From Hydrocarboniphaga sp. (GTDB taxonomy: Bacteria; Pseudomonadota; Gammaproteobacteria; Nevskiales; Nevskiaceae), in NCBI RefSeq assembly GCF_028291725.1, contig NZ_JAQGNT010000009.1:1-64000 (forward strand): a stretch of DNA of 64,000 bases. The letters run 5' to 3'. Below, in pieces: positions 1 to 64,000 of the stretch. A model generated the notes under the pieces. It was not told where the DNA came from. It saw only the letters and a program-made list of their open reading frames with translations, and made no database searches. A program made the position numbers and the translations under genes. Positions within the stretch are counted from its first letter, which is position 1; each line of letters begins with the position of its first letter.

Positions 1-383
1 CCGTACTCGCCGAGGTAGCCCACTTCGTCCATGTAGGTCGCGACGTTGTAGAAACTTTCTGCGCGGAGGAAGTAGCCGTCGCGTGGCTGGGCAGGCCCTC
101 TGACGAGAGCAAGGTACTCGTGCAGCGGTGAGATGTCGCCGGCGGATTCCAGTTGGACGTTCTTTGTCCCTCCCTGGGCGCCGAACCCTAGAGCCAGCGC
201 AAGGGCCTCGATCAGCGTGGATTTCCCCGAGCCGTTCTCGCCGACGAGGAATGTCACATCGCGATGGAACGTCAGCCGATCAAGTGCACGGACGGCCGGA
301 ATCGAGAACGGATACCGATCATAGCTCTCGACCCTATCTCTTTTTAGGGACGCCTGAATCAGGAAAGGCTTCTCGTACTTCAT
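1..383 (-). CDS. AAA/ABC-type predicted ATPase, N-terminal part (runs off window)
   Basis: The ATG at 383 opens a frame that continues past the window edge, so only about 127 N-terminal residues are visible. A clear Walker A motif, GENGSGKST, follows a short beta-rich N-terminus (FPSIPAVRAL-like, then VTFLVG). The layout matches stand-alone predicted ATPases of the COG3910/AAA_23 type, which hydrolyse ATP but have no settled role and often sit in accessory or defence regions. It lies 87 bp downstream of the phosphatase gene on the same strand, so the two could be co-transcribed. Both are inside what looks like the end of a Tn7-like element. Walker B and signature motifs are outside the window. 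Confidence 0.75.
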   Translation of the reverse strand, partial: MKYEKPFLIQASLKRDRVESYDRYPFSIPAVRALDRLTFHRDVTFLVGENGSGKSTLIEALALALGFGAQGGTKNVQLESAGDISPLHEYLALVRGPAQPRDGYFLRAESFYNVATYMDEVGYLGEY

Positions 384-470
384 TGCTCCGTCACCCTTCT
401 GTCCGGTCTTTCACTCATGGAACGCGGCAATTGCCTCTTCCTGGACCCGAGTCTCGACGGCGCGAGGTAA

Positions 471-1172
471 TCAGATCTCCCGTACCTTGGCGATCGCGTT
501 ATCGGTCGTGAAGCCGCGACTCTTGAGCCAGCACGAAGCCACCGTGCCAGCGCGCCCGATGCCGCCGACGCAATGTATGACCACGTTACGCTTCTGCTCA
601 AAGCGCTCCCGGATACATGCGACGGACTCGTGAAGTTCGGTGGCGCTCGGCGATCTGCCATCGAGCGTGGGAGTGTGTAGAACATCAATGCCACGAGCGC
701 GATAGGCGTCAAGCAATCCTTCCACTCCATACCGCGCAAACTCGTCGCGTGCCAGCAGGCAGATCACGGAGGTCACGCTTGACGCCCGGAGCGCGTCGAG
801 ACTCTCCTCGAGAATCCGCCCGACATTCTTGCGCCCCGGAAGCCAGGTCAGGCCGACCCGTGCATCACCGGCCGCCATTGTCAGCAGCCAATCAATGCGA
901 AGCCCGACGGAAGCCGGGATCTTCCGCCGGAACTGTGCTGCCGCAGCCGACGCGGCAAAGAGTGCCCAGCGCTTCTGTAGCGGATTCGCTTCTTCGAACA
1001 ACAGGGTGTGGACCGCGTATCGGACCTGCCCGATCAGCAACTGCATCGGATCACGATCTGCGCTCACCAGAGCCGGGTAGTAGCTCCGCAACATCCGGAC
1101 GGCGGCATACGCCCGCTGGATCTTCGGCGACTTAAACTCCTTCTCGCCTCCTTCGGGAAGGCCAGCCGCCAA
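471..1172 (-). CDS. Dual-specificity/tyrosine phosphatase-like protein, probably 5'-truncated
   Basis: The C-terminal half carries the Cys-phosphatase signature HCVGGIGRAG (CX5R), preceded by a possible general-acid Asp in PTLDGRS, so it should hydrolyse phospho-Tyr/Ser/Thr or a similar phosphomonoester. The N-terminal ~100 residues are helical and I do not recognise them. Only a TTG (1172) is available as a start. The frame stays open and protein-like upstream (acidic and Leu-rich residues) to a TGA near 1232, where sequence composition changes and the TnsD remnant begins. The natural 5' end may therefore have been cut by recombination. It is followed by the predicted ATPase on the same strand. 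The phosphatase assignment is firm; start and biological role are not. Confidence 0.65.
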   Translation of the reverse strand: MAAGLPEGGEKEFKSPKIQRAYAAVRMLRSYYPALVSADRDPMQLLIGQVRYAVHTLLFEEANPLQKRWALFAASAAAAQFRRKIPASVGLRIDWLLTMAAGDARVGLTWLPGRKNVGRILEESLDALRASSVTSVICLLARDEFARYGVEGLLDAYRARGIDVLHTPTLDGRSPSATELHESVACIRERFEQKRNVVIHCVGGIGRAGTVASCWLKSRGFTTDNAIAKVREI

Positions 1173-1245
1173 GTCCTCGACGAGCAGCAGCCGGTCCGTC
1201 AGTGCGAGGGCGTCCTCGAACTCCTCGTCGGTTCAATCCCCCCTC

Positions 1246-2037
1246 ATGGAGCACCTGGGGGTGCATGAGGTCCTACAGAGGTCCAGCCTCCGGGATGTGG
1301 AAATCCATACCCCAGCAGCGCTGATGATCGCGGATTTACTCGGGCTTGTTGAGCGTCCCCTCGAGCGAGAACACTTGGCCATAAGTTGGTGGAGCGATGT
1401 ATCCGAACTAGTCAGCATGCAGCAAATCGCCTGTGCGATTTCCGATTGGAAGGCCTGCGTTGCTCTAGAATCGGAGGACCATCCAGTAGTAAGCCCCAAG
1501 GCCACTGCGAGACGGCTGTTCTTCGAGCCGATTGGTCGGGAATGGCTGAGGTTGGGCCCACAATCAGTCAAGCTCGTGCAGAAATCTACGCTTCGATGGA
1601 TAAATAAGCATGATGGTGAGTGGCTCCGTCAAATTCGCAAGGCACTTACGAGAAGCACCAGCTCGATGTTGCCCCTCGATGACGTGCTCGCGGCTCGGGT
1701 GGAAATCGAAGTCGAGCGGCAGCGACTCCGGCTATCTCGTTTTCGCTTGACTGCTTACTCGATCCTTACCCGCATACACGTTCAGGGCGGAAACTACGCC
1801 GCCGGTCTGCATCGATTGCCGAAGACCGCCCTAGCACTAGACCGGATGTGTGAGAGCAAAGACGAACATGAGCGTTTCACCTCCGAGGTCCACCGTCTTT
1901 CGCGCGCTAGGTATGCGCATGAGCCGGCGCGCCTTCAGGTCCTGTCGGTGCTAGAGAGAACTGCTGGGCGGGCTTTCATATGGCAGGGATGGCCGGCCTG
2001 GCTTAGTTCATACCGGCGCGCTAGACATGTATCTTGA
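1246..2037 (+). pseudogene. TnsD/TniQ-type transposon target-selection protein, C-terminal remnant
   Basis: The 263-residue frame matches the C-terminal part of Tn7 TnsD-family proteins. It has a HDGEWL box (family pattern NDREWL), then a basic stretch, the block FRLTAYSILTRI, and LPKTALALDRMCESKDEHE resembling the family LPKT...EVVETREEF segment. Family members are about 500 residues with an N-terminal zinc-finger TniQ domain; that half is missing, so this is a truncated, probably inactive copy. TnsD normally binds a fixed attachment site and recruits the transposase. The reading frame points toward the element end 220 bp away. Its base composition is lower in GC than neighbours. Assignment rests on motif pattern, not a database search. 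Confidence 0.5.
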
Positions 2038-2116
2038 GGGTGGTAATCCGGCAGGTGACGCAGTTAAGAAAGCGGCGCGACGAAACATATTCAGAAAACC
2101 TTCATATATTCAATCT

Positions 2117-2257
2117 TGTAACGGGTTCATCTGGGATAATCCGACACTAGGCGTCAATACCCACCTCTGTTTGTAACGGTTTCAATTGCGTAATTGCCAG
2201 CAGCTAACTCGTTGTTAATGCAGCCAGTCCTGTAACGGATTCAATTGGGGGCTGACA
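2117..2257. mobile_element. Terminal repeats of a Tn7-like element (putative TnsB sites and element end)
   Basis: Three 19-bp direct repeats are spaced 55 and 59 bp apart: 2117-2135, 2172-2190 and 2231-2249, with core TGTAACGG-N-TTCAATTG. The last lies 8 bp from TGACA at 2253-2257. Read on the minus strand the end is TGTCAGCCCC followed by the inverted core. Arrays of transposase-binding sites next to a 5'-TGT end are typical of Tn7-like elements, and a TnsD remnant sits just inside. The other end and any target duplication (expected 5 bp, here ACCGT at 2258-2262) lie outside the window. Between 2038 and 2116 I see nothing else. Confidence 0.6.
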
Positions 2258-3287
2258 ACCGTAGCCATAAGCAATATCGCCGCTTACGGATGATCTGCCT
2301 CTGCGCGAACCACGCGGCGGCGTCCCGGATCGTCTCGGTGATCGGACGCGGGTTCCAATGCAGTTCCCGGCGCGCTTTGCCGTTGTCCATTTCCCTGAAT
2401 GCATTCGACAGAAATACCGCGTCGGTGCTGACCAGGTAGTCCTTGCGCCCCAGCAGTTTGAAGATGCGCTCGACGATCCACGCCAAGGCCGCGGCCACCG
2501 GTAGCGGGATCAGCTTGAGTGGCGGATGACCACCCTGGGCCGCTGCCATCGCGCAGAACTCGCGGTTGTGTATGTACTCGTTGGCGATGATGTAGCGCTC
2601 GCCCGCTCTGCCATGTATTTCAGCCAGCAGGGCTGCTTGCGCCGCGTCACGTATGTCGACGGTCGGCGCCGCCGCATCCAGGGTGAACCGCATCCTGCCT
2701 GCTGCTATGTCCGACAGCATTTTTCCGTGCGGCGTCGGCTGGTAATCCTCGGGGCCATAGGTATTGGCCACACACAGCGCAACGCCGGGCAGGCCTTTTT
2801 CGCGACAATAATTCAGGAAGCGGGTCTCTGCTTCGAGGCGCGCCAGGATGTAAGGCGATGCGCGATCACGCCAATTGAACTCGATCTCTTCGGTAACCGG
2901 TCCGTTGGGGTTGAAGCCGAGTGTGCCCATGCTGCTGGTAAAGATGAACCGTTCGATACCGGTCTCCAGCGCGGCATCCATCGCATTGACCAAGCCCTCG
3001 ACGTTGTTGCGATAGATCGGCGTGACATCAGTCAGCCAGAACCGGGGATCGACCACGCTATAGAAAACGCTACCACAGCCCTGCATCGCTGCGCGCAGCG
3101 AGGCCGGGTCTAGAACGTCGCCCAGAACGATCTCTACATCGAGGCCTTTCAAGGCTTCGGTATTGCTGGTTTTGCGCAGCAGGACCCTCACCTTGCGTCC
3201 CTGCTTCACCAGGAGTCTGGTCGTATGGCTACCGACGAAGCCGCTCGCTCCTGCGACCAGTACGGGCTTCTGTAATGAACGGCTCAT
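2241..3287 (-). CDS. NAD-dependent epimerase/dehydratase (extended SDR)
   Basis: Starts MSRSLQKPVLVAGASGFVG, with the Rossmann GASGFVG motif at residues ~10-16, then FTSSMG and SPYILAR. The last is the usual YxxxK active site with Lys replaced by Arg. It resembles dihydroflavonol-reductase/HpnA-like enzymes that reduce or epimerise a sugar or carbonyl substrate; the substrate is unknown. An ATG at 3350 would extend the frame by 21 residues, but it lies inside a palindromic operator, so 3287 is preferred. The final five residues and the stop are encoded by the Tn7-like end (2241-2257), so the natural C-terminus has been altered by insertion while the catalytic domain is intact. Confidence 0.85.
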   Translation of the reverse strand: MSRSLQKPVLVAGASGFVGSHTTRLLVKQGRKVRVLLRKTSNTEALKGLDVEIVLGDVLDPASLRAAMQGCGSVFYSVVDPRFWLTDVTPIYRNNVEGLVNAMDAALETGIERFIFTSSMGTLGFNPNGPVTEEIEFNWRDRASPYILARLEAETRFLNYCREKGLPGVALCVANTYGPEDYQPTPHGKMLSDIAAGRMRFTLDAAAPTVDIRDAAQAALLAEIHGRAGERYIIANEYIHNREFCAMAAAQGGHPPLKLIPLPVAAALAWIVERIFKLLGRKDYLVSTDAVFLSNAFREMDNGKARRELHWNPRPITETIRDAAAWFAQRQIIRKRRYCLWLRLSAPN

Positions 3288-3344
3288 GGGTTCCCTGGAG
3301 GCATCACAAGTCTTGACGAACACCGTCATTGCCCGCGATATTAG

Positions 3345-3360
3345 TGTCATAACTATGACA
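3345..3360. promoter_or_regulatory. Perfect palindromic operator in divergent promoter
   Basis: TGTCATA-AC-TATGACA is a perfect 7+2+7 inverted repeat between the divergent epimerase and PQQ-dehydrogenase genes, ending 23 bp before the GTG start of the latter. The geometry fits a dimeric TetR- or MerR-type repressor. No regulator gene lies immediately alongside, so the cognate protein is unknown. Confidence 0.6.
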
Positions 3361-3383
3361 TAGATTTTTGGAGGGGATTACTC

Positions 3384-5330
3384 GTGAGCGTCGACCTGGT
3401 CGTCAAGCTGCTTCGCTGTACAACATTGTTGGCTCTGATGGGTGGCGCTCCGTCGGCTTCGGCCGCAGACCCGGACGTCCACCAGCTCGGCATCAAATAC
3501 TCGCCGCTGTCGCAGATCAACGCCGGCAATGTGGCGAAGCTCGAACGCGCCTGGGAATTCCACACCGGCGAAGTGCCGCCGAAGGACACCCAGAACGCGC
3601 TGATCGCTTTCGAAGACCAGCCTAGCCTGATCGAAGGCAACCTGGTGATCTGCACCACGTCCCGGCGCGTCATCGCACTGGACCCGCAGACCGGCAAGCA
3701 GCGCTGGGTGTTCGATCCCAAGGATCCGAAAGTCGGCACGCAGAAATGCCGCGGCATCACCCACTGGGTGGACGACCTGGCGGCGGACGGCGCGCACTGC
3801 AAGTCACGCATCTTCCTGGGCACCGCCGACTACCGGCTGATGTCCTTCGATGCGCGTGACGGCAAGCGCTGTGAAGCCTTCGGTGACAACGGCCAGGTGC
3901 AGATGCAGGCGAGCAAGCCACAGCTGTTCCCTGGCGAGGTCGTGGCCGGCTCCAAACCCGCGGTGGTCAACGGCGTGGTCGTCGTGGGGTCGGCAGTAGC
4001 CGACAACCAGCGCGTCGACGCGCCGAGCGGCCGTGTGCTGGCCTTCGATGCGCGCAGCGGCAAGCCGCTGTGGCAGTTCGATCCGCTGCCGCGCGACCCG
4101 GCCGACCCGGCCGCCAAGACCTGGGCCCGCGGTACGGCCGAAGGCTTCGGCGCCGGTAACGTCTGGGCCAACATGGCCGTCGACCAGGCGCTGGACCTGG
4201 TGTATCTGCCGACCACCAGCCCGTCCGGCGATTTCTTCGGCGGCGACCGCGCCGGCGACAACCGCTACTCCTCGTCGATCGTCGCGCTCAAGGGCTCGAC
4301 CGGCCAGGTGGCCTGGCACTTCCAATTCGTGCACCACAACGTGTTCGACTACGACACGCCCTCCGAGCCGCTGCTGATCGACTGGCCCAAGCCCGATGGC
4401 ACGACGGTGCCGGCGCTGGTGCAGAACAACAAAACCGGCCTGATCTTCGCCTTCAACCGCGCCACCGGCGAGCCCCTGATCCCGATCCGCGAACGGCCGG
4501 TTCCGCAGCAGGCGGTCGCTGGCGAACACCTGTCGCCGACCCAGCCTTTCCCCGAAGGCATGCCGACGCTGGCGCCACAGAGCTTTTCGCCCGACGACGC
4601 CTGGGGCTTCACCTTCATCGACAAGTGGCTTTGCAGCCGCAAGGTCGAGGACCTGAATTACGGCCCGATCTTCTCAGCGCCGAGTCTCAAGGGCACGGTG
4701 TTTTCGCCCTCGGTTGGCGGCGGCCCCAACTGGGGTGGCGGCGCCTACGATCCGGCCACGGGCATCATGGTGGTGCCGTCGAATCGCGTGCCGACCATCG
4801 TCAAGCTGATTCCGGTCGCAGACATCAAGATCGACAAGGCGCAGAAGATCGAGATGGGCGGGCCGATGAACTTCGCCGCCGCCGGCTCGCCGTTCGTGTA
4901 CCAGATCCAGCCGCTGCTCTCGCCGCTCGGCTCGCCCTGCTCCAGGCCGCCATGGGCCGCACTGACGGCGGTGAATCTCGCGACTAAAAAGATCGTCTGG
5001 GAAGTGCCGCTGGGCAGCATCGAGAAACTGCTGCCGGTGAAGCCGCCATGGGACATGGATCTGGACCTGGGTACGCCCGGCGCTGGCGGCCCGCTGGTCA
5101 CGGCCGGTGGCCTGGTATTCATCGGCTACACCTTGGACGATTCGATGCGAGCCTTCGATCTCAAAACCGGCAAGCTGCTGTGGAAAACCGATTTGCCCGC
5201 GGCCGGCACGGCGGTTCCGGTGACTTACGAGGCGGCTGGAACACAGTACGTCGTGATCGCGGCGGGTGGGCATAGCATGTATGGCTCGACCCTGGGCGAT
5301 TCGGTCGTCGCCTACAAGCTCAGACACTGA
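3384..5330 (+). CDS. PQQ-dependent dehydrogenase (quinoprotein, secreted)
   Basis: A 648-residue protein with a signal peptide (Leu-rich core, cleavage after ASA near residue 27) and repeated propeller blades marked by ALDPQTGKQRW, AFDARSGKPLW and AFDLKTGKLLW. This is the eight-bladed fold of membrane-associated glucose- or alcohol-type quinoproteins, which oxidise an alcohol or sugar in the periplasm and pass electrons to ubiquinone. No cytochrome c motif is present. The start is GTG at 3384, with AGGGG nine bases upstream; no nearby ATG fits. It is the first gene of a plus-strand series running into the Cox-type hydroxylase genes, so the alcohol product may feed that aldehyde-oxidase-like enzyme. 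The substrate is unknown. Confidence 0.85.
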   Translation: MSVDLVVKLLRCTTLLALMGGAPSASAADPDVHQLGIKYSPLSQINAGNVAKLERAWEFHTGEVPPKDTQNALIAFEDQPSLIEGNLVICTTSRRVIALDPQTGKQRWVFDPKDPKVGTQKCRGITHWVDDLAADGAHCKSRIFLGTADYRLMSFDARDGKRCEAFGDNGQVQMQASKPQLFPGEVVAGSKPAVVNGVVVVGSAVADNQRVDAPSGRVLAFDARSGKPLWQFDPLPRDPADPAAKTWARGTAEGFGAGNVWANMAVDQALDLVYLPTTSPSGDFFGGDRAGDNRYSSSIVALKGSTGQVAWHFQFVHHNVFDYDTPSEPLLIDWPKPDGTTVPALVQNNKTGLIFAFNRATGEPLIPIRERPVPQQAVAGEHLSPTQPFPEGMPTLAPQSFSPDDAWGFTFIDKWLCSRKVEDLNYGPIFSAPSLKGTVFSPSVGGGPNWGGGAYDPATGIMVVPSNRVPTIVKLIPVADIKIDKAQKIEMGGPMNFAAAGSPFVYQIQPLLSPLGSPCSRPPWAALTAVNLATKKIVWEVPLGSIEKLLPVKPPWDMDLDLGTPGAGGPLVTAGGLVFIGYTLDDSMRAFDLKTGKLLWKTDLPAAGTAVPVTYEAAGTQYVVIAAGGHSMYGSTLGDSVVAYKLRH

Positions 5331-5408
5331 GTAGGTTGGGGTGAGCGCAGCGAACCCCAACATCGGTGCGGATACCTGTCGGGGTTCACTGCGCTCACCC
5401 CAACCTAC
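5331..5408. repeat. Family-1 intergenic inverted repeat (GTAGGTTGGGGTGAGC)
   Basis: Two ~30-bp arms, GTAGGTTGGGGTGAGCGCAG... and its reverse complement, flank a short centre. It begins on the base after the PQQ-dehydrogenase stop. Other copies are at 26157-26235, 40348-40408 (truncated) and 55379-55456. It would form a long hairpin in the transcript. Confidence 0.85.
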
Positions 5409-5434
5409 ACGTTCGGTCTAAAGAGACTCATTCC

Positions 5435-6181
5435 ATGCAGATGACAGGACAGCAGCGGATTTCGGCAACCCGGCAACAGGTCTGGGACGGGCTCTACGAT
5501 CCGGACGTCCTCAAGCGTTGCATTCCCGGCTGCCAGACGGTGACCAAGGAATCCGAGGAGCGCATGCGCGCTGCGGCCGAAATCAAGATCGGCCCGATCG
5601 GCGCGCGCTTCAACGGTACCGTGACGCTGTCGGACATCGATCCGCTGAACAGTTACACGCTGACCATCGAAGCCCAGGGTGGCACGGTCGGTTTCGTCAA
5701 GAGCATCGCCAAGGTGCGGCTCACTGAGGACAACGGCGCCACCCTGCTCGCTTACGAAGTCGACGCGCAGATCGGCGGCCGCCTGGCACAGCTTGGTGGC
5801 GCGATCATGGACGCCACCGCCAAGCAGATGGCGAACCGCTTCTTCCAGCAGTTCGGCTCCATCGTCGGCAAGCCCGCGCAGGCGGCCGCAGCCCAGACTG
5901 CCGCAGGCGCAGCGGTCGCCGCAGGCCCTTCTTATGCCGCACCCGCCTCGCGCGGCACACCGGTCACCTGGATGCTGACCCTGGTCGTCGCCGCGCTGGT
6001 CGGCTACCTGGTCGGTCATGCCAAGGGCGGCGGCGACTCCGAATGGATGGGCCTTGCGATCGGCTTCCTGGTCGTCATCGTCGCCGCAGCCGGCTTCGAG
6101 TTCGGCCGGCGCGCGGCGGCGCCACTGGTAACGCTCGATGCCTCGCTGCTCGCGCGCCTGCTCGACGAGGCCAAGCGGTGA
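5435..6181 (+). CDS. CoxG-like SRPBCC protein with C-terminal membrane segments
   Basis: Starts MQMTGQQRISATRQQVWDGL, the standard opening of the carbon monoxide dehydrogenase subunit G family (SRPBCC fold), with VLKRCIPGC following. In CO oxidisers CoxG helps recruit the hydroxylase to the membrane. After an Ala/Pro linker (residues ~150-175), two hydrophobic segments (WMLTLVVAALVGYLVG and GLAIGFLVVIVAAAG) give a membrane anchor. The ATG at 5435 is chosen because it restores the family N-terminus; the frame is open upstream but that part is repeat DNA. The stop overlaps the next gene's GTG by four bases, so translation is coupled. Confidence 0.85.
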   Translation: MQMTGQQRISATRQQVWDGLYDPDVLKRCIPGCQTVTKESEERMRAAAEIKIGPIGARFNGTVTLSDIDPLNSYTLTIEAQGGTVGFVKSIAKVRLTEDNGATLLAYEVDAQIGGRLAQLGGAIMDATAKQMANRFFQQFGSIVGKPAQAAAAQTAAGAAVAAGPSYAAPASRGTPVTWMLTLVVAALVGYLVGHAKGGGDSEWMGLAIGFLVVIVAAAGFEFGRRAAAPLVTLDASLLARLLDEAKR

Positions 6182-7044
6182 AACCGGCGCCGTTCGATTA
6201 CCTGGTTCCGTCGACGATAGAAGAAGCCTGCGCGCAGCTCGCCGAGGCCGGCGGCGGCGCCACGCTGCTCGCCGGCGGCCAGACGCTAATGCCGCTGCTG
6301 GCACTGCGCATGAGCCAGCCCTTCATCCTGATCGACATCAACCGGATCAAAGCGCTCAAGGGCGCGACGCGCGTCGACGGCGGCACGCGCATCGGCCCGA
6401 TGATGCGCCAGAACGAAGTGATCGCCGATCCGACGCTGGCGCGGGAGCTGCCGGTGCTGGTCACCGCGGCTCAGCATGTCGGCCATCACCAGACGCGCAA
6501 TCGCGGCACCATCGGCGGCTCGATCGCACTGGGTGAGCCGGCCGCCGAACTGCCGGCGACCGCGGTTGCGCTTGGTGCCTCGGTGGAAGTGCGCTCGACG
6601 CGCGGCAGCCGCCGCATCGCAGCGACGGATCTATATCTCGGCCCGTATGCCACTGCCCTGGAGCCGGAAGAAATGATCACGGCGATCCACTTTCCCGACT
6701 GGCCGGACGACTCGATCTCGCTGTTTCGCGAAGTGGCACAGCGTCCGGGCGACTTCGCGCTGGTCGGCCTGACCGGCGCCGTCACGGTGAAGGACGGTTG
6801 CATTGCGCGCGCCGGCATCGCCTGGTTCGGCATGGGCCCGACGCCGATCAGAGCGCGCCAAGTGGAAGCGGCGCTGCTCGGGCAGCCGATCGCCGATCTG
6901 GATCTGGCCGGCCTTGCCGAGCTGGCCGTTGCGGATACCGCGCCCTTCGACGATCTGCACGCCACGGCCGAATACCGGCGCACGGTCGGGCGGCGCATTT
7001 TCGCGCGCACGCTGGGCGAAAGGCTGAATCGCAATGGCCCGTAG
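6178..7044 (+). CDS. FAD-binding medium subunit of xanthine dehydrogenase/CODH-type hydroxylase (CoxM-like)
   Basis: 288 residues starting at GTG 6178 in a GTGA overlap with the CoxG-like gene. FAD-binding motifs LLAGGQTLMPLL and RNRGTIGGSIA sit where CoxM/CutM subunits have them. The subunit passes electrons from the 2Fe-2S centres to FAD and then to the acceptor. The gene's TAG stop lies inside an inserted family-2 repeat (7041-7120), so the original C-terminus may have been slightly different. It is followed by the small and large subunits, giving the unusual order G-M-S-L. Confidence 0.88.
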   Translation: MKPAPFDYLVPSTIEEACAQLAEAGGGATLLAGGQTLMPLLALRMSQPFILIDINRIKALKGATRVDGGTRIGPMMRQNEVIADPTLARELPVLVTAAQHVGHHQTRNRGTIGGSIALGEPAAELPATAVALGASVEVRSTRGSRRIAATDLYLGPYATALEPEEMITAIHFPDWPDDSISLFREVAQRPGDFALVGLTGAVTVKDGCIARAGIAWFGMGPTPIRARQVEAALLGQPIADLDLAGLAELAVADTAPFDDLHATAEYRRTVGRRIFARTLGERLNRNGP

Positions 7045-7120
7045 GTCGGCAATCCTTTGCCGACGTGCGCGCTGCGATGCGCAATCGGGGTCTCACGTCG
7101 GCAAAGGATTGCCGACCTAC
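7041..7120. repeat. Family-2 intergenic inverted repeat (GTAGGTCGGCAATCC)
   Basis: Arms GTAGGTCGGCAATCCTTTGC... and the reverse complement ending GACCTAC. It supplies the stop codon of the medium-subunit gene and separates it from the small subunit. Further copies are at 19282-19360 and 55268-55347. Confidence 0.85.
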
Positions 7121-7137
7121 ATGAGCGGGAAACCTTT

Positions 7138-7611
7138 ATGAGCACGCACCCCATCCAGCTCACCATCAACGGCCGGCGTCACGATGCGACGGTGGAAGGT
7201 CGGCTGGTGCTCAGCGATTTCCTGCGCGGTGACGCCGGCTATACCGGCGTGCACGTCGGCTGCGAGCATGGTGTCTGCGGCGCCTGCACTGTGATCGTCG
7301 ATGGCTTGGCCGTGCGCTCCTGCCTGATGCTGGCCGTGCAGGCCGACGGCGCGGCCATCACCACGGTGGAAGGACTCGCCGCCGATGACGGCACGCTGCA
7401 TCCGGTACAGCAGACGATGCGCGACGAGCACGGCTTGCAATGCGGTTTCTGCACGCCCGGCATCGTCATGACGCTCGCCGCGCTGACCGGCGGACCGAAC
7501 AAGGCGAACAGCGAAACGCTGCTCAATGCATTGTCCGGCCACATCTGCCGCTGCACCGGCTACCAGGGCATCCGGCGCGCGGCGCTGAAGCTCGCCGGAG
7601 ATGCCGCGTGA
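7138..7611 (+). CDS. 2Fe-2S small subunit of molybdenum hydroxylase (CoxS-like)
   Basis: 157 residues with two iron-sulfur sites. The plant-type ferredoxin cluster is CEHGVCGACTV with a later RSC; the second, helical cluster is CGFCTPG plus CRCTGY. These are the invariant cysteines of CoxS, XdhC-type and aldehyde-oxidase small subunits. The start is ATG 7138, 17 bp after the end of the intervening repeat. It ends in a GTGA overlap with the large subunit, so the pair is translationally coupled. Confidence 0.92.
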   Translation: MSTHPIQLTINGRRHDATVEGRLVLSDFLRGDAGYTGVHVGCEHGVCGACTVIVDGLAVRSCLMLAVQADGAAITTVEGLAADDGTLHPVQQTMRDEHGLQCGFCTPGIVMTLAALTGGPNKANSETLLNALSGHICRCTGYQGIRRAALKLAGDAA

Positions 7612-10352
7612 ACGCGCCGCACACGCAGACCGAGGGTTATATCGGCCGACGCATGGCGCGCACCGAAGACACGCGCCTGCTGACCGGCAAGGGTGTCTAC
7701 GTCGACGATGTCGGCCTGCCCGGCATGCTGCAGGTGGCCTTTCACCGCAGCCCGATCGCGCGCGGCCGCATCAAGACGATCGACCTCTCCGCGGCTCGCG
7801 AAATCCCCGGCGTCTATGCGGTGCTGATCGCGTCCGACCTGGCTCGCTACAAGGTCGACATGCTGAGCTTCTTCCTGGCGCTGCCGACCGTGCCGGTACC
7901 GGTGCTGGCGGTCGACCGCGTGACCTACGTCGGCGACCCGATCGCGATGGTCGTCGCGCAGGATCGCTACATCGCCGAAGACGCAGCCGGCCTGATCGTC
8001 ATCGAATACGAAGAACAGGACCCGGTGGTCACGCTGGCCGACGCCAAGCACGGGTCGCTGGTGCATCCGCGCACGGACTCCAACGTCGCGGCCGCCACCG
8101 GCTCCGACGAAGTCGACGAGGATCTCGAAGCGCTGCTGGCACACGCGCCGCATCTGGTGAGCATCGATCTGACGCACCAGCGCATCGCGCAGTCGCCGAT
8201 GGAACCGCGCGGCGTGGTCGCCGCACCGCAGGGCTCGGGCGAGTTGACGGTCTACCTTTCATGCCAGGGCCCGCAGCTCGCGGCGCGCTGGTTCGCGCAG
8301 GCCTTCGGCATGCCGGCGACTTCGATCCGCGTGATCTCCAAGGACGTTGGCGGCTCCTTCGGCCTCAAGGGCCAGCCCTGGCGCGAGGAAGTCGCGGTGG
8401 TGCTCGCAGCCCAGCTGCTGAAGCGTCCGCTGAAGTGGATCGAGGATCGGCTCGAGAATCTGACGTCCGCCAACCAGGCGCGCGAGCAGGAAATCAGGCT
8501 GCGCGTCGCTTTCGACAACGACGGCACCCTGCTCGCCTCGCACGCCGACTACGGCATCAACAACGGCGCCTATCCGCAAGGCGCGGACAGCAACATCGCG
8601 GTGATGATGTTCCTGTGGGCCGCGCACAAGCTGCCGGTGTTCGGCTTCCATGCTCGCGGCTGGTACACCAATACGGTCGGCCTCGCCGCCTATCGCGGCC
8701 CCTGGGCGCTGGAATCGCTGGCGCGCGAAGTGCTGCTCGACCGCGCCGCGCGCAAGCTGGGCATCGACGCGATCGAGCTGCGGCGCCGCAGCTTGATCAC
8801 CAGGGCCGACCAGCCCTGCACCACACCGATGGGACTGCAACTCGAAGACATCAGCCCGGCCGAATGTCTCGACGAATTGCTGCGTCACGTCGACGTCGCC
8901 GCGTTCCGCGTGGAGCAGGCAGAAGCACGCAAGCAGGGCCGCTATCTGGGCCTGGGCGTCGCCACCTACATCGAGCCCACCGCCGGCAGCACCGGCATCG
9001 CGGTGCTGATCAGCGAGTCGGCGCACATCCGCATCGAGCCTACCGGTAAAGTCAGCGCGGTGGTCTCCACGCACTCGCAGGGCCACGGCACGCAGACCAC
9101 GATGGCGCAGGTGATCGCCGAGCGCCTCGGCGTGCTGTTCGAAGACGTCACCGTGCACGAGGACGACAGCTCGCGCGGCGGCTACGGTTCCGGCGCCTAC
9201 GGCAGCCGCCAGGCCGTGGCCGGTGGCGGCGCCTGCATCCGCGCGGCCGATCTGCTGGTCGACAAGATCAAGCTCATGGCCGCGCACCTGCTCAATGCAA
9301 AGCCCGAAGAAATCTTTCTGCGCGACAGCGTCATCCATGTCTTCGGGGAAAAAGAGCAGACCGTGAGCCTGCGCGATCTCGCCGACATCGCCTATGGCGA
9401 ACCGGATCGTCTGCCCGAGGGCATGGACGCCGGGCTGGAAGTGCAATACCGCTACCGTCCGCCTCCGATCACGATGACCAGCGCGGCGCATGCCTGCATC
9501 GTCGAAGTCGATGGCGATACCGGCTTCGTCAAGATCCGGCGCTGGGTCACCAGCGAAGACTGCGGCGTGATGATCAATCCCGCCGTGGTCGAGGGGCAGA
9601 TCGCGGGCGGCCTGGCCCAGGCGATCGGCTGCGTGCTGATGGAAGAAATCTCCTACGACCCACGCGGCAATCCCACCGCGGTCACGTACAAGGACTACCT
9701 GCTGCCGTCGATCTCGGACGTGCCCGATTTCGAGTACCACCACGGCGCCTCGGCGCCTTCCAAGGCCGAGGGCGGCTTCAGGGGCGTGGGCGAAGGCGGC
9801 TGCATTATCGGCCCGCCGACGCTGGTCAACGCCATTGCCGATGCGCTCTCGCCGTTCGGCGACATTCCGCTGCAGCTGCCGCTAACGCCGCACAAACTGC
9901 TGGAGGTGATCGAAGGTCGCTCGATGGCGAGGCCGGCGCCGACTCAGCCCAAGGCGTCCACACCCGCCGACGCGCCAAGCGAAAAGCCGATGTCGGTCGC
10001 CGAGGCCGTCGTGCACGAGCCTTCATCCGCGCTCACACCGGTACCGGTGGTGGAAACGGCCGGCATCGACGGCCTATGGAAGTTCATCCTGTCCACGCCG
10101 ATGGGACCGCAGGCCTTCACCGGCAAGCTGGCCACCAGCGGCAACGTCGTCAGCGGCTCGTTCTACTTCAACATGGACGAGGCAAGCTTCACCGGCACCA
10201 TCAATGGCAACAACCTCAAGTGGGATCTCAAGGTCACCAAGCCGATGTCGATCACGCTCAAGTACGACGTGCAGATCCAGGGCGACAAGCTGGTCGGCAA
10301 GGTGAAGATGGGCATCTTCGGCACTGCGAAACTCAGCGGCGAGCGCGTGTAG
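7608..10352 (+). CDS. Molybdopterin large subunit (form II CoxL / aldehyde oxidase-like) with extra C-terminal domain
   Basis: 914 residues from GTG 7608. The core (residues ~1-775) is a standard molybdenum hydroxylase large subunit; GGSFGLKG and GVGEGG (catalytic Glu) are visible. The active-site loop reads AYRGPW, not the AYXCSFR loop of true CO dehydrogenase, so it should hydroxylate an aldehyde, acid or heteroaromatic rather than oxidise CO. After an Ala/Pro linker (~775-817), about 97 residues form a separate unit rich in beta-strands (GLWKFILSTPMG... to KLSGERV). Such a C-terminal addition is not part of the usual family. No frameshift suggests accidental read-through; the linker is in good codon usage. 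Confidence 0.88.
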   Translation: MNAPHTQTEGYIGRRMARTEDTRLLTGKGVYVDDVGLPGMLQVAFHRSPIARGRIKTIDLSAAREIPGVYAVLIASDLARYKVDMLSFFLALPTVPVPVLAVDRVTYVGDPIAMVVAQDRYIAEDAAGLIVIEYEEQDPVVTLADAKHGSLVHPRTDSNVAAATGSDEVDEDLEALLAHAPHLVSIDLTHQRIAQSPMEPRGVVAAPQGSGELTVYLSCQGPQLAARWFAQAFGMPATSIRVISKDVGGSFGLKGQPWREEVAVVLAAQLLKRPLKWIEDRLENLTSANQAREQEIRLRVAFDNDGTLLASHADYGINNGAYPQGADSNIAVMMFLWAAHKLPVFGFHARGWYTNTVGLAAYRGPWALESLAREVLLDRAARKLGIDAIELRRRSLITRADQPCTTPMGLQLEDISPAECLDELLRHVDVAAFRVEQAEARKQGRYLGLGVATYIEPTAGSTGIAVLISESAHIRIEPTGKVSAVVSTHSQGHGTQTTMAQVIAERLGVLFEDVTVHEDDSSRGGYGSGAYGSRQAVAGGGACIRAADLLVDKIKLMAAHLLNAKPEEIFLRDSVIHVFGEKEQTVSLRDLADIAYGEPDRLPEGMDAGLEVQYRYRPPPITMTSAAHACIVEVDGDTGFVKIRRWVTSEDCGVMINPAVVEGQIAGGLAQAIGCVLMEEISYDPRGNPTAVTYKDYLLPSISDVPDFEYHHGASAPSKAEGGFRGVGEGGCIIGPPTLVNAIADALSPFGDIPLQLPLTPHKLLEVIEGRSMARPAPTQPKASTPADAPSEKPMSVAEAVVHEPSSALTPVPVVETAGIDGLWKFILSTPMGPQAFTGKLATSGNVVSGSFYFNMDEASFTGTINGNNLKWDLKVTKPMSITLKYDVQIQGDKLVGKVKMGIFGTAKLSGERV

Positions 10353-10374
10353 CGGCGGCGCTGCTACGTTTGAT

Positions 10375-10484
10375 GCGGCATCTTCTTTCACCTGGACAAG
10401 CACTTTGCCCTTGGCACGGCCTTGATCGAGATACGCGAGAGCCTCTTTGATCTCGGCGAACCGAAATGCTAGCTCAGCAGACAC
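10375..10484 (-). pseudogene. Fragment of zinc-type (MDR) alcohol dehydrogenase, C-terminus
   Basis: About 33 residues reading ELAFRFAEIKEALAYLDQ then RAKGKVLVQV match the C-terminal end of quinone oxidoreductase/MDR dehydrogenases (FxFxEIxEAxxYLxxGxxxGKVVV). Nothing upstream continues the domain, and the frame runs on without a stop into the antisense of the hydroxylase gene. It is a decayed leftover. Confidence 0.5.
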
Positions 10485-10498
10485 GACTCAGGATTGAT

Positions 10499-10880
10499 CT
10501 AGGCTTTTGCACGCAGGCGCCCTGTCCGGACGGTGCCCCAGCCGCTCTTCATCACCGATTTGAGGAATGCCCACAGTCCGCTCTCATCGGGGCGCGGATT
10601 GCCACCGCTGGCTATCCGGCGAAGCTGTAGCGTGTACCAGAAGATTTCCATGACACTCATGCGGTCGATCATCGAGATACCCGTCTTGATAGTCGGATGA
10701 ATTGAGCTTGATGCCAACCGGGAAGTCGCGACCCACCTGCCTGCGGATTTCGGTGTAAACAGCGAGCACGAAGCGCCGCCGCTTTTCCGGGCTGCCACCC
10801 CATTGATCGTTGCGCCGGTTGTGATGCGGCGACAGAAACTGGCTGACCAGGTAACCGTGCGCGCCGTGAAGTCGAATCGG
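10499..10880 (-). pseudogene. Decayed NADH:flavin oxidoreductase (old yellow enzyme family)
   Basis: One frame gives LHGAHGYLVSQFLSPHHNRR, then GGSPEKRRRFVLAVYTEIRR and FPVGIKLNSSD, the hallmark core of OYE-family enzymes. After YQDG the match stops, and a different frame continues as SMIDRMSVMEIFWYTLQLRR to the stop at 10499. Both the first third of the protein and about 200 internal residues are absent, so this is a deleted, frameshifted copy. Confidence 0.6.
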
Positions 10881-10935
10881 CCATGGTCGATACTCTTAAG
10901 GGTGAGGGCAGCGCGCGACTTGGCGCCGCCAGGTC

Positions 10936-11112
10936 TCAGGCTTTCGCAAGCTTTTCCTGAACGGTTGAAAGGCGCTCCACTTCGGCTTCAAGTCGCCTGA
11001 TTCGCTTTTCCAGCCGCTCTGCATCGGACTCACCCACCGCTTCGACGGCGAGCGCCAGCCTCGTCCAGAAGCCGGGGACGGTCCTTGGCGGATTCGCGTG
11101 CATGTTGTTCAT
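10936..11112 (-). CDS. Small coiled-coil protein, unknown
   Basis: 58 residues from ATG 11112 (TTG 11121 also possible). The N-terminus is unremarkable; the C-terminal half (ESDAERLEKRIRRLEAEVERLS) is a charged heptad pattern that should form a coiled coil. It lies 27 bp downstream of the SDR stop on the same strand and may be its operon partner. Many short phasin-like or regulatory proteins look like this, but I cannot assign a family. Confidence 0.4.
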   Translation of the reverse strand: MNNMHANPPRTVPGFWTRLALAVEAVGESDAERLEKRIRRLEAEVERLSTVQEKLAKA

Positions 11113-11139
11113 TGGGGGCAACTCGTGGTCGTGATCGAG

Positions 11140-11994
11140 CTACTTGGCGGCCGCCGAAGACCGAACCGGCGATGCTGTCAGCGTGTCGAGCTGGAAATCT
11201 TTTCGAATGCCGGCGTCGAGCAGAGCGGCCGGCGCAAACCGGCGCAGAAACCGCAGCCGGCCAGCGAGGCCGCCGGCGGTATATCGCAGCTTAGGGTGCG
11301 CCGCGTTGGCCGCCTGCAGAACCACATCCGCGACGACACTGGGTGCGTCGCCCTTTGTGATGGCGCCTTGCATCAACTGGCTCATGGCGGCGCGGTTCTC
11401 GCGGTATTCATCGAGCTTGGCGTCAGGCTCCATCAGGTTCGCGTCGAATGCCGTCTTTGTGAAGGCCGGCTCGATGACGGAGACCCGGATGCCTCGGGTC
11501 CGCAGCTCGTGGTCGAGCGACTCCGAATAGCCTTCGACGGCATGTTTGGTGGCGGAGTACAGCGCGCCGTACGGCATGGGCAATAAGCCCAGCACCGAAC
11601 CGATGTTGATGATGCGACCACTGCCCTGCTGTCGCATGTGCGGGACAACGGCGCGAGTCATCCGGACAATGCCGAAGAAGTTGGTTTCGAAGATCGTCCG
11701 TGCCTGCGCAATCGAGCTTTCTTCTGCGCCGGCTGGGGCGACGCCGAAGCCGGCGTTGTTCACCAGCAGATCGATGCGGCCTTCCAGCCGCAGCAACTCG
11801 TTGACGGCTGCGGCAACCGATTCGTCGCTGGTCACGTCGAGAGGCAACATCTCAAACGATTGTGGACCTTGTTGCGCACCGCGCCGGCTGGTGCCATACA
11901 CCTTGTAGCCCGCTGCGGAGAGCCGCTCTGCCGTCGCCTTGCCGATGCCGGATGAAGCGCCCGTCACGAGCGCGATGGATTTCTTGGGGGTCAT
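11140..11994 (-). CDS. Short-chain dehydrogenase/reductase, classical
   Basis: 284 residues with TGASSGIGKA near the start, NNAG, and the catalytic YSATK (in GALYSATKHAVEGYSES). This resembles the classical SDR subgroup that handles retinol- or steroid-like carbonyls; substrate unknown. GGAAGG eight bases upstream supports ATG 11994. A palindromic operator identical to the one at the TetR promoter lies at 12051-12066, so the gene is probably repressed by the adjacent TetR protein and induced by its ligand. Confidence 0.88.
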   Translation of the reverse strand: MTPKKSIALVTGASSGIGKATAERLSAAGYKVYGTSRRGAQQGPQSFEMLPLDVTSDESVAAAVNELLRLEGRIDLLVNNAGFGVAPAGAEESSIAQARTIFETNFFGIVRMTRAVVPHMRQQGSGRIINIGSVLGLLPMPYGALYSATKHAVEGYSESLDHELRTRGIRVSVIEPAFTKTAFDANLMEPDAKLDEYRENRAAMSQLMQGAITKGDAPSVVADVVLQAANAAHPKLRYTAGGLAGRLRFLRRFAPAALLDAGIRKDFQLDTLTASPVRSSAAAK

Positions 11995-12050
11995 GGGAAT
12001 GCCTTCCTGTCAGTGGCGGTACACGGGGTTGTTGGATAGAGGGGTAAATT

Positions 12051-12066
12051 TATGATGAACATCATA
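12051..12066. promoter_or_regulatory. TetR operator copy 1 (SDR promoter)
   Basis: TATGATG-AA-CATCATA, a perfect 7+2+7 palindrome, 57 bp upstream of the SDR start. An identical 16-mer is at 12688-12703. Confidence 0.75.
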
Positions 12067-12106
12067 TTTCTATTCGTGCGAAAAGCAGGCGCGGACATGA
12101 CTGCGC

Positions 12107-12688
12107 TCAGGTGCCAGTGGAGTTGAAGTGCTTCAAGGTCGACGCCAACAGGGCATCGGAAAGCTTGGGGTCGTCTACCGCGCGTGCCAGTACCAAAGTG
12201 CCGACCATTGCGGACACGAGAACGAGCGCCTGTTCGTGCGCTCCGGCCTGCCCCCAATTGGGCAAGTGGCGCGTCACGACGTCGATCATCTCCTTGATGC
12301 GGAGCGTGGCGGCGCGCCGCACCTCGGGCGCCTGGCGCGGCATCTCCGAACCCAGGGCGACAACTGGGCAGCCATTTTCCGCGGAGTTAACGTGCTCTTT
12401 GGAGAGGTAGGCCCGCATCATCCGCTGCAAGGCCTGATCCGGCGGGGCTGCCGCAGCGACGCGCGCTGAAGCGGCCACGGCGTCGGCGCCGGCACGGTCC
12501 GCCGCCTCGGCCAGCATCGCCTCACGCGATGGAAAGTGGGCATAGAAGCCGCCATGCGTAAGGCCGACCTCCTTCATGATGTCGGCCACGCTGGTGCCGT
12601 CATAGCCGCTGCGCCGGATGGCGCGGGCCGCGGCATCGACGATGCGCTCGTGCGTTGCTTCCTTGGAACTGGCGGTGGTTCTTGCCAT
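12107..12688 (-). CDS. TetR-family repressor
   Basis: 193 residues. The N-terminal helix-turn-helix reads TSVADIMKEVGLTHGGFYAHFPSREAML, the classic TetR DNA-binding unit with the FYxHF signature. The C-terminal domain (MMRAYLSKEHV...CPVVALGSEM) is the TetR_C type often seen in regulators of nearby SDR or reductase genes. The start at 12688 is preferred over the upstream frame because it gives MARTTASSKEATHERIVDAA. The operator overlaps the start codon, so the gene is likely autoregulated, and its stop is 40 bp from the second operator at the SDR promoter. Confidence 0.9.
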   Translation of the reverse strand: MARTTASSKEATHERIVDAAARAIRRSGYDGTSVADIMKEVGLTHGGFYAHFPSREAMLAEAADRAGADAVAASARVAAAAPPDQALQRMMRAYLSKEHVNSAENGCPVVALGSEMPRQAPEVRRAATLRIKEMIDVVTRHLPNWGQAGAHEQALVLVSAMVGTLVLARAVDDPKLSDALLASTLKHFNSTGT

Positions 12689-12703
12689 ATGATGAACATC
12701 ATA
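12688..12703. promoter_or_regulatory. TetR operator copy 2 (autoregulation)
   Basis: The same TATGATG-AA-CATCATA palindrome overlaps the first base of the TetR start codon. Two identical 16-mers flanking one regulator make a self-contained repressor circuit. Confidence 0.75.
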
Positions 12704-12821
12704 ATTAATTCCGCGAAGAAAGCAAGCCCCCACGCATGAATCGATATTTTGGTAAGGCCTGCTAACGTGATTTTTTCGCCGTAGGTCAGATGACCCGTGC
12801 TGCGCTTGGCGTAGCCGCCCG

Positions 12822-14006
12822 TCAACGGCCGGCCCACATCGGCCCGCCGCGATGCGCCGGAAACCCGAGCTGATCCACCGCCACCAGATCGATTTCTGCG
12901 GCGGAAATCGCAGCACCTTCGTTCAGCAGCATCGTTCCCGCTCGGTGCAGCGCCGCCAGAACATGGCGCTCGGTCGTCTCGCATGAATCCGTTTCGGGCG
13001 TCACCGGCTTGCCAAGTTGTTGTGTCGGTGGATGCAACGTCCATCCGAGTCGGCTCAGGCAGGCGTCGTCAGGGCTGAGTTGCGCAAGCACCTGTTGCAG
13101 AGCTTCTTTCAGCCTTTGGCTCAACAGGCCGGCCCGGGTCGCGAAACCGGTTTTCTTTGCGGCTCTACGCGCCGTGAACAGATAGCCCAGAGCCGCTCGC
13201 TGCGGGCTGTGCTGACAAGCGACGTAGCCACGTCGTTCGATGTGCCGGCCGTTGTCGCCGAGGCAGCCCGCCTCGACCGCGTCGATCGCCAGCCAAGGGG
13301 CCAGCTGTCCGCTCCACTGCTCGCGATGCCGATTCCGGAAGTCTTCGAACCAGGCTGCATCGATCGGGCCGATCCGGTCGCGCCGATCCATCACGCTGAT
13401 CAGTGCGAGTTGCTTGGCGACGGCGTGGCCGGCAAATTCGACCGCCGCCGATTCGGCGTCATCCGCCACCAGCCGATCGACCAGGCCCGCGTCTCGCGCC
13501 TCGGTCGCGCCGACCTGACGTCCGGAGGTGATCCACTCCAGTGCCAGCGCCGCGCCGACCAGCCGCGGCAGCCGCTGCGTTCCACCGGCGCCCGGGATCA
13601 CACCGAGCGTGACTTCGGGCAGACCCAGCTTCACGGAGGCATCGGCGACGCGCCAGTGACAAGCCAGCGCCAGTTCCAGGCCGCCGCCCAGGGCAACGCC
13701 TTTGAGCGCCGCGATGATCGGTTTGCGCGCGGCTTGAATCACGTCGATGGCGTCGAGCAGGCTCGGCTGGTTCAGGGATGTGTCGCCGAGTTCGCGCACG
13801 TCCCCGCCGGCACTGAAGTGCGGCCCCGTCCCGCCGATCACGATCGCCGCAATCAGTGGATCGTCCACGGCGTTCCGAAGTGCGGTGAGCAGATCGCGGC
13901 GCACCGCCTGTGCCGTCGCGTTGACTGGCGGATGGTCGATGGCCAGCACGGCGACACTGCCGGCCTTGCGCACCTGGATCATCGGGCCGATGGTCGAGCC
14001 GCTCAT
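12822..14006 (-). CDS. Enoyl-CoA hydratase-headed FadB/FadJ-like protein lacking the NAD-binding domain
   Basis: 394 residues. The first ~190 are a crotonase domain with the oxyanion-hole segments FSAGGDV and GVALGGGLELAL and Glu-containing LGLPEV. The typical FadJ linker SPQRAALGYLFTARRAAKK follows. The frame then jumps to the C-terminal 3-hydroxyacyl-CoA dehydrogenase domain (LHRAGTMLLNEG ... GFPAHRGGPM) and stops early. The intervening Rossmann domain with GxGxMG, about 180 residues in the family, is missing. It may therefore hydrate enoyl-CoAs but not oxidise the product, or it may be a decaying copy. It starts 14 bp after the fused regulator's stop, as the last gene of the LuxE-LuxC operon. 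Confidence 0.75.
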   Translation of the reverse strand: MSGSTIGPMIQVRKAGSVAVLAIDHPPVNATAQAVRRDLLTALRNAVDDPLIAAIVIGGTGPHFSAGGDVRELGDTSLNQPSLLDAIDVIQAARKPIIAALKGVALGGGLELALACHWRVADASVKLGLPEVTLGVIPGAGGTQRLPRLVGAALALEWITSGRQVGATEARDAGLVDRLVADDAESAAVEFAGHAVAKQLALISVMDRRDRIGPIDAAWFEDFRNRHREQWSGQLAPWLAIDAVEAGCLGDNGRHIERRGYVACQHSPQRAALGYLFTARRAAKKTGFATRAGLLSQRLKEALQQVLAQLSPDDACLSRLGWTLHPPTQQLGKPVTPETDSCETTERHVLAALHRAGTMLLNEGAAISAAEIDLVAVDQLGFPAHRGGPMWAGR

Positions 14007-14019
14007 CGAACGATGCGTC

Positions 14020-14829
14020 TCATCGGATCACATACGGCGGCGGCCGTCGGCCGTGCAGGCGATTGATCTGCTCCAGCAGGCGTCCCAGCAGCTTGAGCAA
14101 TTGCTGCCGCTCGCCGGCATCCAGGCCCTGCAGCGCGTAATACTCGGCGGGCTGATGGTGGGCGACCAGCTCGCGCAGTGTATCCAGGCCTTTGGGCGTC
14201 AATCGCAGCAACACGCTGCGGCCGTCGTCGGGCGAGGCCTTGCGTTGCAACAGGCCCATGGCCGCGAGCTTCGACAGCCGCTTGGTCATGCCGGGCAGCG
14301 TGATCCAGAAAGTCCGCGACAGCTGCGTCGGCGTGCTCTCGTAGGGCGGCCCCAGGCGGCGCAGCGCGCCCAGCAGGGTCACGTCGCTGAAACCGAGCCC
14401 GAGCTGCGCTGCGACTTCCTCGTTGGAAGTGAACATGTACTGGCCGATCTGCGTGAAGTACATCAGCAGCGCCAGAATGCCGTGATCGATATGCGGCGCC
14501 TCGGCCTCCCACTTGGTCAGTTCATTGGCGATGGGATCATCGACGCTTGCGGGCCTTGTATCGGTTCTGATGCCGGCGGGATTGCGCGCATAGGAACTCA
14601 GCGCATCGAGGCCTTCACGACGCACGCGATACAGGCGCCGCCGCCCCTGTGCTTCCACCTCGACCAAGCCGGCGCCGAGCAATTGCTTCAGATGCTGCGA
14701 CACCGCGGCGCGCGTCACCGGCAAGCGCGCCGCCAGTTCGCCGACCGATCCAGGCTCGCGCGCCAGGGTTTCGAACAGGCTGCGGCGCGTCGGATCGGCC
14801 AGAGCGGCAAACAGCGCGTCGATCCTCAT
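14020..14829 (-). CDS. Fused ArsR-MarR two-headed transcriptional regulator
   Basis: 269 residues. Residues 1-85 are an ArsR-type winged helix (LADPTRRSLFETLAREPGSV... RAAVSQHLKQL, then RRRLYRV wing). Residues ~100-265 are a complete MarR-type domain, with ITLPGMTKRLSKLAAMGLLQRK as recognition helix and DDGRSVLLRLTPKG as wing. Each fold normally makes a whole regulator, so having both in one chain is unusual. The start is ATG 14829, 11 bp after the LuxC-like stop, and the FadB-like gene follows 14 bp later. It probably controls its own operon in response to an acyl or aromatic ligand; no metal-binding cysteines of ArsR type are visible. Confidence 0.85.
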   Translation of the reverse strand: MRIDALFAALADPTRRSLFETLAREPGSVGELAARLPVTRAAVSQHLKQLLGAGLVEVEAQGRRRLYRVRREGLDALSSYARNPAGIRTDTRPASVDDPIANELTKWEAEAPHIDHGILALLMYFTQIGQYMFTSNEEVAAQLGLGFSDVTLLGALRRLGPPYESTPTQLSRTFWITLPGMTKRLSKLAAMGLLQRKASPDDGRSVLLRLTPKGLDTLRELVAHHQPAEYYALQGLDAGERQQLLKLLGRLLEQINRLHGRRPPPYVIR

Positions 14830-14839
14830 GCTGCGCCTC

Positions 14840-16234
14840 TCAACCCTCGTCGTTGACCCAGCGCACGAAGCGATGCATCGGCATGAAGCCATCATGAGGC
14901 AAGCCGGATTCGACCGCGCCGGCCGAGCCCAGATTGACGATGCGCTGCACACCCATCGCCGCCAGTGCGTTGCGCAGCTCGGCCTTGCGTGACGGCGGAT
15001 AGACACCGACGGTCTGCGTCGCGACATTGGCATGGCGCACGCCATCGCTGAGCGTGCCGACCGGCAATACGTTGACCACGCGGTTGTCGGGATGGAATTC
15101 GACCGGATCTTCCGAGCGGATCACCACGCCCTGGCCACGATAGTCGCCCCAGATCCGGTAATAGTCTTGCATGTCGCGCAGGCCGTCGATCTCCTCGCGC
15201 AGATTCTGCGGCAGCGGCCGGCCGGCCGCGGTCGCCATCGGCCGCTCGACGCCCATGCGCTGCTGCAGCAGCGCGCAATAGCGATCGACCTGCTCGGTCG
15301 TGCCCTCCACGAACTGGAAGCGGCTCGACACGCAGGCCTGCTGCTCGACCATCGTCGAATCGGCGGCGGCCAGATCGGCAACCTGCGCCAGCGTTTCGTC
15401 GGATTCGAAAGCCTCGCGGCCGATCAGCGAGATCGAGGTCTTGGGATCGAACGCCACCAGCTCGAAGCCCGGGCCGATGTATTTCTGCGCATTCATGATC
15501 GTGCTGCCGCCGCCCCAGGCGACGAGCTTGTCGAAGAACTGCGGCCGGAACAGCATGCTCTCGACCTTCTCGTCGCCGCCGCGCCAGTACGCGGCCGAGA
15601 ACGAGCGCGCCAACGGATGGCCGGGCGCAACCGCGGCGAGCGCGCGCAACAACGCGGTCGCGGTGAACAGGTCGTTCGACGGAATCTTGATCAGATGCAC
15701 GCCCTTGATCAGCGCACCGCGCAGGATCGTCATCGCCGCCACACCCGGCGAATTGCCGGCGATCACGTGCACCAGCCGCGGCGGAAACGCGCGGATGCGG
15801 TGGCGACGTCCGCTGGTCGCGTCGCTGATTTCGCGCCAGCCATCGACGACGTCGGCGCCGCCGAGTTCGGCACGCACCTGGAACTCCATGCTCGGGCGAT
15901 TGAAGATTTTCGGCAGCCCGGCATACGAGCGCTCGAGAATCGCCGCCGGCAGCAGGCTGGTGCGGATCGAGTAGTCCAGGGCCTGTGCGATCAGGCCCTC
16001 GGGATCGGCCGCGATCCACTGCCCCATCGCCACCATCACGTCCATGATCTCGGCCAGCGGCGTCTCGAACGCAGGGCCCGGCTCGTTGCGTGGCCAGACC
16101 AGCGCGTTCAGATCCAGCCTGGGCGTCGAGAAGCGCGCATGGGCCGGGCCGAACTCATGATCGGCGCCGACCACGACCTGGCCCTTGACGACATGGCACA
16201 GCGGAACCGCTGCAATTTGGATGGGGGCGTTCAT
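14840..16234 (-). CDS. LuxC-like acyl-CoA/acyl-protein reductase
   Basis: 464 residues, aldehyde-dehydrogenase superfamily, LuxC branch. It has the family segments HVIAGNSPGVAAMTI, IPSNDLFTA and WGGGSTIM, and EQQACVSSR containing the likely catalytic Cys. In luminous bacteria LuxC reduces activated fatty acid to aldehyde for luciferase. No luciferase (luxAB) is present here, so the aldehyde must serve another pathway. The ATG at 16234 overlaps the LuxE-like stop by four bases (ATGA), coupling activation and reduction. Confidence 0.88.
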   Translation of the reverse strand: MNAPIQIAAVPLCHVVKGQVVVGADHEFGPAHARFSTPRLDLNALVWPRNEPGPAFETPLAEIMDVMVAMGQWIAADPEGLIAQALDYSIRTSLLPAAILERSYAGLPKIFNRPSMEFQVRAELGGADVVDGWREISDATSGRRHRIRAFPPRLVHVIAGNSPGVAAMTILRGALIKGVHLIKIPSNDLFTATALLRALAAVAPGHPLARSFSAAYWRGGDEKVESMLFRPQFFDKLVAWGGGSTIMNAQKYIGPGFELVAFDPKTSISLIGREAFESDETLAQVADLAAADSTMVEQQACVSSRFQFVEGTTEQVDRYCALLQQRMGVERPMATAAGRPLPQNLREEIDGLRDMQDYYRIWGDYRGQGVVIRSEDPVEFHPDNRVVNVLPVGTLSDGVRHANVATQTVGVYPPSRKAELRNALAAMGVQRIVNLGSAGAVESGLPHDGFMPMHRFVRWVNDEG

Positions 16235-17586
16235 GCGTTCACGGCTCCGCGGATGTAGGCGTCGATGGTGCCGGCGCAACCGATATGGTCGTCCTGTCCC
16301 GGCCGGGTATAGCGTCCGATGGTGTCGAGCAGGGTCGGGCCGTGGCGGCCGCAGGCACAGCGCTCGGAGAAGTCGATGGCCACCTTGTCGCCAGTGATCA
16401 ATCCGCCCCAGCGGCCTTCATACAGCAGGTCGAGAAACGCGAAGCGCGCTTCGATCGGCTGGCCGCCGGCGTCTTCCGGCTTCACTCGTTTTTCTCCGCT
16501 GGCATCCAGCGGCAGTGCGATCAGGCCGGGCGCAATGTGATAGCGGCCGGCCTCGCAGCGCGGCAGTGTCTGCGCCATTTCGGTCATGCCGTAGGCGGCG
16601 AAGCGGATCACCTTGCCGTAGAAGCGCTCGACCTGCTGCTGATAATCCGCGGGCAGCGCCACGCCCTTGATGCCGCCGCCGGCGCTGATCACGCTTTGCG
16701 GATGGAACTCGCCGTCACCGACGCCGAGTTCGCGGGCACGCTCGATGATCATCATGTGCTGCGACCACAGGCCGGTCAGGAAGATCGGCTCGTGGCGGCG
16801 CTCCAGAATGCGGTCGGTAAGCTTCAGCAGGCCGGCGCGCATGCGCTGGCTCTTTTGCAGGCTCTTCAGTTCGAACGCCGCGATCTCATCCGGTGTCGCG
16901 CTGCCCTTGGCCATCTTGTTGCGCATCGCCGCCATCTCGCTCAACTCGGATATCAGCAGCGGCTCATCGGACAGTGCATAGGTGTCACCTGCCCTGCCCC
17001 AGTTCTTCGCGTTGGCGATCGCTGCTTCCACCGAACTCTGGCGACCCTTGATCGGCCCGAGCCAGAACACCGGCCGGTCGCTGCTGGCGCGCGCGAACGG
17101 CCAGGCGACGGTATGGCGCGCATGCCGCGCCTTCATCTCGCGATCACCCATCGTGTGATTCAGGAACGAGCACTTGCCGGTGGTGCCGCTGGTGGCGATC
17201 ACCGCATGCCCGGCATCCCACAGGCGCTCCAGCCAGTCGTCGACGTTGCGCACGCCCGCCACGTCGACACCGCTGACGTCGGCGACCGACAGTGTGTTGA
17301 GCCATTGCAGCATGCGGTCCCAGCGGCCCTGCTCGAAGAATGAGGCCGGATAGGATTTGTAGACGGTATGCGCGAACAGCAGCGGCACCAGATCGTCGAA
17401 CGAGCGGATCGCGCTGATACCGGCATCTTCGGCGCGCTTGGCGACCAGCGGAATCTGCTCGCGGCGCTGCGCAAACAGCTCCTGAGCCGCTTCGAGCTGC
17501 AGCGCGCGGATCTCGGCGGCCGGCTGGTCGTAGGCCTGGTCGGGATCCAGGATCAGATCCAGCAACTGGCGTCGGGCATTGCTCAC
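16231..17586 (-). CDS. LuxE-like acyl-protein synthetase / acid-activating ligase
   Basis: 451 residues of the ANL-related LuxE family. It has the nucleotide loop TSGTTGKCSFLN near residue 135, AYGMTEMAQTLPRCE near 335, and a paired Cys motif CACGRHG near the C-terminus. It should adenylate a carboxylic acid and hand the acyl group to LuxC. A homologue with the same motifs is at 62388-63731. GAGGTGAAC about ten bases upstream supports the 17586 start. Vibrio LuxE is about 370-380 residues, so this branch is longer. It is the first gene of the operon LuxE-LuxC-regulator-FadB-like. Confidence 0.85.
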   Translation of the reverse strand: MSNARRQLLDLILDPDQAYDQPAAEIRALQLEAAQELFAQRREQIPLVAKRAEDAGISAIRSFDDLVPLLFAHTVYKSYPASFFEQGRWDRMLQWLNTLSVADVSGVDVAGVRNVDDWLERLWDAGHAVIATSGTTGKCSFLNHTMGDREMKARHARHTVAWPFARASSDRPVFWLGPIKGRQSSVEAAIANAKNWGRAGDTYALSDEPLLISELSEMAAMRNKMAKGSATPDEIAAFELKSLQKSQRMRAGLLKLTDRILERRHEPIFLTGLWSQHMMIIERARELGVGDGEFHPQSVISAGGGIKGVALPADYQQQVERFYGKVIRFAAYGMTEMAQTLPRCEAGRYHIAPGLIALPLDASGEKRVKPEDAGGQPIEARFAFLDLLYEGRWGGLITGDKVAIDFSERCACGRHGPTLLDTIGRYTRPGQDDHIGCAGTIDAYIRGAVNA

Positions 17587-17761
17587 TTGTTCACCTCGCT
17601 AGCCTGGGCGTGGCACCGGGTGGGTGCTCTTGAGTAGTAAGCCAAGCTAAATACAAGTATCGGGATAGATCAATTCCGTCCGCGCTTCGGCGGTTTGTTC
17701 TCTCTAAACCGTTAGCTCGAGCTTACCGGCAAGCGCCGGCCGCCCGCTCGCTCCGCTAACT

Positions 17762-18472
17762 TCAGTGCATCGGAACCAGCGCCTCGTAAGGTGTCGGCGT
17801 CAGATGCTGGCCGCCGTCGGCGTACAGCACATGGCCAGTCAGAAATCGCCCGGCCTCACCAATCAGCAGCATCACGGCGCCGCCGATGTCATCAACCGGG
17901 TCGCCCATGCGCTGCATCGGCGTGCCGGCGATCAGCGCGTCCACGGCCTCGGGCGCCGCCAGACGCAGGCGGCGAAAGTTCTCGGTATCGGCGGCCGGCG
18001 CGAGCGCGTTGACCAGGATGTTGTACTGGCCCCATTCCTCGGCGGCACTGCGCGTCAGCGACTTGATCGCCTCGCTGGCGGCGACGGTATCGGCGGCCTG
18101 GCGATTCAGGCTGTCGCCGAGTGTCGCGACCAGGTTGACGATGCGGCCCGACTGCTGCGCGCGCATCGCCGGATAGACCGCCTGCATCATCCACAGCACG
18201 CGCTGCGCGTCCGGCGCGACCGCGTCGGTCTTGCTTTCCAGCGGCGCAAACGCCGCGGTCTCGTCGCTCGCGTTGACCAGAATGTCGATCCGCCCGTAGT
18301 CGGCGAGCGCGGCAGCGGCGACGCGCTCGGCCGCGGCTTTCGACTCCGGCATCGCATCGACCGTGATCACGGTCGCGCCTTCGTTTTTCAGTCGCGCCGC
18401 GATGCCGGCGCCGACTCCGGCTCCGGACCGGGCTTGCGTGACGATCGCCACGCGCTGGTTCAAGCGTCCCAT
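17762..18472 (-). CDS. SDR-fold protein lacking catalytic residues (pseudoenzyme)
   Basis: 236 residues clearly of SDR fold (DYGRIDILVNAS, RIVNLVATLGD, SAAEEWGQYNILVN, FLTGHVLYADGG). The active-site YxxxK is replaced by VAASE in the sequence before AIKSLTR, and the cofactor motif reads TQARSGAGVGAG instead of TGxxxGIG. About 30 residues between beta-2 and beta-4 are missing. The frame is intact, with a good Shine-Dalgarno site (AGGAG), and it starts 10 bp after the stop of a complete SDR. It is therefore likely expressed as a partner of that SDR, though recent inactivation is possible. Confidence 0.75.
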   Translation of the reverse strand: MGRLNQRVAIVTQARSGAGVGAGIAARLKNEGATVITVDAMPESKAAAERVAAAALADYGRIDILVNASDETAAFAPLESKTDAVAPDAQRVLWMMQAVYPAMRAQQSGRIVNLVATLGDSLNRQAADTVAASEAIKSLTRSAAEEWGQYNILVNALAPAADTENFRRLRLAAPEAVDALIAGTPMQRMGDPVDDIGGAVMLLIGEAGRFLTGHVLYADGGQHLTPTPYEALVPMH

Positions 18473-18482
18473 GTCGTTTCTC

Positions 18483-19250
18483 CTATTCCGGCCGCTTCAG
18501 GTGAAGGCCGCCATCGGCAAAAAAGGCCTGGCCGGTGATGAAGCGCGCGTCCTCGGTCAACAGGCCGGCGACCAGCGCGCCCAGATCTTCCACCGGCTTG
18601 CCGAGGCGGCGCATCGGGATGGCCAGCAGCGTGCGCGCCGCCATCTCCGGGTTGTTCTGCATGTAGACGATGGTCGCGGCCGATTCGCAGGCCGGGCAGA
18701 TCACGTTGACGGTGATGTTGTAGCGGCCCCACTCACGTGCCGCGGACAAGGTCAGCCCGCGGATCGCCTCCTTGGTCGAGTTGTATTCGGCGCTGAGCTT
18801 GGCGCCGTAGACCGCGCGCCGCGAACCGAAGTTGATCACCCGCCCGCAGCCCTGCTGCCGGTAGTGCGGGAACACCGCATTCATCAGCCAGCGCGAGGCA
18901 TGGAAACCGGAGGACAGCGCCTTGTCGTAGGCGTCTTCGGTCTTGTCTTCGACCGCGACCCATTTCCATTCGGCTTGCGCGTTGTTGACCAGCCCGTCGA
19001 TGCGGCCGTAGCGCTCGGCCGCGACGCGGACCACCGACTCCGCCTGTTCGCGAACGCCGACGTCGGCCTGCAGATAATCGGCTTCAAGCCCGGCCTCGCC
19101 GAGCTGCTGCATCGCCTTGCTGCCTTTGTCTGCGCTGCGCGAACAGAACACTACTTTGGCGCCATCGGAGGCGAGCTTCTGCACGATGCCGAAACCGATG
19201 CCTTCCGAACCGCCGGTGACGATGACGACCTTGCCGTCGAGTTGAGCCAT
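18483..19250 (-). CDS. Short-chain dehydrogenase/reductase, active-type
   Basis: 255 residues with TGGSEGIGFG (cofactor), NNAQ, and catalytic YNSTK, all at canonical spacing. The C-terminal FADGG segment is typical of FabG-like SDRs. AGGAG ten bases upstream supports ATG 19250. It is followed 10 bp later by a degenerate SDR of similar size, suggesting a hetero-oligomer with one active and one inactive chain. The position next to the LuxE/LuxC operon suggests an acyl-CoA or related lipid substrate; this is inference. Confidence 0.88.
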   Translation of the reverse strand: MAQLDGKVVIVTGGSEGIGFGIVQKLASDGAKVVFCSRSADKGSKAMQQLGEAGLEADYLQADVGVREQAESVVRVAAERYGRIDGLVNNAQAEWKWVAVEDKTEDAYDKALSSGFHASRWLMNAVFPHYRQQGCGRVINFGSRRAVYGAKLSAEYNSTKEAIRGLTLSAAREWGRYNITVNVICPACESAATIVYMQNNPEMAARTLLAIPMRRLGKPVEDLGALVAGLLTEDARFITGQAFFADGGLHLKRPE

Positions 19251-19281
19251 TGACGCTACTCCTGCTTGAATTTGTTAGTTC

Positions 19282-19360
19282 GTAGGTCGGCAATCCTTTG
19301 CCGACGTGAGGCAGCGATTGCGCATCGGAGCTGCACGTCGGCAAAGGATTGCCGACCTAC
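19282..19360. repeat. Family-2 intergenic inverted repeat
   Basis: GTAGGTCGGCAATCCTTTGC arm and its reverse complement, a near-identical copy of 7041-7120, in the gap between SDR and MFS genes. Confidence 0.85.
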
Positions 19361-19409
19361 GACATGCGATCCGATCAATGTAGGGTGGGCCATCGTCACG
19401 GTGTCGAAT

Positions 19410-20840
19410 TTAGCGAGCCGCCGCATTGAGTATCGGCACTGACGATGCCGTGGGCTTACGGCCGCTGCGCGGCAGCGTCAGCGATACCAGAAAGCCGATC
19501 ACCGTCGCACTGGCCAGAACGGCAAACGTCAGACCGACCGCCGACGGCGCCGGATAATTCGAGCCGTTGACCGACACGCTCTGCGTGCTCAGCAAAAACG
19601 CGCAGAGCTGGGTTGCGACCGCGAAGTTGGCCTGGCGCAGCACCGCAGTCACGCCATTGGCCTCGCTGGTGCGATCCAGCGGCACCGATTCGGCCAGCAC
19701 CAGCGGCGTCGCGCCGAGAATCATCACCGAGCCGACCGATTGCAGCAGCAGCATCGACACCAGCAGGCCGAGATGATCCTGGCCGAGCGCCATGCCGACC
19801 CAGCCGAGCGCGGCGATCAGCGCGCCGGCCTGCAGCGCGCGCCGCGCGCCACGGCGGTTGGCGACGAAACCCGTTGCGGTCCCGCCGAACAGCGCCATCA
19901 GCTGGGCGCCGAACATGATCGTGCCCGACAGCGTCGCCGACAGCCCGAAGCCGCTGCCGGCGGCCGGCGTCTGCTGCAGCAGCATCGACATGAACGGGCC
20001 GACCTGGAACACGCCATAGGCGGAAATGATCATCACCAGGTTGGCGAGCAGCACCTGGGGGTTGCCGAGCAGGCGCACGTCGATCAGCGGATACGGCCGG
20101 CGCCATTCGTGCCAGAACCAAACCATGCCGATCAGCATCGCGCCACCGATCAGCGCCGCGATCCGTGGATCGCCGATGCCCCAGTACTTGATCTGCCCGA
20201 TCGCAAACAGGCAGCCGGCGATCATCGGAATCATCAGCATGCCGCCCAGCAGATCAAGGCCGCCCAGCGGCTTCGCTGCGCGCGAGCGCGGGATCGCCAC
20301 GATCGAGACCCCGATCGCGATCGTCGAGGCAATCGCAGCGAACGTGAACATCAGATGCCAGGGCATATGGTCGGCAATGAGTCCGCCGACCAGTACGCCG
20401 ACGCCGGTCGCGATACTCGCCGTCGCGGCGACGAAACCCGAACCCATCGTCTGGTGGCGAGGCTCGGTATGTTCGCGCAGCAGGCCCAGGCACAACGGCA
20501 GAATCGATCCGCCCAGACCCTGCAGGCCGCGGCCGATCAGCAGGCCTTGAATATTCGGAGACAGCGCGCTGACGATCGATCCGATGGTGACCACGAACAG
20601 CACCAGCGCGAGCATCATGCGCCGGCCGTAGAGATCGCCGAGCCGCGCGATCAGCGGCGTCAGGCAGGCCGAGACCAGCATGTAGATGGTGATGATCCAG
20701 CCGACCAGGACCGCGTCGCCGATCTGGTGGTAGAGCAGGCCGATCGCGCCGTAGATCATCGAGGTCTCGAAGGCGGCGATGGTTTCCACGTACATCAGCG
20801 CGGCGATCAACAGCCACGGTCTGGCCTGCATCTGCGACAT
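19410..20840 (-). CDS. MFS transporter, DHA2 (drug:H+ antiporter) type
   Basis: About 476 residues of alternating hydrophobic segments. The loop 2-3 motif RLGDLYGRRMMLALVLF and GRGLQGLGGSILPLCLGLLR are typical of the EmrB/QacA branch, which exports hydrophobic compounds using the proton gradient. An upstream ATG (20846) is only two bases from the GGAGG site, so the second ATG (20840), eight bases away, is preferred. It lies at the head of the minus-strand block and may export pathway intermediates or toxic lipids. Confidence 0.85.
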   Translation of the reverse strand: MSQMQARPWLLIAALMYVETIAAFETSMIYGAIGLLYHQIGDAVLVGWIITIYMLVSACLTPLIARLGDLYGRRMMLALVLFVVTIGSIVSALSPNIQGLLIGRGLQGLGGSILPLCLGLLREHTEPRHQTMGSGFVAATASIATGVGVLVGGLIADHMPWHLMFTFAAIASTIAIGVSIVAIPRSRAAKPLGGLDLLGGMLMIPMIAGCLFAIGQIKYWGIGDPRIAALIGGAMLIGMVWFWHEWRRPYPLIDVRLLGNPQVLLANLVMIISAYGVFQVGPFMSMLLQQTPAAGSGFGLSATLSGTIMFGAQLMALFGGTATGFVANRRGARRALQAGALIAALGWVGMALGQDHLGLLVSMLLLQSVGSVMILGATPLVLAESVPLDRTSEANGVTAVLRQANFAVATQLCAFLLSTQSVSVNGSNYPAPSAVGLTFAVLASATVIGFLVSLTLPRSGRKPTASSVPILNAAAR

Positions 20841-20931
20841 CTTCATCTCCTCCGAGATCGATGGCCTGGCGGCTCAGAAGGCCGCTCAACTAATACGGTG
20901 ACACAGTGATATCGCGACATTCGCAACCCAC

Positions 20932-21012
20932 CGTCATTCCCGCGAAGGCGGGAATCCAGGGTCCCGAGCCCTTATCTACGAACTCTGGATTCCCGCCTAC
21001 GCGGGAATGACG
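20932..21012. repeat. Family-4 intergenic inverted repeat (CGTCATTCCCGCG)
   Basis: Arms CGTCATTCCCGCGAAGGCGG... and ...CGCGGGAATGACG with a short centre. This is the common bacterial repeat with CGTCATTCCCGC ends and the only copy in the window. It lies in the 384-bp gap between divergent MFS and sulfotransferase genes. Confidence 0.85.
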
Positions 21013-21062
21013 TGTCGAAATTAATGTGCCGCGCTACTGGTAGCGGCGAGAATGATGTAATG

Positions 21063-21157
21063 GTGCACTATTAGTCAAGACGCTAACCGCTCGATCTGCG
21101 AAAACAGCTCGTAACAGCCGCCGTGTTGCCGCTGTTGCATTAATTAAGTGCACTATT
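21063..21157. promoter_or_regulatory. Direct repeat GTGCACTATT in sulfotransferase promoter region
   Basis: GTGCACTATT occurs at 21063-21072 and 21148-21157 in the AT-rich stretch upstream of the sulfotransferase. GTGCAC is itself palindromic. The spacing (85 bp, about eight helical turns) would suit cooperative binding or looping; function is inferred. Confidence 0.35.
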
Positions 21158-21224
21158 TATGCTCGACGCAGACCAATAGGCGGGCGCCCGCGGCGACCCT
21201 CCCCATCATGCGAGGAGACTAGCA

Positions 21225-22418
21225 ATGCCGAGCCGTGCCAGCGCCCAGGATCTGATCACCGCTGCCGAACAAGCGACCGGCCTGAACCAGTGGGGCGACC
21301 AGGACTTTCGCACCGGGCTCGCATTGTTCATCGCCGCCGCGCAGCGCGAGGCGCGGATGTCGGATCTCGGCTGGCAGCGCATGCTCAGCCGCATCGACGG
21401 GCTGCTGAAGAACCGGCTGCGCATCATCGACTATCGCGCGAAGCATCCCGAAGTCGCGGCGCAGACCATCACGCGCCCGATCTTCATCCTCGGCCTTCCG
21501 CGCAGCGGCACCTCCAACCTGTTGTCGCTGCTGTCGTTCGACCCGGCGCATCGCGTACCGCGGATGTGGGAGATCTACCGCTCGGTGCCGCCGCCGCAGC
21601 GCGAGACCTACGAGACCGACCCGCGCATCGCCGAAGTGCAGCAGCTGCTGAAGAGCGACGGCTTCGATTCCGAAGCCCTGCAGGCGACGCATCCCTTTGA
21701 CTCAAGGCTGCCGGAGGAATGCGGCTTTATCTTCGAGCACACGTTCGCCTGCATGGTGTTCCCCGCCTACGTCAATGCGCCGAGCTTTGCCGATTACGCG
21801 ATGAACAAGGCCGACTGGCGCGGCGTCTATGGCTTCCACAAGCAGTTCCTGCAGAACCTGCAGACCGCCTACGCCGGCGAGCGCTGGGTGCTGAAGACGC
21901 CGGAGCACTCGCACTTCATCCCCGATCTGCTCGCCACCTATTCCGACGCGATCCTGCTCTACACCCACCGCAGTCCCTCGGCGGTGATGTCCTCGCTGGC
22001 CAGCAACATCACCGAGCTGCGCAAGCTGTGGTCCGACCAGGTGGACCCGAACGAGGTCGCGACCAGCTTCCTGCAGGCCGAGGCCGAAGGCGCGCGGCGC
22101 ATGGTCGAGGCGCGCAAAGACCCGGCGATCGATCGCCATTTCTACGACATCGACTTTCAGGATCTGATCGAGCATCCGGTCGAAGTGATGCAGCAGCTAT
22201 ATCGCCACTTCGACCTGCCCTACTCCGAGGCGACACGCGCAGGCTTGCAGCGCTATGCCGACCATGAGGCGAAGAAAACCCACGGTCACGGCAAGCACAA
22301 GCACGCACTGGCCGACTACGGCTATGCGCCGGCGCAGATCGATCAGGCATTCAAGCTCTATCTGGAATGGTACGCGGCGAATCGCGATCGCATCCGCCTG
22401 ACGACTGCCTCGGCATGA
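21225..22418 (+). CDS. Sulfotransferase-family protein (Sulfotransfer_3 type)
   Basis: 397 residues with the PAPS 5'-phosphosulfate loop ILGLPRSGTSNLLS near residue 90 and the 3'-phosphate region YTHRSPSAVMSSL near residue 245. Family members move sulfate from PAPS to a hydroxyl group; many bacterial members have no proven substrate. GAGGAG upstream supports the ATG at 21225. The stop overlaps the next start (ATGA), so it is coupled to the DUF1214-like protein. A second, divergent family member at 49813 also has a DUF1254/1214 gene nearby. Confidence 0.85.
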   Translation: MPSRASAQDLITAAEQATGLNQWGDQDFRTGLALFIAAAQREARMSDLGWQRMLSRIDGLLKNRLRIIDYRAKHPEVAAQTITRPIFILGLPRSGTSNLLSLLSFDPAHRVPRMWEIYRSVPPPQRETYETDPRIAEVQQLLKSDGFDSEALQATHPFDSRLPEECGFIFEHTFACMVFPAYVNAPSFADYAMNKADWRGVYGFHKQFLQNLQTAYAGERWVLKTPEHSHFIPDLLATYSDAILLYTHRSPSAVMSSLASNITELRKLWSDQVDPNEVATSFLQAEAEGARRMVEARKDPAIDRHFYDIDFQDLIEHPVEVMQQLYRHFDLPYSEATRAGLQRYADHEAKKTHGHGKHKHALADYGYAPAQIDQAFKLYLEWYAANRDRIRLTTASA

Positions 22419-23632
22419 GCGCCGTCGAGCTGACACCGGGCGCCGCGATCTCGCCGCTGATGGAAGCGGCCTGGCGGCGTTACCTGCAGGGCCTGGAGCA
22501 ATTGCGCCAGCGCATCTTCGCAACCGAAATGCACTGGCGGCCGGAGACGCACGCGGCGGCGCATTATTTCCTGATGAACGCGCAGGCCTCGGCCTTCACC
22601 ACCTGCTTTGCGCCCAAGCAGGCGTATCCCACGTTCTACGTGCATAGCACCTTCGAGCCGAACATCTTCACCTGGACGCTGCCGAACCCGGACTTTCATT
22701 ACCGCTGGGCGTTCATCGACGGCAGCCGCACTTACCGGATCTGGGGCAAGCGCGGCAGCAGCCTGTGGCTCGACATCCAGGTGATGCGCAGCCACTGGTG
22801 CAACGACAATCCCAGCGTGCTCGGCAACTACGACGCCGACCAGGTCAAGGATGCCGAGGGCAACTTCGAGTACATCCTCAGCGCCGAGCCGCAGCCGGGC
22901 AAAAACTGGATCAAGCTCGATCCCAGCTCACGCAACAACGTCGTACTGGTGCGCGACACGCATTACGACTGGGTCAATACCACCGCCGCCGAGATGCATA
23001 TCGAGCTGTTCGACCAACGGCCCGCGGGCCCCTGCTTCCTGAGCGAGGCCGAGATGGCGCAGCGCCTCGACGGCTGCCTGCAGATGTTCAATTTCGTGAT
23101 GGATCATTTCCAGCCGCACATCACCACCAATCCGCAGCGCACCGGCATCAATGTGTTTCACCAGAGCACGGTGAACACGGTCGGCGGCTCGAACCCGGTC
23201 GCGGTTTATCTGCTGTTGCCTTATCTGATCGAGGCGGACGAGGCGCTGATCATCGACGTCGAAATCCCGCAGACGATGTACTGGAATATCCACCTCGGCG
23301 ATGTCTGGGGCGGCACCTCCGATTACGTTCAGCACCAGAGCTGCCTCAACGGCGCGCAGGCGCAGGTCGATGCCGACGGCCGCTGCCGCCTGGTGCTGTC
23401 GGTAGCCGATCCGGGCGTGCCGAACTGGCTCGACGCGATCCACTGGCTGCACGGCATCGCGCAGTTCCGCTGGTACAAGACCAGCAAGGTCTGCGTGCCG
23501 ACAGTGCGCAGGCTCAAGCTCGCCGAGCTGCGCGCCTCGCTGCCCGCGGGGACGCCGACCGTGACAGCGGAGCAGCGCAAGCGAACCGTTAGCGCCAGGC
23601 GCGCGGCGGTGATGCGCCGTTATCACTACTAG
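22415..23632 (+). CDS. DUF1214-like protein, function unknown
   Basis: 405 residues from ATG 22415, overlapping the sulfotransferase stop. No signal peptide or membrane segment is evident. The C-terminal part (IPQTMYWNIHLGDVWGG, then LVLSVADPGVPNWLDA) looks like the jelly-roll-like C-terminal domain of DUF1214/DUF1254 proteins, here with a different N-terminal half. I do not know the reaction. Coupling to a sulfotransferase suggests it acts on the same small molecule. Confidence 0.6.
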   Translation: MSAVELTPGAAISPLMEAAWRRYLQGLEQLRQRIFATEMHWRPETHAAAHYFLMNAQASAFTTCFAPKQAYPTFYVHSTFEPNIFTWTLPNPDFHYRWAFIDGSRTYRIWGKRGSSLWLDIQVMRSHWCNDNPSVLGNYDADQVKDAEGNFEYILSAEPQPGKNWIKLDPSSRNNVVLVRDTHYDWVNTTAAEMHIELFDQRPAGPCFLSEAEMAQRLDGCLQMFNFVMDHFQPHITTNPQRTGINVFHQSTVNTVGGSNPVAVYLLLPYLIEADEALIIDVEIPQTMYWNIHLGDVWGGTSDYVQHQSCLNGAQAQVDADGRCRLVLSVADPGVPNWLDAIHWLHGIAQFRWYKTSKVCVPTVRRLKLAELRASLPAGTPTVTAEQRKRTVSARRAAVMRRYHY

Positions 23633-23674
23633 CGGCTCGTAATCGATGAACAGCATCCAAACACGAGCGGCACC

Positions 23675-23743
23675 TGTAGGAGCGGGTCATACCCGCGACT
23701 GTGCCGTTCAAGGCCGGAGTCGCGGGTATGACCCGCTCCTACA
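23675..23743. repeat. Family-3 intergenic inverted repeat (TGTAGGAGCGGGTC)
   Basis: Arms TGTAGGAGCGGGTCATACCC and GGGTATGACCCGCTCCTACA. A related copy is at 60901-60968. It lies between the DUF1214-like gene and the truncated SDR. Confidence 0.8.
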
Positions 23744-23785
23744 GCGGCGGCGATTAACGTGCCGCACCAATAAGCGTACCGACAT

Positions 23786-24040
23786 ATGGATCTCGGCCTG
23801 AAGAGCAAAATCGCAGTCGTCGCCGGAGGTAGTCGCGGCTGCGGACGCGCGATTGCCGAAGAGTTGGCCAAGGAAGGCGCGCACATCGTGCTGTCGGGCC
23901 GCAATCAGGAGCCGGTCGATGCCGCCGTCGCCGCAATCACCGCCGCCGGTGGAAGCGCGGTCGGTGTAATTGCCGACATGACCGAAAAGGCCGGTGCAAA
24001 ACTCATCCTCGACGGCGGCTACACCAAGAGCCTGTTCTGA
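23786..24040 (+). pseudogene. SDR with large internal deletion (84 residues)
   Basis: The first ~62 residues are a normal SDR start (KIAVVAGGSRGCGRAIAEEL; HIVLSGRN), and the last ~18 (AGAKLILDGGYTKSLF) are a normal SDR end. The NNAG and YxxxK regions, about 170 residues, have been removed in frame. It cannot be a working dehydrogenase. The frame is clean, so a short protein may still be made; it precedes the SnoaL-like gene by 14 bp. Confidence 0.7.
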
Positions 24041-24054
24041 CCCAGGAGAGAACC

Positions 24055-24570
24055 GTGTCCGCCAGCACTCGTCTCGAAGCCGCACTCGACCGGCAGGAAA
24101 TCGCCGAGTTCGTCGTCACCAACTCCATGCTCGCCGACGGCGGTGCGCCCGGCGACTGGGAGCGCTATCGTCAACGCTACGCCGAGGCGATCACCATCGA
24201 CTACAGCAGCACGCTCGCCGATCCGCCGAAAGAGATTTCGCGCGACCTGCTGATGCCGTACTGGAAAAGCCTGATCGACGCTTTCGACATCACTCAGCAC
24301 ATCGTCAGCAACCTCGTCGTCACGCTCGATGGCGACAATGCCAGCTGCCGCTCCTACGTCATCTCCAATCACCGCATCGGTGGCGACGTCTGGAGTTGCG
24401 GCGGCATTTACGATCACGGCCTGCGCCGTGCAAGCGGCACAGACGGCGGCTGGCTGATCACGGCGCAGCGCTTCAGCTCGCTGTTCGAAACCGGTGATCG
24501 CAGCGTGTTCGAACGCGGCATCGCCAAGGCCATCCCCTCGCCGCTCAAGCAGGCCGCCGCAAAAGCATGA
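24055..24570 (+). CDS. SnoaL/NTF2-like protein
   Basis: 171 residues from GTG 24055 (AGGAGAG upstream). The N-terminal DRQEIAEFVVTNSMLAD helix and later VSNLVVTLDGDNASCRSYVI and SCGGIYDHGLRR match the SnoaL_4 cone fold found in limonene-epoxide-hydrolase and steroid-isomerase relatives. Such proteins hydrate, isomerise or simply bind a hydrophobic molecule; the reaction is unknown. The stop overlaps the next SDR start (ATGA). Confidence 0.8.
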   Translation: MSASTRLEAALDRQEIAEFVVTNSMLADGGAPGDWERYRQRYAEAITIDYSSTLADPPKEISRDLLMPYWKSLIDAFDITQHIVSNLVVTLDGDNASCRSYVISNHRIGGDVWSCGGIYDHGLRRASGTDGGWLITAQRFSSLFETGDRSVFERGIAKAIPSPLKQAAAKA

Positions 24571-25337
24571 GCAGCCCCGCGCCGAACTTTGAAGGCAAGG
24601 TCGCGATGATCACCGGCGGCGGCTCCGGCATCGGCCGCGCCAGTGCGCAGGCATTTTCCGCCGCCGGTGCCAAAGTTCTGGTCGCAGATCTGGACCCGAT
24701 CGCCGGCGAAGCCTGCGTTGCCGATCTGCGCTCACGCGGCGGCATCGCCTTGTTCGTCCGCACCGACGTCACGCGTGCCGAAGACGTCGATCACGCCGTG
24801 AACCTTGCAATGCAGACCTGGGGCCGGCTCGACTGCGCGCACAACAACGTCGGCGGCGGTGTCAGTCACCTCGATCTGCTCGACGACACCGAAGCGCAGT
24901 GGCTGCGCACGCTCGATCTGAATCTGGTGAGCATCTGGCGCTGCATGAAGGCACAGCTGCCGCCGATGATCACCGCTGGCGGCGGCGCCATCGTCAATAC
25001 CGCGGCCGCGGCTGCGTTCAAGGTGGTCGATGCGGCGCCGGTGGCGTATTCGGTGGCCAAGGCCGGCGTGGTGCACCTGACGCGCATCGCCGGCGTGCGC
25101 TATGCCGCGCAGGGCGTGCGTATCAACGCGGTATCGCCCGGCTTGACCGAAACGCCCGGCGCAACCGGCAGCCTGCAGGAACATGAAATCCGCCAGGCCG
25201 CGACCGCGCTGCACGCGATACCGCGCGCCGGCCAGCCGCGGGAACTCGCCGATGCCGTGCTGTGGCTATGCTCGGATGCCGCGTCTTTCATCACCGGTGT
25301 CACCCTGCCCGTCGACGGCGGTATGGTCGCGAAGTAG
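24567..25337 (+). CDS. Short-chain dehydrogenase/reductase
   Basis: 256 residues, all SDR landmarks intact: TGGGSGIGRA, NNVGGG, YSVAK with SAAAA-type Ser region (NTAAAAAF), and LPVDGG near the end. Coupled to the SnoaL-like gene by a 4-bp overlap. The next gene is another SDR, so two oxidoreductions on one scaffold are likely. Substrate unknown. Confidence 0.87.
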   Translation: MSSPAPNFEGKVAMITGGGSGIGRASAQAFSAAGAKVLVADLDPIAGEACVADLRSRGGIALFVRTDVTRAEDVDHAVNLAMQTWGRLDCAHNNVGGGVSHLDLLDDTEAQWLRTLDLNLVSIWRCMKAQLPPMITAGGGAIVNTAAAAAFKVVDAAPVAYSVAKAGVVHLTRIAGVRYAAQGVRINAVSPGLTETPGATGSLQEHEIRQAATALHAIPRAGQPRELADAVLWLCSDAASFITGVTLPVDGGMVAK

Positions 25338-25374
25338 CACACTGGATTGCTGTTCCGTAGAAGGACTAAAAGCC

Positions 25375-26160
25375 ATGAACCGTCTCAAACAAAAAGTCTG
25401 CATCGTCACCGGCGGCGCACTCGGTATCGGCCGCTCCGCGGCCCTGCTGATGGCGGCCGAGGGCGCCAAAGTCGCCGTCGCCGACATCGACCTTGCTGGC
25501 GCAGAAGCGGTGGCGGCGACGATCCGACAAGCCGGCGGCGACGCCATCGCCTTGCCGCTCGATGCGCTGCAGGAAGAGTCGATCGCCGCGATGGTGAAGG
25601 CCACGCAGGCCGCTTATGGCCGCATCGACGTGCTGCACAACAACGTCGGCTTCACCGACGGCCGCCGCGACAACACCGTGCTCGGCATGGACTGGGATTA
25701 CTGGGACACGGTGATCCAACTCAACCTGAAGAGCACCGTATTCGCCGCGCGCTGCGTGCTGCCGCTGATGATCGAAAACGGCGGCGGCTCGATCATCAAC
25801 ACCGCGTCGATGGCCGCGGTCCAGGGCATGACGCAGCCGACGATGTACGCCACCGCCAAGAGCGGCCTGATGGCGTTCTCGCGCAGCGTCGCCGTGCAGT
25901 ACGGCGCCAAGGGCATCCGCTGCAACACCATCGCGCCGGGCATGATCATGACCACGCGCGCGCCGAACTGGCCCAAGCCGATGCTTGAGGTGTTCCGCAA
26001 GCACACACCGGTACCGCGCTTCGGCCTGCCCGAAGACATCGGCCACCTGGTGGTCTACCTGGCCTCCGATGAATCGGGCTACGTCACCGGCCAGCTGTTC
26101 CAGGTCGACGGCGGCGTCGGCATCATGAACCCGACCACCGCCGATCTGCTGACGCTGTAG
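25375..26160 (+). CDS. Short-chain dehydrogenase/reductase
   Basis: 261 residues starting MNRLKQKVCIVTGG; TGGALGIGRS cofactor loop, NNVG, NTASM and catalytic YATAK (Tyr and Lys present). The TAG stop is part of the inserted family-1 repeat (26157-26235), so the natural C-terminus may once have been longer or different. AAGGAC upstream supports ATG 25375. Last gene of the plus-strand run. Confidence 0.87.
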   Translation: MNRLKQKVCIVTGGALGIGRSAALLMAAEGAKVAVADIDLAGAEAVAATIRQAGGDAIALPLDALQEESIAAMVKATQAAYGRIDVLHNNVGFTDGRRDNTVLGMDWDYWDTVIQLNLKSTVFAARCVLPLMIENGGGSIINTASMAAVQGMTQPTMYATAKSGLMAFSRSVAVQYGAKGIRCNTIAPGMIMTTRAPNWPKPMLEVFRKHTPVPRFGLPEDIGHLVVYLASDESGYVTGQLFQVDGGVGIMNPTTADLLTL

Positions 26161-26235
26161 GTTGGGGTGAGCGGCAGCGAACCCCAACGATCACTGCCGC
26201 AATGTTGGGGTTCGCTGCCGCTCACCCCAACCTAC
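26157..26235. repeat. Family-1 intergenic inverted repeat supplying an SDR stop codon
   Basis: Same family as 5331-5408, with the arm variant GAGCGGCAGCGAACCCC. The TAG of its first four bases ends the SDR frame at 26160. Confidence 0.85.
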
Positions 26236-26264
26236 GGGCTACGGGCTGTAGCGTTTCGCCTCGC

Positions 26265-26996
26265 TCAGTTGCGCACCGGCGCGATGCTGAATCCGGCGAT
26301 ACCCTCGGCCGAGGCGATCTCCTCGGCAAGCGCGGACGGCAACGTGGCGCGCGAACGGTCCAGGGCCACGACGCTGAATCGCCACACGGGGCGGCTGTCG
26401 GCGAAGGTGATGCTCAGGCTGTTTCGAAGCACCCGGTAGCCGTGCGACTCGGCGATGCCGGACATCTCGTCGAACGACGCCGGGCTGGCCGGCCGGAAGG
26501 TCAGCGTCACGTCCAGCGTCGAGCGACCCGGAAGGAGGGCCTCCAGTCGGTGCATCGACATCGACAGCATGCATAACAGGGCGAGCAGCAACGCCGCAGC
26601 ATAAAAGCCGACGCCGAGCAGCACGCCGATCGCCGAAGCCGCCCAGATCGACGCAGCCGTCGTGAGGCCGCTGATGCTCAGGCCGTCCTTCATGATGACG
26701 CCGGCACCCAGGAAGCCGATGCCGGTCACGATGCCCTGCACCACGCGCGTCGGATCGGCCTGCATATGCGCGGCGGTGCCGCCGTACCACAGCGACGCGT
26801 GGCCGACGAACACCGTGAGCGCCGTCGAGGCCATGCAGACCAGGCCGTAGGTGCGCATGCCGGCGGCGCGGCCGTTGAACGAGCGCTCGTAGCCGACCAG
26901 CATGCCCAGCAGCAAGGCGCCCACCAGGTTCAATCCGATGAAGGCGTTCGCGGCGAGGAAGGCGCCGCTCCAATAGTGGTGCAAGTCTCCGAGCAT
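26265..26996 (-). CDS. MgtC/SapB-family membrane protein
   Basis: 243 residues. The N-terminal ~140 hold about five membrane segments with the family signatures LLLGMLVGYERS, MRTYGLVCMAS and GIGFLGAGVIMK. The C-terminal ~85 residues form a soluble ACT-like domain (LDVTLTFRP..., YRVLRNSLSITF). MgtC proteins sit in the inner membrane and, in pathogens, inhibit the F-ATPase under low magnesium; in most bacteria the role is unclear. No Mg-sensing leader is obvious upstream. It stands alone on the minus strand. Confidence 0.88.
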   Translation of the reverse strand: MLGDLHHYWSGAFLAANAFIGLNLVGALLLGMLVGYERSFNGRAAGMRTYGLVCMASTALTVFVGHASLWYGGTAAHMQADPTRVVQGIVTGIGFLGAGVIMKDGLSISGLTTAASIWAASAIGVLLGVGFYAAALLLALLCMLSMSMHRLEALLPGRSTLDVTLTFRPASPASFDEMSGIAESHGYRVLRNSLSITFADSRPVWRFSVVALDRSRATLPSALAEEIASAEGIAGFSIAPVRN

Positions 26997-27043
26997 GTTC
27001 TTTCAGCAGCCGTTACTAATACCAACGCAAGTAAAGCCCCGCA

Positions 27044-28519
27044 TCACGGCATATCCGCAAGGGCGACTTCCGGCTCTGCCGCCAAACTGCGGCGCAGCCG
27101 CTGAAACTCCGGCGACTCGCGCAGCGCCCGCCGGCCGGCGATCTGCAACTGGCGAACCTGTATGGGCAGGATCGTGAATGCGGTGGGCACGTTCATCAGC
27201 GTCCGCCGAACCGCGGGGTCATGCAGTCCGCGCAGACTGACGTTGATCACATGGATCTCGGCGTCGGGTGCGAACGGGCTGCCGGGTCGGCTGCGGTCGG
27301 CCGCGAGTTGCTCGGACAGCCGGCGCGCGACGTCGTTGACGATCTCGGTGGTCTCCGTCGTCACACGCGAGCCTGCGCCGAAGATCAGCGAGTCCATCAC
27401 CTGGCCGACGCCGGGTACACGGTCGCTGGTGTCGATGCGCTCGGCGGTGTCGCGTTCCGAGTTGACGCTGATCAGCACGATCCTGTGCACCGATCCCGGT
27501 GGCAGGGCGCCGAAGCTCGTCTCCAGCGAGCCGCCTGCGGTCACGCGATCGACCAGGCTGCGCACGCCGAGGTTATCGACCAAGCCTCCGTCGACGAGAT
27601 GGATGTAGGGACGCTTGGCGGAGTCCCTGCAGCTTTGCGCGATGAGATTCAGCAGCCGCGCCGACAGGTTGCCGTCCGCGGGCAACTCGTACAGCGGTGC
27701 GGATTGCGGGCAGCTGCCCGCGTAGTTGTGCACCGTAATCGGGCTCAGCAGGATCGGCACCGCGGCGGAGGCGGCGACTGCGAACGACAGCGGGACGCTG
27801 TCCAGGTCGGAGCAGATCAATGCGAACTGCTCGGGCGTGAACTCGAAGGGCGCGCCGGTGCTCAGGTCGGTAGCGGTGACGAGCAGCTGCGGCTTCGGGC
27901 GCTTGCGCCGCAGATCGCCGAAGCTCATGCCACGAAACACCGGGTCCAGGCGCTGCGCGAGGATATCGCTACGGCCCCACCAGGGGGAGGTGAGACTGTA
28001 CAAACTGCTTGGCGAGGTCAGATCCCCCACCAGCGAGGACTGGAAGTTCACCAGCAGGAAGTCGTGCTCGAAGCGCGTGAAGGTCTCGTCCCCAAACGCC
28101 GCGTAGTAGGCCGCCAGGACGCTGCCGCCGGAGACGCCGCTGACCAGGCCCACTTCATCGAGCAAGCTCGTCTGGCGTCCTTCCCAGGTGAACTGCGTTT
28201 CCTTCAGCTCCTGCAGCACGCCGAGGCCAAACGCCGCCGCGCGCGCGCCGCCGCCGGACAGCGTGACCGCGGCGATGATCGAAGGCGTAGTGCGCGCACC
28301 GCCGGCTGCGTCGACCGCGGGCGCGGCGATCGGGGTTGATGCGCCCGGCGAGTCCGCCGTGATCGGCGGGTTCATCCAGGGCCGTGTCGTCGAGCAGGCG
28401 GCCAGCAGCAGTGCGGCGGCGCTGACCACGGCGCCCCGCCCCCACGCGCCGCGCCGATTTCGCGGCGAGGCCGATATCGCGCGGATCATCGCAACGAGCA
28501 GACAGAGACGGAGCGCCAT
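27044..28519 (-). CDS. Lipoprotein patatin-like phospholipase
   Basis: 491 residues from ATG 28519. An N-terminal signal ends in the lipobox LLLAACS, so it is probably anchored in an envelope membrane. Patatin catalytic elements are all present: SGGGARAAAFGLG (oxyanion hole), GVSGGS (Ser of GxSxG) and DGGLVDNLG (Asp). It should deacylate phospholipids or other acyl esters. It begins 12 bp after the RND permease stop, and is the fourth gene of an efflux operon, an unusual partner that suggests envelope lipid adjustment alongside export. Confidence 0.88.
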   Translation of the reverse strand: MALRLCLLVAMIRAISASPRNRRGAWGRGAVVSAAALLLAACSTTRPWMNPPITADSPGASTPIAAPAVDAAGGARTTPSIIAAVTLSGGGARAAAFGLGVLQELKETQFTWEGRQTSLLDEVGLVSGVSGGSVLAAYYAAFGDETFTRFEHDFLLVNFQSSLVGDLTSPSSLYSLTSPWWGRSDILAQRLDPVFRGMSFGDLRRKRPKPQLLVTATDLSTGAPFEFTPEQFALICSDLDSVPLSFAVAASAAVPILLSPITVHNYAGSCPQSAPLYELPADGNLSARLLNLIAQSCRDSAKRPYIHLVDGGLVDNLGVRSLVDRVTAGGSLETSFGALPPGSVHRIVLISVNSERDTAERIDTSDRVPGVGQVMDSLIFGAGSRVTTETTEIVNDVARRLSEQLAADRSRPGSPFAPDAEIHVINVSLRGLHDPAVRRTLMNVPTAFTILPIQVRQLQIAGRRALRESPEFQRLRRSLAAEPEVALADMP

Positions 28520-28530
28520 GACCGACACCG

Positions 28531-31500
28531 TCAGGATGCCAGCGCAATATGGCCGGTAGTCGGGCCCGGAACCGGGTCGGTGTCGCCGGCCGGCTGATGG
28601 CGGCGGACCTTGAACCATGCGGCGTAAAGCGCCGGCACGAAGAAGATCGTCAGCAAGGTCGCGATCGTCAGACCGCCCATGATCGCGATCGCCATCGGCC
28701 CCCAGAACACGCTGCGCGTCAGCGGCACCATCGCAAGCACCGTGGCCAGCGCCGTCAGCAGTACCGGGCGGGTCCGATGAATTGCCGCGTCCAGCACCGC
28801 GTTCCACGGGTCGCGGCCTTCGGCGATTTCGGTCTGCACCTGGTCGATCAGGATCACCGAGTTGCGCATGATCATGCCGCCGAGCGCGATGATGCCGAGG
28901 ATCGCGACGAAGCCCAGCGGCGCCTGGAACGCCAGCAGCGCGGGCACCACGCCAATCAGCCCCAGCGGCGCGGTGAGCACCACCATCCACATGCGCGAGA
29001 AGTCCTGCAGCTGCAGCATCAGCAGCAGCAGGATCGCCCCGATCATCAGCGGCGCCACGGCTAGCAGCGCCTGGTTGGCCTTGTCGCTCTCTTCCACCGC
29101 GCCGCCGACGTCGATGCGATAGCCCGAAGGCAGTTTCGCCTCGATGTCCTTCAGCAGCGGCCGGATCTCCTGCGTCACCGAGACACCCTGCTCGCCGTCC
29201 TTCACGTCGGCGCGCACGGTGATCGCCATGTCGCGGTTGCGGCGCCACAGCACCGGCTCCTCAAGCTCATGACTGACGCTCGCGACCTGCGACAGCGGCA
29301 CGACCGTTCCCTGCCGGGTATAGATGTTGATGTCCTTCAGCGTGTCGAGGTCCAGCCGCTCCTGCGGCACCGCACGAGCCACGATGTCGATCAGGTCTTC
29401 GTGCTCGCGCAGCTGCGACAGCGTCGCGCCGTTCATCACGGTCTGCGTCACCAGCGACACGTCGGCCGGCGAGAGGCCGAGGGCGCGCGCCTTGTCCTGG
29501 TCGAGCTGCACTTTCAGCGCGCGCACCGGGTCGTTCCAGTCGAGCTGCACGTCGCGCACCTTGGGGCTGGCGTTCACCACTTTTTCCACCTCGCGGGCGA
29601 TGCCGCGCACCACCTGCGTGTCGGGGCCGACGACGCGGAACTGCACCGGGTAGCCCACGGGCGGCCCCAACTCCAGGCGAGTGACGCGCACCCAGGCCTG
29701 CGGGAACTGCTGGTCCACCGTGGCCATCAGCCGCGAGCGCACCTGCTCGCGCGCCTCCAGATCCTGGGTCATCACGACGAACTGGGCATAGCCCGCGTTC
29801 GGCAGCTCAGGGTTGAGCGCGAGGTAGAAGCGCGGCGCACCGGCGCCGGTGTAGGCGGTGAAGAACTTGACGTCCTGGTCCTTGGCCAGCACGGCTTCCA
29901 TCTTCTTCACCTGCTCGGTCGTCGCTGCGAACGACGCACCTTCTTTCAGGCGCAGGTCGACGATCAGCTCGGGCCGCGAGCTGCTGGGGAAGAACTGCTG
30001 CGGCACCAGCTTGATGCCCACCAGCGCGACCGCCAGCGCCGCGACCGTCGTGCCGATCACCAGCCAGCGCCGCTGAATGGCGAGGTCGATGAGCCCGCGC
30101 AGCTTGCGATAGAACTTTGAATCGTACGGGTCGCCGGCATGATGCTGGCCGAAGTCCTTCGGCAGCATCTTGACCGCCAGGTACGGCGTGAAGATGCCCG
30201 AGCAGATCCAGGACAGCAGCACCGCAGCGCCGACGATCCAGAAGATGCCGCCCGCGTACTCGCCGGTGGTCGATTTCGACAAGCCGATCGGCAGAAAGCC
30301 GGCGGCGGTGATCAGCGCGCCGGTCAGGCGTGGCATCGCGGTGGACTGGTACGAGAAGGCGGCTGCCTTCACACGATCCCAGCCGCCTTCCATCTTCACC
30401 ACCATCATCTCGATGGCGATGATCGCGTCGTCCACCAGCAGGCCGAGCGCGATGATCAGCGAGCCCAGCGAGATGCGCTCCAGGTTCCAGCCCATCGCCA
30501 GCATCACCAGCGCAACGCCGCCGAGCACCAGCGGCACCGACGCCGCAACCACCAGGCCAGTGCGCCAGCCCAGGCTCGCCAGGCTCACCGCGATCACGAT
30601 GATCAGCGCCTCCATCAGTGAGCGCTCGAAGTCCCAGATCGCGTCCTTGACGGTGGTGGGCTGGTCGGCCACGCGCTCCAGCTCCACGCCATGCGGCAGC
30701 TCGGACTGGATCTTCGCGACCGCATCGTCCATCGCCTTGCCGAGGTCGACGATGTTGCCGTCGTCGGTCATCGAGATGCCGAGCATCAGCACCGGCTGGC
30801 CGTTGTGGCGCACGGTGTAGGTCGGCGGATCTTCGTAGCCGCGCTGCACGGTGGCGATGTCGCCGAGCTTGATCGTGCGGCCGTCGGCCGCGATCGGCAG
30901 CTTGCGGATGTCCTCGTCGCTGGCGAACTGGCCTCTCACGCGCACCATGACGCGGTCGCCATGGGTGTCCACCTGGCCCGCGGGCAGCATCGCGTTCTGG
31001 CTCTTCAGGCTTTCGGCGATCGCCAGCGGCGTGATGCCGAGTGCGGCGAGGCGCTCATGCGAGAACTCGACATAGACGCGCTTGGCCTGCTTGCCGATCA
31101 CGTCGACCTTCTTGACCATCGGCACCTTCAGCATGCGGCGCTTGATGTCCTCGGCCGCATCCGTCAGGTCGGCGTGGTTGATGCCATCACCTTTGACGGC
31201 GTACATCAGGCCGTAGACGTCGCCGTATTCGTCGTTGACGATCGGGCCGATCACGCCATCGGGCAGCTCCAGTCGCAGGTCGTCGAGCTTCTTGCGTGCC
31301 TGGTACCAGGCCTCGCGCTGGTCGGCCTTCGAAGTGCCGCCCTTCACGGTCAGCGTCATGCCGCCGTAGCCTTGCCGGGCGAAGGTGACCACCTTCTCGA
31401 AGTGGTCGATCTGCTCGAACTTCTTCTCCATGCGGTTGAGCACTTCGTCTTGCATCTGCTGGGCGGTCGCGCCCGGCCAGGAGACGCCGGCGGTCATCGA

Positions 31501-31638
31501 CGGCACCGAGAAGTTCGGGTCTTCGAGCTGGCCGAGTCGGGTGAAGCTGAACGCGCCGGCCACCGCGACGACGAGCAGCAGAAACAGGACGACGGCGCGG
31601 TGGCGCAAGGCCCAGTCGGTGAGGTTGAAGTGGTTCAT
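28531..31638 (-). CDS. RND multidrug efflux permease (HAE1-like)
   Basis: 1035 residues, the normal size. An N-terminal membrane helix, two large periplasmic loops and twelve-helix layout are apparent; GLLVDDAIIAIEMMVVKMEGG is the TM4 region with the proton-relay Asp pair. It pumps hydrophobic compounds from the periplasm or inner membrane through the trimeric complex with the MFP and OMF encoded upstream. ATG 31638 overlaps the MFP stop (ATGA). It belongs to the acriflavin-resistance group in which a single permease is used. Confidence 0.93.
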   Translation of the reverse strand: MNHFNLTDWALRHRAVVLFLLLVVAVAGAFSFTRLGQLEDPNFSVPSMTAGVSWPGATAQQMQDEVLNRMEKKFEQIDHFEKVVTFARQGYGGMTLTVKGGTSKADQREAWYQARKKLDDLRLELPDGVIGPIVNDEYGDVYGLMYAVKGDGINHADLTDAAEDIKRRMLKVPMVKKVDVIGKQAKRVYVEFSHERLAALGITPLAIAESLKSQNAMLPAGQVDTHGDRVMVRVRGQFASDEDIRKLPIAADGRTIKLGDIATVQRGYEDPPTYTVRHNGQPVLMLGISMTDDGNIVDLGKAMDDAVAKIQSELPHGVELERVADQPTTVKDAIWDFERSLMEALIIVIAVSLASLGWRTGLVVAASVPLVLGGVALVMLAMGWNLERISLGSLIIALGLLVDDAIIAIEMMVVKMEGGWDRVKAAAFSYQSTAMPRLTGALITAAGFLPIGLSKSTTGEYAGGIFWIVGAAVLLSWICSGIFTPYLAVKMLPKDFGQHHAGDPYDSKFYRKLRGLIDLAIQRRWLVIGTTVAALAVALVGIKLVPQQFFPSSSRPELIVDLRLKEGASFAATTEQVKKMEAVLAKDQDVKFFTAYTGAGAPRFYLALNPELPNAGYAQFVVMTQDLEAREQVRSRLMATVDQQFPQAWVRVTRLELGPPVGYPVQFRVVGPDTQVVRGIAREVEKVVNASPKVRDVQLDWNDPVRALKVQLDQDKARALGLSPADVSLVTQTVMNGATLSQLREHEDLIDIVARAVPQERLDLDTLKDINIYTRQGTVVPLSQVASVSHELEEPVLWRRNRDMAITVRADVKDGEQGVSVTQEIRPLLKDIEAKLPSGYRIDVGGAVEESDKANQALLAVAPLMIGAILLLLMLQLQDFSRMWMVVLTAPLGLIGVVPALLAFQAPLGFVAILGIIALGGMIMRNSVILIDQVQTEIAEGRDPWNAVLDAAIHRTRPVLLTALATVLAMVPLTRSVFWGPMAIAIMGGLTIATLLTIFFVPALYAAWFKVRRHQPAGDTDPVPGPTTGHIALAS

Positions 31639-32762
31639 TGGGCCACCTGCGTGTTGTTGGTTTCAGCCAGCGCCGCAAGCGGCAACGAGCCGGGCAGCGC
31701 GACCTTCAATCCGGGAGACATCTTCTGCACCCCGGCGGTGACCACCTGCTCGCCGGCCGGCGGGCCGGACACGAGCACCTCGTCGTTGCGATAGCCATGC
31801 ACCGACACACCCATCAGCTCCACGGTGCCCACCGGCTCCTGGCCCGTTCGCTTCACCACCCATAGCGCCGGCTTGCCGTTGTTTTGGGTGATGGCCGCGG
31901 CCGGAATAGCGGCCACCGGCGTTCCTGACATCACGCGGTCGGCCACCAGTGTGGCGGTGGCGCCGAGCGGCAGCGCGCGGGCGTTCACCGGCTTCAACCG
32001 CGCGCGGTAGGTGCGCGTCTGGGCCGCAGCCTGCGGCGACAGTTCGCGCAGCGCGACGTCGAAGCTGTCGCTCGGCGCGCTCGCCAGCGATGCCTTGAAG
32101 CGCGCGGTCTGGAAAGCGGCCACCTGGTCCTCGGGCACATCGACCACGATCTCGGGCTCGCCGGGGTTAGCGATCGAGACCACCGGCAGTCCTTCGGCCA
32201 CCACCTGCCCGACCTCGAAGCGCAGAGCGGTGACGACGCCGCTACGCGAGGCGCGCAGCACGGTGTACTTGAGCCGGTTGCGCGCGAGTTCGAGTTTGCG
32301 CGCCTCGGCCTCGGCCGCCGCGTGCGCCGTGTGCGCAGTGGTGGTGGCGCGCTCGTCGTCGGCCACGCTGACCGAGCCGTCGCTCTTGAGGTCGCGCAGG
32401 CGCAGCTGGTCCGAGTCGGCCTGGCGCGCCTGGGCGACGGCGGCGGCATATTGCTGCCGCGCCGCGTCTTCGGCGAGCCGGTAGTCGGCGTCGTCGAGCA
32501 CGGCCAGCACCTCGCCTTCGGTCACGGACTGGCCGACGTCGACCTGGCGCTGGACCACCTTGCCGCCAACGCGGAACGCCTCGTCCACTTCATGCCGCGA
32601 CTGCACCGTCGCCACGTAACGGTTGGCCTCGCGGGCCTGGTCGTAGCGGAGTTCGGCGGTACGCACCGGCCGGGGCGCCTGCACGGGCGGCGGCTCCGTG
32701 CTGCAAGCGGCAAACATCGCGGCGATCGGCAACGCGACGATCGCGCCAAAAAAGTTCTTCAT
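31635..32762 (-). CDS. RND membrane-fusion (adaptor) lipoprotein
   Basis: 375 residues with a signal and lipobox (MFAACS), a coiled-coil hairpin (residues ~90-150, Ala/Arg-rich), lipoyl half-motifs (VGGKVVQRQVDVGQ; ASRSGVVTALRFEVGQVV) and beta-barrel segments. It links the permease to the outer-membrane channel. ATG 32762 is preferred to the earlier frame start because it gives the lipoprotein signal. It starts 28 bp after the OMF stop. Confidence 0.9.
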   Translation of the reverse strand: MKNFFGAIVALPIAAMFAACSTEPPPVQAPRPVRTAELRYDQAREANRYVATVQSRHEVDEAFRVGGKVVQRQVDVGQSVTEGEVLAVLDDADYRLAEDAARQQYAAAVAQARQADSDQLRLRDLKSDGSVSVADDERATTTAHTAHAAAEAEARKLELARNRLKYTVLRASRSGVVTALRFEVGQVVAEGLPVVSIANPGEPEIVVDVPEDQVAAFQTARFKASLASAPSDSFDVALRELSPQAAAQTRTYRARLKPVNARALPLGATATLVADRVMSGTPVAAIPAAAITQNNGKPALWVVKRTGQEPVGTVELMGVSVHGYRNDEVLVSGPPAGEQVVTAGVQKMSPGLKVALPGSLPLAALAETNNTQVAQ

Positions 32763-32790
32763 GACAGTTTCTCGTGATGGGCAAAGGGGT

Positions 32791-34284
32791 TTAGGAAAGC
32801 GGGCGGGCGGCGTTGTCGGCGGCGGGTTCGAAGGCCTGCCAGCCCCCGCCCAGCGCCTTGTAGAGCTGCACGCTGTCGAGCAGCAGCTGGGTGCTGCCGT
32901 CGTTGGCACTCAGACGGACCGCCAGCCGCGCGCGCTGCGCATCGAGCAGCGGCAGCAGATCGATCTGGCCGCGGTCGTACAGCGATTGCGCGCGGCCCAG
33001 CGCCGCTTCCGCGGAGGCGGCGGCGGCCTGCAGCGACTGCGAGCGCTGCCGTTCGGAGGACAGCGCGACCAGCGCGTTCTCCACGTCCTCCAGCGCGCGC
33101 ACCATGCCGTCCTCGGCGCGCAGCACCGCTTCGCGCTGGCCGCTCTCGGCGGCCTCGTTCAGGGCCTGCGTGCGGCCGGCGTTGAAGATCGGCATCGCCA
33201 GCAGGCCGGCCACGTTGGTGTAGCGCGCGGCGCCGAGGCCGATGCCGTTCAGACCCAGGTTCTGGCTGCCGAACGACGCGTCCAGAAACAGCCGCGGGAA
33301 CCACTCCGCCGCGGCCTGCTTGCGGCGCGCATTGGCCGCATCCAGCTGCGCCATCAGGGCCAGCACGTCGGGCCGGCGCTGCAGCAGCGTGGCGGGCTGT
33401 CCCGGCTGCGCCTGGGGCACGATCGCGTCGCCGCGCCAGGGCTCGATGCGCGCCGCGTGGGAGGCCTGGTCGCCGATCAGCACGGCGATGCGGTGCCGCG
33501 AGACCGCCACAACCGTCTCCAGCGGAGGGATCTGCGCGCGCGCCGATTCGGCATCGGTCTGCGCACGCTCCACGTCGAACGAAGTCGCCAGGCCCGCGCG
33601 CTGGCGTGCCTTCACCAGGCGCAGTGTCTCGTCATGGGCGGCGGTGATCGCACGCAGGGTGTCGAGCTGGCGCTGTGCGCCGACCAGCGTGAAGTAATTG
33701 CTGGCGACATCGGTCATCACCAACAGGCGCACGCCGCGCACGCCGTGCTCGGCGGCCAGCGCATCGGCGGCGGATGCGGCCGCACCGGCGCGCAGGCGCC
33801 CGCTGAGGTCGACCTCCCAAGACACGTCGAGACCGGCACTGGCGCTTTTGGTGTCCGGCAGGAGCTGCTTCACGGCATCGCCGTAGCCGCTGCTGCGGTC
33901 GCCGGCCGAGCCGACGGCGCTGACGCTGGGCATCAGGAAGGACCGGCTGACCGTCACGCCGGCACGTGCGGCGTGCAGACGCTCGGCGGCGATCTTCACG
34001 TCGCGGTTCTCGATCGCGGCACGCCGTACCAGCTCGGTCAGGATCGGGTCACCGAAGCTCTCCCACCAGGCGGCCTCGGGCTCGATATCGGCGACCGTGC
34101 CGGCGACGAACTGGGCCGGCACATCGACCTGCGCATGGGAGATCGGCGTGGAGCAGCCGGTGAACACCAGCGCGAACGATGCGGCCAGCGCCGACATGGC
34201 GACACGGCCGGCCAGCTGACCGGCAGCTCGGACGGTCTTCGGCCCGGCAGATCCGGACAGCGGGCTTGCTAATGGAGGTGACAT
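32791..34284 (-). CDS. Outer-membrane efflux channel lipoprotein (NodT/OprM type)
   Basis: 497 residues starting MSPPLASPLSGS. The signal ends ALVFTGCS, a lipobox. Two repeats of the TolC fold are visible (AWWESFGDPILTELV... and a second half with FPRLFLDASFG, ANARRKQAAAEWFP). It should form the outer-membrane duct of the RND pump. First gene of the operon OMF-MFP-RND-patatin. No local regulator of TetR type lies next to it; the small gene at 34382-34597 is the nearest. Confidence 0.9.
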   Translation of the reverse strand: MSPPLASPLSGSAGPKTVRAAGQLAGRVAMSALAASFALVFTGCSTPISHAQVDVPAQFVAGTVADIEPEAAWWESFGDPILTELVRRAAIENRDVKIAAERLHAARAGVTVSRSFLMPSVSAVGSAGDRSSGYGDAVKQLLPDTKSASAGLDVSWEVDLSGRLRAGAAASAADALAAEHGVRGVRLLVMTDVASNYFTLVGAQRQLDTLRAITAAHDETLRLVKARQRAGLATSFDVERAQTDAESARAQIPPLETVVAVSRHRIAVLIGDQASHAARIEPWRGDAIVPQAQPGQPATLLQRRPDVLALMAQLDAANARRKQAAAEWFPRLFLDASFGSQNLGLNGIGLGAARYTNVAGLLAMPIFNAGRTQALNEAAESGQREAVLRAEDGMVRALEDVENALVALSSERQRSQSLQAAAASAEAALGRAQSLYDRGQIDLLPLLDAQRARLAVRLSANDGSTQLLLDSVQLYKALGGGWQAFEPAADNAARPLS

Positions 34285-34381
34285 CGGAATGGACTCGTGT
34301 GGATTTGATGGGGTCAGCGTAGGGCTCGATGCACGCGAAGTTGTCAGCGTTGCGTCGCGATTCGGTCGCCGTGCGGGCGGC

Positions 34382-34597
34382 TCAGCCGGCGGCGTCGTCA
34401 GCGGGCCGGCCGGCGGCGGCGCACTCCAGGTCACTGGCAATGGCGGCCAGCAACTCGAAGGCGGAGGTAAATTCCCGTTGGCGCCCGGTGACCAGGTTTT
34501 CGATGCGGCCGGCGAGCGCTTCGGCAGTGGCGTCGCCGCGCAGCTTCAGCACGTAGGCGCGGCGGTTCGGGTACTTGGATTCAGGGTTCAGCGTCAT
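34382..34597 (-). CDS. Small conserved-looking protein, unknown
   Basis: 71 residues from ATG 34597: MTLNPESKYPNRRAYVLKLR, then ALAGRIENLVTGRQREFTSA and ELLAAIASDL. The pattern (YPNRRAYVLKLRGDA ... GRIENLVTGRQREF) resembles short proteins I have seen repeatedly in Proteobacteria, but no function is known to me. A longer frame to 34744 is open; the start chosen gives the compact form. It lies 97 bp upstream of the efflux operon on the same strand. Confidence 0.5.
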   Translation of the reverse strand: MTLNPESKYPNRRAYVLKLRGDATAEALAGRIENLVTGRQREFTSAFELLAAIASDLECAAAGRPADDAAG

Positions 34598-34761
34598 GGC
34601 AGCGAAAGGGATCGGCAGGTTCGCTGTCAGCCTGAGCCCCTGCCCCCGTCGAGTCGTCAGCGAAAGGTCGGCGTTGGGTCGCGACTGCGCTTGCTCGGAA
34701 GCCTCGGTCAAGAGCAAGCCGTCGGGATCGGGCGCCGGTTGCAAAGTCAGCGTGCAAATTC

Positions 34762-34778
34762 ATAGCACTTAGTGCTAT
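34762..34778. promoter_or_regulatory. Toxin-antitoxin operator (ATAGCACT-T-AGTGCTAT)
   Basis: A perfect 8+1+8 palindrome lies directly upstream of a TACAAT -10-like box (34778-34783) and 24 bp before the toxin start. Such sites are bound by the antitoxin or the toxin-antitoxin complex to repress the operon. Confidence 0.7.
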
Positions 34779-34802
34779 ACAATAAAGGGCGAGGAGGCGG
34801 AC

Positions 34803-35183
34803 ATGGCGGTTTACAAAACCCGGTGGTTCGACCGCTGGGCTCGCAAAGAGGGATTGGCCGCATCCAGCCTCTGCGCCGCCGTGCAGGAAATGGCGCATGG
34901 CCTCGTGGATGCCGACCTGGGCGGTGGGCTGGTCAAGAAGCGGATTGGGCGGCCCGGACAAGGGAAGAGCGGCGGTTATCGAACGTTGGTTGCCACCAAC
35001 AAGGGCAACCGCTGGGTGTTCGTGTTTGGCTTTCCGAAGAATGAGCGCAGCAACATCGACAAGGACGAAGCCGAAGCCTTGAAAAAGTTGGCAGCGCACC
35101 TGTTGTCACTGACGACGCAGGCGCTCAGCAAAGCACTGAGTGCCGGTGAACTGATGAAGGTGGATTGCGATGCGAAAGACTAA
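34803..35183 (+). CDS. Type II toxin, RelE-like (PF06296-like)
   Basis: 126 residues. The N-terminus YKTRWFDRWARKEGL, middle GGGLVKKRIGRPGQGKSGGYRT and FVFGFPKNERSNI match the RelE-type mRNA-interferase branch whose gene precedes its HTH antitoxin. Catalytic residues are not well defined in this branch. GAGGAGG upstream supports ATG 34803. It overlaps the antitoxin start by 14 bp. As the toxin gene comes first, translation coupling helps keep antitoxin in balance. Confidence 0.85.
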   Translation: MAVYKTRWFDRWARKEGLAASSLCAAVQEMAHGLVDADLGGGLVKKRIGRPGQGKSGGYRTLVATNKGNRWVFVFGFPKNERSNIDKDEAEALKKLAAHLLSLTTQALSKALSAGELMKVDCDAKD

Positions 35184-35484
35184 ATCTTCGATCCTTGACG
35201 CCGTGCATGACACGGCCAAGGGCCTGCACAAAGCGGGCGTGATGGATCAGGTCACACTGCGTGAATTCGACCAGCTCTGCCTGCCGCCGGTCGAGCCGCT
35301 GCAGCCCGAGCAAATCAAGCACATCCGCGAAACCACACGGGTCAGTCAGGCTGTCTTTGCCCGTCTGCTGAACACCAGCCTCTCTACAGTGCAGAAGTGG
35401 GAAATCGGCCAGAAGAAGCCGACCGGCACCGCTCTCAAGCTGCTACACCTGGTGCAAAAGCGCGGCCTCGAAGTCGTCGCCTGA
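35170..35484 (+). CDS. HTH antitoxin (Xre-like) of the RelE-type pair
   Basis: 104 residues. A C-terminal Xre-type helix-turn-helix (VSQAVFARLLNTSLSTVQKWEIGQKKP) follows an extended N-terminal segment likely to wrap the toxin. It overlaps the toxin gene by 14 bp and should neutralise it and bind the palindrome at 34762-34778. Confidence 0.87.
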   Translation: MRKTKSSILDAVHDTAKGLHKAGVMDQVTLREFDQLCLPPVEPLQPEQIKHIRETTRVSQAVFARLLNTSLSTVQKWEIGQKKPTGTALKLLHLVQKRGLEVVA

Positions 35485-35567
35485 GTCATACAGGCGCATG
35501 AATCCAGAAACCGACGCCTCGTCGGCTGCGGCCCACGGCTGCGGCTCGGTAGCGGCTGCGCGGCGGA

Positions 35568-35654
35568 ATGCGGCTGCCGTTCCTCTGGATGCTGATGGGC
35601 TGCATCGGCAGCTTCAGCGTGCTGGGCCTGGCCGGGCTGGTGATTCGCGTTTGA
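35568..35654 (+). pseudogene. Fragment resembling AI-2E family transporter C-terminus
   Basis: The only thing found in the 323-bp gap between antitoxin and Mrr is a 28-codon stretch (MRLPFLWMLMGCIGSFSVLG ...) that looks like the last membrane segment of AI-2E/PerM permeases (PLLWMLMGxxGGFxxLGLxGLVIGP). No N-terminal domain is present. It is likely a leftover at the island boundary; the match is short and could be chance. Confidence 0.35.
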
Positions 35655-35807
35655 TCGGATGGAATTCGAGTTGCGTCTCGGCCAGGAGCTGGCATTCCGG
35701 GGAACTGCTTGGGGTTCCCCGAACTAACTGCAGGACGGTTACAAGCGTCCAGTATGGTCCCCGATAGAATCGGTCTCCGACAAGGCGGCTAGTGTGGAGA
35801 TAAGGCT

Positions 35808-36713
35808 ATGGCGATCCCGGACTTTCAGTCGTTGATGCTTCCTGTGCTCAAGGAGTCTGCTGCCGGCGAGGTCCGCATTTCAGATGTCGTTGCCGTACTC
35901 GGAACCAAGCTGGCTTTGACCGAGGCAGAGCTGTCGGAACTCCTGCCCTCGGGCAAGCAGACGACGTTTGCCAACCGCGTGAACTGGGCCAAGAGCTACC
36001 TGGGCAAGGCCGGCCTGATCACACTCACGAAGCGCGCGTACTTCGAGATCAGTGAACGAGGGCGGGCGGTGCTTGCCAACCCGCCGCAGACGATCAATAT
36101 CAAGTTCCTCGAGTCTTTTCCCGAATTCAAGGCATTCCGATTGGCCGCTGCTGAGAGTCCGACCACACCGCAAGCGGAGCCGACGAACTTCAAAGAACTG
36201 GCGCCCGATGAGGTGATCCGGTCTGCAAGTGACGAGCTTCAGCAGTCGCTCAGTGCGGAGTTGCTCGCGAAGATACTTGCCTCACCCCCAGACTTCTTTG
36301 AGCGCCTGGTCGTTCAGCTTCTGATCGCCATGGGCTACGGTGGTTCAGCCATCGAAGCCGGTAAGGCGCTAGGAAAGAGCGGCGACGGTGGCGTAGATGG
36401 CGTCATCGATCAGGATGCGTTGGGTCTGGATCGGATCTACGTCCAGGCAAAGCGCTACACGGACAACAAAGTGTCGTCGGGCGAGATCCGGGACTTCTTC
36501 GGGTCGTTGGATCGATTCAAAGCGAACAAGGGCCTATTCGTCACGACGTCAACCTTCTCGCCGGCAGCGAAAGAAACGGCCGACATGCTGAGCAAACGCA
36601 TCGTATTGATCGATGGGATACTTCTCACTCGGCTGATGATCCGATTCGATATCGGCTGCCGGGTCGAAGAGGTGGTCTACATCAAGAAACTCGACGAGGA
36701 CTTCTTCGACTGA
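35808..36713 (+). CDS. mrr: Mrr-type restriction endonuclease (type IV)
   Basis: 301 residues with both Mrr domains. Residues ~1-95 are the winged-helix Mrr_N (AELSELLPSGKQTTFANRVNWAKSYL; GLITLTKRAYFEISERG). Residues ~165-290 are the PD-(D/E)xK nuclease (FFERLVVQLLIAMGYGG; GGVDGVIDQDALGLDRIYVQAKRY), with Asp and QxK catalytic residues in place. Mrr cuts DNA carrying foreign methylation. It stands between two toxin-antitoxin-type genes in a defence-like islet, with no methyltransferase, as expected for type IV enzymes. Confidence 0.9.
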   Translation: MAIPDFQSLMLPVLKESAAGEVRISDVVAVLGTKLALTEAELSELLPSGKQTTFANRVNWAKSYLGKAGLITLTKRAYFEISERGRAVLANPPQTINIKFLESFPEFKAFRLAAAESPTTPQAEPTNFKELAPDEVIRSASDELQQSLSAELLAKILASPPDFFERLVVQLLIAMGYGGSAIEAGKALGKSGDGGVDGVIDQDALGLDRIYVQAKRYTDNKVSSGEIRDFFGSLDRFKANKGLFVTTSTFSPAAKETADMLSKRIVLIDGILLTRLMIRFDIGCRVEEVVYIKKLDEDFFD

Positions 36714-36740
36714 TGGATTGCCCACTGAAGGAGCCTGAAG

Positions 36741-37115
36741 ATGAGCATTCGTATCGAAGACCTGCCGCACCTGGATTTCAGTGACCTGATCCAGCCGCGC
36801 GCTCGGCGCATCCCGCCCACCAGCCCCGGTGAAATGCTGGTCGAGGAGTTTCTCAAGCCGCTGGAGATGAGCAATTACCGGCTGGCGAAGGAAATCGGCG
36901 TGCCCGCCCAGCGCATCGGCGAAATCATCGCCGGTCGTCGCAGCATCACCGCCGATACCGATTTGCGGCTGTGCCGGTTTTTTGGCCTCTCGGATGGTTG
37001 GTGGCTGCGCTTGCAGGCCGACTACGACACCAGGATTGCGCGCGACGCGATGAGCAAAGCACTCGCGAAGATCAAGCCCTGGCCCGCTTCGACAGGACGT
37101 GGAGCGCCGGCCTGA
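36741..37115 (+). CDS. HigA/VapI-like antitoxin without a neighbouring toxin
   Basis: 124 residues with the HigA signature PTSPGEMLVEEFLKPLEMSNYRLAKEIGVPAQRIGEIIAGRRSIT (HTH) and LCRFFGLSDGWWLRLQADYD. HigA normally follows a ~90-residue HigB toxin; here the gene before it is Mrr and none follows. It may have lost its toxin, may repress Mrr (gap 27 bp), or both. AAGGAG upstream supports the start. Confidence 0.88.
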   Translation: MSIRIEDLPHLDFSDLIQPRARRIPPTSPGEMLVEEFLKPLEMSNYRLAKEIGVPAQRIGEIIAGRRSITADTDLRLCRFFGLSDGWWLRLQADYDTRIARDAMSKALAKIKPWPASTGRGAPA

Positions 37116-37155
37116 GGGAATCACAGATCGGCTTCGGAAGTTGGAGCGTGGCTAC

Positions 37156-37182
37156 AACGGTGCAAGCGGTGCTTGCACCGTT
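37156..37182. other. Hairpin downstream of HigA-like gene
   Basis: AACGGTGCAAG-CGGTG-CTTGCACCGTT, an 11-bp perfect stem with a 5-base loop, 40 bp after the HigA stop. No T-run follows on either strand, so it is a weak terminator candidate at best. The rest of 37116-37382 shows nothing I can name. Confidence 0.5.
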
Positions 37183-37382
37183 GCCCTGAGTAGAAGCTGC
37201 ATTCGTCCAACAGTCTGCTGGACAATCGTTCCGGGCAACCGGCGCGGCCGAATATCGAGTGTTTGCGTCCCTTCGGCTCCTTGATGTTAGTACATGGACG
37301 TACCGCGGCAATCGCTGCCTCATGGTCCAGCGCATCGAGCTTGTTCTGGCACCGGCCGGTGCCATGGGCGTCATCAGGCTGG

Positions 37383-40265
37383 TCAGGGCTGCAGGATGGC
37401 CCGTGCGCGCCGCACCGGCGGCGTGTCGCTCGCTTCCGGGAGTCGCTCGACAAGAACAGCGAGCGCGCTACGCTCCGCAGCCGCCGCCTCGTGGTGCTCG
37501 CACAGGTCGACGAGTGCAAGCAGTTCGAGCCAGGGCGCGTTCTGCGCTCGCGCTTCGTCGATCGCGCGCCGCACCGAGGCGGCGCCGGCCTCGGCCCGAG
37601 CTTGCGCACGGGCAATCGCCGCCTCCAGCAGCCACAGTTGCGGCAGGACCACGCGCTCGGCCAACTCGTCGGCGAGCTGCAGCGCTTCCTGCAACTGGGC
37701 TAGCGCCGCATCGGTACTGCCGGCCAGCAGCAGCGCCTGCGCCGAGTAGCCCAGCACCTCACTGGCGCCCGAGCGCATGCCAAGCCGGATGTTCTGCTCA
37801 TAGGCCTCGCGGATCAGGCGGTGGCCTTCGAGTGGCGCTCCGTTCAGGGCCTGCGCCCAGCCGCGGAACCAGCGGCACGCCGTCTGCCCCTGCGCCAGGG
37901 AGAATTCGTCGACCAGTGACTGCATCTCCTCGGCCAGCGCCGCGACCCGTTCGGCATTGCCCAGGCGCACCTCGAACAGCGCCTCGTGCCAGGTGGCGAC
38001 GAGCTGCGTCATCGGCTGCCGCAGCACGCGAGCGCGCTCACGTAAGCGTTGCACCTGTGCCCTCGCCTGCCCGACCCGCCCGCGGTGTACGAGCTCGATG
38101 GTCAGCATCCCGAGCAGCGTGACTTGCGGGTCGGTGACGAAGACCTCCGCCGCCGCGACGTCGAGCGCCTCGGCAATGGCGAGCCCGCGTTCTATCCATG
38201 CGAGCGCCGCCTGCGGCTGGCCCTGCAATTGGTGCACCTCGCCGTGCACGATGCACACCGCCAGCATCAGCGCCGGATCGTCCGATCCCGCCGCGAGCGC
38301 CTCGGCGCGTCCCGCCACCGCCAGCGCCTGCGCATACTCGCCGCGCAGGCTCAGCATGTAGCCGAAACCGTACAGCAGCCGCCCGCGCATCGCGTGGTCG
38401 GGCAAGTCTTGCAGCAGCGTGTACGCGCGCTCGAAAGCGCCTTTCGCTTCGCTGCCCACGCCTAGCGATTGGAAGGCCGCCACGCCGTGCAGCGTGGCGA
38501 CTGCGATCTCCAGTGCGTTGCGCTCGTCCCCCGTCGGCGCCTGCTGGAGCAGAACCGAGGCGCGCTCGGTGAGGCTGATGGACAAGGCCGGGCTGAAGTG
38601 CAGCAGCGCCGCTTCCGCCGCCTCGTTGTAGTAGCGCAGCGCGGTCATCGGCTGCCGCGCGCGGTCGAAGTGCATCGCCAACTCCGCTGCGGCCACCGGC
38701 ACGCCGGCCGAACGCTCCCGTTCGAGGGCCGCGCCGACCTTGCGGTGCAGCTGAGTTCGAACCGCAGGCGACGTGCGCTCGTACAGCACCTGCCGGAACA
38801 GCGCGTGCCGGAACGCGTAGGGCAGCTCTCCTGCGGCGTCGCTCTCGGCGGCTCGAGGCGCGGCGAGCCACAGGTGCTCCCGCACCAGCGCCTCGCAGGC
38901 ATCGACCACTGACGCGGCATCGCGCTCCAGAGCCAGCGCCACCGTATCGACACGGAATTCCACTCCGCAGACAGCCGCCGCCGAGAGCAGGGCGCGCGAC
39001 TCGTTGTCCAGCCTGGCCATGTAGTGGTCGATGATGGCCGCGAGACTCTCCGGAACCGCCATCGCCGCGAGCTGCGCTTCCACCGCGGCGTCGTCCGCCC
39101 TGCGTTCCATCACCTCGGTGATGACCGACGAGACGAACAGCGGCACGCCGTCGGTGCGCGCGTGCAGCGCACGCACGAAGGCCTCGTCGCGCGCGAGCGA
39201 GGCCGAGTGTTGCGCGATGCATGCGGCGACCTCAGTCTCCGAGAACGGGTCGAGCACCACCTCCTGGCACAGGCGCTGCCGGCGCAGCTCGTGCCGCAGC
39301 GGGTTGAGCGGATGGTTCAGCGCGATCACCTCGGCCAGGCGGAAGCTAGCCAGCCACATCAGGCACGCGCGTCCGCGCCGCCGCGCGAGGTAATCGATCA
39401 GCTGCAGCGTCGCCCGATCACTCCAGTGCAGATCTTCCGTCACCAGCAGCAAGGGACGCTGCTCGGTGTAGCGGTCGAGCAGCTCGCCCATTTCGCGCAG
39501 CATGCGTTCCGGGCCCACGCCAGCCAGCTCGCGCCGCAGCGCGTCGCGTTCCTCGGCGGTGCTCAGCCACGGCAGCTGCAGCAGCCAGGTCGGCGCCACA
39601 CTACGCAGCAGCACCGGCAGTGTGGGGTCGCCGCGACACAGCTCGGCCAGCGCTTCCAGCACCGGCAGGTAGGGCTCGCCCGTGCCGTAGTGCTCCACGC
39701 ACTGCCCGCGCGCGCAGGCGATGCCGCCGAGGCTGGCGACGAAGTGCTCGATCAGCGTGGTCTTGCCGATGCCCGGTTCGCCAGCGACCCAGACCACCGC
39801 GCGCTGCCCGGTGCAGGCTTGATCCCAGGCCTGCTGCAGCCGGGCGATGGCGTTCGCGCGGCCAACGAACGACGACGTCGGCTCCGGGCCTGGCGGCAGC
39901 GTGACGGCGACGGACTGTGCCGCAGGCGCGGCGGCCGGCGCCGCAATGAAGCGGTAGCCACGCCGCGGCACGGTCTCGATAAATCGCGGCTCGCGGGGGT
40001 TGTCACCGAGCGCCGTGCGCAGGTCGCTGATGGCGGTCTTGAGTACTGATTCGGTGACGAACTGGTGGCCCCACACCGCGTCGAGCAGTGCGTCCTTCGC
40101 GAGCAGCGTGCCCGGCTGGCGCGCCAGCGCGCACAGCAGGTTGAAGGGCGTGGGCGCGAGCGCGACGGCCTTGCCGCCTCGCAGCAGCCAGGCGTTCGCC
40201 TCATCGAGTTCGAACTCGTCGAAGCGGACGCGAACCGGATTCGGGTTGGACGGCGAGCGTGCCAC
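37383..40265 (-). CDS. Large regulator: OmpR-type winged helix + ATPase + TPR-like region
   Basis: 960 residues. Residues ~10-110 are an OmpR/CadC-type winged helix (LLAKDALLDAVWGHQFVTESVLKTAISDLRTALGD ... IETVPRRGYRFI). Residues ~125-430 are an NTPase with Walker A GEPGIGKTT and Walker B LLLVTEDLHWSD. The remainder is all-helical, TPR-like (repeated Ala/Leu helices with LQGQPQAALAWIERG). The layout matches SARP/AfsR-like or MalT-like ligand-gated activators, but with the DNA-binding domain at the N-terminus. Its ligand and targets are unknown; the amidohydrolase 165 bp upstream runs on the same strand. Intact frame, no signal peptide. Confidence 0.85.
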   Translation of the reverse strand: MARSPSNPNPVRVRFDEFELDEANAWLLRGGKAVALAPTPFNLLCALARQPGTLLAKDALLDAVWGHQFVTESVLKTAISDLRTALGDNPREPRFIETVPRRGYRFIAAPAAAPAAQSVAVTLPPGPEPTSSFVGRANAIARLQQAWDQACTGQRAVVWVAGEPGIGKTTLIEHFVASLGGIACARGQCVEHYGTGEPYLPVLEALAELCRGDPTLPVLLRSVAPTWLLQLPWLSTAEERDALRRELAGVGPERMLREMGELLDRYTEQRPLLLVTEDLHWSDRATLQLIDYLARRRGRACLMWLASFRLAEVIALNHPLNPLRHELRRQRLCQEVVLDPFSETEVAACIAQHSASLARDEAFVRALHARTDGVPLFVSSVITEVMERRADDAAVEAQLAAMAVPESLAAIIDHYMARLDNESRALLSAAAVCGVEFRVDTVALALERDAASVVDACEALVREHLWLAAPRAAESDAAGELPYAFRHALFRQVLYERTSPAVRTQLHRKVGAALERERSAGVPVAAAELAMHFDRARQPMTALRYYNEAAEAALLHFSPALSISLTERASVLLQQAPTGDERNALEIAVATLHGVAAFQSLGVGSEAKGAFERAYTLLQDLPDHAMRGRLLYGFGYMLSLRGEYAQALAVAGRAEALAAGSDDPALMLAVCIVHGEVHQLQGQPQAALAWIERGLAIAEALDVAAAEVFVTDPQVTLLGMLTIELVHRGRVGQARAQVQRLRERARVLRQPMTQLVATWHEALFEVRLGNAERVAALAEEMQSLVDEFSLAQGQTACRWFRGWAQALNGAPLEGHRLIREAYEQNIRLGMRSGASEVLGYSAQALLLAGSTDAALAQLQEALQLADELAERVVLPQLWLLEAAIARAQARAEAGAASVRRAIDEARAQNAPWLELLALVDLCEHHEAAAAERSALAVLVERLPEASDTPPVRRARAILQP

Positions 40266-40347
40266 GCGCTGTGTCCTGCGTTAAGGCCTGAACGAATTGT
40301 GGCTGGGCGCGTGACGGATGTCTCGATCAACAAAGCTTCCGCGAGAA

Positions 40348-40408
40348 AGCGAGCCCCAACATTCTTCCGTGCCGATGTTGGGGTTCGCTGCCGCTCACCC
40401 CAACCTAC
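40348..40408. repeat. Truncated family-1 inverted repeat
   Basis: The right arm (GATGTTGGGGTTCGCTGCCGCTC...) is complete; the left arm is cut to GCGAGCCCCAAC. It lies between the large regulator and the amidohydrolase. Confidence 0.7.
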
Positions 40409-40429
40409 GGGCTGTAGAACGAACGCGGC

Positions 40430-42487
40430 TCATTCCGGCCAGATCGGCTTCTGGTAGCCGTTCGGATTGGGAAAGTAGCGGCCGTAGCTCGCCGTGCCGA
40501 TCACGCGGATGTCGCGCAGCAGGTTCGGGTCGCGCGTCACTTCCGCAGCCAGTGGATCGGCAGAGAGCAGCACCAGATCGGCGTACTTGCCGATTTCAAT
40601 AGTGCCGCGAGTCTTGTCCATGCCGTATTGATATGCGGCATCGACAGTGAAGGCCCTGAGTCCTTCGAGGATGCTGATGCGCTGGTCGCCGCCGACCGGG
40701 TCGGCCGCGTCCACCATCACCGGTGGGCACTTCTGATCCTTGGGATACCACGGCATCTGCTGCGCATTGCGGGTGACCGCCGTCCAGATTTCGAACAGCG
40801 GATACGGCGGCGTCACCGGCGAATCGCTGTGCAGCGTCAGGCGCCCGGTGTGACGCAGCACGTCGCGCGAGGGGTAGATCGTCAGCGTGCGCTTGGGGCC
40901 GAGCACCTGATGGCATTCCGGCAGCGCGTAGTAGTAGACGTTGCTCGACATCTCGCTGACCATGGTATTGCCCAGGCTCTTGAGCGTGTCCAGGTCCTGC
41001 GTGGTGATCATCGGCGCGTGCAGAAGCACGTCACGCTTGCCGGACGGCGGCGGTGAGGTCGGCCGCGTCTCCTGCAGCGCATTCACCGCGTTCTGGATCG
41101 CCTGGTCACCGATCTGGTGAATGATCATCGGGAAACCCGCCTGGTGCGAAGCCTTCAAGCGCTCGGCGATCTGCTGCTGGCTGATGTCGGGCAGCCCTTT
41201 ATACGGCTGGGAGTACAGCAGGGGTTCGGTATACGGCTTGAACCACTCCTCGTAGGGCTGCTTCAGATCGGCGGTATAGCCCTGCGCCGAACCATCGGTG
41301 AAGCTTTTCAATGCCTCGACGGATAGCAGCGGGTTCTTTTCACCGATCAACTTCCGCGCCGCCAATCCGGTCTCGACGGTCTTTGAGAAATCAGCGGCGG
41401 CGGCATCGTAGGCAATCATCGCAGCGGCCACTGGAAAGTCGCTGCGCTTCCAATCGAGCAACTGCTGCGCGTAGAGCGCCATCACATCAAATCCGGCTGC
41501 GCCTTCCTGCGCCAGCGTGTAGCCGTGCTGTGCATAGATGTCGGCGGCCTGCTGGAGCAGCTTGCCGCTGAAGTCAACGCCCTTGTTCTGCTTGATCAAC
41601 ACGCCTTGGAAGTAGGCGGTGGCGACGAGCGAGCGGTCTTCGTTGAGCTGGCCCATCTGTGCCAGCGCGATTTCCTGCTTCGGATTGGTCGTGGGCATGT
41701 GGCAAGGCTGCGGCTGCACGGTGCCTGGATTGCAGATGTTCAGCATCTCCAACGCCGGCGAGTTGACGTACGAGATATGCCCGGATTCGCTGGTGACGTA
41801 AATCGGGATGTCCGTAGAAATGGCATCGAGTTGCTTGCGCGCGCTGCCGTCTTCGAAGTTCGGGCATTGAAAGGCCACGTCTTGCGGCGGCTTCTTGCAG
41901 CTGGGGCTGTGGCCCAGGCGCGATGGATCGTAGTTGAACGCGAGCACCGGGCCGCTGCGCTTCTCCTGCTTCCACTGCGCGACGCGCGCGGTGATGCGCG
42001 CAAGCACTTCATCGTGGTTCTGTACCGGAATGAAGCACTGCTGTGGATCATTGGGCGTGGCGCAGCGCGGGTCACCCGGCGAAGGCTTGAAGTAGATGTT
42101 GATGCTGGATACGTCCAGCCAATTTTCCGGGTCGTTGTAGATGCTGTAGCCCGCCATGTGCGAATGCGGGTCGATGAAGCCCGGCAGGATGGTCATGCCC
42201 TGCGCATACACGAGCTGCGTCGACGGACCGACCAATGGCTTCATCTCGGCGTCGGTTCCAAGCTTCACAATCTTGCCGTCGTTCACCGCCAGCGCTTGTG
42301 CGTTCGGCTGCTGCGGGTTCATGGTGACGACGTTCGCGTTGAGGAAGATCAGCGAGGCATAAGGCTCGCTCTTTCCTGCCGCTTGCGCCGCACCGAAAGC
42401 ACTACCACTGACACTGCCGAGCACGAGTGCAAGCGCAGCCGAAATGACGCGGCCGCCGGATACCCGGCGGTGGATTCCCTGTTTCAT
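40430..42487 (-). CDS. Exported amidohydrolase (YtcJ-like, Amidohydro_3)
   Basis: 685 residues with a cleavable signal (ALALVLGSVSGSAFGAAQA). The metal-binding HxH is in GFIDPHSHMAG near residue 110, and later TLHSDSPVT and LRAFTVDAAYQYGMDKTRGTIEIGKYADLVLLS are typical of the YtcJ group. Cys-rich insertions suggest periplasmic disulfides. YtcJ-like enzymes hydrolyse amides or related C-N bonds of unknown substrates. No clear operon partner; the dienelactone hydrolase 139 bp upstream is also exported, so both may act in the periplasm. Confidence 0.85.
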   Translation of the reverse strand: MKQGIHRRVSGGRVISAALALVLGSVSGSAFGAAQAAGKSEPYASLIFLNANVVTMNPQQPNAQALAVNDGKIVKLGTDAEMKPLVGPSTQLVYAQGMTILPGFIDPHSHMAGYSIYNDPENWLDVSSINIYFKPSPGDPRCATPNDPQQCFIPVQNHDEVLARITARVAQWKQEKRSGPVLAFNYDPSRLGHSPSCKKPPQDVAFQCPNFEDGSARKQLDAISTDIPIYVTSESGHISYVNSPALEMLNICNPGTVQPQPCHMPTTNPKQEIALAQMGQLNEDRSLVATAYFQGVLIKQNKGVDFSGKLLQQAADIYAQHGYTLAQEGAAGFDVMALYAQQLLDWKRSDFPVAAAMIAYDAAAADFSKTVETGLAARKLIGEKNPLLSVEALKSFTDGSAQGYTADLKQPYEEWFKPYTEPLLYSQPYKGLPDISQQQIAERLKASHQAGFPMIIHQIGDQAIQNAVNALQETRPTSPPPSGKRDVLLHAPMITTQDLDTLKSLGNTMVSEMSSNVYYYALPECHQVLGPKRTLTIYPSRDVLRHTGRLTLHSDSPVTPPYPLFEIWTAVTRNAQQMPWYPKDQKCPPVMVDAADPVGGDQRISILEGLRAFTVDAAYQYGMDKTRGTIEIGKYADLVLLSADPLAAEVTRDPNLLRDIRVIGTASYGRYFPNPNGYQKPIWPE

Positions 42488-42626
42488 GATCGCCTCTCCC
42501 TGGTTGAGCGACCGGACCGCCTGAGCGCTTGCCCAGAACGGTGGAGTGGTCGCGCAATCATTCCGCCTGAGCGGCGGCGGCTCTTCAATCGCCAGGTAGG
42601 ACTAGTACTTTCGTATCGTGGTCGAG

Positions 42627-43493
42627 CTACAGCGCGCGGCCGAACAAGGCCAGCATGCGATCCCAGGCTTTCTCAGCCTGGTCGTAATCGTAGGCAGGCG
42701 AATCGGTCGGACACCAGCCGTGCTTGGTGCCGGCATAAACCTCGATTTCCGCCGGCAATTTCGCCTGAGCGAAAGCCGTGCGCAGCGTGTCCTTGGCGGT
42801 CGGTTCCTTGGCGTCATCGTTCTCGGCAATCGCGATCAGGAACTGTGCCTTCATGCTCGGGATCAGCAGATGCGGGCTGTCCGGCTTGTCCGTCGCCAAT
42901 CCACCGCCGTGGAACGTGGCACCCGCACCGATACGGCCCGGCAAGGCCGCTGCCGTCTGCAGCACCAGCGGACCACCCATGCAGTAACCCGTGGTGCCGA
43001 TCTTTCGCTTTATATCCACGGCCGACTGCTGGTCGAGAAACGCAGCGAAGGCCTTGGCGTCGATCTGCGCGGTGTCCGCGCTCAGGCTTGCGCGCAGCGC
43101 CATCAGCGCATCGCGCGTTGCCGGATTATTGAAGTCGGCATGTTCGGGCGCGGTCGGCGCGCGCTGGGTGCGATAGAACGGATTGACCACCAGCACCGCA
43201 TAGCCGGACGCGGCGAGGCGCGTCGCCATCTCCTTGAATGCCGGCCGCAGCCCGAAGATATCCGGCCAGATCAGCACGCCGGGATGCTTGCCCTTCGCCG
43301 GGTGCACGAAGTACGCATCAGCAGTCCCTGCGGGCGTTTTGATGTCGACATCCTTGCCCTTGGTCTCGGCCGCCAGCGAAAGGACGGGCATGCCGGCGGC
43401 CAAGCCCGCGCCGAGCACCGCCAGCCCGAACTTGCGGCGCGTCAGCCCCGTGTCACGCCGCGCAAAGCCAGCCAGGTCATCGCTTTCACACAT
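42627..43493 (-). CDS. Tat-exported dienelactone hydrolase-family protein
   Basis: 288 residues. The N-terminus has a twin-arginine signal TRRKFGLAVLGAGLAAG, so it is probably exported folded. The catalytic Cys lies in GYCMGG, an Asp candidate in AENDDAKE and His in TKHGWCP. Family enzymes hydrolyse dienelactone or related esters/lactones in aromatic degradation; many relatives act on other esters. The export signal is less common in cytoplasmic DLH. Gene stands alone. Confidence 0.88.
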   Translation of the reverse strand: MCESDDLAGFARRDTGLTRRKFGLAVLGAGLAAGMPVLSLAAETKGKDVDIKTPAGTADAYFVHPAKGKHPGVLIWPDIFGLRPAFKEMATRLAASGYAVLVVNPFYRTQRAPTAPEHADFNNPATRDALMALRASLSADTAQIDAKAFAAFLDQQSAVDIKRKIGTTGYCMGGPLVLQTAAALPGRIGAGATFHGGGLATDKPDSPHLLIPSMKAQFLIAIAENDDAKEPTAKDTLRTAFAQAKLPAEIEVYAGTKHGWCPTDSPAYDYDQAEKAWDRMLALFGRAL

Positions 43494-43615
43494 TGGTTCG
43501 TCCTCGTAGTGGCAGATATGAAAGGCTCATCCCATCGAGCAAGGGGGATTTTAAATCATCATGTTCGCTAACGGTCGGTTCCAGGAATCAGGCCTGGATC
43601 CGCTACAGAGCGACT

Positions 43616-44398
43616 TCAGTCCGCCCAGCGCGGGGCGCGTTTCTCCAGGAACGCCAGCGCGCCTTCTCGATTGTCGGGCGATGCGCGCAGCCGCTGGCTG
43701 GCCGCTTCGGTAACGACGCGCGCATCGGCTTCGTCCATGCGCGTTGCCGCCCGCGCGATCGCCAGCGTCTCGCGCACGGCCAGCGGTGAGTTTTGCGCGA
43801 TACCTGCGGCCAGCGTCAGCGCCTCGGCGATCACCTGTGCGTCGGGTACCACGCGGTTCAACAATCCGGCTTCGTAGGCGCGCGGTGCCGCGACGAGTTC
43901 GCCGGTCAGCAGCCACTCCAGCGCGATCGAATGCGCTACCCGCGCCGGCAGGCGGAACACGCCGCAGGAGCCGGCGATGGTGCCGCGGCTGACTTCGGGC
44001 AGGCCCAACCGCGCGTTGTCGCCGGCAACGATCAGGTCGCAGGACAGCGCCAGCTCCAGGCCACCGCCGGCGGCGACGCCGCGGATCGCGGCGATCCAGG
44101 GCTTGCGCCGCGGATACGCGGTCAGGCCCAGATAACCACCACGTGGCCGCAGCAGCTCCTGGTCGCGGCCGGCGGCGATCGTCGCCAGATCGGCACCGGC
44201 GCTGAAGGCCTTGTCGCCGGCGCCGCTGAGCACGACGGCGCGGATCGCGGCATCGGCTTCGAGTTCGTCGGCGGCGGCTTCGAGCGCCACCGCCATATCG
44301 ACATCGATCGCATTGCGCGCCGACGGGCGATCCATCAGCACATGCGCGACATGCTCGCCGACGCGCTCGATCCGTACCTTGCCGGCTTCGGCGGCCAT
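43616..44398 (-). CDS. Enoyl-CoA hydratase/isomerase family protein
   Basis: 260 residues of crotonase fold: FSAGADLATIA, GVAAGGGLELALSCDLIVAGDNARLGLPEV (oxyanion Gly and the two Glu-region segments). It should hydrate or isomerise an acyl-CoA; which one is unknown. Its ATG overlaps the stop of the double-GntR gene by one base (TGATG), so the regulator and enzyme are translationally coupled. Confidence 0.9.
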   Translation of the reverse strand: MAAEAGKVRIERVGEHVAHVLMDRPSARNAIDVDMAVALEAAADELEADAAIRAVVLSGAGDKAFSAGADLATIAAGRDQELLRPRGGYLGLTAYPRRKPWIAAIRGVAAGGGLELALSCDLIVAGDNARLGLPEVSRGTIAGSCGVFRLPARVAHSIALEWLLTGELVAAPRAYEAGLLNRVVPDAQVIAEALTLAAGIAQNSPLAVRETLAIARAATRMDEADARVVTEAASQRLRASPDNREGALAFLEKRAPRWAD

Positions 44399-46125
44399 CA
44401 GCTCTTGCTCCGCTTTTTGGCAGCTTTCTTGACTGCCGGCTTCCTGACTGGGCCTTTTTTAACGGCAGGCGGCTTCTTGGCCGCTTTCTTCGTGGCGGCT
44501 ACTTTCGGTGCCGCCGGCCATTCCGGTGACAGCTCCTCGGTATCGCGCAGCGATTGCAGCCACTCGCTGCGCGGCGCCTCGCCGTACCAAGCATCGACCA
44601 GCTTCAGGTGCCGCGTCATCAGACGCCGTGCCAGCGCCACTTCGCCACGGCTGATCGCGCCGACCAGTTCGGTATGGCTGTCGGTGAACACTTTCCAGAT
44701 GTCCGGCAGCGGCACGCGTGTCGAATAGTAGGCGGCGATTTCCGCCATCACCTTGGTGAACAGCGCCAGCACACGATTGCCGCTGAGCACGCTGATGGCC
44801 TCGTGCACGCGGCCGTGAATTTCCAGCATGTCTTCGCGGCCGGCCTGGCGCTGCTGCTCCAGCAGCAACTCCAGCTGCCGGCGGCCGGTGGCGTCAATGC
44901 TGCGCGCCGCGAGCTGCGCCGCGGTGGTCTGGATCGTCCGCCAGAGTTCATAAAAATGGCGCGGTTTCAGGCGCGCATACTGGAAATAGATCGACGTCAG
45001 TTCGACCGTATAAGCGGGATCGGGCTTGCCGACGACCAGGCCGCCGCCGAGGCCGCGGCGCACGCCGACGATGGAATGCAGCTCCAGCGTGCGCACGGCC
45101 TCGCGGAAAACCGCGCGGCTGACGCCGTAGCGCGCGCCGACTTCAGGCTCGGCGCCGATGCGGGTGCCCGGTGCGGACTTGGCCGCGGCGATATCGTGCG
45201 CGATGCGCAGCGAGGTCCGATGCCCGAGCTTCATCGCGGCATTGCCGGCGTTGGGCGAATCGTGGGTCACGCCCAGCGTCAGTGCGCTGGCATCCTCGAA
45301 CTTGATCCGGATACGCCGCAGCTGCTGTTCGGCTTGCTTGCGGCTGCGGTCCAGCGAGGCACGCATCGCCATCCGCGCCTGCATTTCGTCGCCGCCGAGC
45401 AGCGCTTCGACCAGTTCTTTTTTCTCGCGCCGCGATTCGCGGATCAGCATCTTCACGTCAGGGTGATCGGCCTCGACGGTCAGCATGTCGCTGGTCACGT
45501 AGTACAGCGATTCCAGCAGCAGCGACAGGGCGGCGTTGCGCGACAGCGAGTTGATCGCGCCACGCAGCGCCAGGTGTCGCGTCGCCTCCAGCTGCATGTT
45601 GTCCGCCGCGCTGGCGAGCAGACCCTGCAGCAATTCGCCCAGGCGCTTCAGATCGGCGTCGGTGGCGCGCTCGCAGATCAGGCCGACGAGCAGGCCTTCG
45701 ACGACTTCACGCGCTTCGAACAACTCGCTCAGGCTGACCGCGGCCAGTTCCAGATAGCTGGCGATCGCCAGCACGACCGAATCACGAGCCGGCTGCTGCA
45801 CGACCAGGCCGCCGCCGACGCCGCGGCGCATTCTCGCCACGCCGTGGCGCTCGATCTGGCGCACTGCTTCGCGCAGGGTCGAGCGGCTCACGTTGTAGTG
45901 GCGCATCAGCTCGACCTGGTTGCCGAGCACCTCGCCGACCGGCCAGCCGCGCGCCGCGATGTCGCGCTTGATGGCGTAAGCGGTGACTTCGCCGAGCTTG
46001 CGGGTGCGCGCCGCCTCGTTGTCCTTCGGCACCTGGAACAGATTCGCCGCTGCCGCTGTCCACTTCGAGCGCGACGACCGGGAGGGTTTGCTGCGCGCAG
46101 CGGCGTCGTTGGGGCTAGAGGGCAT
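44398..46125 (-). CDS. Tandem GntR-GntR regulator with lysine-rich H1-like tail
   Basis: 575 residues. Two complete GntR/FadR-type units lie in one chain: HTH at ~45-110 (HYNVSRSTLREAVRQIERHG; RRGVGGGLVV) with an FCD-like helical domain to ~275, then a second HTH at ~305-370 (YGVSRAVFREAVRTLELHS; RRGLGGGLVV) with a second helical domain to ~525. The last ~30 residues (KKAAKKPPAVKKGPVRKP ...) are an AK/PK-rich tail resembling histone H1-like proteins. The two HTHs could bind both halves of an operator from one chain. It is divergent from the PaaK-like operon and 26 bp from the palindrome 46151-46162, so probably autoregulated. Confidence 0.88.
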   Translation of the reverse strand: MPSSPNDAAARSKPSRSSRSKWTAAAANLFQVPKDNEAARTRKLGEVTAYAIKRDIAARGWPVGEVLGNQVELMRHYNVSRSTLREAVRQIERHGVARMRRGVGGGLVVQQPARDSVVLAIASYLELAAVSLSELFEAREVVEGLLVGLICERATDADLKRLGELLQGLLASAADNMQLEATRHLALRGAINSLSRNAALSLLLESLYYVTSDMLTVEADHPDVKMLIRESRREKKELVEALLGGDEMQARMAMRASLDRSRKQAEQQLRRIRIKFEDASALTLGVTHDSPNAGNAAMKLGHRTSLRIAHDIAAAKSAPGTRIGAEPEVGARYGVSRAVFREAVRTLELHSIVGVRRGLGGGLVVGKPDPAYTVELTSIYFQYARLKPRHFYELWRTIQTTAAQLAARSIDATGRRQLELLLEQQRQAGREDMLEIHGRVHEAISVLSGNRVLALFTKVMAEIAAYYSTRVPLPDIWKVFTDSHTELVGAISRGEVALARRLMTRHLKLVDAWYGEAPRSEWLQSLRDTEELSPEWPAAPKVAATKKAAKKPPAVKKGPVRKPAVKKAAKKRSKS

Positions 46126-46150
46126 GTAGGTCAGGATCGATAGGCACGGT

Positions 46151-46162
46151 ATAGGGTCCTAT
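46151..46162. promoter_or_regulatory. Candidate GntR operator ATAGG-GT-CCTAT
   Basis: Perfect 5+2+5 inverted repeat 26 bp upstream of the double-GntR start in the 248-bp divergent region. A second region at 46261-46280 (GGATACTATTTATAGGATG) has further ATAGG/CTAT half-sites near the PaaK-side promoter. Related 12-mers occur at 49707 and 51171. Confidence 0.5.
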
Positions 46163-46373
46163 TATCGGTGGGTTTCCGCGGCGATGCGACGCTGCCCCAG
46201 GACTGTTGCCTTCATCGAAAAAAACCTGTGATGGCTGGCGTCGGCTCGTCGTCTTGAATTAGGATACTATTTATAGGATGCTCGCCGTAACCGGGCCTCT
46301 GTTATGGGCCGCGGACGCCAGCTCTTAAAACGACGAGGAGGAGAAAGCGGCCGCGCAGCGGGCGCCGAATACG

Positions 46374-47759
46374 ATGGACCCAAGCACATCCCAGACGCCC
46401 AGCCCGCCGACGGCCGTAGTCGAACCACGGTTTCTGGACGCCGTCGAAACCCTGCCCCGCCCGCAGCTGCGCGCGCTGCAGGAACAGCGGTTGCTGAGGA
46501 TGCTGCGCTACGCCTACGAGCGCTCGGCGCTGCTGCGCAACAACTGGCAGGCGGCCGGCGTCAGGCCCGACGACATCCGCAGCATCGACGACTTCAAGCG
46601 CCTGGCACCGTTCACGGACAAGGACCAGATCCGCGCGTTTCGCGACGAGCACGACGATCCTTTCGGCGGTCTGCTGTGCATCCCGCCCGAAGAAATCAGC
46701 TTCATCGCGTCCAGCTCCGGCACCACCGGCGACCCGACGCTGTTCACCTGGCGCTGGGGCTCGTCCGATGGAATGGACCCGCAGTGCCCGGGCATCGAGG
46801 CCGGCACCTCGAACTTCTGGCCGAATACGCCGCGTGACCTGTGGCAGATGGGCGTGCGCGCCGGCGACTACGTGGTGCTGCTGGCCAACCGCATCCGCGG
46901 CCCGGTGTTTCGCGTGCTCGAGCGCCTGGGCACGATCCCGATCCTGCTCAGCTATCACCCCGACGACACCCATGCCTTCGTCGAGATGTCGCGGCGCTAT
47001 CGGCCGGCGGTGCTGTTCACGGCCAGCAATCCTTTCATCTACCAGCTCGAACTGCTGGAGCGCGATCACGGCGTCGACATGCGCGAAGTGTTCACCAGCT
47101 ACAAGGCGGTGATGTTTGCCGGCGAGCCGATGGGGCCGCGCAACCGCCGCCTGCTCGAAGGCTGGGGGCTGATCGGACGTATCTACAACCAGACCGCGTT
47201 CGGCGACATCGCGGTGGCGCACGAATGCCGCGAACACGAGGGCATGCATGCGCACGAGGATTTCGCGCTGGTGGAACTGGTCGATCCGCAGACCGGCGCG
47301 CTGATCGAGGGCGACGGCGTTGGCGAACTGTGCGTGACCTCGCTGATCAACGATGTCGATCCGCTGATCCGCTATCGCTCCGGCGACATGATCCGGCTGA
47401 CCACCGAGCCCTGCGCCTGCGGCCGTAGCAGCGCACGCTTCTGGACCGTCGGCCGTTCCGGCGACGAGGTGGTCGTCGACGGCCGCACCGTGCTGCCGAT
47501 GGATGTCTGGGCCGCCGTGGAGAATGTCGATGACACCTCGGCCGGCCTGTTCCAGGTGATCCGTACCGGCCGCCACATGCCGGCGCTGCGGATGCGCGTC
47601 GGCTACGGCGGCACGCCCGACCTGGCCGCGGTGCAGGCGCAGCTGGTGGAATCGGTGCAGCGCGCGGTCGGCCTGATCGCCGAGATCGAATTAGTGCCCT
47701 ATTCGGAGCTGCTGAAGATCGGCCCCCGCAACAAGATTCCCCGGACCGCGAAGCAGTGA
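46374..47759 (+). CDS. Phenylacetate-CoA ligase (PaaK)-like adenylating enzyme
   Basis: 461 residues. ANL motifs: ASSSGTTGDPTLFTW near residue 120 (P-loop), FAGEPMGPRNRRLLE, IYNQTAFGDIAVAHEC, and YRSGDMIRLTTEPCACGR, typical of the PaaK branch. It likely makes an acyl- or aryl-CoA from a free acid. A purine-rich block (GAGGAGGAG) lies ~40 bp upstream of the ATG, farther than ideal, and no in-frame start lies between, so a leader may exist. It is the first gene of a plus-strand operon with GTGA overlaps. Confidence 0.83.
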   Translation: MDPSTSQTPSPPTAVVEPRFLDAVETLPRPQLRALQEQRLLRMLRYAYERSALLRNNWQAAGVRPDDIRSIDDFKRLAPFTDKDQIRAFRDEHDDPFGGLLCIPPEEISFIASSSGTTGDPTLFTWRWGSSDGMDPQCPGIEAGTSNFWPNTPRDLWQMGVRAGDYVVLLANRIRGPVFRVLERLGTIPILLSYHPDDTHAFVEMSRRYRPAVLFTASNPFIYQLELLERDHGVDMREVFTSYKAVMFAGEPMGPRNRRLLEGWGLIGRIYNQTAFGDIAVAHECREHEGMHAHEDFALVELVDPQTGALIEGDGVGELCVTSLINDVDPLIRYRSGDMIRLTTEPCACGRSSARFWTVGRSGDEVVVDGRTVLPMDVWAAVENVDDTSAGLFQVIRTGRHMPALRMRVGYGGTPDLAAVQAQLVESVQRAVGLIAEIELVPYSELLKIGPRNKIPRTAKQ

Positions 47760-48442
47760 TCCCGACGAACCATGCAACACCATTGAAAGCACCGGCCGGA
47801 GCGCCCTGGATCGTCGGCGTCGCGCACTTCGCCTGCGGCACGCTGCCCTACCCGCTGAGCCGCCGCGATATCGAGCGCGACAGCGCCTGGGCGGTGACGG
47901 TCTACGAACGCCTGGGCCTGCAGGCCGGCCAGATGATCCACCTGATCGGCGACGGTGCCGAGGAAGTGTCGTGGTGGCCGTTCGAGAACGCGGCGATGCG
48001 CCTGCACATCCCGTGGATCCAGGCCGAATCCGGCGCTTTCGACACCAGCCGCACCGACATGGTGATCCGCCGCTTCAAGCTGCAGGCGATTCTCGGCCTG
48101 TCGACGCCGGTACTCGATGCGCTGCTCGCGCTGGGCCGCGATCCGCGGCAGTTCTTCGGCGGCCTGCGCGCGGTGGTTGCGGCGCCGGCGGCGGCGCGCA
48201 AGCTCGCCGCGCTCAGCGTGCCGGCGTGGACGCTGCTGCAGATCGGCCCGGTATTCGCATTCGAGCCGCCAGCCGGCGGCGGTGCCCGCTACGACGAGAG
48301 CGAGTGGCGCGTCGACGCGATCGATGGCGAACTCGCGCTGTCCAGCGTCAACGCGCGCGCGGCGCCGTTTGCGAAGCTGCGCAGCGGCCTGCGTGGGCGC
48401 GTCGAGATCGTCGACTCCGAGCGCCGCGTGTTCCTGGAGTGA
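47756..48442 (+). CDS. Small ANL-related protein, function unknown
   Basis: 228 residues from GTG 47756 in a GTGA overlap with the PaaK-like gene. The segments YERLGLQAGQMIHLIGDG and WWPFENAAMRLHIPWIQAES resemble the N-terminal subdomain of acyl-adenylating enzymes (x-GDxVLxx...x-W-P-x...), but no P-loop or C-terminal ANL motif exists. It could be an auxiliary or acceptor domain for the preceding ligase. I do not recognise a named family. Confidence 0.65.
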   Translation: MIPTNHATPLKAPAGAPWIVGVAHFACGTLPYPLSRRDIERDSAWAVTVYERLGLQAGQMIHLIGDGAEEVSWWPFENAAMRLHIPWIQAESGAFDTSRTDMVIRRFKLQAILGLSTPVLDALLALGRDPRQFFGGLRAVVAAPAAARKLAALSVPAWTLLQIGPVFAFEPPAGGGARYDESEWRVDAIDGELALSSVNARAAPFAKLRSGLRGRVEIVDSERRVFLE

Positions 48443-49686
48443 GCGACGGCGCGGCCAATCCGAATCCTGGGCCGGCATCGTCCGCACCGGACGTGCCGGA
48501 TCGCTTGTCACCCGGCATCTCGCGCAGCATCGCGATCTCGCTGACCGCGGTTCCGGTGATGCACGGCATCGGCCAGTCGCTGATCTTCGCGATTCTGCCG
48601 GCGGTCGCCCGCGACATCGGCATCGACGAAAACGGCGTCGGCCTGATCTATATGCTGCCGGCGATCGCCTGGTCGCTGGCAACCGCGTGGTGGGGCCATC
48701 GCTGCGACACCTGGGACCGCAAGCCGATCCTGCTGTTGAGCCTGCTCGGCTTTGCAGCGTCGTTGCTGATCTTCGCTCTCGCCTCCGCCGGCGCCTATGC
48801 AGGCTGGTACGGCGCCGGCCTGCTGTGGACGCTGATCCTGATGTCGCGTCTGCTCTACAGCGCGCTCAGCAGCGGCGCGCTGCCGGCCGCCCAGGCCTAC
48901 GTCATCGCGCTGACGCCGCCGGCGCGGCGCACGATCGCGATCGGCCGGCTGACCGCGGCCTGGAATCTGGGCACGCTAATGGGCCCAGGGGTGATCGGCG
49001 TGCTCGCGGTGTTCGGCTTGCTGACCCCGCTGTTCGCGACCGCCGCTTTCGCGATGCTGGTCTGGCTGGGCGTGCGCCGTGGTCTGGACCCGCAGCCGCC
49101 GCAGCGCAGTCACGGCGCCCCGACGCTGAGGATGAGCCCGTTCGATCCACGGATCCGCTCGGTACTGCTGATCGGACTGTGCGGCAGCATTTCGCAGGCG
49201 ACGCTGCTGCAGACGCTGGCCTACACCTTCATGGACCGGATCGGCGTCGCCACTGCCGACGCGCCGCGCGTGGTCGGCATCGCCCTGATGCTGGCGGCCC
49301 TGGCGACGCTGTTCTCGCAGACTGTGCTGGTGCCGAGACTCGGCGCCGCACCCAGGAAGCTGGAAAGTCTCGGCCTGACGATCAACCTCTGCGCTTTCGC
49401 CGGCCTGGCGATCAGCACGAGCTCGCTTAGCGTCTGGCTGGCGACGCTGCTGTGCGGCCTCGGCTACGGCCTGGTGCGGCCCGGCAACATCGCCCGCGCC
49501 TCGCTGTCGGTGCAGGCCGATGAGCAGGGAGCGATCGCCGGGCTCAACGGCGCGTTGTGGTCCGCCGGTTTCATCGTGACCCCGATTTTTGCAATGCCGC
49601 TGCACCGGATCGACCCCCGGCTGCCGTTCGTCGCAGCGGGCGCCGTGATCCTGGTCGCGCTGCTGCTGAGCCGACACAGATCCTGA
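48439..49686 (+). CDS. MFS transporter
   Basis: 415 residues from GTG 48439 (GTGA overlap). Twelve hydrophobic segments are apparent; GHRCDTWDRKPILLLSLLG is the MFS loop 2-3 motif and SRLLYSALSSGALPAAQAYVIALTPPARR the TM4-5 region. Likely imports or exports the substrate of the ligase. Coupled to the two preceding genes by overlapping stops/starts, making a three-gene unit. Confidence 0.85.
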   Translation: MSDGAANPNPGPASSAPDVPDRLSPGISRSIAISLTAVPVMHGIGQSLIFAILPAVARDIGIDENGVGLIYMLPAIAWSLATAWWGHRCDTWDRKPILLLSLLGFAASLLIFALASAGAYAGWYGAGLLWTLILMSRLLYSALSSGALPAAQAYVIALTPPARRTIAIGRLTAAWNLGTLMGPGVIGVLAVFGLLTPLFATAAFAMLVWLGVRRGLDPQPPQRSHGAPTLRMSPFDPRIRSVLLIGLCGSISQATLLQTLAYTFMDRIGVATADAPRVVGIALMLAALATLFSQTVLVPRLGAAPRKLESLGLTINLCAFAGLAISTSSLSVWLATLLCGLGYGLVRPGNIARASLSVQADEQGAIAGLNGALWSAGFIVTPIFAMPLHRIDPRLPFVAAGAVILVALLLSRHRS

Positions 49687-49687
49687 G

Positions 49688-49718
49688 TTGACTTGAAGCG
49701 TTTCAAATAGGCTACTAT
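49688..49718 (+). promoter_or_regulatory. Promoter and operator-like sites before sulfotransferase
   Basis: TTGACT at 49688-49693 and TACTAT at 49713-49718 could form a -35/-10 pair (19-bp gap). TTGAA-GCGT-TTCAA at 49693-49706 is a perfect inverted repeat, and ATAGGCTACTAT at 49707-49718 resembles the double-GntR operator (ATAGGGTCCTAT). Confidence 0.4.
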
Positions 49719-49812
49719 CGCAACCACACGAGACCCGCTCAGAGGTCAGGCATCAGCGTAGCGAGGGCGTGCATCCCGCCTGAGGTCTGCGAGAACCTGG
49801 AGAAACAGAATC

Positions 49813-51093
49813 ATGCTGAAACACGTACCGGTCCCGGCGCCCGACAGCCTGACCCCGCGGGCCCGCGAATTCGCCTATCCGCAGATCGATACCGCGGACG
49901 AGATCGTCGCCGGCAGTGAACTCGAGCGCCGCTTTCCGCTCGATCCGCAGTCTCTGATGCAACGCGCTCGCGAAGAAACCGGGCTGCTGGATTTCGGCCC
50001 CGATCCCTTCCTCGAACCTCTGACCGCGCTATGCGATTCACTGAGCCGCGAGGTCGATCTGAACGCCGGCGGCCGCGAGAATGCCTATCGCCGGCTGATG
50101 ACCATCCTGGTGACGCGCCTGCGGCTTGAAGCGCTGTGGAGGCAGCGGCCGGAGATCCTGAACCTGCCGGTGCCCAAGCCGATCTTCGTCGTCGGCCTGC
50201 CGCGCAGCGGCACGACGTTCCTGCAATGGCTGCTGGCGCGCGACGCGAGCCTGCGCCACGCGCCGTTCTGGGAGCTGCTGTTCCCGCTGCCTTTCGGCGA
50301 TCCGGAGGCGCCGGTGTCGCAGCCCGATCCGCGCATCGCCGCCGCACACGCGGCGCTGGACCGGCTGCACCGGATCGCACCCGAGATGACCAAGATGCAC
50401 CAGCTCGAGGCCGAGGAGCCCGAGGAAGAAATCGCACTGCTGTCGCTGGGCTTCTGCTCGATGGCGTTCGAATTCTCGTTCGCGGTACCCAGCTACGTCG
50501 ACTACTACCTGCGCGCCGATCACACCGCCGGCTATGCCTACTTCCGGCGCGTATTGCAGACGCTGCAGTGGCTGCGCGGCGGCGAGCAATGGGTGCTCAA
50601 GGCGCCGATGCACATGGAGAACCTGAAGCCGCTGCTGGCGGTGTTTCCGGACGCGCTGATCGTGCAGACGCATCGCGACCCGGTGACGACGACGGTGTCG
50701 CTGGCCAGCCTGACCTGTTACGGCATCCGCAACTACTTCGATCACCCGAATCCACTGCTGGTCGGCAGCAACATGGTCGCGATCATCGAGCGCCTGCTGC
50801 GCGGTATCTGTGACGCGCGCAAAGCCGGTGATCCGCGCTACGTGGACGTGCATTTCCGCGACCTGACTGCCGATCCGATCGGCACCGTGCGGCGCATCTA
50901 CGCCGCCTGTGGCAAGACGCTGGACGCCGCCGCCGAAACAGCCATGCGCGACTGGATACAGACCAGCCAGCGCGGCAAACCCGGCGGGCATACTTATTCA
51001 GCGGAGGATTTCGGCATCGACATGGCGCAGCGCCGCCAGGCGCTGTCGTTCTATACCGAGCGTTTCGGGGTACCCGAAGACCGCCGCGCCTGA
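49813..51093 (+). CDS. Sulfotransferase-family protein (Sulfotransfer_3 type)
   Basis: 426 residues; the PAPS loop FVVGLPRSGTTFLQWLL near residue 130 and QTHRDPVTTTVSLAS near residue 290 match the family. It is more typical of the Sulfotransfer_3 branch than the paralogue at 21225 (PRSGTS there). GGAGAAACAG upstream supports ATG 49813. The TonB receptor follows on the same strand after 178 bp with its own promoter. Substrate unknown; a small lipid or steroid alcohol is an unproven guess. Confidence 0.86.
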   Translation: MLKHVPVPAPDSLTPRAREFAYPQIDTADEIVAGSELERRFPLDPQSLMQRAREETGLLDFGPDPFLEPLTALCDSLSREVDLNAGGRENAYRRLMTILVTRLRLEALWRQRPEILNLPVPKPIFVVGLPRSGTTFLQWLLARDASLRHAPFWELLFPLPFGDPEAPVSQPDPRIAAAHAALDRLHRIAPEMTKMHQLEAEEPEEEIALLSLGFCSMAFEFSFAVPSYVDYYLRADHTAGYAYFRRVLQTLQWLRGGEQWVLKAPMHMENLKPLLAVFPDALIVQTHRDPVTTTVSLASLTCYGIRNYFDHPNPLLVGSNMVAIIERLLRGICDARKAGDPRYVDVHFRDLTADPIGTVRRIYAACGKTLDAAAETAMRDWIQTSQRGKPGGHTYSAEDFGIDMAQRRQALSFYTERFGVPEDRRA

Positions 51094-51134
51094 CCGCCCC
51101 CCGGTGCGAACAAATGCAAAATGATGCGCTTCAT

Positions 51135-51245
51135 TTACCTACAGGTAAGACTTCAAAAAGACGTTGACAAATAGCATCCTTTCGAGAGAATCTAAGCTGA
51201 ATAAGGCATTCAGCCAACCAGAACTAGCTCACCGCTTGAAGTGAG
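51135..51245 (+). promoter_or_regulatory. TonB-receptor promoter and inverted repeats
   Basis: TTACCT-AC-AGGTAA (51135-51148) is a perfect 6+2+6 palindrome. TTGACA (51164-51169) and GAATCT (51188-51193) form a likely -35/-10 pair, with ATAGCATCCTTT (51171-51182) in the spacer, similar to the GntR site at 46151. GCTCAC...GTGAGC (51226-51245) could form a leader hairpin just before the ribosome site. Confidence 0.5.
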
Positions 51246-51271
51246 CACCGTGCCATAGAGGAGAAACTGTC

Positions 51272-53812
51272 TTGTTTAAACAAAGCATTATCGCAACATC
51301 CGTAGGCTTGGCCGGCGCCATCGCGAGCTTCCCCGTGCATGCGCAAATGGAAGCAGTCGCCCAGCAGACCGCTCCAGTTCTTTTAACTGAAAGCGCTTTA
51401 AGTGAAACTGATGTACCGGCTGCGGAGTCGGCACCCGCCGATCCCACTGCGGCGGCACCAACTGCCGACGCCGCTCCGCCCGCCGCCGAAGCTGGTGAGC
51501 TGTCGATCGAGGAAGTCGTGATCACCGCACGGCGCCGCGCTGAAAGCATCCAGAACGTGCCGATCGCGGTCACTGCGGTGAGTGGCGATGCGCTGGCACG
51601 CGCGAACATCACCGACGTCAATGCGATGGCGACGCAGGTACCAAGCCTGGTGATCACGGCCGGCTCGTCCGGCAGCAAGGCGATACCGACGTTCGCGATC
51701 CGCGGCCAGAGCCAGCAGGAGCTTTCGATCCTCGCCGATCCGTCGGTGCCGGTGTACTTCAACGACGTCGTCGTCGAGCGCCAGCAGGGCGTCAATTCCT
51801 CGCTGTTCGACATCCAGTCGGTGGAAGTGCTCAAGGGCCCGCAGGGCACGCTGTTCGGCCGCAACTCCACCGGCGGCGCGATCAACATCAAAGCGAATAC
51901 ACCGAGCGAGGAGTTCGAAGGCTACGTCGGCACCACGGTCGGCAACCTCGGCCGCTTCAACACGACGGCGATGGTGAACCAGCCGCTGACCGACTGGGCG
52001 CAGCTGCGCGTCGCCGGCCAGACCACCGACAGCGACGGCTATCTGAAGGACGTCGTGCTCGACAAGGAGATCAACAACGAGCACACCAAGGCCGGCCGGG
52101 TTTCGCTCGCCGTGCAGCCGATGGATGGAATGAACTCGCTGTTCACGTTCTCGCGCTTCATCGAGGACGATGGCGGCACCGGCGCGGAAATCGTCACGCT
52201 GAATCCGGGCTCGCTGGCGAATGCGACCAAGCCCGACGGCACGCCGAACGGCACTGCGGCTTTCCTCGGCTACACCGGCTCGCTCAGCGGCGAGCAGATG
52301 GTGGCCGACCAGCAGGCGCGCGGCATCTACAAAACCGCCAGCGGCGCCGACCAGTTCACGCGCGTCTCGACTCGCGACATCGCCAACACGACGACCTATG
52401 ACATCAACGACGGCCTGTCGGTGAAAAACATCGTCGGCAACCGTCGCGTCACCGGCGGCAATTTCGACGATGTCGACGGCATGCCGATTCCGCTGATCCA
52501 GATCGCCCGCTACTACGACTTCAACCAGATCTCCGAAGAGTTCCAGCTGCTCGGCAAGACCGATACTCTGAACTGGATCGTCGGCGCCTATTACTTCCAC
52601 GAAGCCGGCGGCACCGACGACTACAGCATCACCGTCAAGCCGGCCAATACCTCGCCGGGCAACCAGATACCGCAGCCAGTACCGCAGGATTTCCCGGGCT
52701 GGACGCTGACCGATCCGGATGGCAAGAACACCAGCAAATCGGTGTTCGCACAGGCCACGCAGAAGCTGGACAACCTGGTCGAGGGTTTGTCGTTCACCGC
52801 CGGAGGCCGTTATACCTGGGATGACCGCGAGGCCACGATACGCAACCGTTCCGGCAACGCCAGCAATCCGAACGGACCGGAGGTCTGCCGCTTCTCGCGC
52901 GATCTGGACAGCGATCCCAGCACGCCCGAGACACCCGCCAACCAGGTGCCGATCGACGAATGCGTGGTCTCGTTCAAGAAGAGCTTCAGCGAGCCGACCT
53001 GGAACCTCAGCCTGGACTACCAGTTCACGCCGCATAACTTGCTCTACCTCGCCAATCGCCGCGGCTATCGCACGGGCGGCTTCGGCGCACGCGCCGCGAC
53101 CGAGGACGCGCTGTCCAAGACTTTCAATCCAGAAACCGTCACCGATGTCGAAATCGGCAGCAAGAACGACTTCCGCCTCGGTGAAATACCGCTGCGCCTC
53201 AATGCGGCTGTCTACTACTCGGACTACAAGGACATTCAGCGCCTGCTGACCGATCCGACCACCAATCCGCCGCAGACGATTCCGGTCAACGCCGCCAAGG
53301 CCACGATCAAGGGCGCGGAAGTCGAGTTCACGATCCTGCCGACGGACAACACCGAAATCTCGGGCTTCTATTCCTACACCGATGCGAGCTATGACGAGTT
53401 CATCGATCCACTGACCGGAGCCGACATCTCGAACCAGCCGTTTGCACGCGCCCCGAAGAACGTCTACAGCATCACCGGCCGCTACACGCTGCCGACACCG
53501 GCCGAGATCGGCAAGACCAGCGTGCAGGTCAATTACTTCCACACCGCCGGCTACAGCGCGAGCGATACCTACGCGCCTGAACAGAGCGTGGACGCGTATG
53601 GACTGCTGAACCTGCGCGCGGACTGGAACTCGGTCATGCGCAGCGGTTTCGATCTCGGCTTCTTCGTCAAGAACGCGCTCGACAAGGAATATCTGAACGC
53701 CTTCGGCGACATCTACACCTCGGCCGCTATCGGCATCGTCACGCGCACGCCAGGCGAGCCGCGCAGCTTTGGCCTGGATATCCGCTATCGCTTTGGTGCA
53801 CAAGGCGGCTGA
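51272..53812 (+). CDS. TonB-dependent outer-membrane receptor
   Basis: 846 residues from TTG 51272 (GAGGAG eight to thirteen bases upstream); the first ~25 residues are a signal ending PVHAQ. A long Ala/Pro linker precedes a TonB-box-like ELSIEEVVITARRR. The plug domain shows NVPIAVTAVSGDAL and VEVLKGPQGTLFGRNSTGGAIN; the barrel ends ...GLDIRYRFGAQGG with a terminal-region Phe (RYRFG). The plug/barrel sequence is typical of receptors from sphingomonad-like and related proteobacteria that import hydrophobic or large molecules. Followed by a terminator, then a DUF1254/1214 gene. Confidence 0.9.
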   Translation: MFKQSIIATSVGLAGAIASFPVHAQMEAVAQQTAPVLLTESALSETDVPAAESAPADPTAAAPTADAAPPAAEAGELSIEEVVITARRRAESIQNVPIAVTAVSGDALARANITDVNAMATQVPSLVITAGSSGSKAIPTFAIRGQSQQELSILADPSVPVYFNDVVVERQQGVNSSLFDIQSVEVLKGPQGTLFGRNSTGGAINIKANTPSEEFEGYVGTTVGNLGRFNTTAMVNQPLTDWAQLRVAGQTTDSDGYLKDVVLDKEINNEHTKAGRVSLAVQPMDGMNSLFTFSRFIEDDGGTGAEIVTLNPGSLANATKPDGTPNGTAAFLGYTGSLSGEQMVADQQARGIYKTASGADQFTRVSTRDIANTTTYDINDGLSVKNIVGNRRVTGGNFDDVDGMPIPLIQIARYYDFNQISEEFQLLGKTDTLNWIVGAYYFHEAGGTDDYSITVKPANTSPGNQIPQPVPQDFPGWTLTDPDGKNTSKSVFAQATQKLDNLVEGLSFTAGGRYTWDDREATIRNRSGNASNPNGPEVCRFSRDLDSDPSTPETPANQVPIDECVVSFKKSFSEPTWNLSLDYQFTPHNLLYLANRRGYRTGGFGARAATEDALSKTFNPETVTDVEIGSKNDFRLGEIPLRLNAAVYYSDYKDIQRLLTDPTTNPPQTIPVNAAKATIKGAEVEFTILPTDNTEISGFYSYTDASYDEFIDPLTGADISNQPFARAPKNVYSITGRYTLPTPAEIGKTSVQVNYFHTAGYSASDTYAPEQSVDAYGLLNLRADWNSVMRSGFDLGFFVKNALDKEYLNAFGDIYTSAAIGIVTRTPGEPRSFGLDIRYRFGAQGG

Positions 53813-53843
53813 TGCAAGCCGGCTTATTGGCATAACCTCCCCT

Positions 53844-53869
53844 CCCGCGCTTCGGCGCGGGTTTTCTTT
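53844..53869 (+). terminator. Rho-independent terminator after TonB receptor
   Basis: CCCGCGC-TTCG-GCGCGGG stem-loop followed by TTTTCTTT. Seven GC-rich base pairs with a stable tetraloop, 31 bp after the stop. Confidence 0.9.
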
Positions 53870-53891
53870 GTCTGAAAGCCAGGAGTTTTTC

Positions 53892-55238
53892 ATGGATGGA
53901 CTCGCCGACATTCGCCAGATTGCCGAGCAGGCTTACGTGTACGCGTATTCACCGGTCATGGCCTACGGCCTGACGTATACGCAGATCGTCACCGCGCCCG
54001 AAGCGGAACGTCAGCCAGTCAACACCTGGAAGCATTTCCGCACGCTGGCGACGCCGGATTTCAACAACTACATTCCCTGGGTCAACACCGACACGGTGTA
54101 TTCGTCATCATGGCTGGACCTGCGCGCGGAGCCGGTGGTGCTGGTCACACCGGAGTTTCCCAAGCACCGCTTTCAGAACATCCAGATCAACGATGTCTAC
54201 GGCCACAACATCGTCAACCGCGGCACTCGCACGCATGGCAACGGCTCGCGCCGCTATCTGATCGCTGGCCCGGGCTGGAGCGGCCCGACGCCGGCCGGAA
54301 TCGACGAAGTCATCGTCGGCGAATCCTGGCTGCTGAAGATGTTCGCCCGCATCCTCGTGGAAGGCGCCGACGAGAACTGGACCGAACTGCATGCGCTGCA
54401 GGATCGCTTCGAGTTGCATACGCTGAGCGCCTGGCTCAAGCAGAATCCGCCGCCACCGGTCGCGGCTATCGACTGGGTCGTGCCCGACGGCAACGCTCGA
54501 CTGTTCGAGGCACGCACGCCGAACTTCATCTGCTACTTGAATTTCGTGCTCGGCATGTGCCGCATACACGAAAGCGAAATCGCGCTGATGCAGCGCTTCT
54601 CCAAGATCGGCATCGACCCGGGTCTGGACTTCGATGCATCCAAGCTCGACACGCCGCGGCGCAACGCAATTCAGGCCGGCATCGATGCCGGTTACGAACG
54701 CATCCAGAAGCGCCTCGCGCATCTCGACGATCCGGTCAACGGCTGGGTCTATCCGCTGAACTTGCGCGGTCCGCGATCGATACTCGCCGGCAGCGACGAC
54801 GCCTTCCTGCGCCGCGCGGTGCTGGCACGCTATGCGATCTGGGGCCCGGAATCGGCCGAAGTCGTCTACATGACCGCCGAAGTCGATCTCGACGGCGAGC
54901 CGCTGGACGGCAGCCAACATCGCTACCGCTTCCACCTCGCTCCGCCACCGCCGGTCAAAGGCTTCTGGTCGTTCACGGTCTACGACGCGAAGACGCGCTT
55001 GCTGGTGAAGCATCCCAGCGGACGCTACAAGATCGGCGACCGTGATCGCGATCTGGTGTACGCCGCGGATGGCTCGCTGACGCTGTACGTGCAGCACGAT
55101 TCGCCGGGCGCGGAACATCAGGCCAATTGGCTGCCGGCGCCGGCGATGCCGTTCCAGATCGTCGCGCGGCTGTACTGGCCCGAGGCGGAGCTGCTCGATG
55201 GGCGCTACCAGCCGCCGGGACTTTGCAAGGCGGGATGA
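53892..55238 (+). CDS. DUF1254/DUF1214-domain protein
   Basis: 448 residues from ATG 53892 (AGGAG upstream); the frame is open earlier but that is terminator DNA. N-terminal half has the DUF1254 pattern IPWVNTDTVYSSSWLDLRAEPVVL; the C-terminal DUF1214 part has KGFWSFTVYDAKTRLLVKHPSGRYKIGDRD and LTLYVQHD. Function in the family is unknown. No signal peptide is evident. It follows the TonB receptor and the second sulfotransferase, echoing the sulfotransferase-DUF1214-like pair at 21225-23632. Confidence 0.85.
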   Translation: MDGLADIRQIAEQAYVYAYSPVMAYGLTYTQIVTAPEAERQPVNTWKHFRTLATPDFNNYIPWVNTDTVYSSSWLDLRAEPVVLVTPEFPKHRFQNIQINDVYGHNIVNRGTRTHGNGSRRYLIAGPGWSGPTPAGIDEVIVGESWLLKMFARILVEGADENWTELHALQDRFELHTLSAWLKQNPPPPVAAIDWVVPDGNARLFEARTPNFICYLNFVLGMCRIHESEIALMQRFSKIGIDPGLDFDASKLDTPRRNAIQAGIDAGYERIQKRLAHLDDPVNGWVYPLNLRGPRSILAGSDDAFLRRAVLARYAIWGPESAEVVYMTAEVDLDGEPLDGSQHRYRFHLAPPPPVKGFWSFTVYDAKTRLLVKHPSGRYKIGDRDRDLVYAADGSLTLYVQHDSPGAEHQANWLPAPAMPFQIVARLYWPEAELLDGRYQPPGLCKAG

Positions 55239-55267
55239 TTCTCCGATATCGACGGGCAACGACACCC

Positions 55268-55347
55268 GTAGGTCGGCAATCCCTTGCCGACGTGAGGCGG
55301 TGATTGCGCATCCGAGGGCGCACGTCGGCAAGGGATTGCCGACCTAC
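55268..55347. repeat. Family-2 intergenic inverted repeat
   Basis: GTAGGTCGGCAATCCCTTGC arm and its complement. It and the next repeat fill most of the 333-bp gap 55239-55571, which has no gene. Confidence 0.85.
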
Positions 55348-55378
55348 GCGACAAAGTGAACCGTGTTGGTTTCAGCGT

Positions 55379-55456
55379 GTAGGTTGGGGTGAGCGCAGCG
55401 AACCCCAACGTGTGCCCGCGCCGATGTTGGGGTTCGCTGCGCTCACCCCAACCTAC
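55379..55456. repeat. Family-1 intergenic inverted repeat
   Basis: Complete copy with GTAGGTTGGGGTGAGCGCAG arms, 31 bp from the family-2 copy. Two unrelated repeats side by side suggest this spot tolerates insertions. Confidence 0.85.
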
Positions 55457-55571
55457 ACGGCTGTCGTCTCGCCCCCATCCCGCCGTTGGCTTAACTCGAA
55501 TCGACACAAGTCGATTCTCGCCGGGGCCAACGGCTCCCCTGCATGCGGGGGAAGGAACTGGCCGGTTCGGC

Positions 55572-56009
55572 TCAGACCGGCAACATCAGCTCAGTCATCG
55601 CCTCGCGCACCGCCGCGACCAGCGGCACCGGCCTGCGCGAATCGGGGTCGACGAACACATGCACGAAATGCGCGGTCGCAGCCGGCTGGCTGTCGCCTTG
55701 CCTGAACAGCGCGACCTCGTAACGCAGGCTGCTGTTGCCGATGCGGCCGATCCGCAGTCCGGCATCGATCGCCTCGGGAAACGTGATCGGCTGGTGATAG
55801 TTGCACTGGCTTTCGATGGTCAGCCCGATCGCGTCCCAGTGCGGCCCGCGCAGCACCTGCCTGTCGATCAGCATCGTCGTCACGACGGTGTCGATGAACG
55901 AGTAATACTGCACGTTGTTGACATGCCCGTAAGGATCGCCGTCCATCCAGCGCGTCGCGATCGACAGCCAGTAGCGATACCGATCGCGGGTTTCAATTTT
56001 CGTTTCCAT
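55572..56009 (-). CDS. 4HBT-type acyl-CoA thioesterase
   Basis: 145 residues from ATG 56009 (GGAGG eight bases upstream). The hot-dog signature RWMDGDPYGHVNNVQYYSFID holds the conserved Asp and GHVNN. It should cleave an acyl-CoA or related thioester. It starts 22 bp after the MFS stop on the same strand, so both are likely co-transcribed: the transporter may bring in, or expel, what the thioesterase releases. Confidence 0.88.
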   Translation of the reverse strand: METKIETRDRYRYWLSIATRWMDGDPYGHVNNVQYYSFIDTVVTTMLIDRQVLRGPHWDAIGLTIESQCNYHQPITFPEAIDAGLRIGRIGNSSLRYEVALFRQGDSQPAATAHFVHVFVDPDSRRPVPLVAAVREAMTELMLPV

Positions 56010-56031
56010 CAGATCCTCCGCTGTCCGCTCG

Positions 56032-57363
56032 TCAGGCTGAAGTCTGCGGGCTAAACGCCGCTGCGCGCAGCAGATCGCCCGGAGCCCATTTCGCCGCGAC
56101 GAGCAGATGCACCGTCGCCCAGATATTGCCCAGGGCCAGCAGCGCCATTGCGTAGGGCAGCGCGTTGGCGCCGAAACTCGGGTTGAACCGGTCGCTGAGC
56201 AGCCCGACGAACTGCGGCCCGAAACCGTAACCGCAGACATTGCACAGCACCTGCAGCAGGGCCATCGTCGTGCCGCGCATCGTCGAGCGCGTTAGTTCGA
56301 GTGAAAGCGCGTAGCCGGTCGAGACGATCATCGCATTGAAGAAATGCTGGGCGGCGAAGCCGACGATGGTCAAGGGCAGCGATCCGCCGAGAATACCGAG
56401 CAGGGCAGTCGGCACGGTCAGCGCTGTCGCCAGCGCGGTGAGCTTGGGCAGATTGGCGACATTGCGCGTGCCGACACGGCTCGCCAGCATTCCGCCGACG
56501 AAAGAGCCGAGCGCGCCGAACGTCGCCACACCCAGCGCCAGCGTGAGCCCGGCGGTTTTCAGATTGATGCCATACAGGCGGATCATCAGCGGCGCGAGCC
56601 ACGCGCCCATCCCGGCCGTCACCGCCATCGCGATGACGATGCCGGTCATCGTGTGCACCTGCGAACGCTGCGACCAGATGAAACCCAGAGTCTGGCCCAG
56701 GCTGGACGCGGCTACCGGTGCGCTGCGCGACGCGGCCGGCACTTCCTGATCTTCGTCGGCGTCGCCGCGTCGCGGTTCTTTGATCGTGGTCAGAACCAGG
56801 AGCATCAGCAGCAGGCCGGGAATACCCGCGACCAGAAAGCCGGCGCGCCATCCGTACTTCTGCGCCACGATCGCGGCCACCGCAAAGCCGATGATCGTGC
56901 CGATCTGCGTGCCCATGTAGTAGATGCCCATCGCAGTCGGGCGATCCTTGCGCTTGAAGTAATCGGCGATCAGCGACACGTTGGTCGGCGTGCCGCCCGA
57001 CTCCGCTGCGCCGATGCCGATACGCGCGATCACCAGCGAGGCAAAGCCGCCGGCGAATCCGCACAGAGCGGTCAGGCCGCTCCACACCGTCAGCAGCACC
57101 GAAAGCAGACGCACGCGGTGCACTCGATCCACCAGCAGCCCCAGCGGAATGCCGGCAATGCCGAACGAAATCGCGTAACTCAAGCCGGCGAGGAAGCCGA
57201 GCTGCGTATCGGACAGAAGGAATTCGCGCTTGATCGGCTCCAGCAGCAGCGTGACGACCTGGCGATCCATGTGGTGGAACGCGTAGACCAGCACCAGCAG
57301 CGACAGTACATACCAGCGATAGCCCGAGGCCGCCGGCCTGCCGGATGTGCGCACAGCCTTCAT
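56032..57363 (-). CDS. MFS transporter (spinster/ACS-like)
   Basis: 443 residues. Twelve hydrophobic segments with FHHMDRQVVTLLLEPIKREF after TM1, GIPLGLLVDRVHRVRLL (loop 2-3) and IARIGIGAAESGGTPTNVSLIADYF in TM4-5, a pattern of the spinster-like/ACS-like MFS group that carries organic acids or lipids. AGGAG upstream supports ATG 57363. Divergent from a TetR gene across the AT-rich region 57364-57763, which is probably the regulator of this operon. Confidence 0.87.
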   Translation of the reverse strand: MKAVRTSGRPAASGYRWYVLSLLVLVYAFHHMDRQVVTLLLEPIKREFLLSDTQLGFLAGLSYAISFGIAGIPLGLLVDRVHRVRLLSVLLTVWSGLTALCGFAGGFASLVIARIGIGAAESGGTPTNVSLIADYFKRKDRPTAMGIYYMGTQIGTIIGFAVAAIVAQKYGWRAGFLVAGIPGLLLMLLVLTTIKEPRRGDADEDQEVPAASRSAPVAASSLGQTLGFIWSQRSQVHTMTGIVIAMAVTAGMGAWLAPLMIRLYGINLKTAGLTLALGVATFGALGSFVGGMLASRVGTRNVANLPKLTALATALTVPTALLGILGGSLPLTIVGFAAQHFFNAMIVSTGYALSLELTRSTMRGTTMALLQVLCNVCGYGFGPQFVGLLSDRFNPSFGANALPYAMALLALGNIWATVHLLVAAKWAPGDLLRAAAFSPQTSA

Positions 57364-57763
57364 CGAGTCTCCTTGACGATCCGCCGGAGGCGTCGACGGA
57401 TCGGCTTATCGACGCGCCTGGTTCGGCGCTATCGCTTGTTTGGGCAAAGCGGGCAGCCGGCGTCGGGAGGCAAAGCGCCGCGACGGCCACGGTTCGCAGT
57501 ATATGCCGCCGGACGGCAATATTGATAGCGCTTCAAGTTTATAATGGGACAGCAACGACCAATATCTGAATATCCCTTTTATATTAAATGTTTAACTTTA
57601 TTAAGGTAAGGGACCAACCGGCTCATAGCGCAGTCAAGACGCTCAAGTCCTCGGCAGTTTCCGCGCCATAGATTGGCCGACCGCCACGTCGTCGAGACTG
57701 GCAATGTGCCGCGGCTCCCCCGATATTGCACGGCATCGCCATGACTCCAGGACGCCATCCCGA
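57364..57763. other. AT-rich divergent promoter region
   Basis: 400 bp with no gene. The stretch 57520-57605 is markedly AT-rich (TTTATATTAAATGTTTAACTT-like), with AATATCTGAATATCC and TAGCGCTTCAAGTTTATAATG as promoter candidates on either strand. I see no perfect palindrome longer than six. Confidence 0.5.
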
Positions 57764-58366
57764 ATGCCCAAGACTGCCGCTGCCGGCGCCAGGCCGAAAC
57801 CGCCTACCAAGGGCGAAAGAACCCGCAGCGAGATCCTGAAAGCGGCAACGCGCTTGTTCGCCGCCAAGGGCTACGACGCGACCGGAGTGCGTCAGATCGG
57901 GGAGGCCGTCGGGGTCAACCCTGCACTGATCAATCTGTATTTCGGCTCGAAGGGAGACCTGTTCCGCGAAGTCGCAAGCCAGGCGCTGGCCGGAGCTGAA
58001 CTGCGGCAAGGCAGCGTCGATCAACTCGGCGAGCAATGGGCGCGCTTCACCGTGCAGGGCGTCTCCGCCAGGCAGGCGCGGCTCAAGGCATCCAATCAGT
58101 CGTTGCAACTGCTGATCCGTTCGGCTGCAAGCCCGGTCGCGGCCGCCACCGTGCGCCGCGCGATCGGCGAACAGATCGTCGATCCGATCGCCTCTCGCCT
58201 GAGCGGCGATCGCACTCAGGAGCGCGCGGCGCTGATCGCCACCTACCTGCTCGGCTTCTCGCTGATGCAGCGCGTGATCGGGGTCGATGCCCTGGCCAAA
58301 GGTGATCATGAGACGCTGATCCGGCACCTGGCCGAGGCGGTGCAGAACTGTGTCGACGACCGCTGA
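57764..58366 (+). CDS. TetR-family regulator
   Basis: 200 residues from ATG 57764 (MPKTAAAGARPKPPTKGERT). The HTH reads TRLFAAKGYDATGVRQIGEAVGVNPALINLYFGSKGDLFREV, a TetR domain with INLYFGSK in place of IYYHFGSK. The C-terminal domain contains RSAASPVAAATVRRAI and AATYLLGFSLMQR-like helices of the AcrR type. A CGATA...TATCG palindrome 14 bp after its stop, before the P450, may be its operator, and the MFS gene is divergent. It probably controls the P450/epoxide-hydrolase genes, the MFS, or both. Confidence 0.85.
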   Translation: MPKTAAAGARPKPPTKGERTRSEILKAATRLFAAKGYDATGVRQIGEAVGVNPALINLYFGSKGDLFREVASQALAGAELRQGSVDQLGEQWARFTVQGVSARQARLKASNQSLQLLIRSAASPVAAATVRRAIGEQIVDPIASRLSGDRTQERAALIATYLLGFSLMQRVIGVDALAKGDHETLIRHLAEAVQNCVDDR

Positions 58367-58380
58367 AGCAGCGCCAATCA

Positions 58381-58394
58381 CGATACGGATATCG
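58381..58394. promoter_or_regulatory. Palindrome CGATA-CGGA-TATCG before P450
   Basis: Perfect 5+4+5 inverted repeat between the TetR gene and the P450 gene. Its place suits a repressor site; the protein is unknown. Confidence 0.45.
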
Positions 58395-58501
58395 AAATAT
58401 CTCGGGCCTGCATGTCTCGAGAGGCGCAGCCATCGCGCTTGCTTTTTTCTAATCACCCGTTTAGTTTTTTAAAACGATAAGGGGCAGCAAGGAGAAAGCC
58501 G

Positions 58502-59728
58502 ATGTCCGCAGCAGCCAGCAGTATCGCAACCGCCCCGGTCGCGATACCCGATCACGTATCGCCCGAGCGCGTCGTCGATTTCGACTACGTCAACGACCCG
58601 ATGTTCAGCACCGATCCGCAGGCTGCCTACCTACGCTTCCGCGATGGGCCCGATCTGATCTATACGCTGCGCAACGGCGGCCACTGGATCGCGACGCGGC
58701 GCGAGCTGATGGTCGAGATATTCCAGAACTCCGAGGTTTTCTCGACGTTCCCGTATGTGATCCCGAGTTCGGTCTCCAGTGCGACACCGCAGCCTTTCAC
58801 CGAGATCAATGCACCGGACAATCTGAAATATCGGCGCCTGCTGTCACCGATGATGGCACCCAAGGCCGTCACCAGCTTCGAGACCTACGGCCGCGAAATC
58901 ATGCGCGAGCTGATCGACGAGGTGCTGCCGCGCGGTGAATGCGAGTTCTCCAGCGACGTCGCGCAGAAGCTGCCGATCTTCATCATCATGCGCTGGCTCG
59001 ACCTGCCCTTCGAAGACCGCTTCATGCTGATGAACAACGTCGACAAGGTGCTCAGCGATCCCGACCCGGAACAGCGTCGGCTGGCCCGCGAGTTCACCGT
59101 GAACTACATCGACAGCACGGTCGCGGCGCGGCGCGAGAAGCCGGGCGACGATCTGATCAGCTACCTGGTCAACAGCGAGGTCGACGGCCGCCGCGTCACG
59201 CAGATGGAAGGCGTGTCGATGGCGAGGAACCTGATCCACGGCGGGCTCGACACGGTGCGCAACATGATGTCGCACATTGCGCTGTTCCTGGCCAACAACG
59301 CACCACATCGCCAGCAACTGGTCGACGATCCCGCGCTGATTCCGGCGGCGATCGAAGAACTGTTCCGCTGGTATGCGCTGCCGAACATGCCGCGTTGCGT
59401 GCTGAACGACATCGAGTTCCACGGCGTGGCGATGAAGAAAGGCGAGCAGATCCTGATGCCGCTGATGCTGGCGGGCCACGACGAGCGCTACTATGAGGCA
59501 CCGGATACTGTCGACTTCAAACGCCGGGACATGCGCCACATCACCTTCGGCAACGGCGCACATGTCTGCCCGGGACAGCACCTGGCGCGCATCGAGCTGA
59601 AGATCTTCCTGGAGGAATGGTTGAGCCGCATTCCGCATTTCAAGATCAAGCCCGGTACGACACCCGTCACTGCCGGCGGCATCATCCTCGCCGTGCGCAG
59701 CCTGTCGCTGGAATGGACGGCGCCGTGA
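58502..59728 (+). CDS. Cytochrome P450 (CYP101-like class I)
   Basis: 408 residues. ExxR (EELFRWY), I-helix LIHGGLDTVRNMM with the Asp-Thr pair, and heme loop FGNGAHVCPGQHLAR with proximal Cys are all present. The overall layout resembles CYP101-type monooxygenases that hydroxylate terpenoids or aromatics using a ferredoxin and reductase; none is in the window. AAGGAG upstream supports ATG 58502. The next gene, an epoxide hydrolase, overlaps its stop, suggesting the P450 can make an epoxide that is then opened. Confidence 0.92.
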   Translation: MSAAASSIATAPVAIPDHVSPERVVDFDYVNDPMFSTDPQAAYLRFRDGPDLIYTLRNGGHWIATRRELMVEIFQNSEVFSTFPYVIPSSVSSATPQPFTEINAPDNLKYRRLLSPMMAPKAVTSFETYGREIMRELIDEVLPRGECEFSSDVAQKLPIFIIMRWLDLPFEDRFMLMNNVDKVLSDPDPEQRRLAREFTVNYIDSTVAARREKPGDDLISYLVNSEVDGRRVTQMEGVSMARNLIHGGLDTVRNMMSHIALFLANNAPHRQQLVDDPALIPAAIEELFRWYALPNMPRCVLNDIEFHGVAMKKGEQILMPLMLAGHDERYYEAPDTVDFKRRDMRHITFGNGAHVCPGQHLARIELKIFLEEWLSRIPHFKIKPGTTPVTAGGIILAVRSLSLEWTAP

Positions 59729-60864
59729 AGCCCTTCAAGGTCGCGGTCGGTGAAGAGCAGATTGCCGACCTGCGCCGGCGACTGTCTTACACGCGCTGGC
59801 CCGACCAGCTCGAGGACGATGACTGGAGCTACGGCACCGACGGCGTCTATCTGCGCCAGCTCTGCGACTACTGGCGCGATGGCTACGACTGGCGCGCTTT
59901 CGAAAGCCGCTTGAACGCACACCCGCAGTTCACCACCGAAGTCGATGACCTGCATCTGCATTTCTACCATCTGCGCTCACACGAGCCCGGTGCCAAGCCC
60001 CTGCTGCTCAGCCACGGCTGGCCGGGTTCGATCGTCGAATTCCAGCAGGTGATAGGCCCCCTCGCCGATCCGCGCGCGCATGGCGGCGATCCGGCCGACG
60101 CTTTCCATGTGATCGCGCCCTCGTTGCCGGGCTTCGGTTTCTCGGGCCCGACGACGCGGCGCGGCGTCAACGGCCGCGTGGTCGCCAGCGCGTTCAATCA
60201 GCTGATGCTGAAGCTCGGTTATCCGCGCTATTTCGCTCAGGGCGGCGACTGGGGCTCGATGATCACGGTGATACTCGGCGGCCTGCATGCCGAGCAGGTC
60301 GAGGCGATCCATCTGAACCTGCTGACCGCGCCGCCGCCGGACCCCGAGCATCCGCACGCGGGCTTGAGCAATGCGGAAATCGAAGCAGTGCAACGCAATC
60401 GCGTTTTCGCCGAACACGAGACCGGTTATCAGCAGATCCAGCGCACCAAGCCGCAGACGCTGGCCTATGGGCTGAGCGATTCACCGGCAGGGCTCGCCGG
60501 CTGGATCGTCGAGAAATTCCGCGGCTGGAGCGATTGCGGCGGCGATATCGGACGCAGTTTCAGCCGCGACCAACTGCTCGACAATATTTCCATCTACTGG
60601 CTCACCGGCACGATCAACTCGTCGATGCGTCTGTATTTCGAGGAGATCGGACCCGGGCGGCGCCAGCCGCTGCCGAAAGTCGCGGTGCCCACCGGCCACG
60701 CGCTGTTCCCGGCCGAGATCACCCGCACGCCGCGCCCCTGGGCGGACGCAAAGTTCAATATCCGGCGCTGGCAGACCATGCCGCGTGGCGGACATTTCGC
60801 GGCGATGGAAGAGCCCGGATTGTTTGTCGGTGAAGTGCGGGAGTTTTTCCGCGAGTTCCGCTGA
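59725..60864 (+). CDS. Epoxide hydrolase (EHN-domain alpha/beta-hydrolase)
   Basis: 379 residues from GTG 59725, in the GTGA overlap seen elsewhere in this region; ATG 59713 would add four residues. N-terminal EHN domain KPFKVAVGEEQIADLRRRLSYTRWPD, oxyanion HGWPGS near residue 90, nucleophile Asp in QGGDWGSM near 175, and His in PRGGHFAAMEEP near the end. It opens an epoxide to a diol. It is coupled to the P450, which could supply its substrate. Confidence 0.9.
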   Translation: MKPFKVAVGEEQIADLRRRLSYTRWPDQLEDDDWSYGTDGVYLRQLCDYWRDGYDWRAFESRLNAHPQFTTEVDDLHLHFYHLRSHEPGAKPLLLSHGWPGSIVEFQQVIGPLADPRAHGGDPADAFHVIAPSLPGFGFSGPTTRRGVNGRVVASAFNQLMLKLGYPRYFAQGGDWGSMITVILGGLHAEQVEAIHLNLLTAPPPDPEHPHAGLSNAEIEAVQRNRVFAEHETGYQQIQRTKPQTLAYGLSDSPAGLAGWIVEKFRGWSDCGGDIGRSFSRDQLLDNISIYWLTGTINSSMRLYFEEIGPGRRQPLPKVAVPTGHALFPAEITRTPRPWADAKFNIRRWQTMPRGGHFAAMEEPGLFVGEVREFFREFR

Positions 60865-60900
60865 AGGCGATGTCACCGACTGCCGTCCACAAGCTGCACT

Positions 60901-60968
60901 TGCAGGAGCGGTCCTTGACCGCGATTGTGCGGGCGGGGCCTCAATCGCGGACAAGGACCGCTCCTACA
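60901..60968. repeat. Family-3 intergenic inverted repeat
   Basis: Arms TGCAGGAGCGGTCCTTGACC and its near complement ending CGCTCCTACA, between convergent epoxide hydrolase and P450 genes. It differs from 23675-23743 in the inner arm. Confidence 0.75.
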
Positions 60969-60994
60969 GTAGCGGCCGGGCCGACCGCGCCGGC

Positions 60995-62218
60995 TCAATC
61001 CCAGGCCAGCGGCAGTTTGGTGCGGCCCCAGTGCATCCACGATTCGATGCGTTCGGTCGGGCCGTTCAGGCGCAGCTTCGGCAGGCGCTCCATCAGCAGC
61101 TTCAACGCGACCTTCGCCTCCATGCGCGCGATCGGCGCGCCCAGGCAAAAATGCACGCCGCTGCCGAAGGACAGATGCTGCTTGGCTTCGGCCAGCGGCC
61201 GATCCAGCCGGAACGCCTCGCCATCAGGGAACTTCTGAGGATCGCGATTGGCGCCGGTGATGTTGAACATCAGCTTGGCACGCTCCGGCAGCTCCTGGCC
61301 GTGCATCGTCACCGGGCACAGGCTGGTGCGGAAATGCGCGAGCACCGGCGGGTCGTAGCGCAGGCTCTCTTCCACGGCAACTTCGATCAGCTGCGGGTTC
61401 GCTTTCAGCTGCTGCCAGCGTTCCGGCACCTGTAGCAGCCGCCACAGCAGATTGCTGATCAGGTTCGTCGTCGTCTCCTGTCCGCCGGTCAGAAACGCGA
61501 GGCAGACATTGAGCATCTCCGGCTCGGTCAGATAGCGCTTCTCGACCTTGGCGACCAGCACCCGCGACAGATAGTCGTCCGTCAGCACCGTGCCCAGATG
61601 TGCCGGCGTCGGCTCGGTGACGCCGGCCGCGTCCAGCAGCTTGCGACGCTCGGCGAGCAGGCCGGAAAAATGCGGCAGGATCACCGTCAGGATCTTTTCG
61701 AACGAGCCCGGCGTCGGATCGTGGAACAGCTGCATCTGCAGCTCGTCGGCCCAGTGCTTGTATTGCAGATAGTCGGTACGCGGCGTGCCGAGCATCACGC
61801 ACATCATCTGTGCCGGTAGCGGCAGCGCGAACTCGTCGTGGAAGTCGCCGCCGCTGCGCTGCTGCATGCGATCGATCAATTCGTTGGCGATCAGCACGGC
61901 CTCGGGCTCGTAGCGCTGCACGGCTTTCGGCGACAGGCCCGGCTGCATGGACAAGCGGAATGCGTTGTGGAACGGCGGGTCGGTCTTGAAACCGACTTCG
62001 CTGATCGTGTCCTTGGCGGCGTTGCCGAACTTGAACGACCAGATCGGATTGTCGGTCAGGATGTCACGCTTGATCTCGTCGTAATGGCTGGTGATCCAGA
62101 ACTGGAACTGCTCGCCCTCGTACTTGTAAAACGGGCAGCGCGCGCGCAGCTCGGAATAGCTTTTGCCGGGATCGGCTGCGGTGTCGTGGTCCAATGGGTC
62201 GAAGCGAAAATCGGTCAT
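60995..62218 (-). CDS. Cytochrome P450 (class I)
   Basis: 407 residues. I-helix AFLTGGQETTTNLISN, ExxR (EESLRYD) and heme loop FGSGVHFCLGAPIAR (Cys ligand) are in place; it resembles CYP-like enzymes of terpenoid, steroid or alkane oxidation, distinct from the P450 at 58502. Immediately upstream (gap 169 bp, mostly a MITE) on the same strand is the second LuxE-like ligase; the two may once have been one operon. Confidence 0.92.
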   Translation of the reverse strand: MTDFRFDPLDHDTAADPGKSYSELRARCPFYKYEGEQFQFWITSHYDEIKRDILTDNPIWSFKFGNAAKDTISEVGFKTDPPFHNAFRLSMQPGLSPKAVQRYEPEAVLIANELIDRMQQRSGGDFHDEFALPLPAQMMCVMLGTPRTDYLQYKHWADELQMQLFHDPTPGSFEKILTVILPHFSGLLAERRKLLDAAGVTEPTPAHLGTVLTDDYLSRVLVAKVEKRYLTEPEMLNVCLAFLTGGQETTTNLISNLLWRLLQVPERWQQLKANPQLIEVAVEESLRYDPPVLAHFRTSLCPVTMHGQELPERAKLMFNITGANRDPQKFPDGEAFRLDRPLAEAKQHLSFGSGVHFCLGAPIARMEAKVALKLLMERLPKLRLNGPTERIESWMHWGRTKLPLAWD

Positions 62219-62221
62219 CTA

Positions 62222-62383
62222 GTGGCCTGTAGCTGAGGAAAAGGTAGTGAGCATGGGCGATGGATCGCGTGTCGAGGCAAGGCGCGAGGAGGAGTCATAG
62301 CGGTAGCTATGGCGACGACGAGCAACGCCGCATCGGCACGCGAGACGCGGCCAGGCGCTAGCGATTCCTCTGTTACAGGCCAC
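62222..62383. mobile_element. 162-bp MITE-like element
   Basis: Ends are imperfect terminal inverted repeats: GTGGCCTGTAGCTGAGGAA and the complement of TTCCTCTGTTACAGGCCAC, matching at 16 of 19 positions. It encodes no protein and nearly fills the gap between LuxE-like and P450 genes. No clear target duplication. Confidence 0.6.
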
Positions 62384-62387
62384 CTTC

Positions 62388-63731
62388 TCAGGCCTCGATG
62401 GTGCCGCGAATATAGGCGTCGATGGTGCCGGCGCAGCCGATGTGGTCGTCCTGGCCCGGCGGCGCATAGCGAGTGATCGGTTCGAGGATCGTCGGGCCGC
62501 GGCGCCCGCAGGGGCAGACCTCGGAGAAATCCATCGTCAGCTTGTCGCCGCTGATGACGCCGCCCCAACGGCCTTCGAACAGCAGATCGACGAAGCCGAA
62601 GCGGCCTTCGACCCGGCCTTCGCGCGGCAGCAGTTGATCGCCCTCGCCGCTCAGCATCAGCGGAATCATGCCGGCCGGCTGGTGATAATGGTGCGCCTCG
62701 CAGCGCGGGAACATCAGCGCCATCTCGGTCATGCCGTAGTTCTTGGGCCGCTTGACCGCGCCATAAAAACCATTGACCTGCGCCTCGTAATCCGGCGGCA
62801 GCGGGATGCCCTTGATCCCTCCACCGGCGGCCACGACGCTGTCGGGATGGAACTCGCCGTCGCCGATGCCCATCGCGCGTGCCTTCTGCACGATCGTCCA
62901 GTGCTGGCCCCATTGGCCCGACAGGAAGATCGGCTCGTGGCGATGCGCCATGATCCGCTCGATCATCTCCACCAGGCGCCCTTTCATCTGCGCGGACTTT
63001 GCGAGGCCCTCGGCTTCGAACTCGGCGATCGCGGTCGGCGTCGCGGTGCCTTCCATCATCGCGCGCCGCATGATCGCGGCGCGGCTGACCTGGGAAATAC
63101 GCAAGGGCTCGTCGCTGAGGAAATGAATCTCGCCCGGGCGCCCCCACAGCTCGGCGTTGACTCGCGATGTCTGCACACCGTAATTCGGCCCGCTGCTCGG
63201 AAACAGCTGGAAAACCGGGCGATCCGCATGTGGCGCGATACCAAGAAAGCCGCCCATCACCGTGCCCAGGTAGCGCCGCACCTGCTCGCGGTCGTGAGCG
63301 TTGCGATTCAGGAACGAGCACTTGCCCGAGGTACCGCTGGTGGCCATCACCTCATGGCCGTTGGCCCATAGACGATCGACCCAGTCGTCGACGGTAACGA
63401 CACCGCTCAGATCGACCTTCATCACATCGTCGACCGACAAGGCGTTCAGCCATTGCTGCATCCGCGGCCACTGGCCCTTGTCGATGAAGGACTGCGGGTA
63501 GGACTTGTACGTGGTGTGTGGGAACAGCAGCGGCACCAGATCGGCGAAGCCTCTGATGCGCGTGATGCCGGCGTCGTCGGCGCGCTTCTTAACCAGAGGG
63601 ATCTGTTCAGCGCGGGTCTCGAACAACTCCTGCGCAGCCAGCAACTGCAGCGTGTCGATCTCGGCGCGCGCGCATTGGTAGTGATCGGCGGCGTAGACGC
63701 GTTGCAGCAACTGATCGCGTGCCGTGCTCAT
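62388..63731 (-). CDS. LuxE-like acyl-protein synthetase / acid-activating ligase (second copy)
   Basis: 447 residues from ATG 63731. It shares the opening ALVKKRADDAGITRIRGF-type segment, ATSGTSGKCSFLN (P-loop), NYGMTEMALMFPRCE and CPCGRRG with the protein at 16231-17586; the two clearly belong to one subfamily. No LuxC lies next to this copy. Its start overlaps the stop of an SDR gene (ATGA), so it is coupled to that oxidoreductase, and a P450 lies downstream. Confidence 0.85.
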   Translation of the reverse strand: MSTARDQLLQRVYAADHYQCARAEIDTLQLLAAQELFETRAEQIPLVKKRADDAGITRIRGFADLVPLLFPHTTYKSYPQSFIDKGQWPRMQQWLNALSVDDVMKVDLSGVVTVDDWVDRLWANGHEVMATSGTSGKCSFLNRNAHDREQVRRYLGTVMGGFLGIAPHADRPVFQLFPSSGPNYGVQTSRVNAELWGRPGEIHFLSDEPLRISQVSRAAIMRRAMMEGTATPTAIAEFEAEGLAKSAQMKGRLVEMIERIMAHRHEPIFLSGQWGQHWTIVQKARAMGIGDGEFHPDSVVAAGGGIKGIPLPPDYEAQVNGFYGAVKRPKNYGMTEMALMFPRCEAHHYHQPAGMIPLMLSGEGDQLLPREGRVEGRFGFVDLLFEGRWGGVISGDKLTMDFSEVCPCGRRGPTILEPITRYAPPGQDDHIGCAGTIDAYIRGTIEA

Positions 63732-64000
63732 GCCTGGACCTCGGCGGATTCGAATTCGGTGCTCGAACTGAGCGCTTCCCATCGGTCGAGTTCGAGCAAG
63801 GCGTTCTGGTAGCGGGCGCGCAGGCGCGGCAGCATGTCCCTGCCCAGCAGCAGCCGCAGCGGCGGCTCGGGCATTTCGACCAGTTGCAGCATCACCTGCG
63901 CCGCCTTGGCCGGATCACCCGGCTGCCTGCCGTTGAACTGCTCGAAGCCGGCACGCATGCGCCCCGCGGTAGCGTCGTAGTCGCCAATGCGCTGCTGCGC
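63728..64000 (-). CDS. SDR-family oxidoreductase, C-terminal part (runs off window)
   Basis: About 90 residues are visible (the frame continues past the window edge). The segment DPAKAAQVMLQLVEMPEPPLRLLLG, with a later LDRWEALSSSTEF, is the usual C-terminal tail of one large SDR group. Catalytic motifs lie outside the window. The stop overlaps the LuxE-like start by four bases. Confidence 0.65.
   Translation of the reverse strand, partial: AQQRIGDYDATAGRMRAGFEQFNGRQPGDPAKAAQVMLQLVEMPEPPLRLLLGRDMLPRLRARYQNALLELDRWEALSSSTEFESAEVQA

Follow-up and report, generated by a model that had tools for sequence, protein, structure and literature searches.

Described regulators nearest to the locus

Members of the GntR family usually act as homodimers. 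The family is a large one among regulators (PMC4494728), and within its FadR/FCD subfamily (FadR, NanR, PdhR, DgoR, LldR and TM0439) a three-histidine metal site in the FCD domain is common; FadR itself lacks it (PMC7674646). The regulator analysed here, encoded in a 64,000-nucleotide stretch of Hydrocarboniphaga sp. DNA (the whole of which is referred to as the window), resembles this subfamily in several respects: matches to PF00392 and PF07729 are over cut-off, with an FCD in each half; the protein aligns with solved members; histidines occupy the metal columns of its C half at nearly the published spacing (PMC7674646); and the two arms of its candidate operator have 2 nt separating their inner pairs, the rarer of the spacings that PMC4494728 reports for the subfamily. 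It differs in having two subunits per chain, in its disordered ends, in an N half without the metal histidines and in a candidate operator of which one arm mostly reads GG in place of GT. Members of the subfamily bind DNA as dimers at palindromes of the TKGT..ACMA kind. None of the named FadR-type groups (NanR, LldR, PdhR, ExuR and others) is over cut-off among the NCBIfam matches listed (25 of 27), the best being NanR at 96.6 bits against a cut-off of 260.

Two full regulators in one chain have been described in another fold. Mce3R, the double TetR of Mycobacterium tuberculosis that controls cholesterol and lipid genes, is presented in PMC11667970 as a chain with two non-identical HTHs, a non-palindromic operator, two upstream sites and autoregulation; the regulator analysed here shares this arrangement, its operator features, autoregulation and target genes being predicted. 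Mce3R has a TetR fold, however, rather than that of GntR, no sequence relation to it was found (TetR families are absent from the seven Pfam matches of the regulator up to E 1), and it is an analogue and not a relative. The C-terminus of the regulator resembles those of AlgP and PhaF, as described in PMC9239181, in being a Lys/Ala/Pro-rich disordered segment on a DNA-associated protein, but it is 35 residues long, against a repeat region of 154 aa, no regular KPAA repeat was found in it and the bodies of the proteins are unrelated.

In the open-licence literature we found no description of tandem, double or fused GntR proteins and nothing relevant on fused-dimer TetR proteins, whilst for H1-like tails on regulators the AlgP paper alone turned up. 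The original prediction, which knew of no described regulator with such a combination, agrees with that literature as far as tandem GntR proteins go; the layout is nevertheless common in genomes, and in Mce3R a direct analogue has been published.

Layout, candidate operator and proposed mechanism

The regulator is encoded on the reverse strand (44398..46125) as one intact frame, with an ATG at 46125, a stop at 44398-44400 and no internal stops. Its 575-aa translation reads GntR-FCD-GntR-FCD and then a 35-residue Lys/Ala/Pro tail, in agreement with the original prediction of two complete GntR regulators and such a tail in a single chain, each half with its own HTH and helical ligand domain. Pfam places on it two stretches each of GntR (PF00392, 61.6 bits for the whole protein against a cut-off of 27) and FCD (PF07729, 98.3 bits against 24.3); in the genome scan the FCDs were also matched singly, one with 48.7 bits (45349-45726) and the other with 67.2 bits (44602-44952), against the same cut-off of 24.3. 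From the N-terminus, and all on the reverse strand, these are a mildly basic, predicted disordered extension (residues 1-38, 46012..46125, six K/R against three D/E), a winged helix-turn-helix or wHTH (approximately residues 42-111, 45793..46002, best GntR stretch 49-104), its FCD (approximately 112-275, 45301..45792), a second wHTH covering the second GntR stretch (approximately 299-368, 45022..45231), a second FCD (approximately 369-520, 44566..45021) and the tail (541-575, 44401..44505), also predicted to be disordered. All 81 aligned tandem proteins retain the core residues of both wHTHs (R85, A87 and E92 in the N half; R337, R341 and E348 in the C half). AlphaFold2 models the single chain with a mean pLDDT of 85.4 and a pTM of 0.82; pLDDT is at least 90 at 419 of the 575 residues and below 50 at residues 1-38 and 532-575, except residue 563. 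The FCD that follows each HTH is helical in this model, which aligned with 6az6, 9vkn and 7c7e in the structure comparison. Taken together, the conserved wHTH cores, the confident whole-chain model and the two-armed candidate operator support, short of proof, the earlier proposal of a single-chain pseudo-dimer.

FadR chains spanning the model from about residue 42 to 516 (1hw1_A over 212 residues and 4p9u_A over 221, both at 5.6 A) had suggested that the N-half wHTH packs on the C-half FCD. This claim was dropped because the best-ranked chain, 6az6_A, and 2di3_B fit inside the C half alone (2.6 and 3.3 A) and because NanR is described as domain-swapped in the crystal and unswapped on DNA (PMC8012715).

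The tail is in frame, and the stop that ends it overlaps the ATG of an enoyl-CoA hydratase family gene (43616..44398, reverse strand; Pfam ECH_1, 9.7e-55). Divergent from the regulator, and all on the forward strand, are genes for a PaaK-like AMP-dependent CoA ligase (46374..47759; under cut-off both in NCBIfam, at 1.1e-43, and in Pfam AMP-binding, at 5.6e-4; 72% identical to its syntenic copy in Hydrocarboniphaga effusa), a 228-aa protein without a Pfam match that is kept beside the ligase in H. effusa (47756..48442; 55%), an MFS transporter with a provisional start (48340..49686; Pfam MFS_1, 2e-39) and a family 3 sulfotransferase (49813..51093; Pfam 1.6e-35; syntenic in H. effusa, 68%). Neighbour genes show only a mild excess of acyl-CoA functions over genes farther off (AMP-binding 8/77 against 3/76; ECH 4 against 4). 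Among the genes scanned on C48 of the source genome, a thiolase of the lipid-transfer type and a GMC protein of the choline-dehydrogenase type are over their cut-offs, and the names acyl-CoA ligase and pimeloyl-CoA dehydrogenase are under theirs; a substrate does not follow from these matches. The genus Hydrocarboniphaga is reported to contain putative steroid degraders (PMC4810484).

A candidate operator, approximately TTAAATRGTRTCCTATTTAA and new here, occurs in two copies in the intergenic region that the regulator shares with the divergent CoA-ligase gene: ATAGGGTCCTATT (46151..46163, forward strand), 25 bases from the regulator ATG, and ATAGTATCCTAAT (46258..46270, reverse strand), 103 bases from the ligase ATG. 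A third candidate, ATAGTAGCCTATT (49706..49718, reverse strand), lies between the MFS and sulfotransferase genes, and a weaker one of 15.4 bits (21141..21161, forward strand) has an MFS gene on one side and a second sulfotransferase gene on the other; one match in the window (47687) falls in the ligase gene. The arms are symmetric and the centre is mostly asymmetric (GT/GG). The sole match of a sigma-70 scan was weak. With up to one mismatch, the 13-mer is found at eight distinct places in the source genome, six of them (two being the seeds) on C99 and C48, which make up 3.2% of the genome. In H. effusa all five matches, two of which had been seen before that search, are inside 85 kb that contain one of the three tandem regulators of that species and adjoin a second. 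A matrix trained on eight sites of the source genome, its site sets biased towards the seed pattern, gave at 14 bits or more 14 sites in a 160-kb catabolic island of H. effusa against 2 in an equal-length control (12 against 0 at 16 bits or more; 20 against 7 at 10 bits or more). Six of the 14 are within called ORFs, three of these no more than about 250 bases from a called start possibly set too far upstream, and both control matches are intergenic. Corresponding promoters, paired by eye from N-termini, have a site in both species for the CoA ligase, the enoyl-CoA hydratase/GMC, the flavin reductase, the regulator and the C48-type regulator; the upstream region of the second H. effusa regulator has no clear site. 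Upstream of relatives, ATAGNGTCCTAT reached at least 9 of 11 letters only at L012, L020 and L066, and for far relatives a de novo search was needed. This recovered the same 4-4-4 geometry from 46 other upstream regions, with a score of 118 against 58-62 in four shuffled sets that ran fewer seeds (250 against 400). In those other lineages the sites have symmetric cores (GGATCC, GTATAC) roughly as often as asymmetric ones.

The reading that we prefer, with a probability of roughly two in three for all its parts jointly and with all function predicted, is of an autoregulated single-chain pseudo-dimer that controls a CoA-thioester catabolic regulon in the manner of Mce3R, senses through its C-half FCD and carries its tail as an add-on. 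Sequence and computation supply the layout, the family, the split between N and C halves, the loss of histidines from the N half and the common motif with its placement. An old duplication would have fused two full FadR/FCD-type GntR subunits into a chain that folds as a pseudo-dimer, its two non-identical wHTHs each reading one arm of a 16-20 bp pseudo-palindrome (AAATRG-TRTC-CYATTT); the binding of one chain to one asymmetric site in this way is predicted from the operator and the model. On two sites 107 bp apart, the regulator would repress its own gene and the ligase-transporter-sulfotransferase operon, and paralogues in the source genome probably read a near-identical operator at the promoters of other genes for CoA-thioester catabolism. 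The regulator would be released from DNA by a pathway intermediate, a carboxylate or a CoA thioester, bound at the putative metal site of the C-half FCD, with the N-half FCD mainly a structural partner and the tail a recent addition that would at most raise general DNA affinity. One chain per site, repression, ligand class and the role of the tail are what we infer here. The genes under control probably degrade lipid-like compounds and would be reached through short repeated DNA signals.

The most serious alternative, unlikely but deserving of attention, is that the chain homodimerises like FadR-type proteins, so that four wHTHs and four FCDs bridge the sites 107 bp apart by looping or cooperative binding. 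The same intergenic region does hold two sites; for Mce3R two operator sites are reported, with 63% of the particles being homodimers on two duplexes (PMC11667970), and the title of PMC7797058 describes a GntR-superfamily protein as tetrameric. Nonetheless, one pseudo-palindrome is as long as the site of one GntR dimer, and several predicted promoters have one site only. The motif may instead be that of a different regulator frequent in these islands. Reversed-pattern controls also match, four times in the source genome and twice in H. effusa.

The basic tail and the unequal halves

Composed of 13 K, 8 A, 4 P, 4 V, 2 R, 2 S, 1 T and 1 G, the tail possibly gives the sequence-independent DNA grip suggested by the original prediction. 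A more ambitious role, as a functional nucleoid anchor that alters how the regulator searches or compacts DNA, we regard as distinctly unlikely. In its favour, 15 of the 35 residues are Lys or Arg, KPAA-repeat peptides of AlgP are reported to bind DNA in vitro (PMC9239181), and an exact KKAAKK codon match occurs in four other proteins of the source genome that look, by eye, like nucleoid or DNA-handling proteins (one HU-type, two histone H1-like and one topoisomerase-like with a K-rich end). As a protein query, the tail matched one other place in that genome, weakly (E 0.94). However, it has been seen in one species only and is missing in all 77 related loci whose C-terminus can be read, among them that of the H. 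effusa protein with 61% identity; the regulator alone among 69 aligned rows has at least five Lys past position 531, and a GC3 of 0.69 in the tail against 0.84 fits a recent gain of simple sequence. Being missing in these readable relatives, which have the same four domains in the same order, the tail is placed outside the core mechanism of the pseudo-dimer.

The relatives also differ in that most of the 69 aligned rows have histidines in both FCDs. In the regulator, the metal columns of the C half hold H441, H484 and H506 (with H437 in addition), at spacings of 43 and 22 that compare with 44 and 22 for the metal histidines H148, H192 and H214 published for Ps5454 (PMC7674646); these C-half histidines are retained in only 5, 6 and 7 of 13 proteobacterial rows in the three columns. 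The N-half columns hold R188, K235 and S257, where 54, 53 and 51 of 69 rows have His. The metal histidines are thus kept in one FCD and lost from the other, and because of that loss the proposal that the chain senses two ligands is unsupported for this protein; the N half may still take a ligand without metal. It might be argued from the same columns that one half alone works and that the other has decayed into a remnant, the N half, for instance, having ceased to sense. We consider this improbable, given that the wHTHs are equally conserved (81/81 at key residues), that the N-half FCD folds confidently in AlphaFold2 and that E. coli FadR is described as functioning without these histidines (PMC7674646).

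Origin and distribution of the tandem layout

The N and C halves of the regulator are 31-32% identical (blastp 5e-12 and 1e-17). In a first tree the N halves form one side of a branch at 98/97, with gamma, Frankia/Nocardia and Acidimicrobiales groups each appearing on both N and C sides, and in a second the C halves form one side of a branch at 100/97. This separation of the halves fits a single old duplication as the source of the tandem layout. With more outgroups in the half tree, the root shifts into the N side and no single-domain rows fall among the halves.

Two further proteins of the source genome have the tandem layout, as do three of H. effusa (the closest to the regulator 61% identical, the second 49%), and relatives were found in Pseudomonas, Actinomycetota and one Acidobacteriota MAG, the four-domain order recurring in Mycobacterium, Nocardia, Frankia, Pseudonocardia, Pseudomonas and others. 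At 78 of 80 related loci, those outside H. effusa, the best segment is 29-42% identical to the regulator. Such intact single frames make an assembly or frameshift artefact, in favour of which nothing was found, hardly credible, and exclude it for the tandem core, the tail being known from one genome. A scan of viral contigs confirmed no relatives among 83 candidate stretches, and four plasmid records had partial matches, none covering 80% of the regulator query. The tandem GntR family is old, widespread and little described. Rv3060c of M. tuberculosis is presumably about 490 aa long. Judged by this length and by its description as FadR-type in papers, it may belong to the family.

More tentatively, at slightly worse than even odds for the whole, these proteins can be seen as widespread single-chain GntR pseudo-dimers, uncharacterised as far as the literature searched shows, of Actinomycetota, Pseudomonadota and one Acidobacteriota genome, in which duplication has freed one half from sensing and the HTHs read unequal half-sites; several Hydrocarboniphaga paralogues would use a common operator to control a CoA-thioester catabolic island together, and the source species would have gained a histone-like DNA anchor. 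As both subunits are in one chain of an old lineage, the halves can be mutated one at a time, so that one could ask directly which of the subunits has to sense, whether a pair can do with a single ligand and how half-sites diverge once the HTHs differ. The candidate operator and predicted regulon would likewise offer a handle on the catabolic islands of Hydrocarboniphaga, and a starting point for the many members of the family in Actinomycetota.

Layout and descent of a tandem GntR family

The regulator at 44398-46125 (-) is encoded in one complete frame of 575 residues (ORF and translation), in which Pfam places two GntR winged helix-turn-helix (wHTH) domains, each followed by an FCD domain (GntR-FCD-GntR-FCD); the original prediction of two GntR units in tandem with a basic tail was correct. 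Its first (N) and second (C) halves are 31-32% identical. An AlphaFold2 model based on 69 aligned sequences has a pLDDT of 85.4 and a pTM of 0.82, falling below pLDDT 50 at both ends (residues 1-38 and almost the whole of 532-575), and the proposed single-chain pseudo-dimer is, as a prediction, likely. Sequence and structure searches both matched it among solved proteins to FadR/FCD-type GntR proteins, with some FadR chains spanning both halves of the model on structure alignment and others staying in one half. Judged by its domains it is assigned to the FadR/FCD subfamily, and the NCBIfam matches listed put it in none of the named FadR-type groups.

Two more tandem GntR proteins occur in the window's 6.47 Mb genome, on contigs C46 and C48, and three in H. 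effusa, at 61, 49 and 36% identity to the window protein. Within the family Nevskiaceae, 2 of the 58 genomes searched gave a match at 1e-20, one of them the window's own; two other Hydrocarboniphaga genomes had none. Relatives among the best 80 of 245 kept from a scan of species genomes came from H. effusa, Pseudomonas, a gammaproteobacterial and an alphaproteobacterial MAG, many Actinomycetota and one Acidobacteriota MAG, and many genomes carry the tandem layout. Across 81 aligned tandem proteins R85, A87 and E92 (N-half wHTH) and R337, R341 and E348 (C-half wHTH) are invariant, some neighbouring columns having one deviating row. When 30 tandem proteins were cut in two and placed in a tree with four single-domain proteins, the N halves formed one side of a branch (support 98/97) and the deep groups recurred on the C side. 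A second tree with seven single-domain rows, E. coli PdhR included, set the C halves on one side of a branch (100/97) and no single-domain row among the halves, yet its root shifted into the N side. The simplest reading of these trees is a single old duplication, followed by descent of both halves as a unit.

The third tandem protein of the window's genome (L108:9922-11571, on C46) is very divergent, with two GntR stretches and one FCD only in Pfam; its gene directly follows a P450 gene, with aldehyde and acyl-CoA dehydrogenase genes nearby. In H. effusa the gene of the 49% protein lies between the counterparts of window 17762-18472 and 16231-17586, unlike window 16231-18472, where a tandem GntR gene is missing. 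The window also holds a second fused regulator at 14020-15045 (-), its upstream start uncertain, which within a single frame joins an ArsR-type HTH (PF12840, residues 82-131) to a MarR domain (PF12802, residues 216-277) behind it; a 60% identical match in H. effusa adjoins the same LuxC-type gene.

Gene neighbourhood and a candidate operator

The regulator gene overlaps an enoyl-CoA hydratase gene, and divergent from it are genes for a PaaK-like CoA ligase, a 228-aa protein, an MFS transporter and a sulfotransferase, beyond which lie a TonB receptor and then a DUF1254/DUF1214 protein. Ligase, small protein, MFS, sulfotransferase and DUF1254 keep this order in H. effusa beside the 61% homologue, where an SDR-like match stands between regulator and enoyl-CoA hydratase. 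Family-wide, the genes adjoining tandem regulators (n=77) include AMP-binding 8, SDR 8, thiolase 4, acyl-CoA thioesterase 4 and ECH 4, and farther genes in the same loci (n=76) AMP-binding 3, SDR 8, thiolase 2 and ECH 4, acyl-CoA thioesterase not being among the 25 families listed for them; because the farther genes are not very different, these counts lend a general link to acyl-CoA genes weak support. Elsewhere in the window, an Mrr-type restriction endonuclease (35808-36713 (+), Mrr_N and Mrr_cat) lies between catabolic clusters, and 37383-40265 (-) encodes a 960-aa protein that combines a DNA-binding domain (Trans_reg_C) with an ATPase domain (AAA_16).

By eye, four of the five tandem regulators inspected have ATAGKGTCCTATT upstream, the exception being the 49% H. 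effusa protein; in the window it occurs between regulator and ligase, as candidate operators at 46151-46163 and 46258-46270. A search of the window's genome with the 13-mer ATAGKRTCCTAWT, allowing at most one mismatch, gave nine matches at eight distinct places (reversed control, four matches). Six of the eight, two of them seeds, are on contigs C99 and C48, which comprise 204 kb of 6466 kb and together hold two of the genome's three tandem regulators. Seven lie wholly outside called genes (reversed control, 1/4), and the eighth, on C32, reaches a few bases into a TetR-type gene at its called start. The sites are flanked by genes for a CoA ligase and thiolase, a FadB-like protein and LacI-type regulator, a GMC oxidoreductase and enoyl-CoA hydratase, a flavin reductase and acyl-CoA dehydrogenase, a P450 and TetR-type regulator, and the sulfotransferase named above.

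All five 13-mer matches in H. effusa (reversed control, two) fell inside 85 kb, two of the five being already known from inspection by eye; this stretch contains one tandem regulator and begins beside another, with the third some 32 kb outside. A matrix trained on the eight sites gave, in a 160-kb H. effusa island vs an arbitrarily chosen 160-kb control, 20 vs 7 matches at >=10 bits, 14 vs 2 at >=14 and 12 vs 0 at >=16 (coding fractions 0.90 and 0.83). Of the 14 island matches, eight are outside called genes; the other six fall within genes, three of them no more than about 250 bases from a doubtful start. Both control matches are intergenic. Promoters matched by eye from N-termini carry a site in both species at the CoA ligase, enoyl-CoA hydratase/GMC, flavin reductase, the window regulator with its ligase, and the C48-type regulator. 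A weaker match at window 21141-21161, flanked by an MFS gene and another sulfotransferase gene, hints that the 11-26 kb cluster may share the predicted regulon.

A de novo search of 46 further upstreams (one from Pseudomonas, 45 from outside the gammas) found aTGAGgATaCtcAA, used by 27 and scoring 118 vs 58-62 in four shuffled sets, which had fewer seeds; like the gamma motif, it has two arms of 4 bases separated by 4. In 19 gamma sites, hand-picked from the matrix matches (10 in the window's genome, 9 in H. effusa) and so biased towards the seed, the two outer arms largely mirror each other, and the centre carries GT on one side in 18/19 and GG on the other in 15/19. FadR-type sites, as treated in a passage of PMC4494728, normally have a GT on either side, with 3 or 2 bases in between, and two unequal HTHs could tolerate unequal half-sites. 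By-hand counting of the 27 de novo sites gave an asymmetric core in 5 and a symmetric GGATCC or GTATAC in 6, and asymmetry is therefore not a rule of the family.

Unequal FCD domains and a private tail

The passages of PMC7674646 on FCD metal sites give H134/H174/H196 for TM0439, H148/H192/H214 with N144 for Ps5454 and D146/H150/H195 for DgoR, and describe FadR as being without one. The C half of the window protein has H441, H484 and H506 (spacings 43 and 22), with H437 four residues ahead of the first, and His fills these columns in 60, 61 and 60 of the 69 rows. The N half carries R188, K235 and S257, where His occurs in 54, 53 and 51 rows. All of the first 13 rows are proteobacterial; in them His stands at column 188 in 1 and at 235 in none, is outside the five commonest letters at 257, and fills the C-half columns in 5, 6 and 7. 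These counts therefore suggest that the family's ancestor probably had two putative metal sites, the N one being lost in the window's branch, and that the C site has probably changed in some proteobacterial relatives too. The suggestion that one chain senses two ligands, set against this comparison of the two pockets, is not supported, and is therefore weakest exactly in the window's branch.

The predicted Lys/Ala/Pro tail is present on the window protein (13 Lys, 8 Ala and 4 Pro in the last 35 residues), and no such C-terminus occurs in any of 77 related loci, some of them near-copies, that remain from 80 once L042, L051 and L074, whose proper end is not readable, are set aside. At least five Lys past position 531 are found in the window protein only, in the 69-row alignment, and the 61% H. 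effusa homologue ends ...SLEKTPESA; the tail is a local addition, apparently private to the window species as far as seen. An exact search of the window's genome for its KKAAKK codons found four other proteins, by eye an HU-type, two histone H1-like and one topoisomerase-like with a K-rich end, company that fits a role in DNA contact. Cheap gain of simple sequence fits as well, because GC3 is lower in the tail than in the body (0.69 vs 0.84). A single-FCD regulator of the same genome (C6:57076-57381) has a short basic C-terminal stretch, ...GTRKAVAKPRKK.

A regulator of comparable construction is Mce3R of Mycobacterium tuberculosis, an autoregulated double-TetR protein which, according to PMC11667970, has a single ligand domain, two HTHs that differ from each other and two asymmetric operator sites. 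The window protein resembles a GntR counterpart of it, with function here predicted; it is an analogue of Mce3R and not a relative. Interest is lowered by this published analogue, by the commonness of the tandem layout and by all function being predicted. It is raised by what lay beyond the sight of the original prediction: an old and widespread tandem GntR family with a testable shared operator and regulon.
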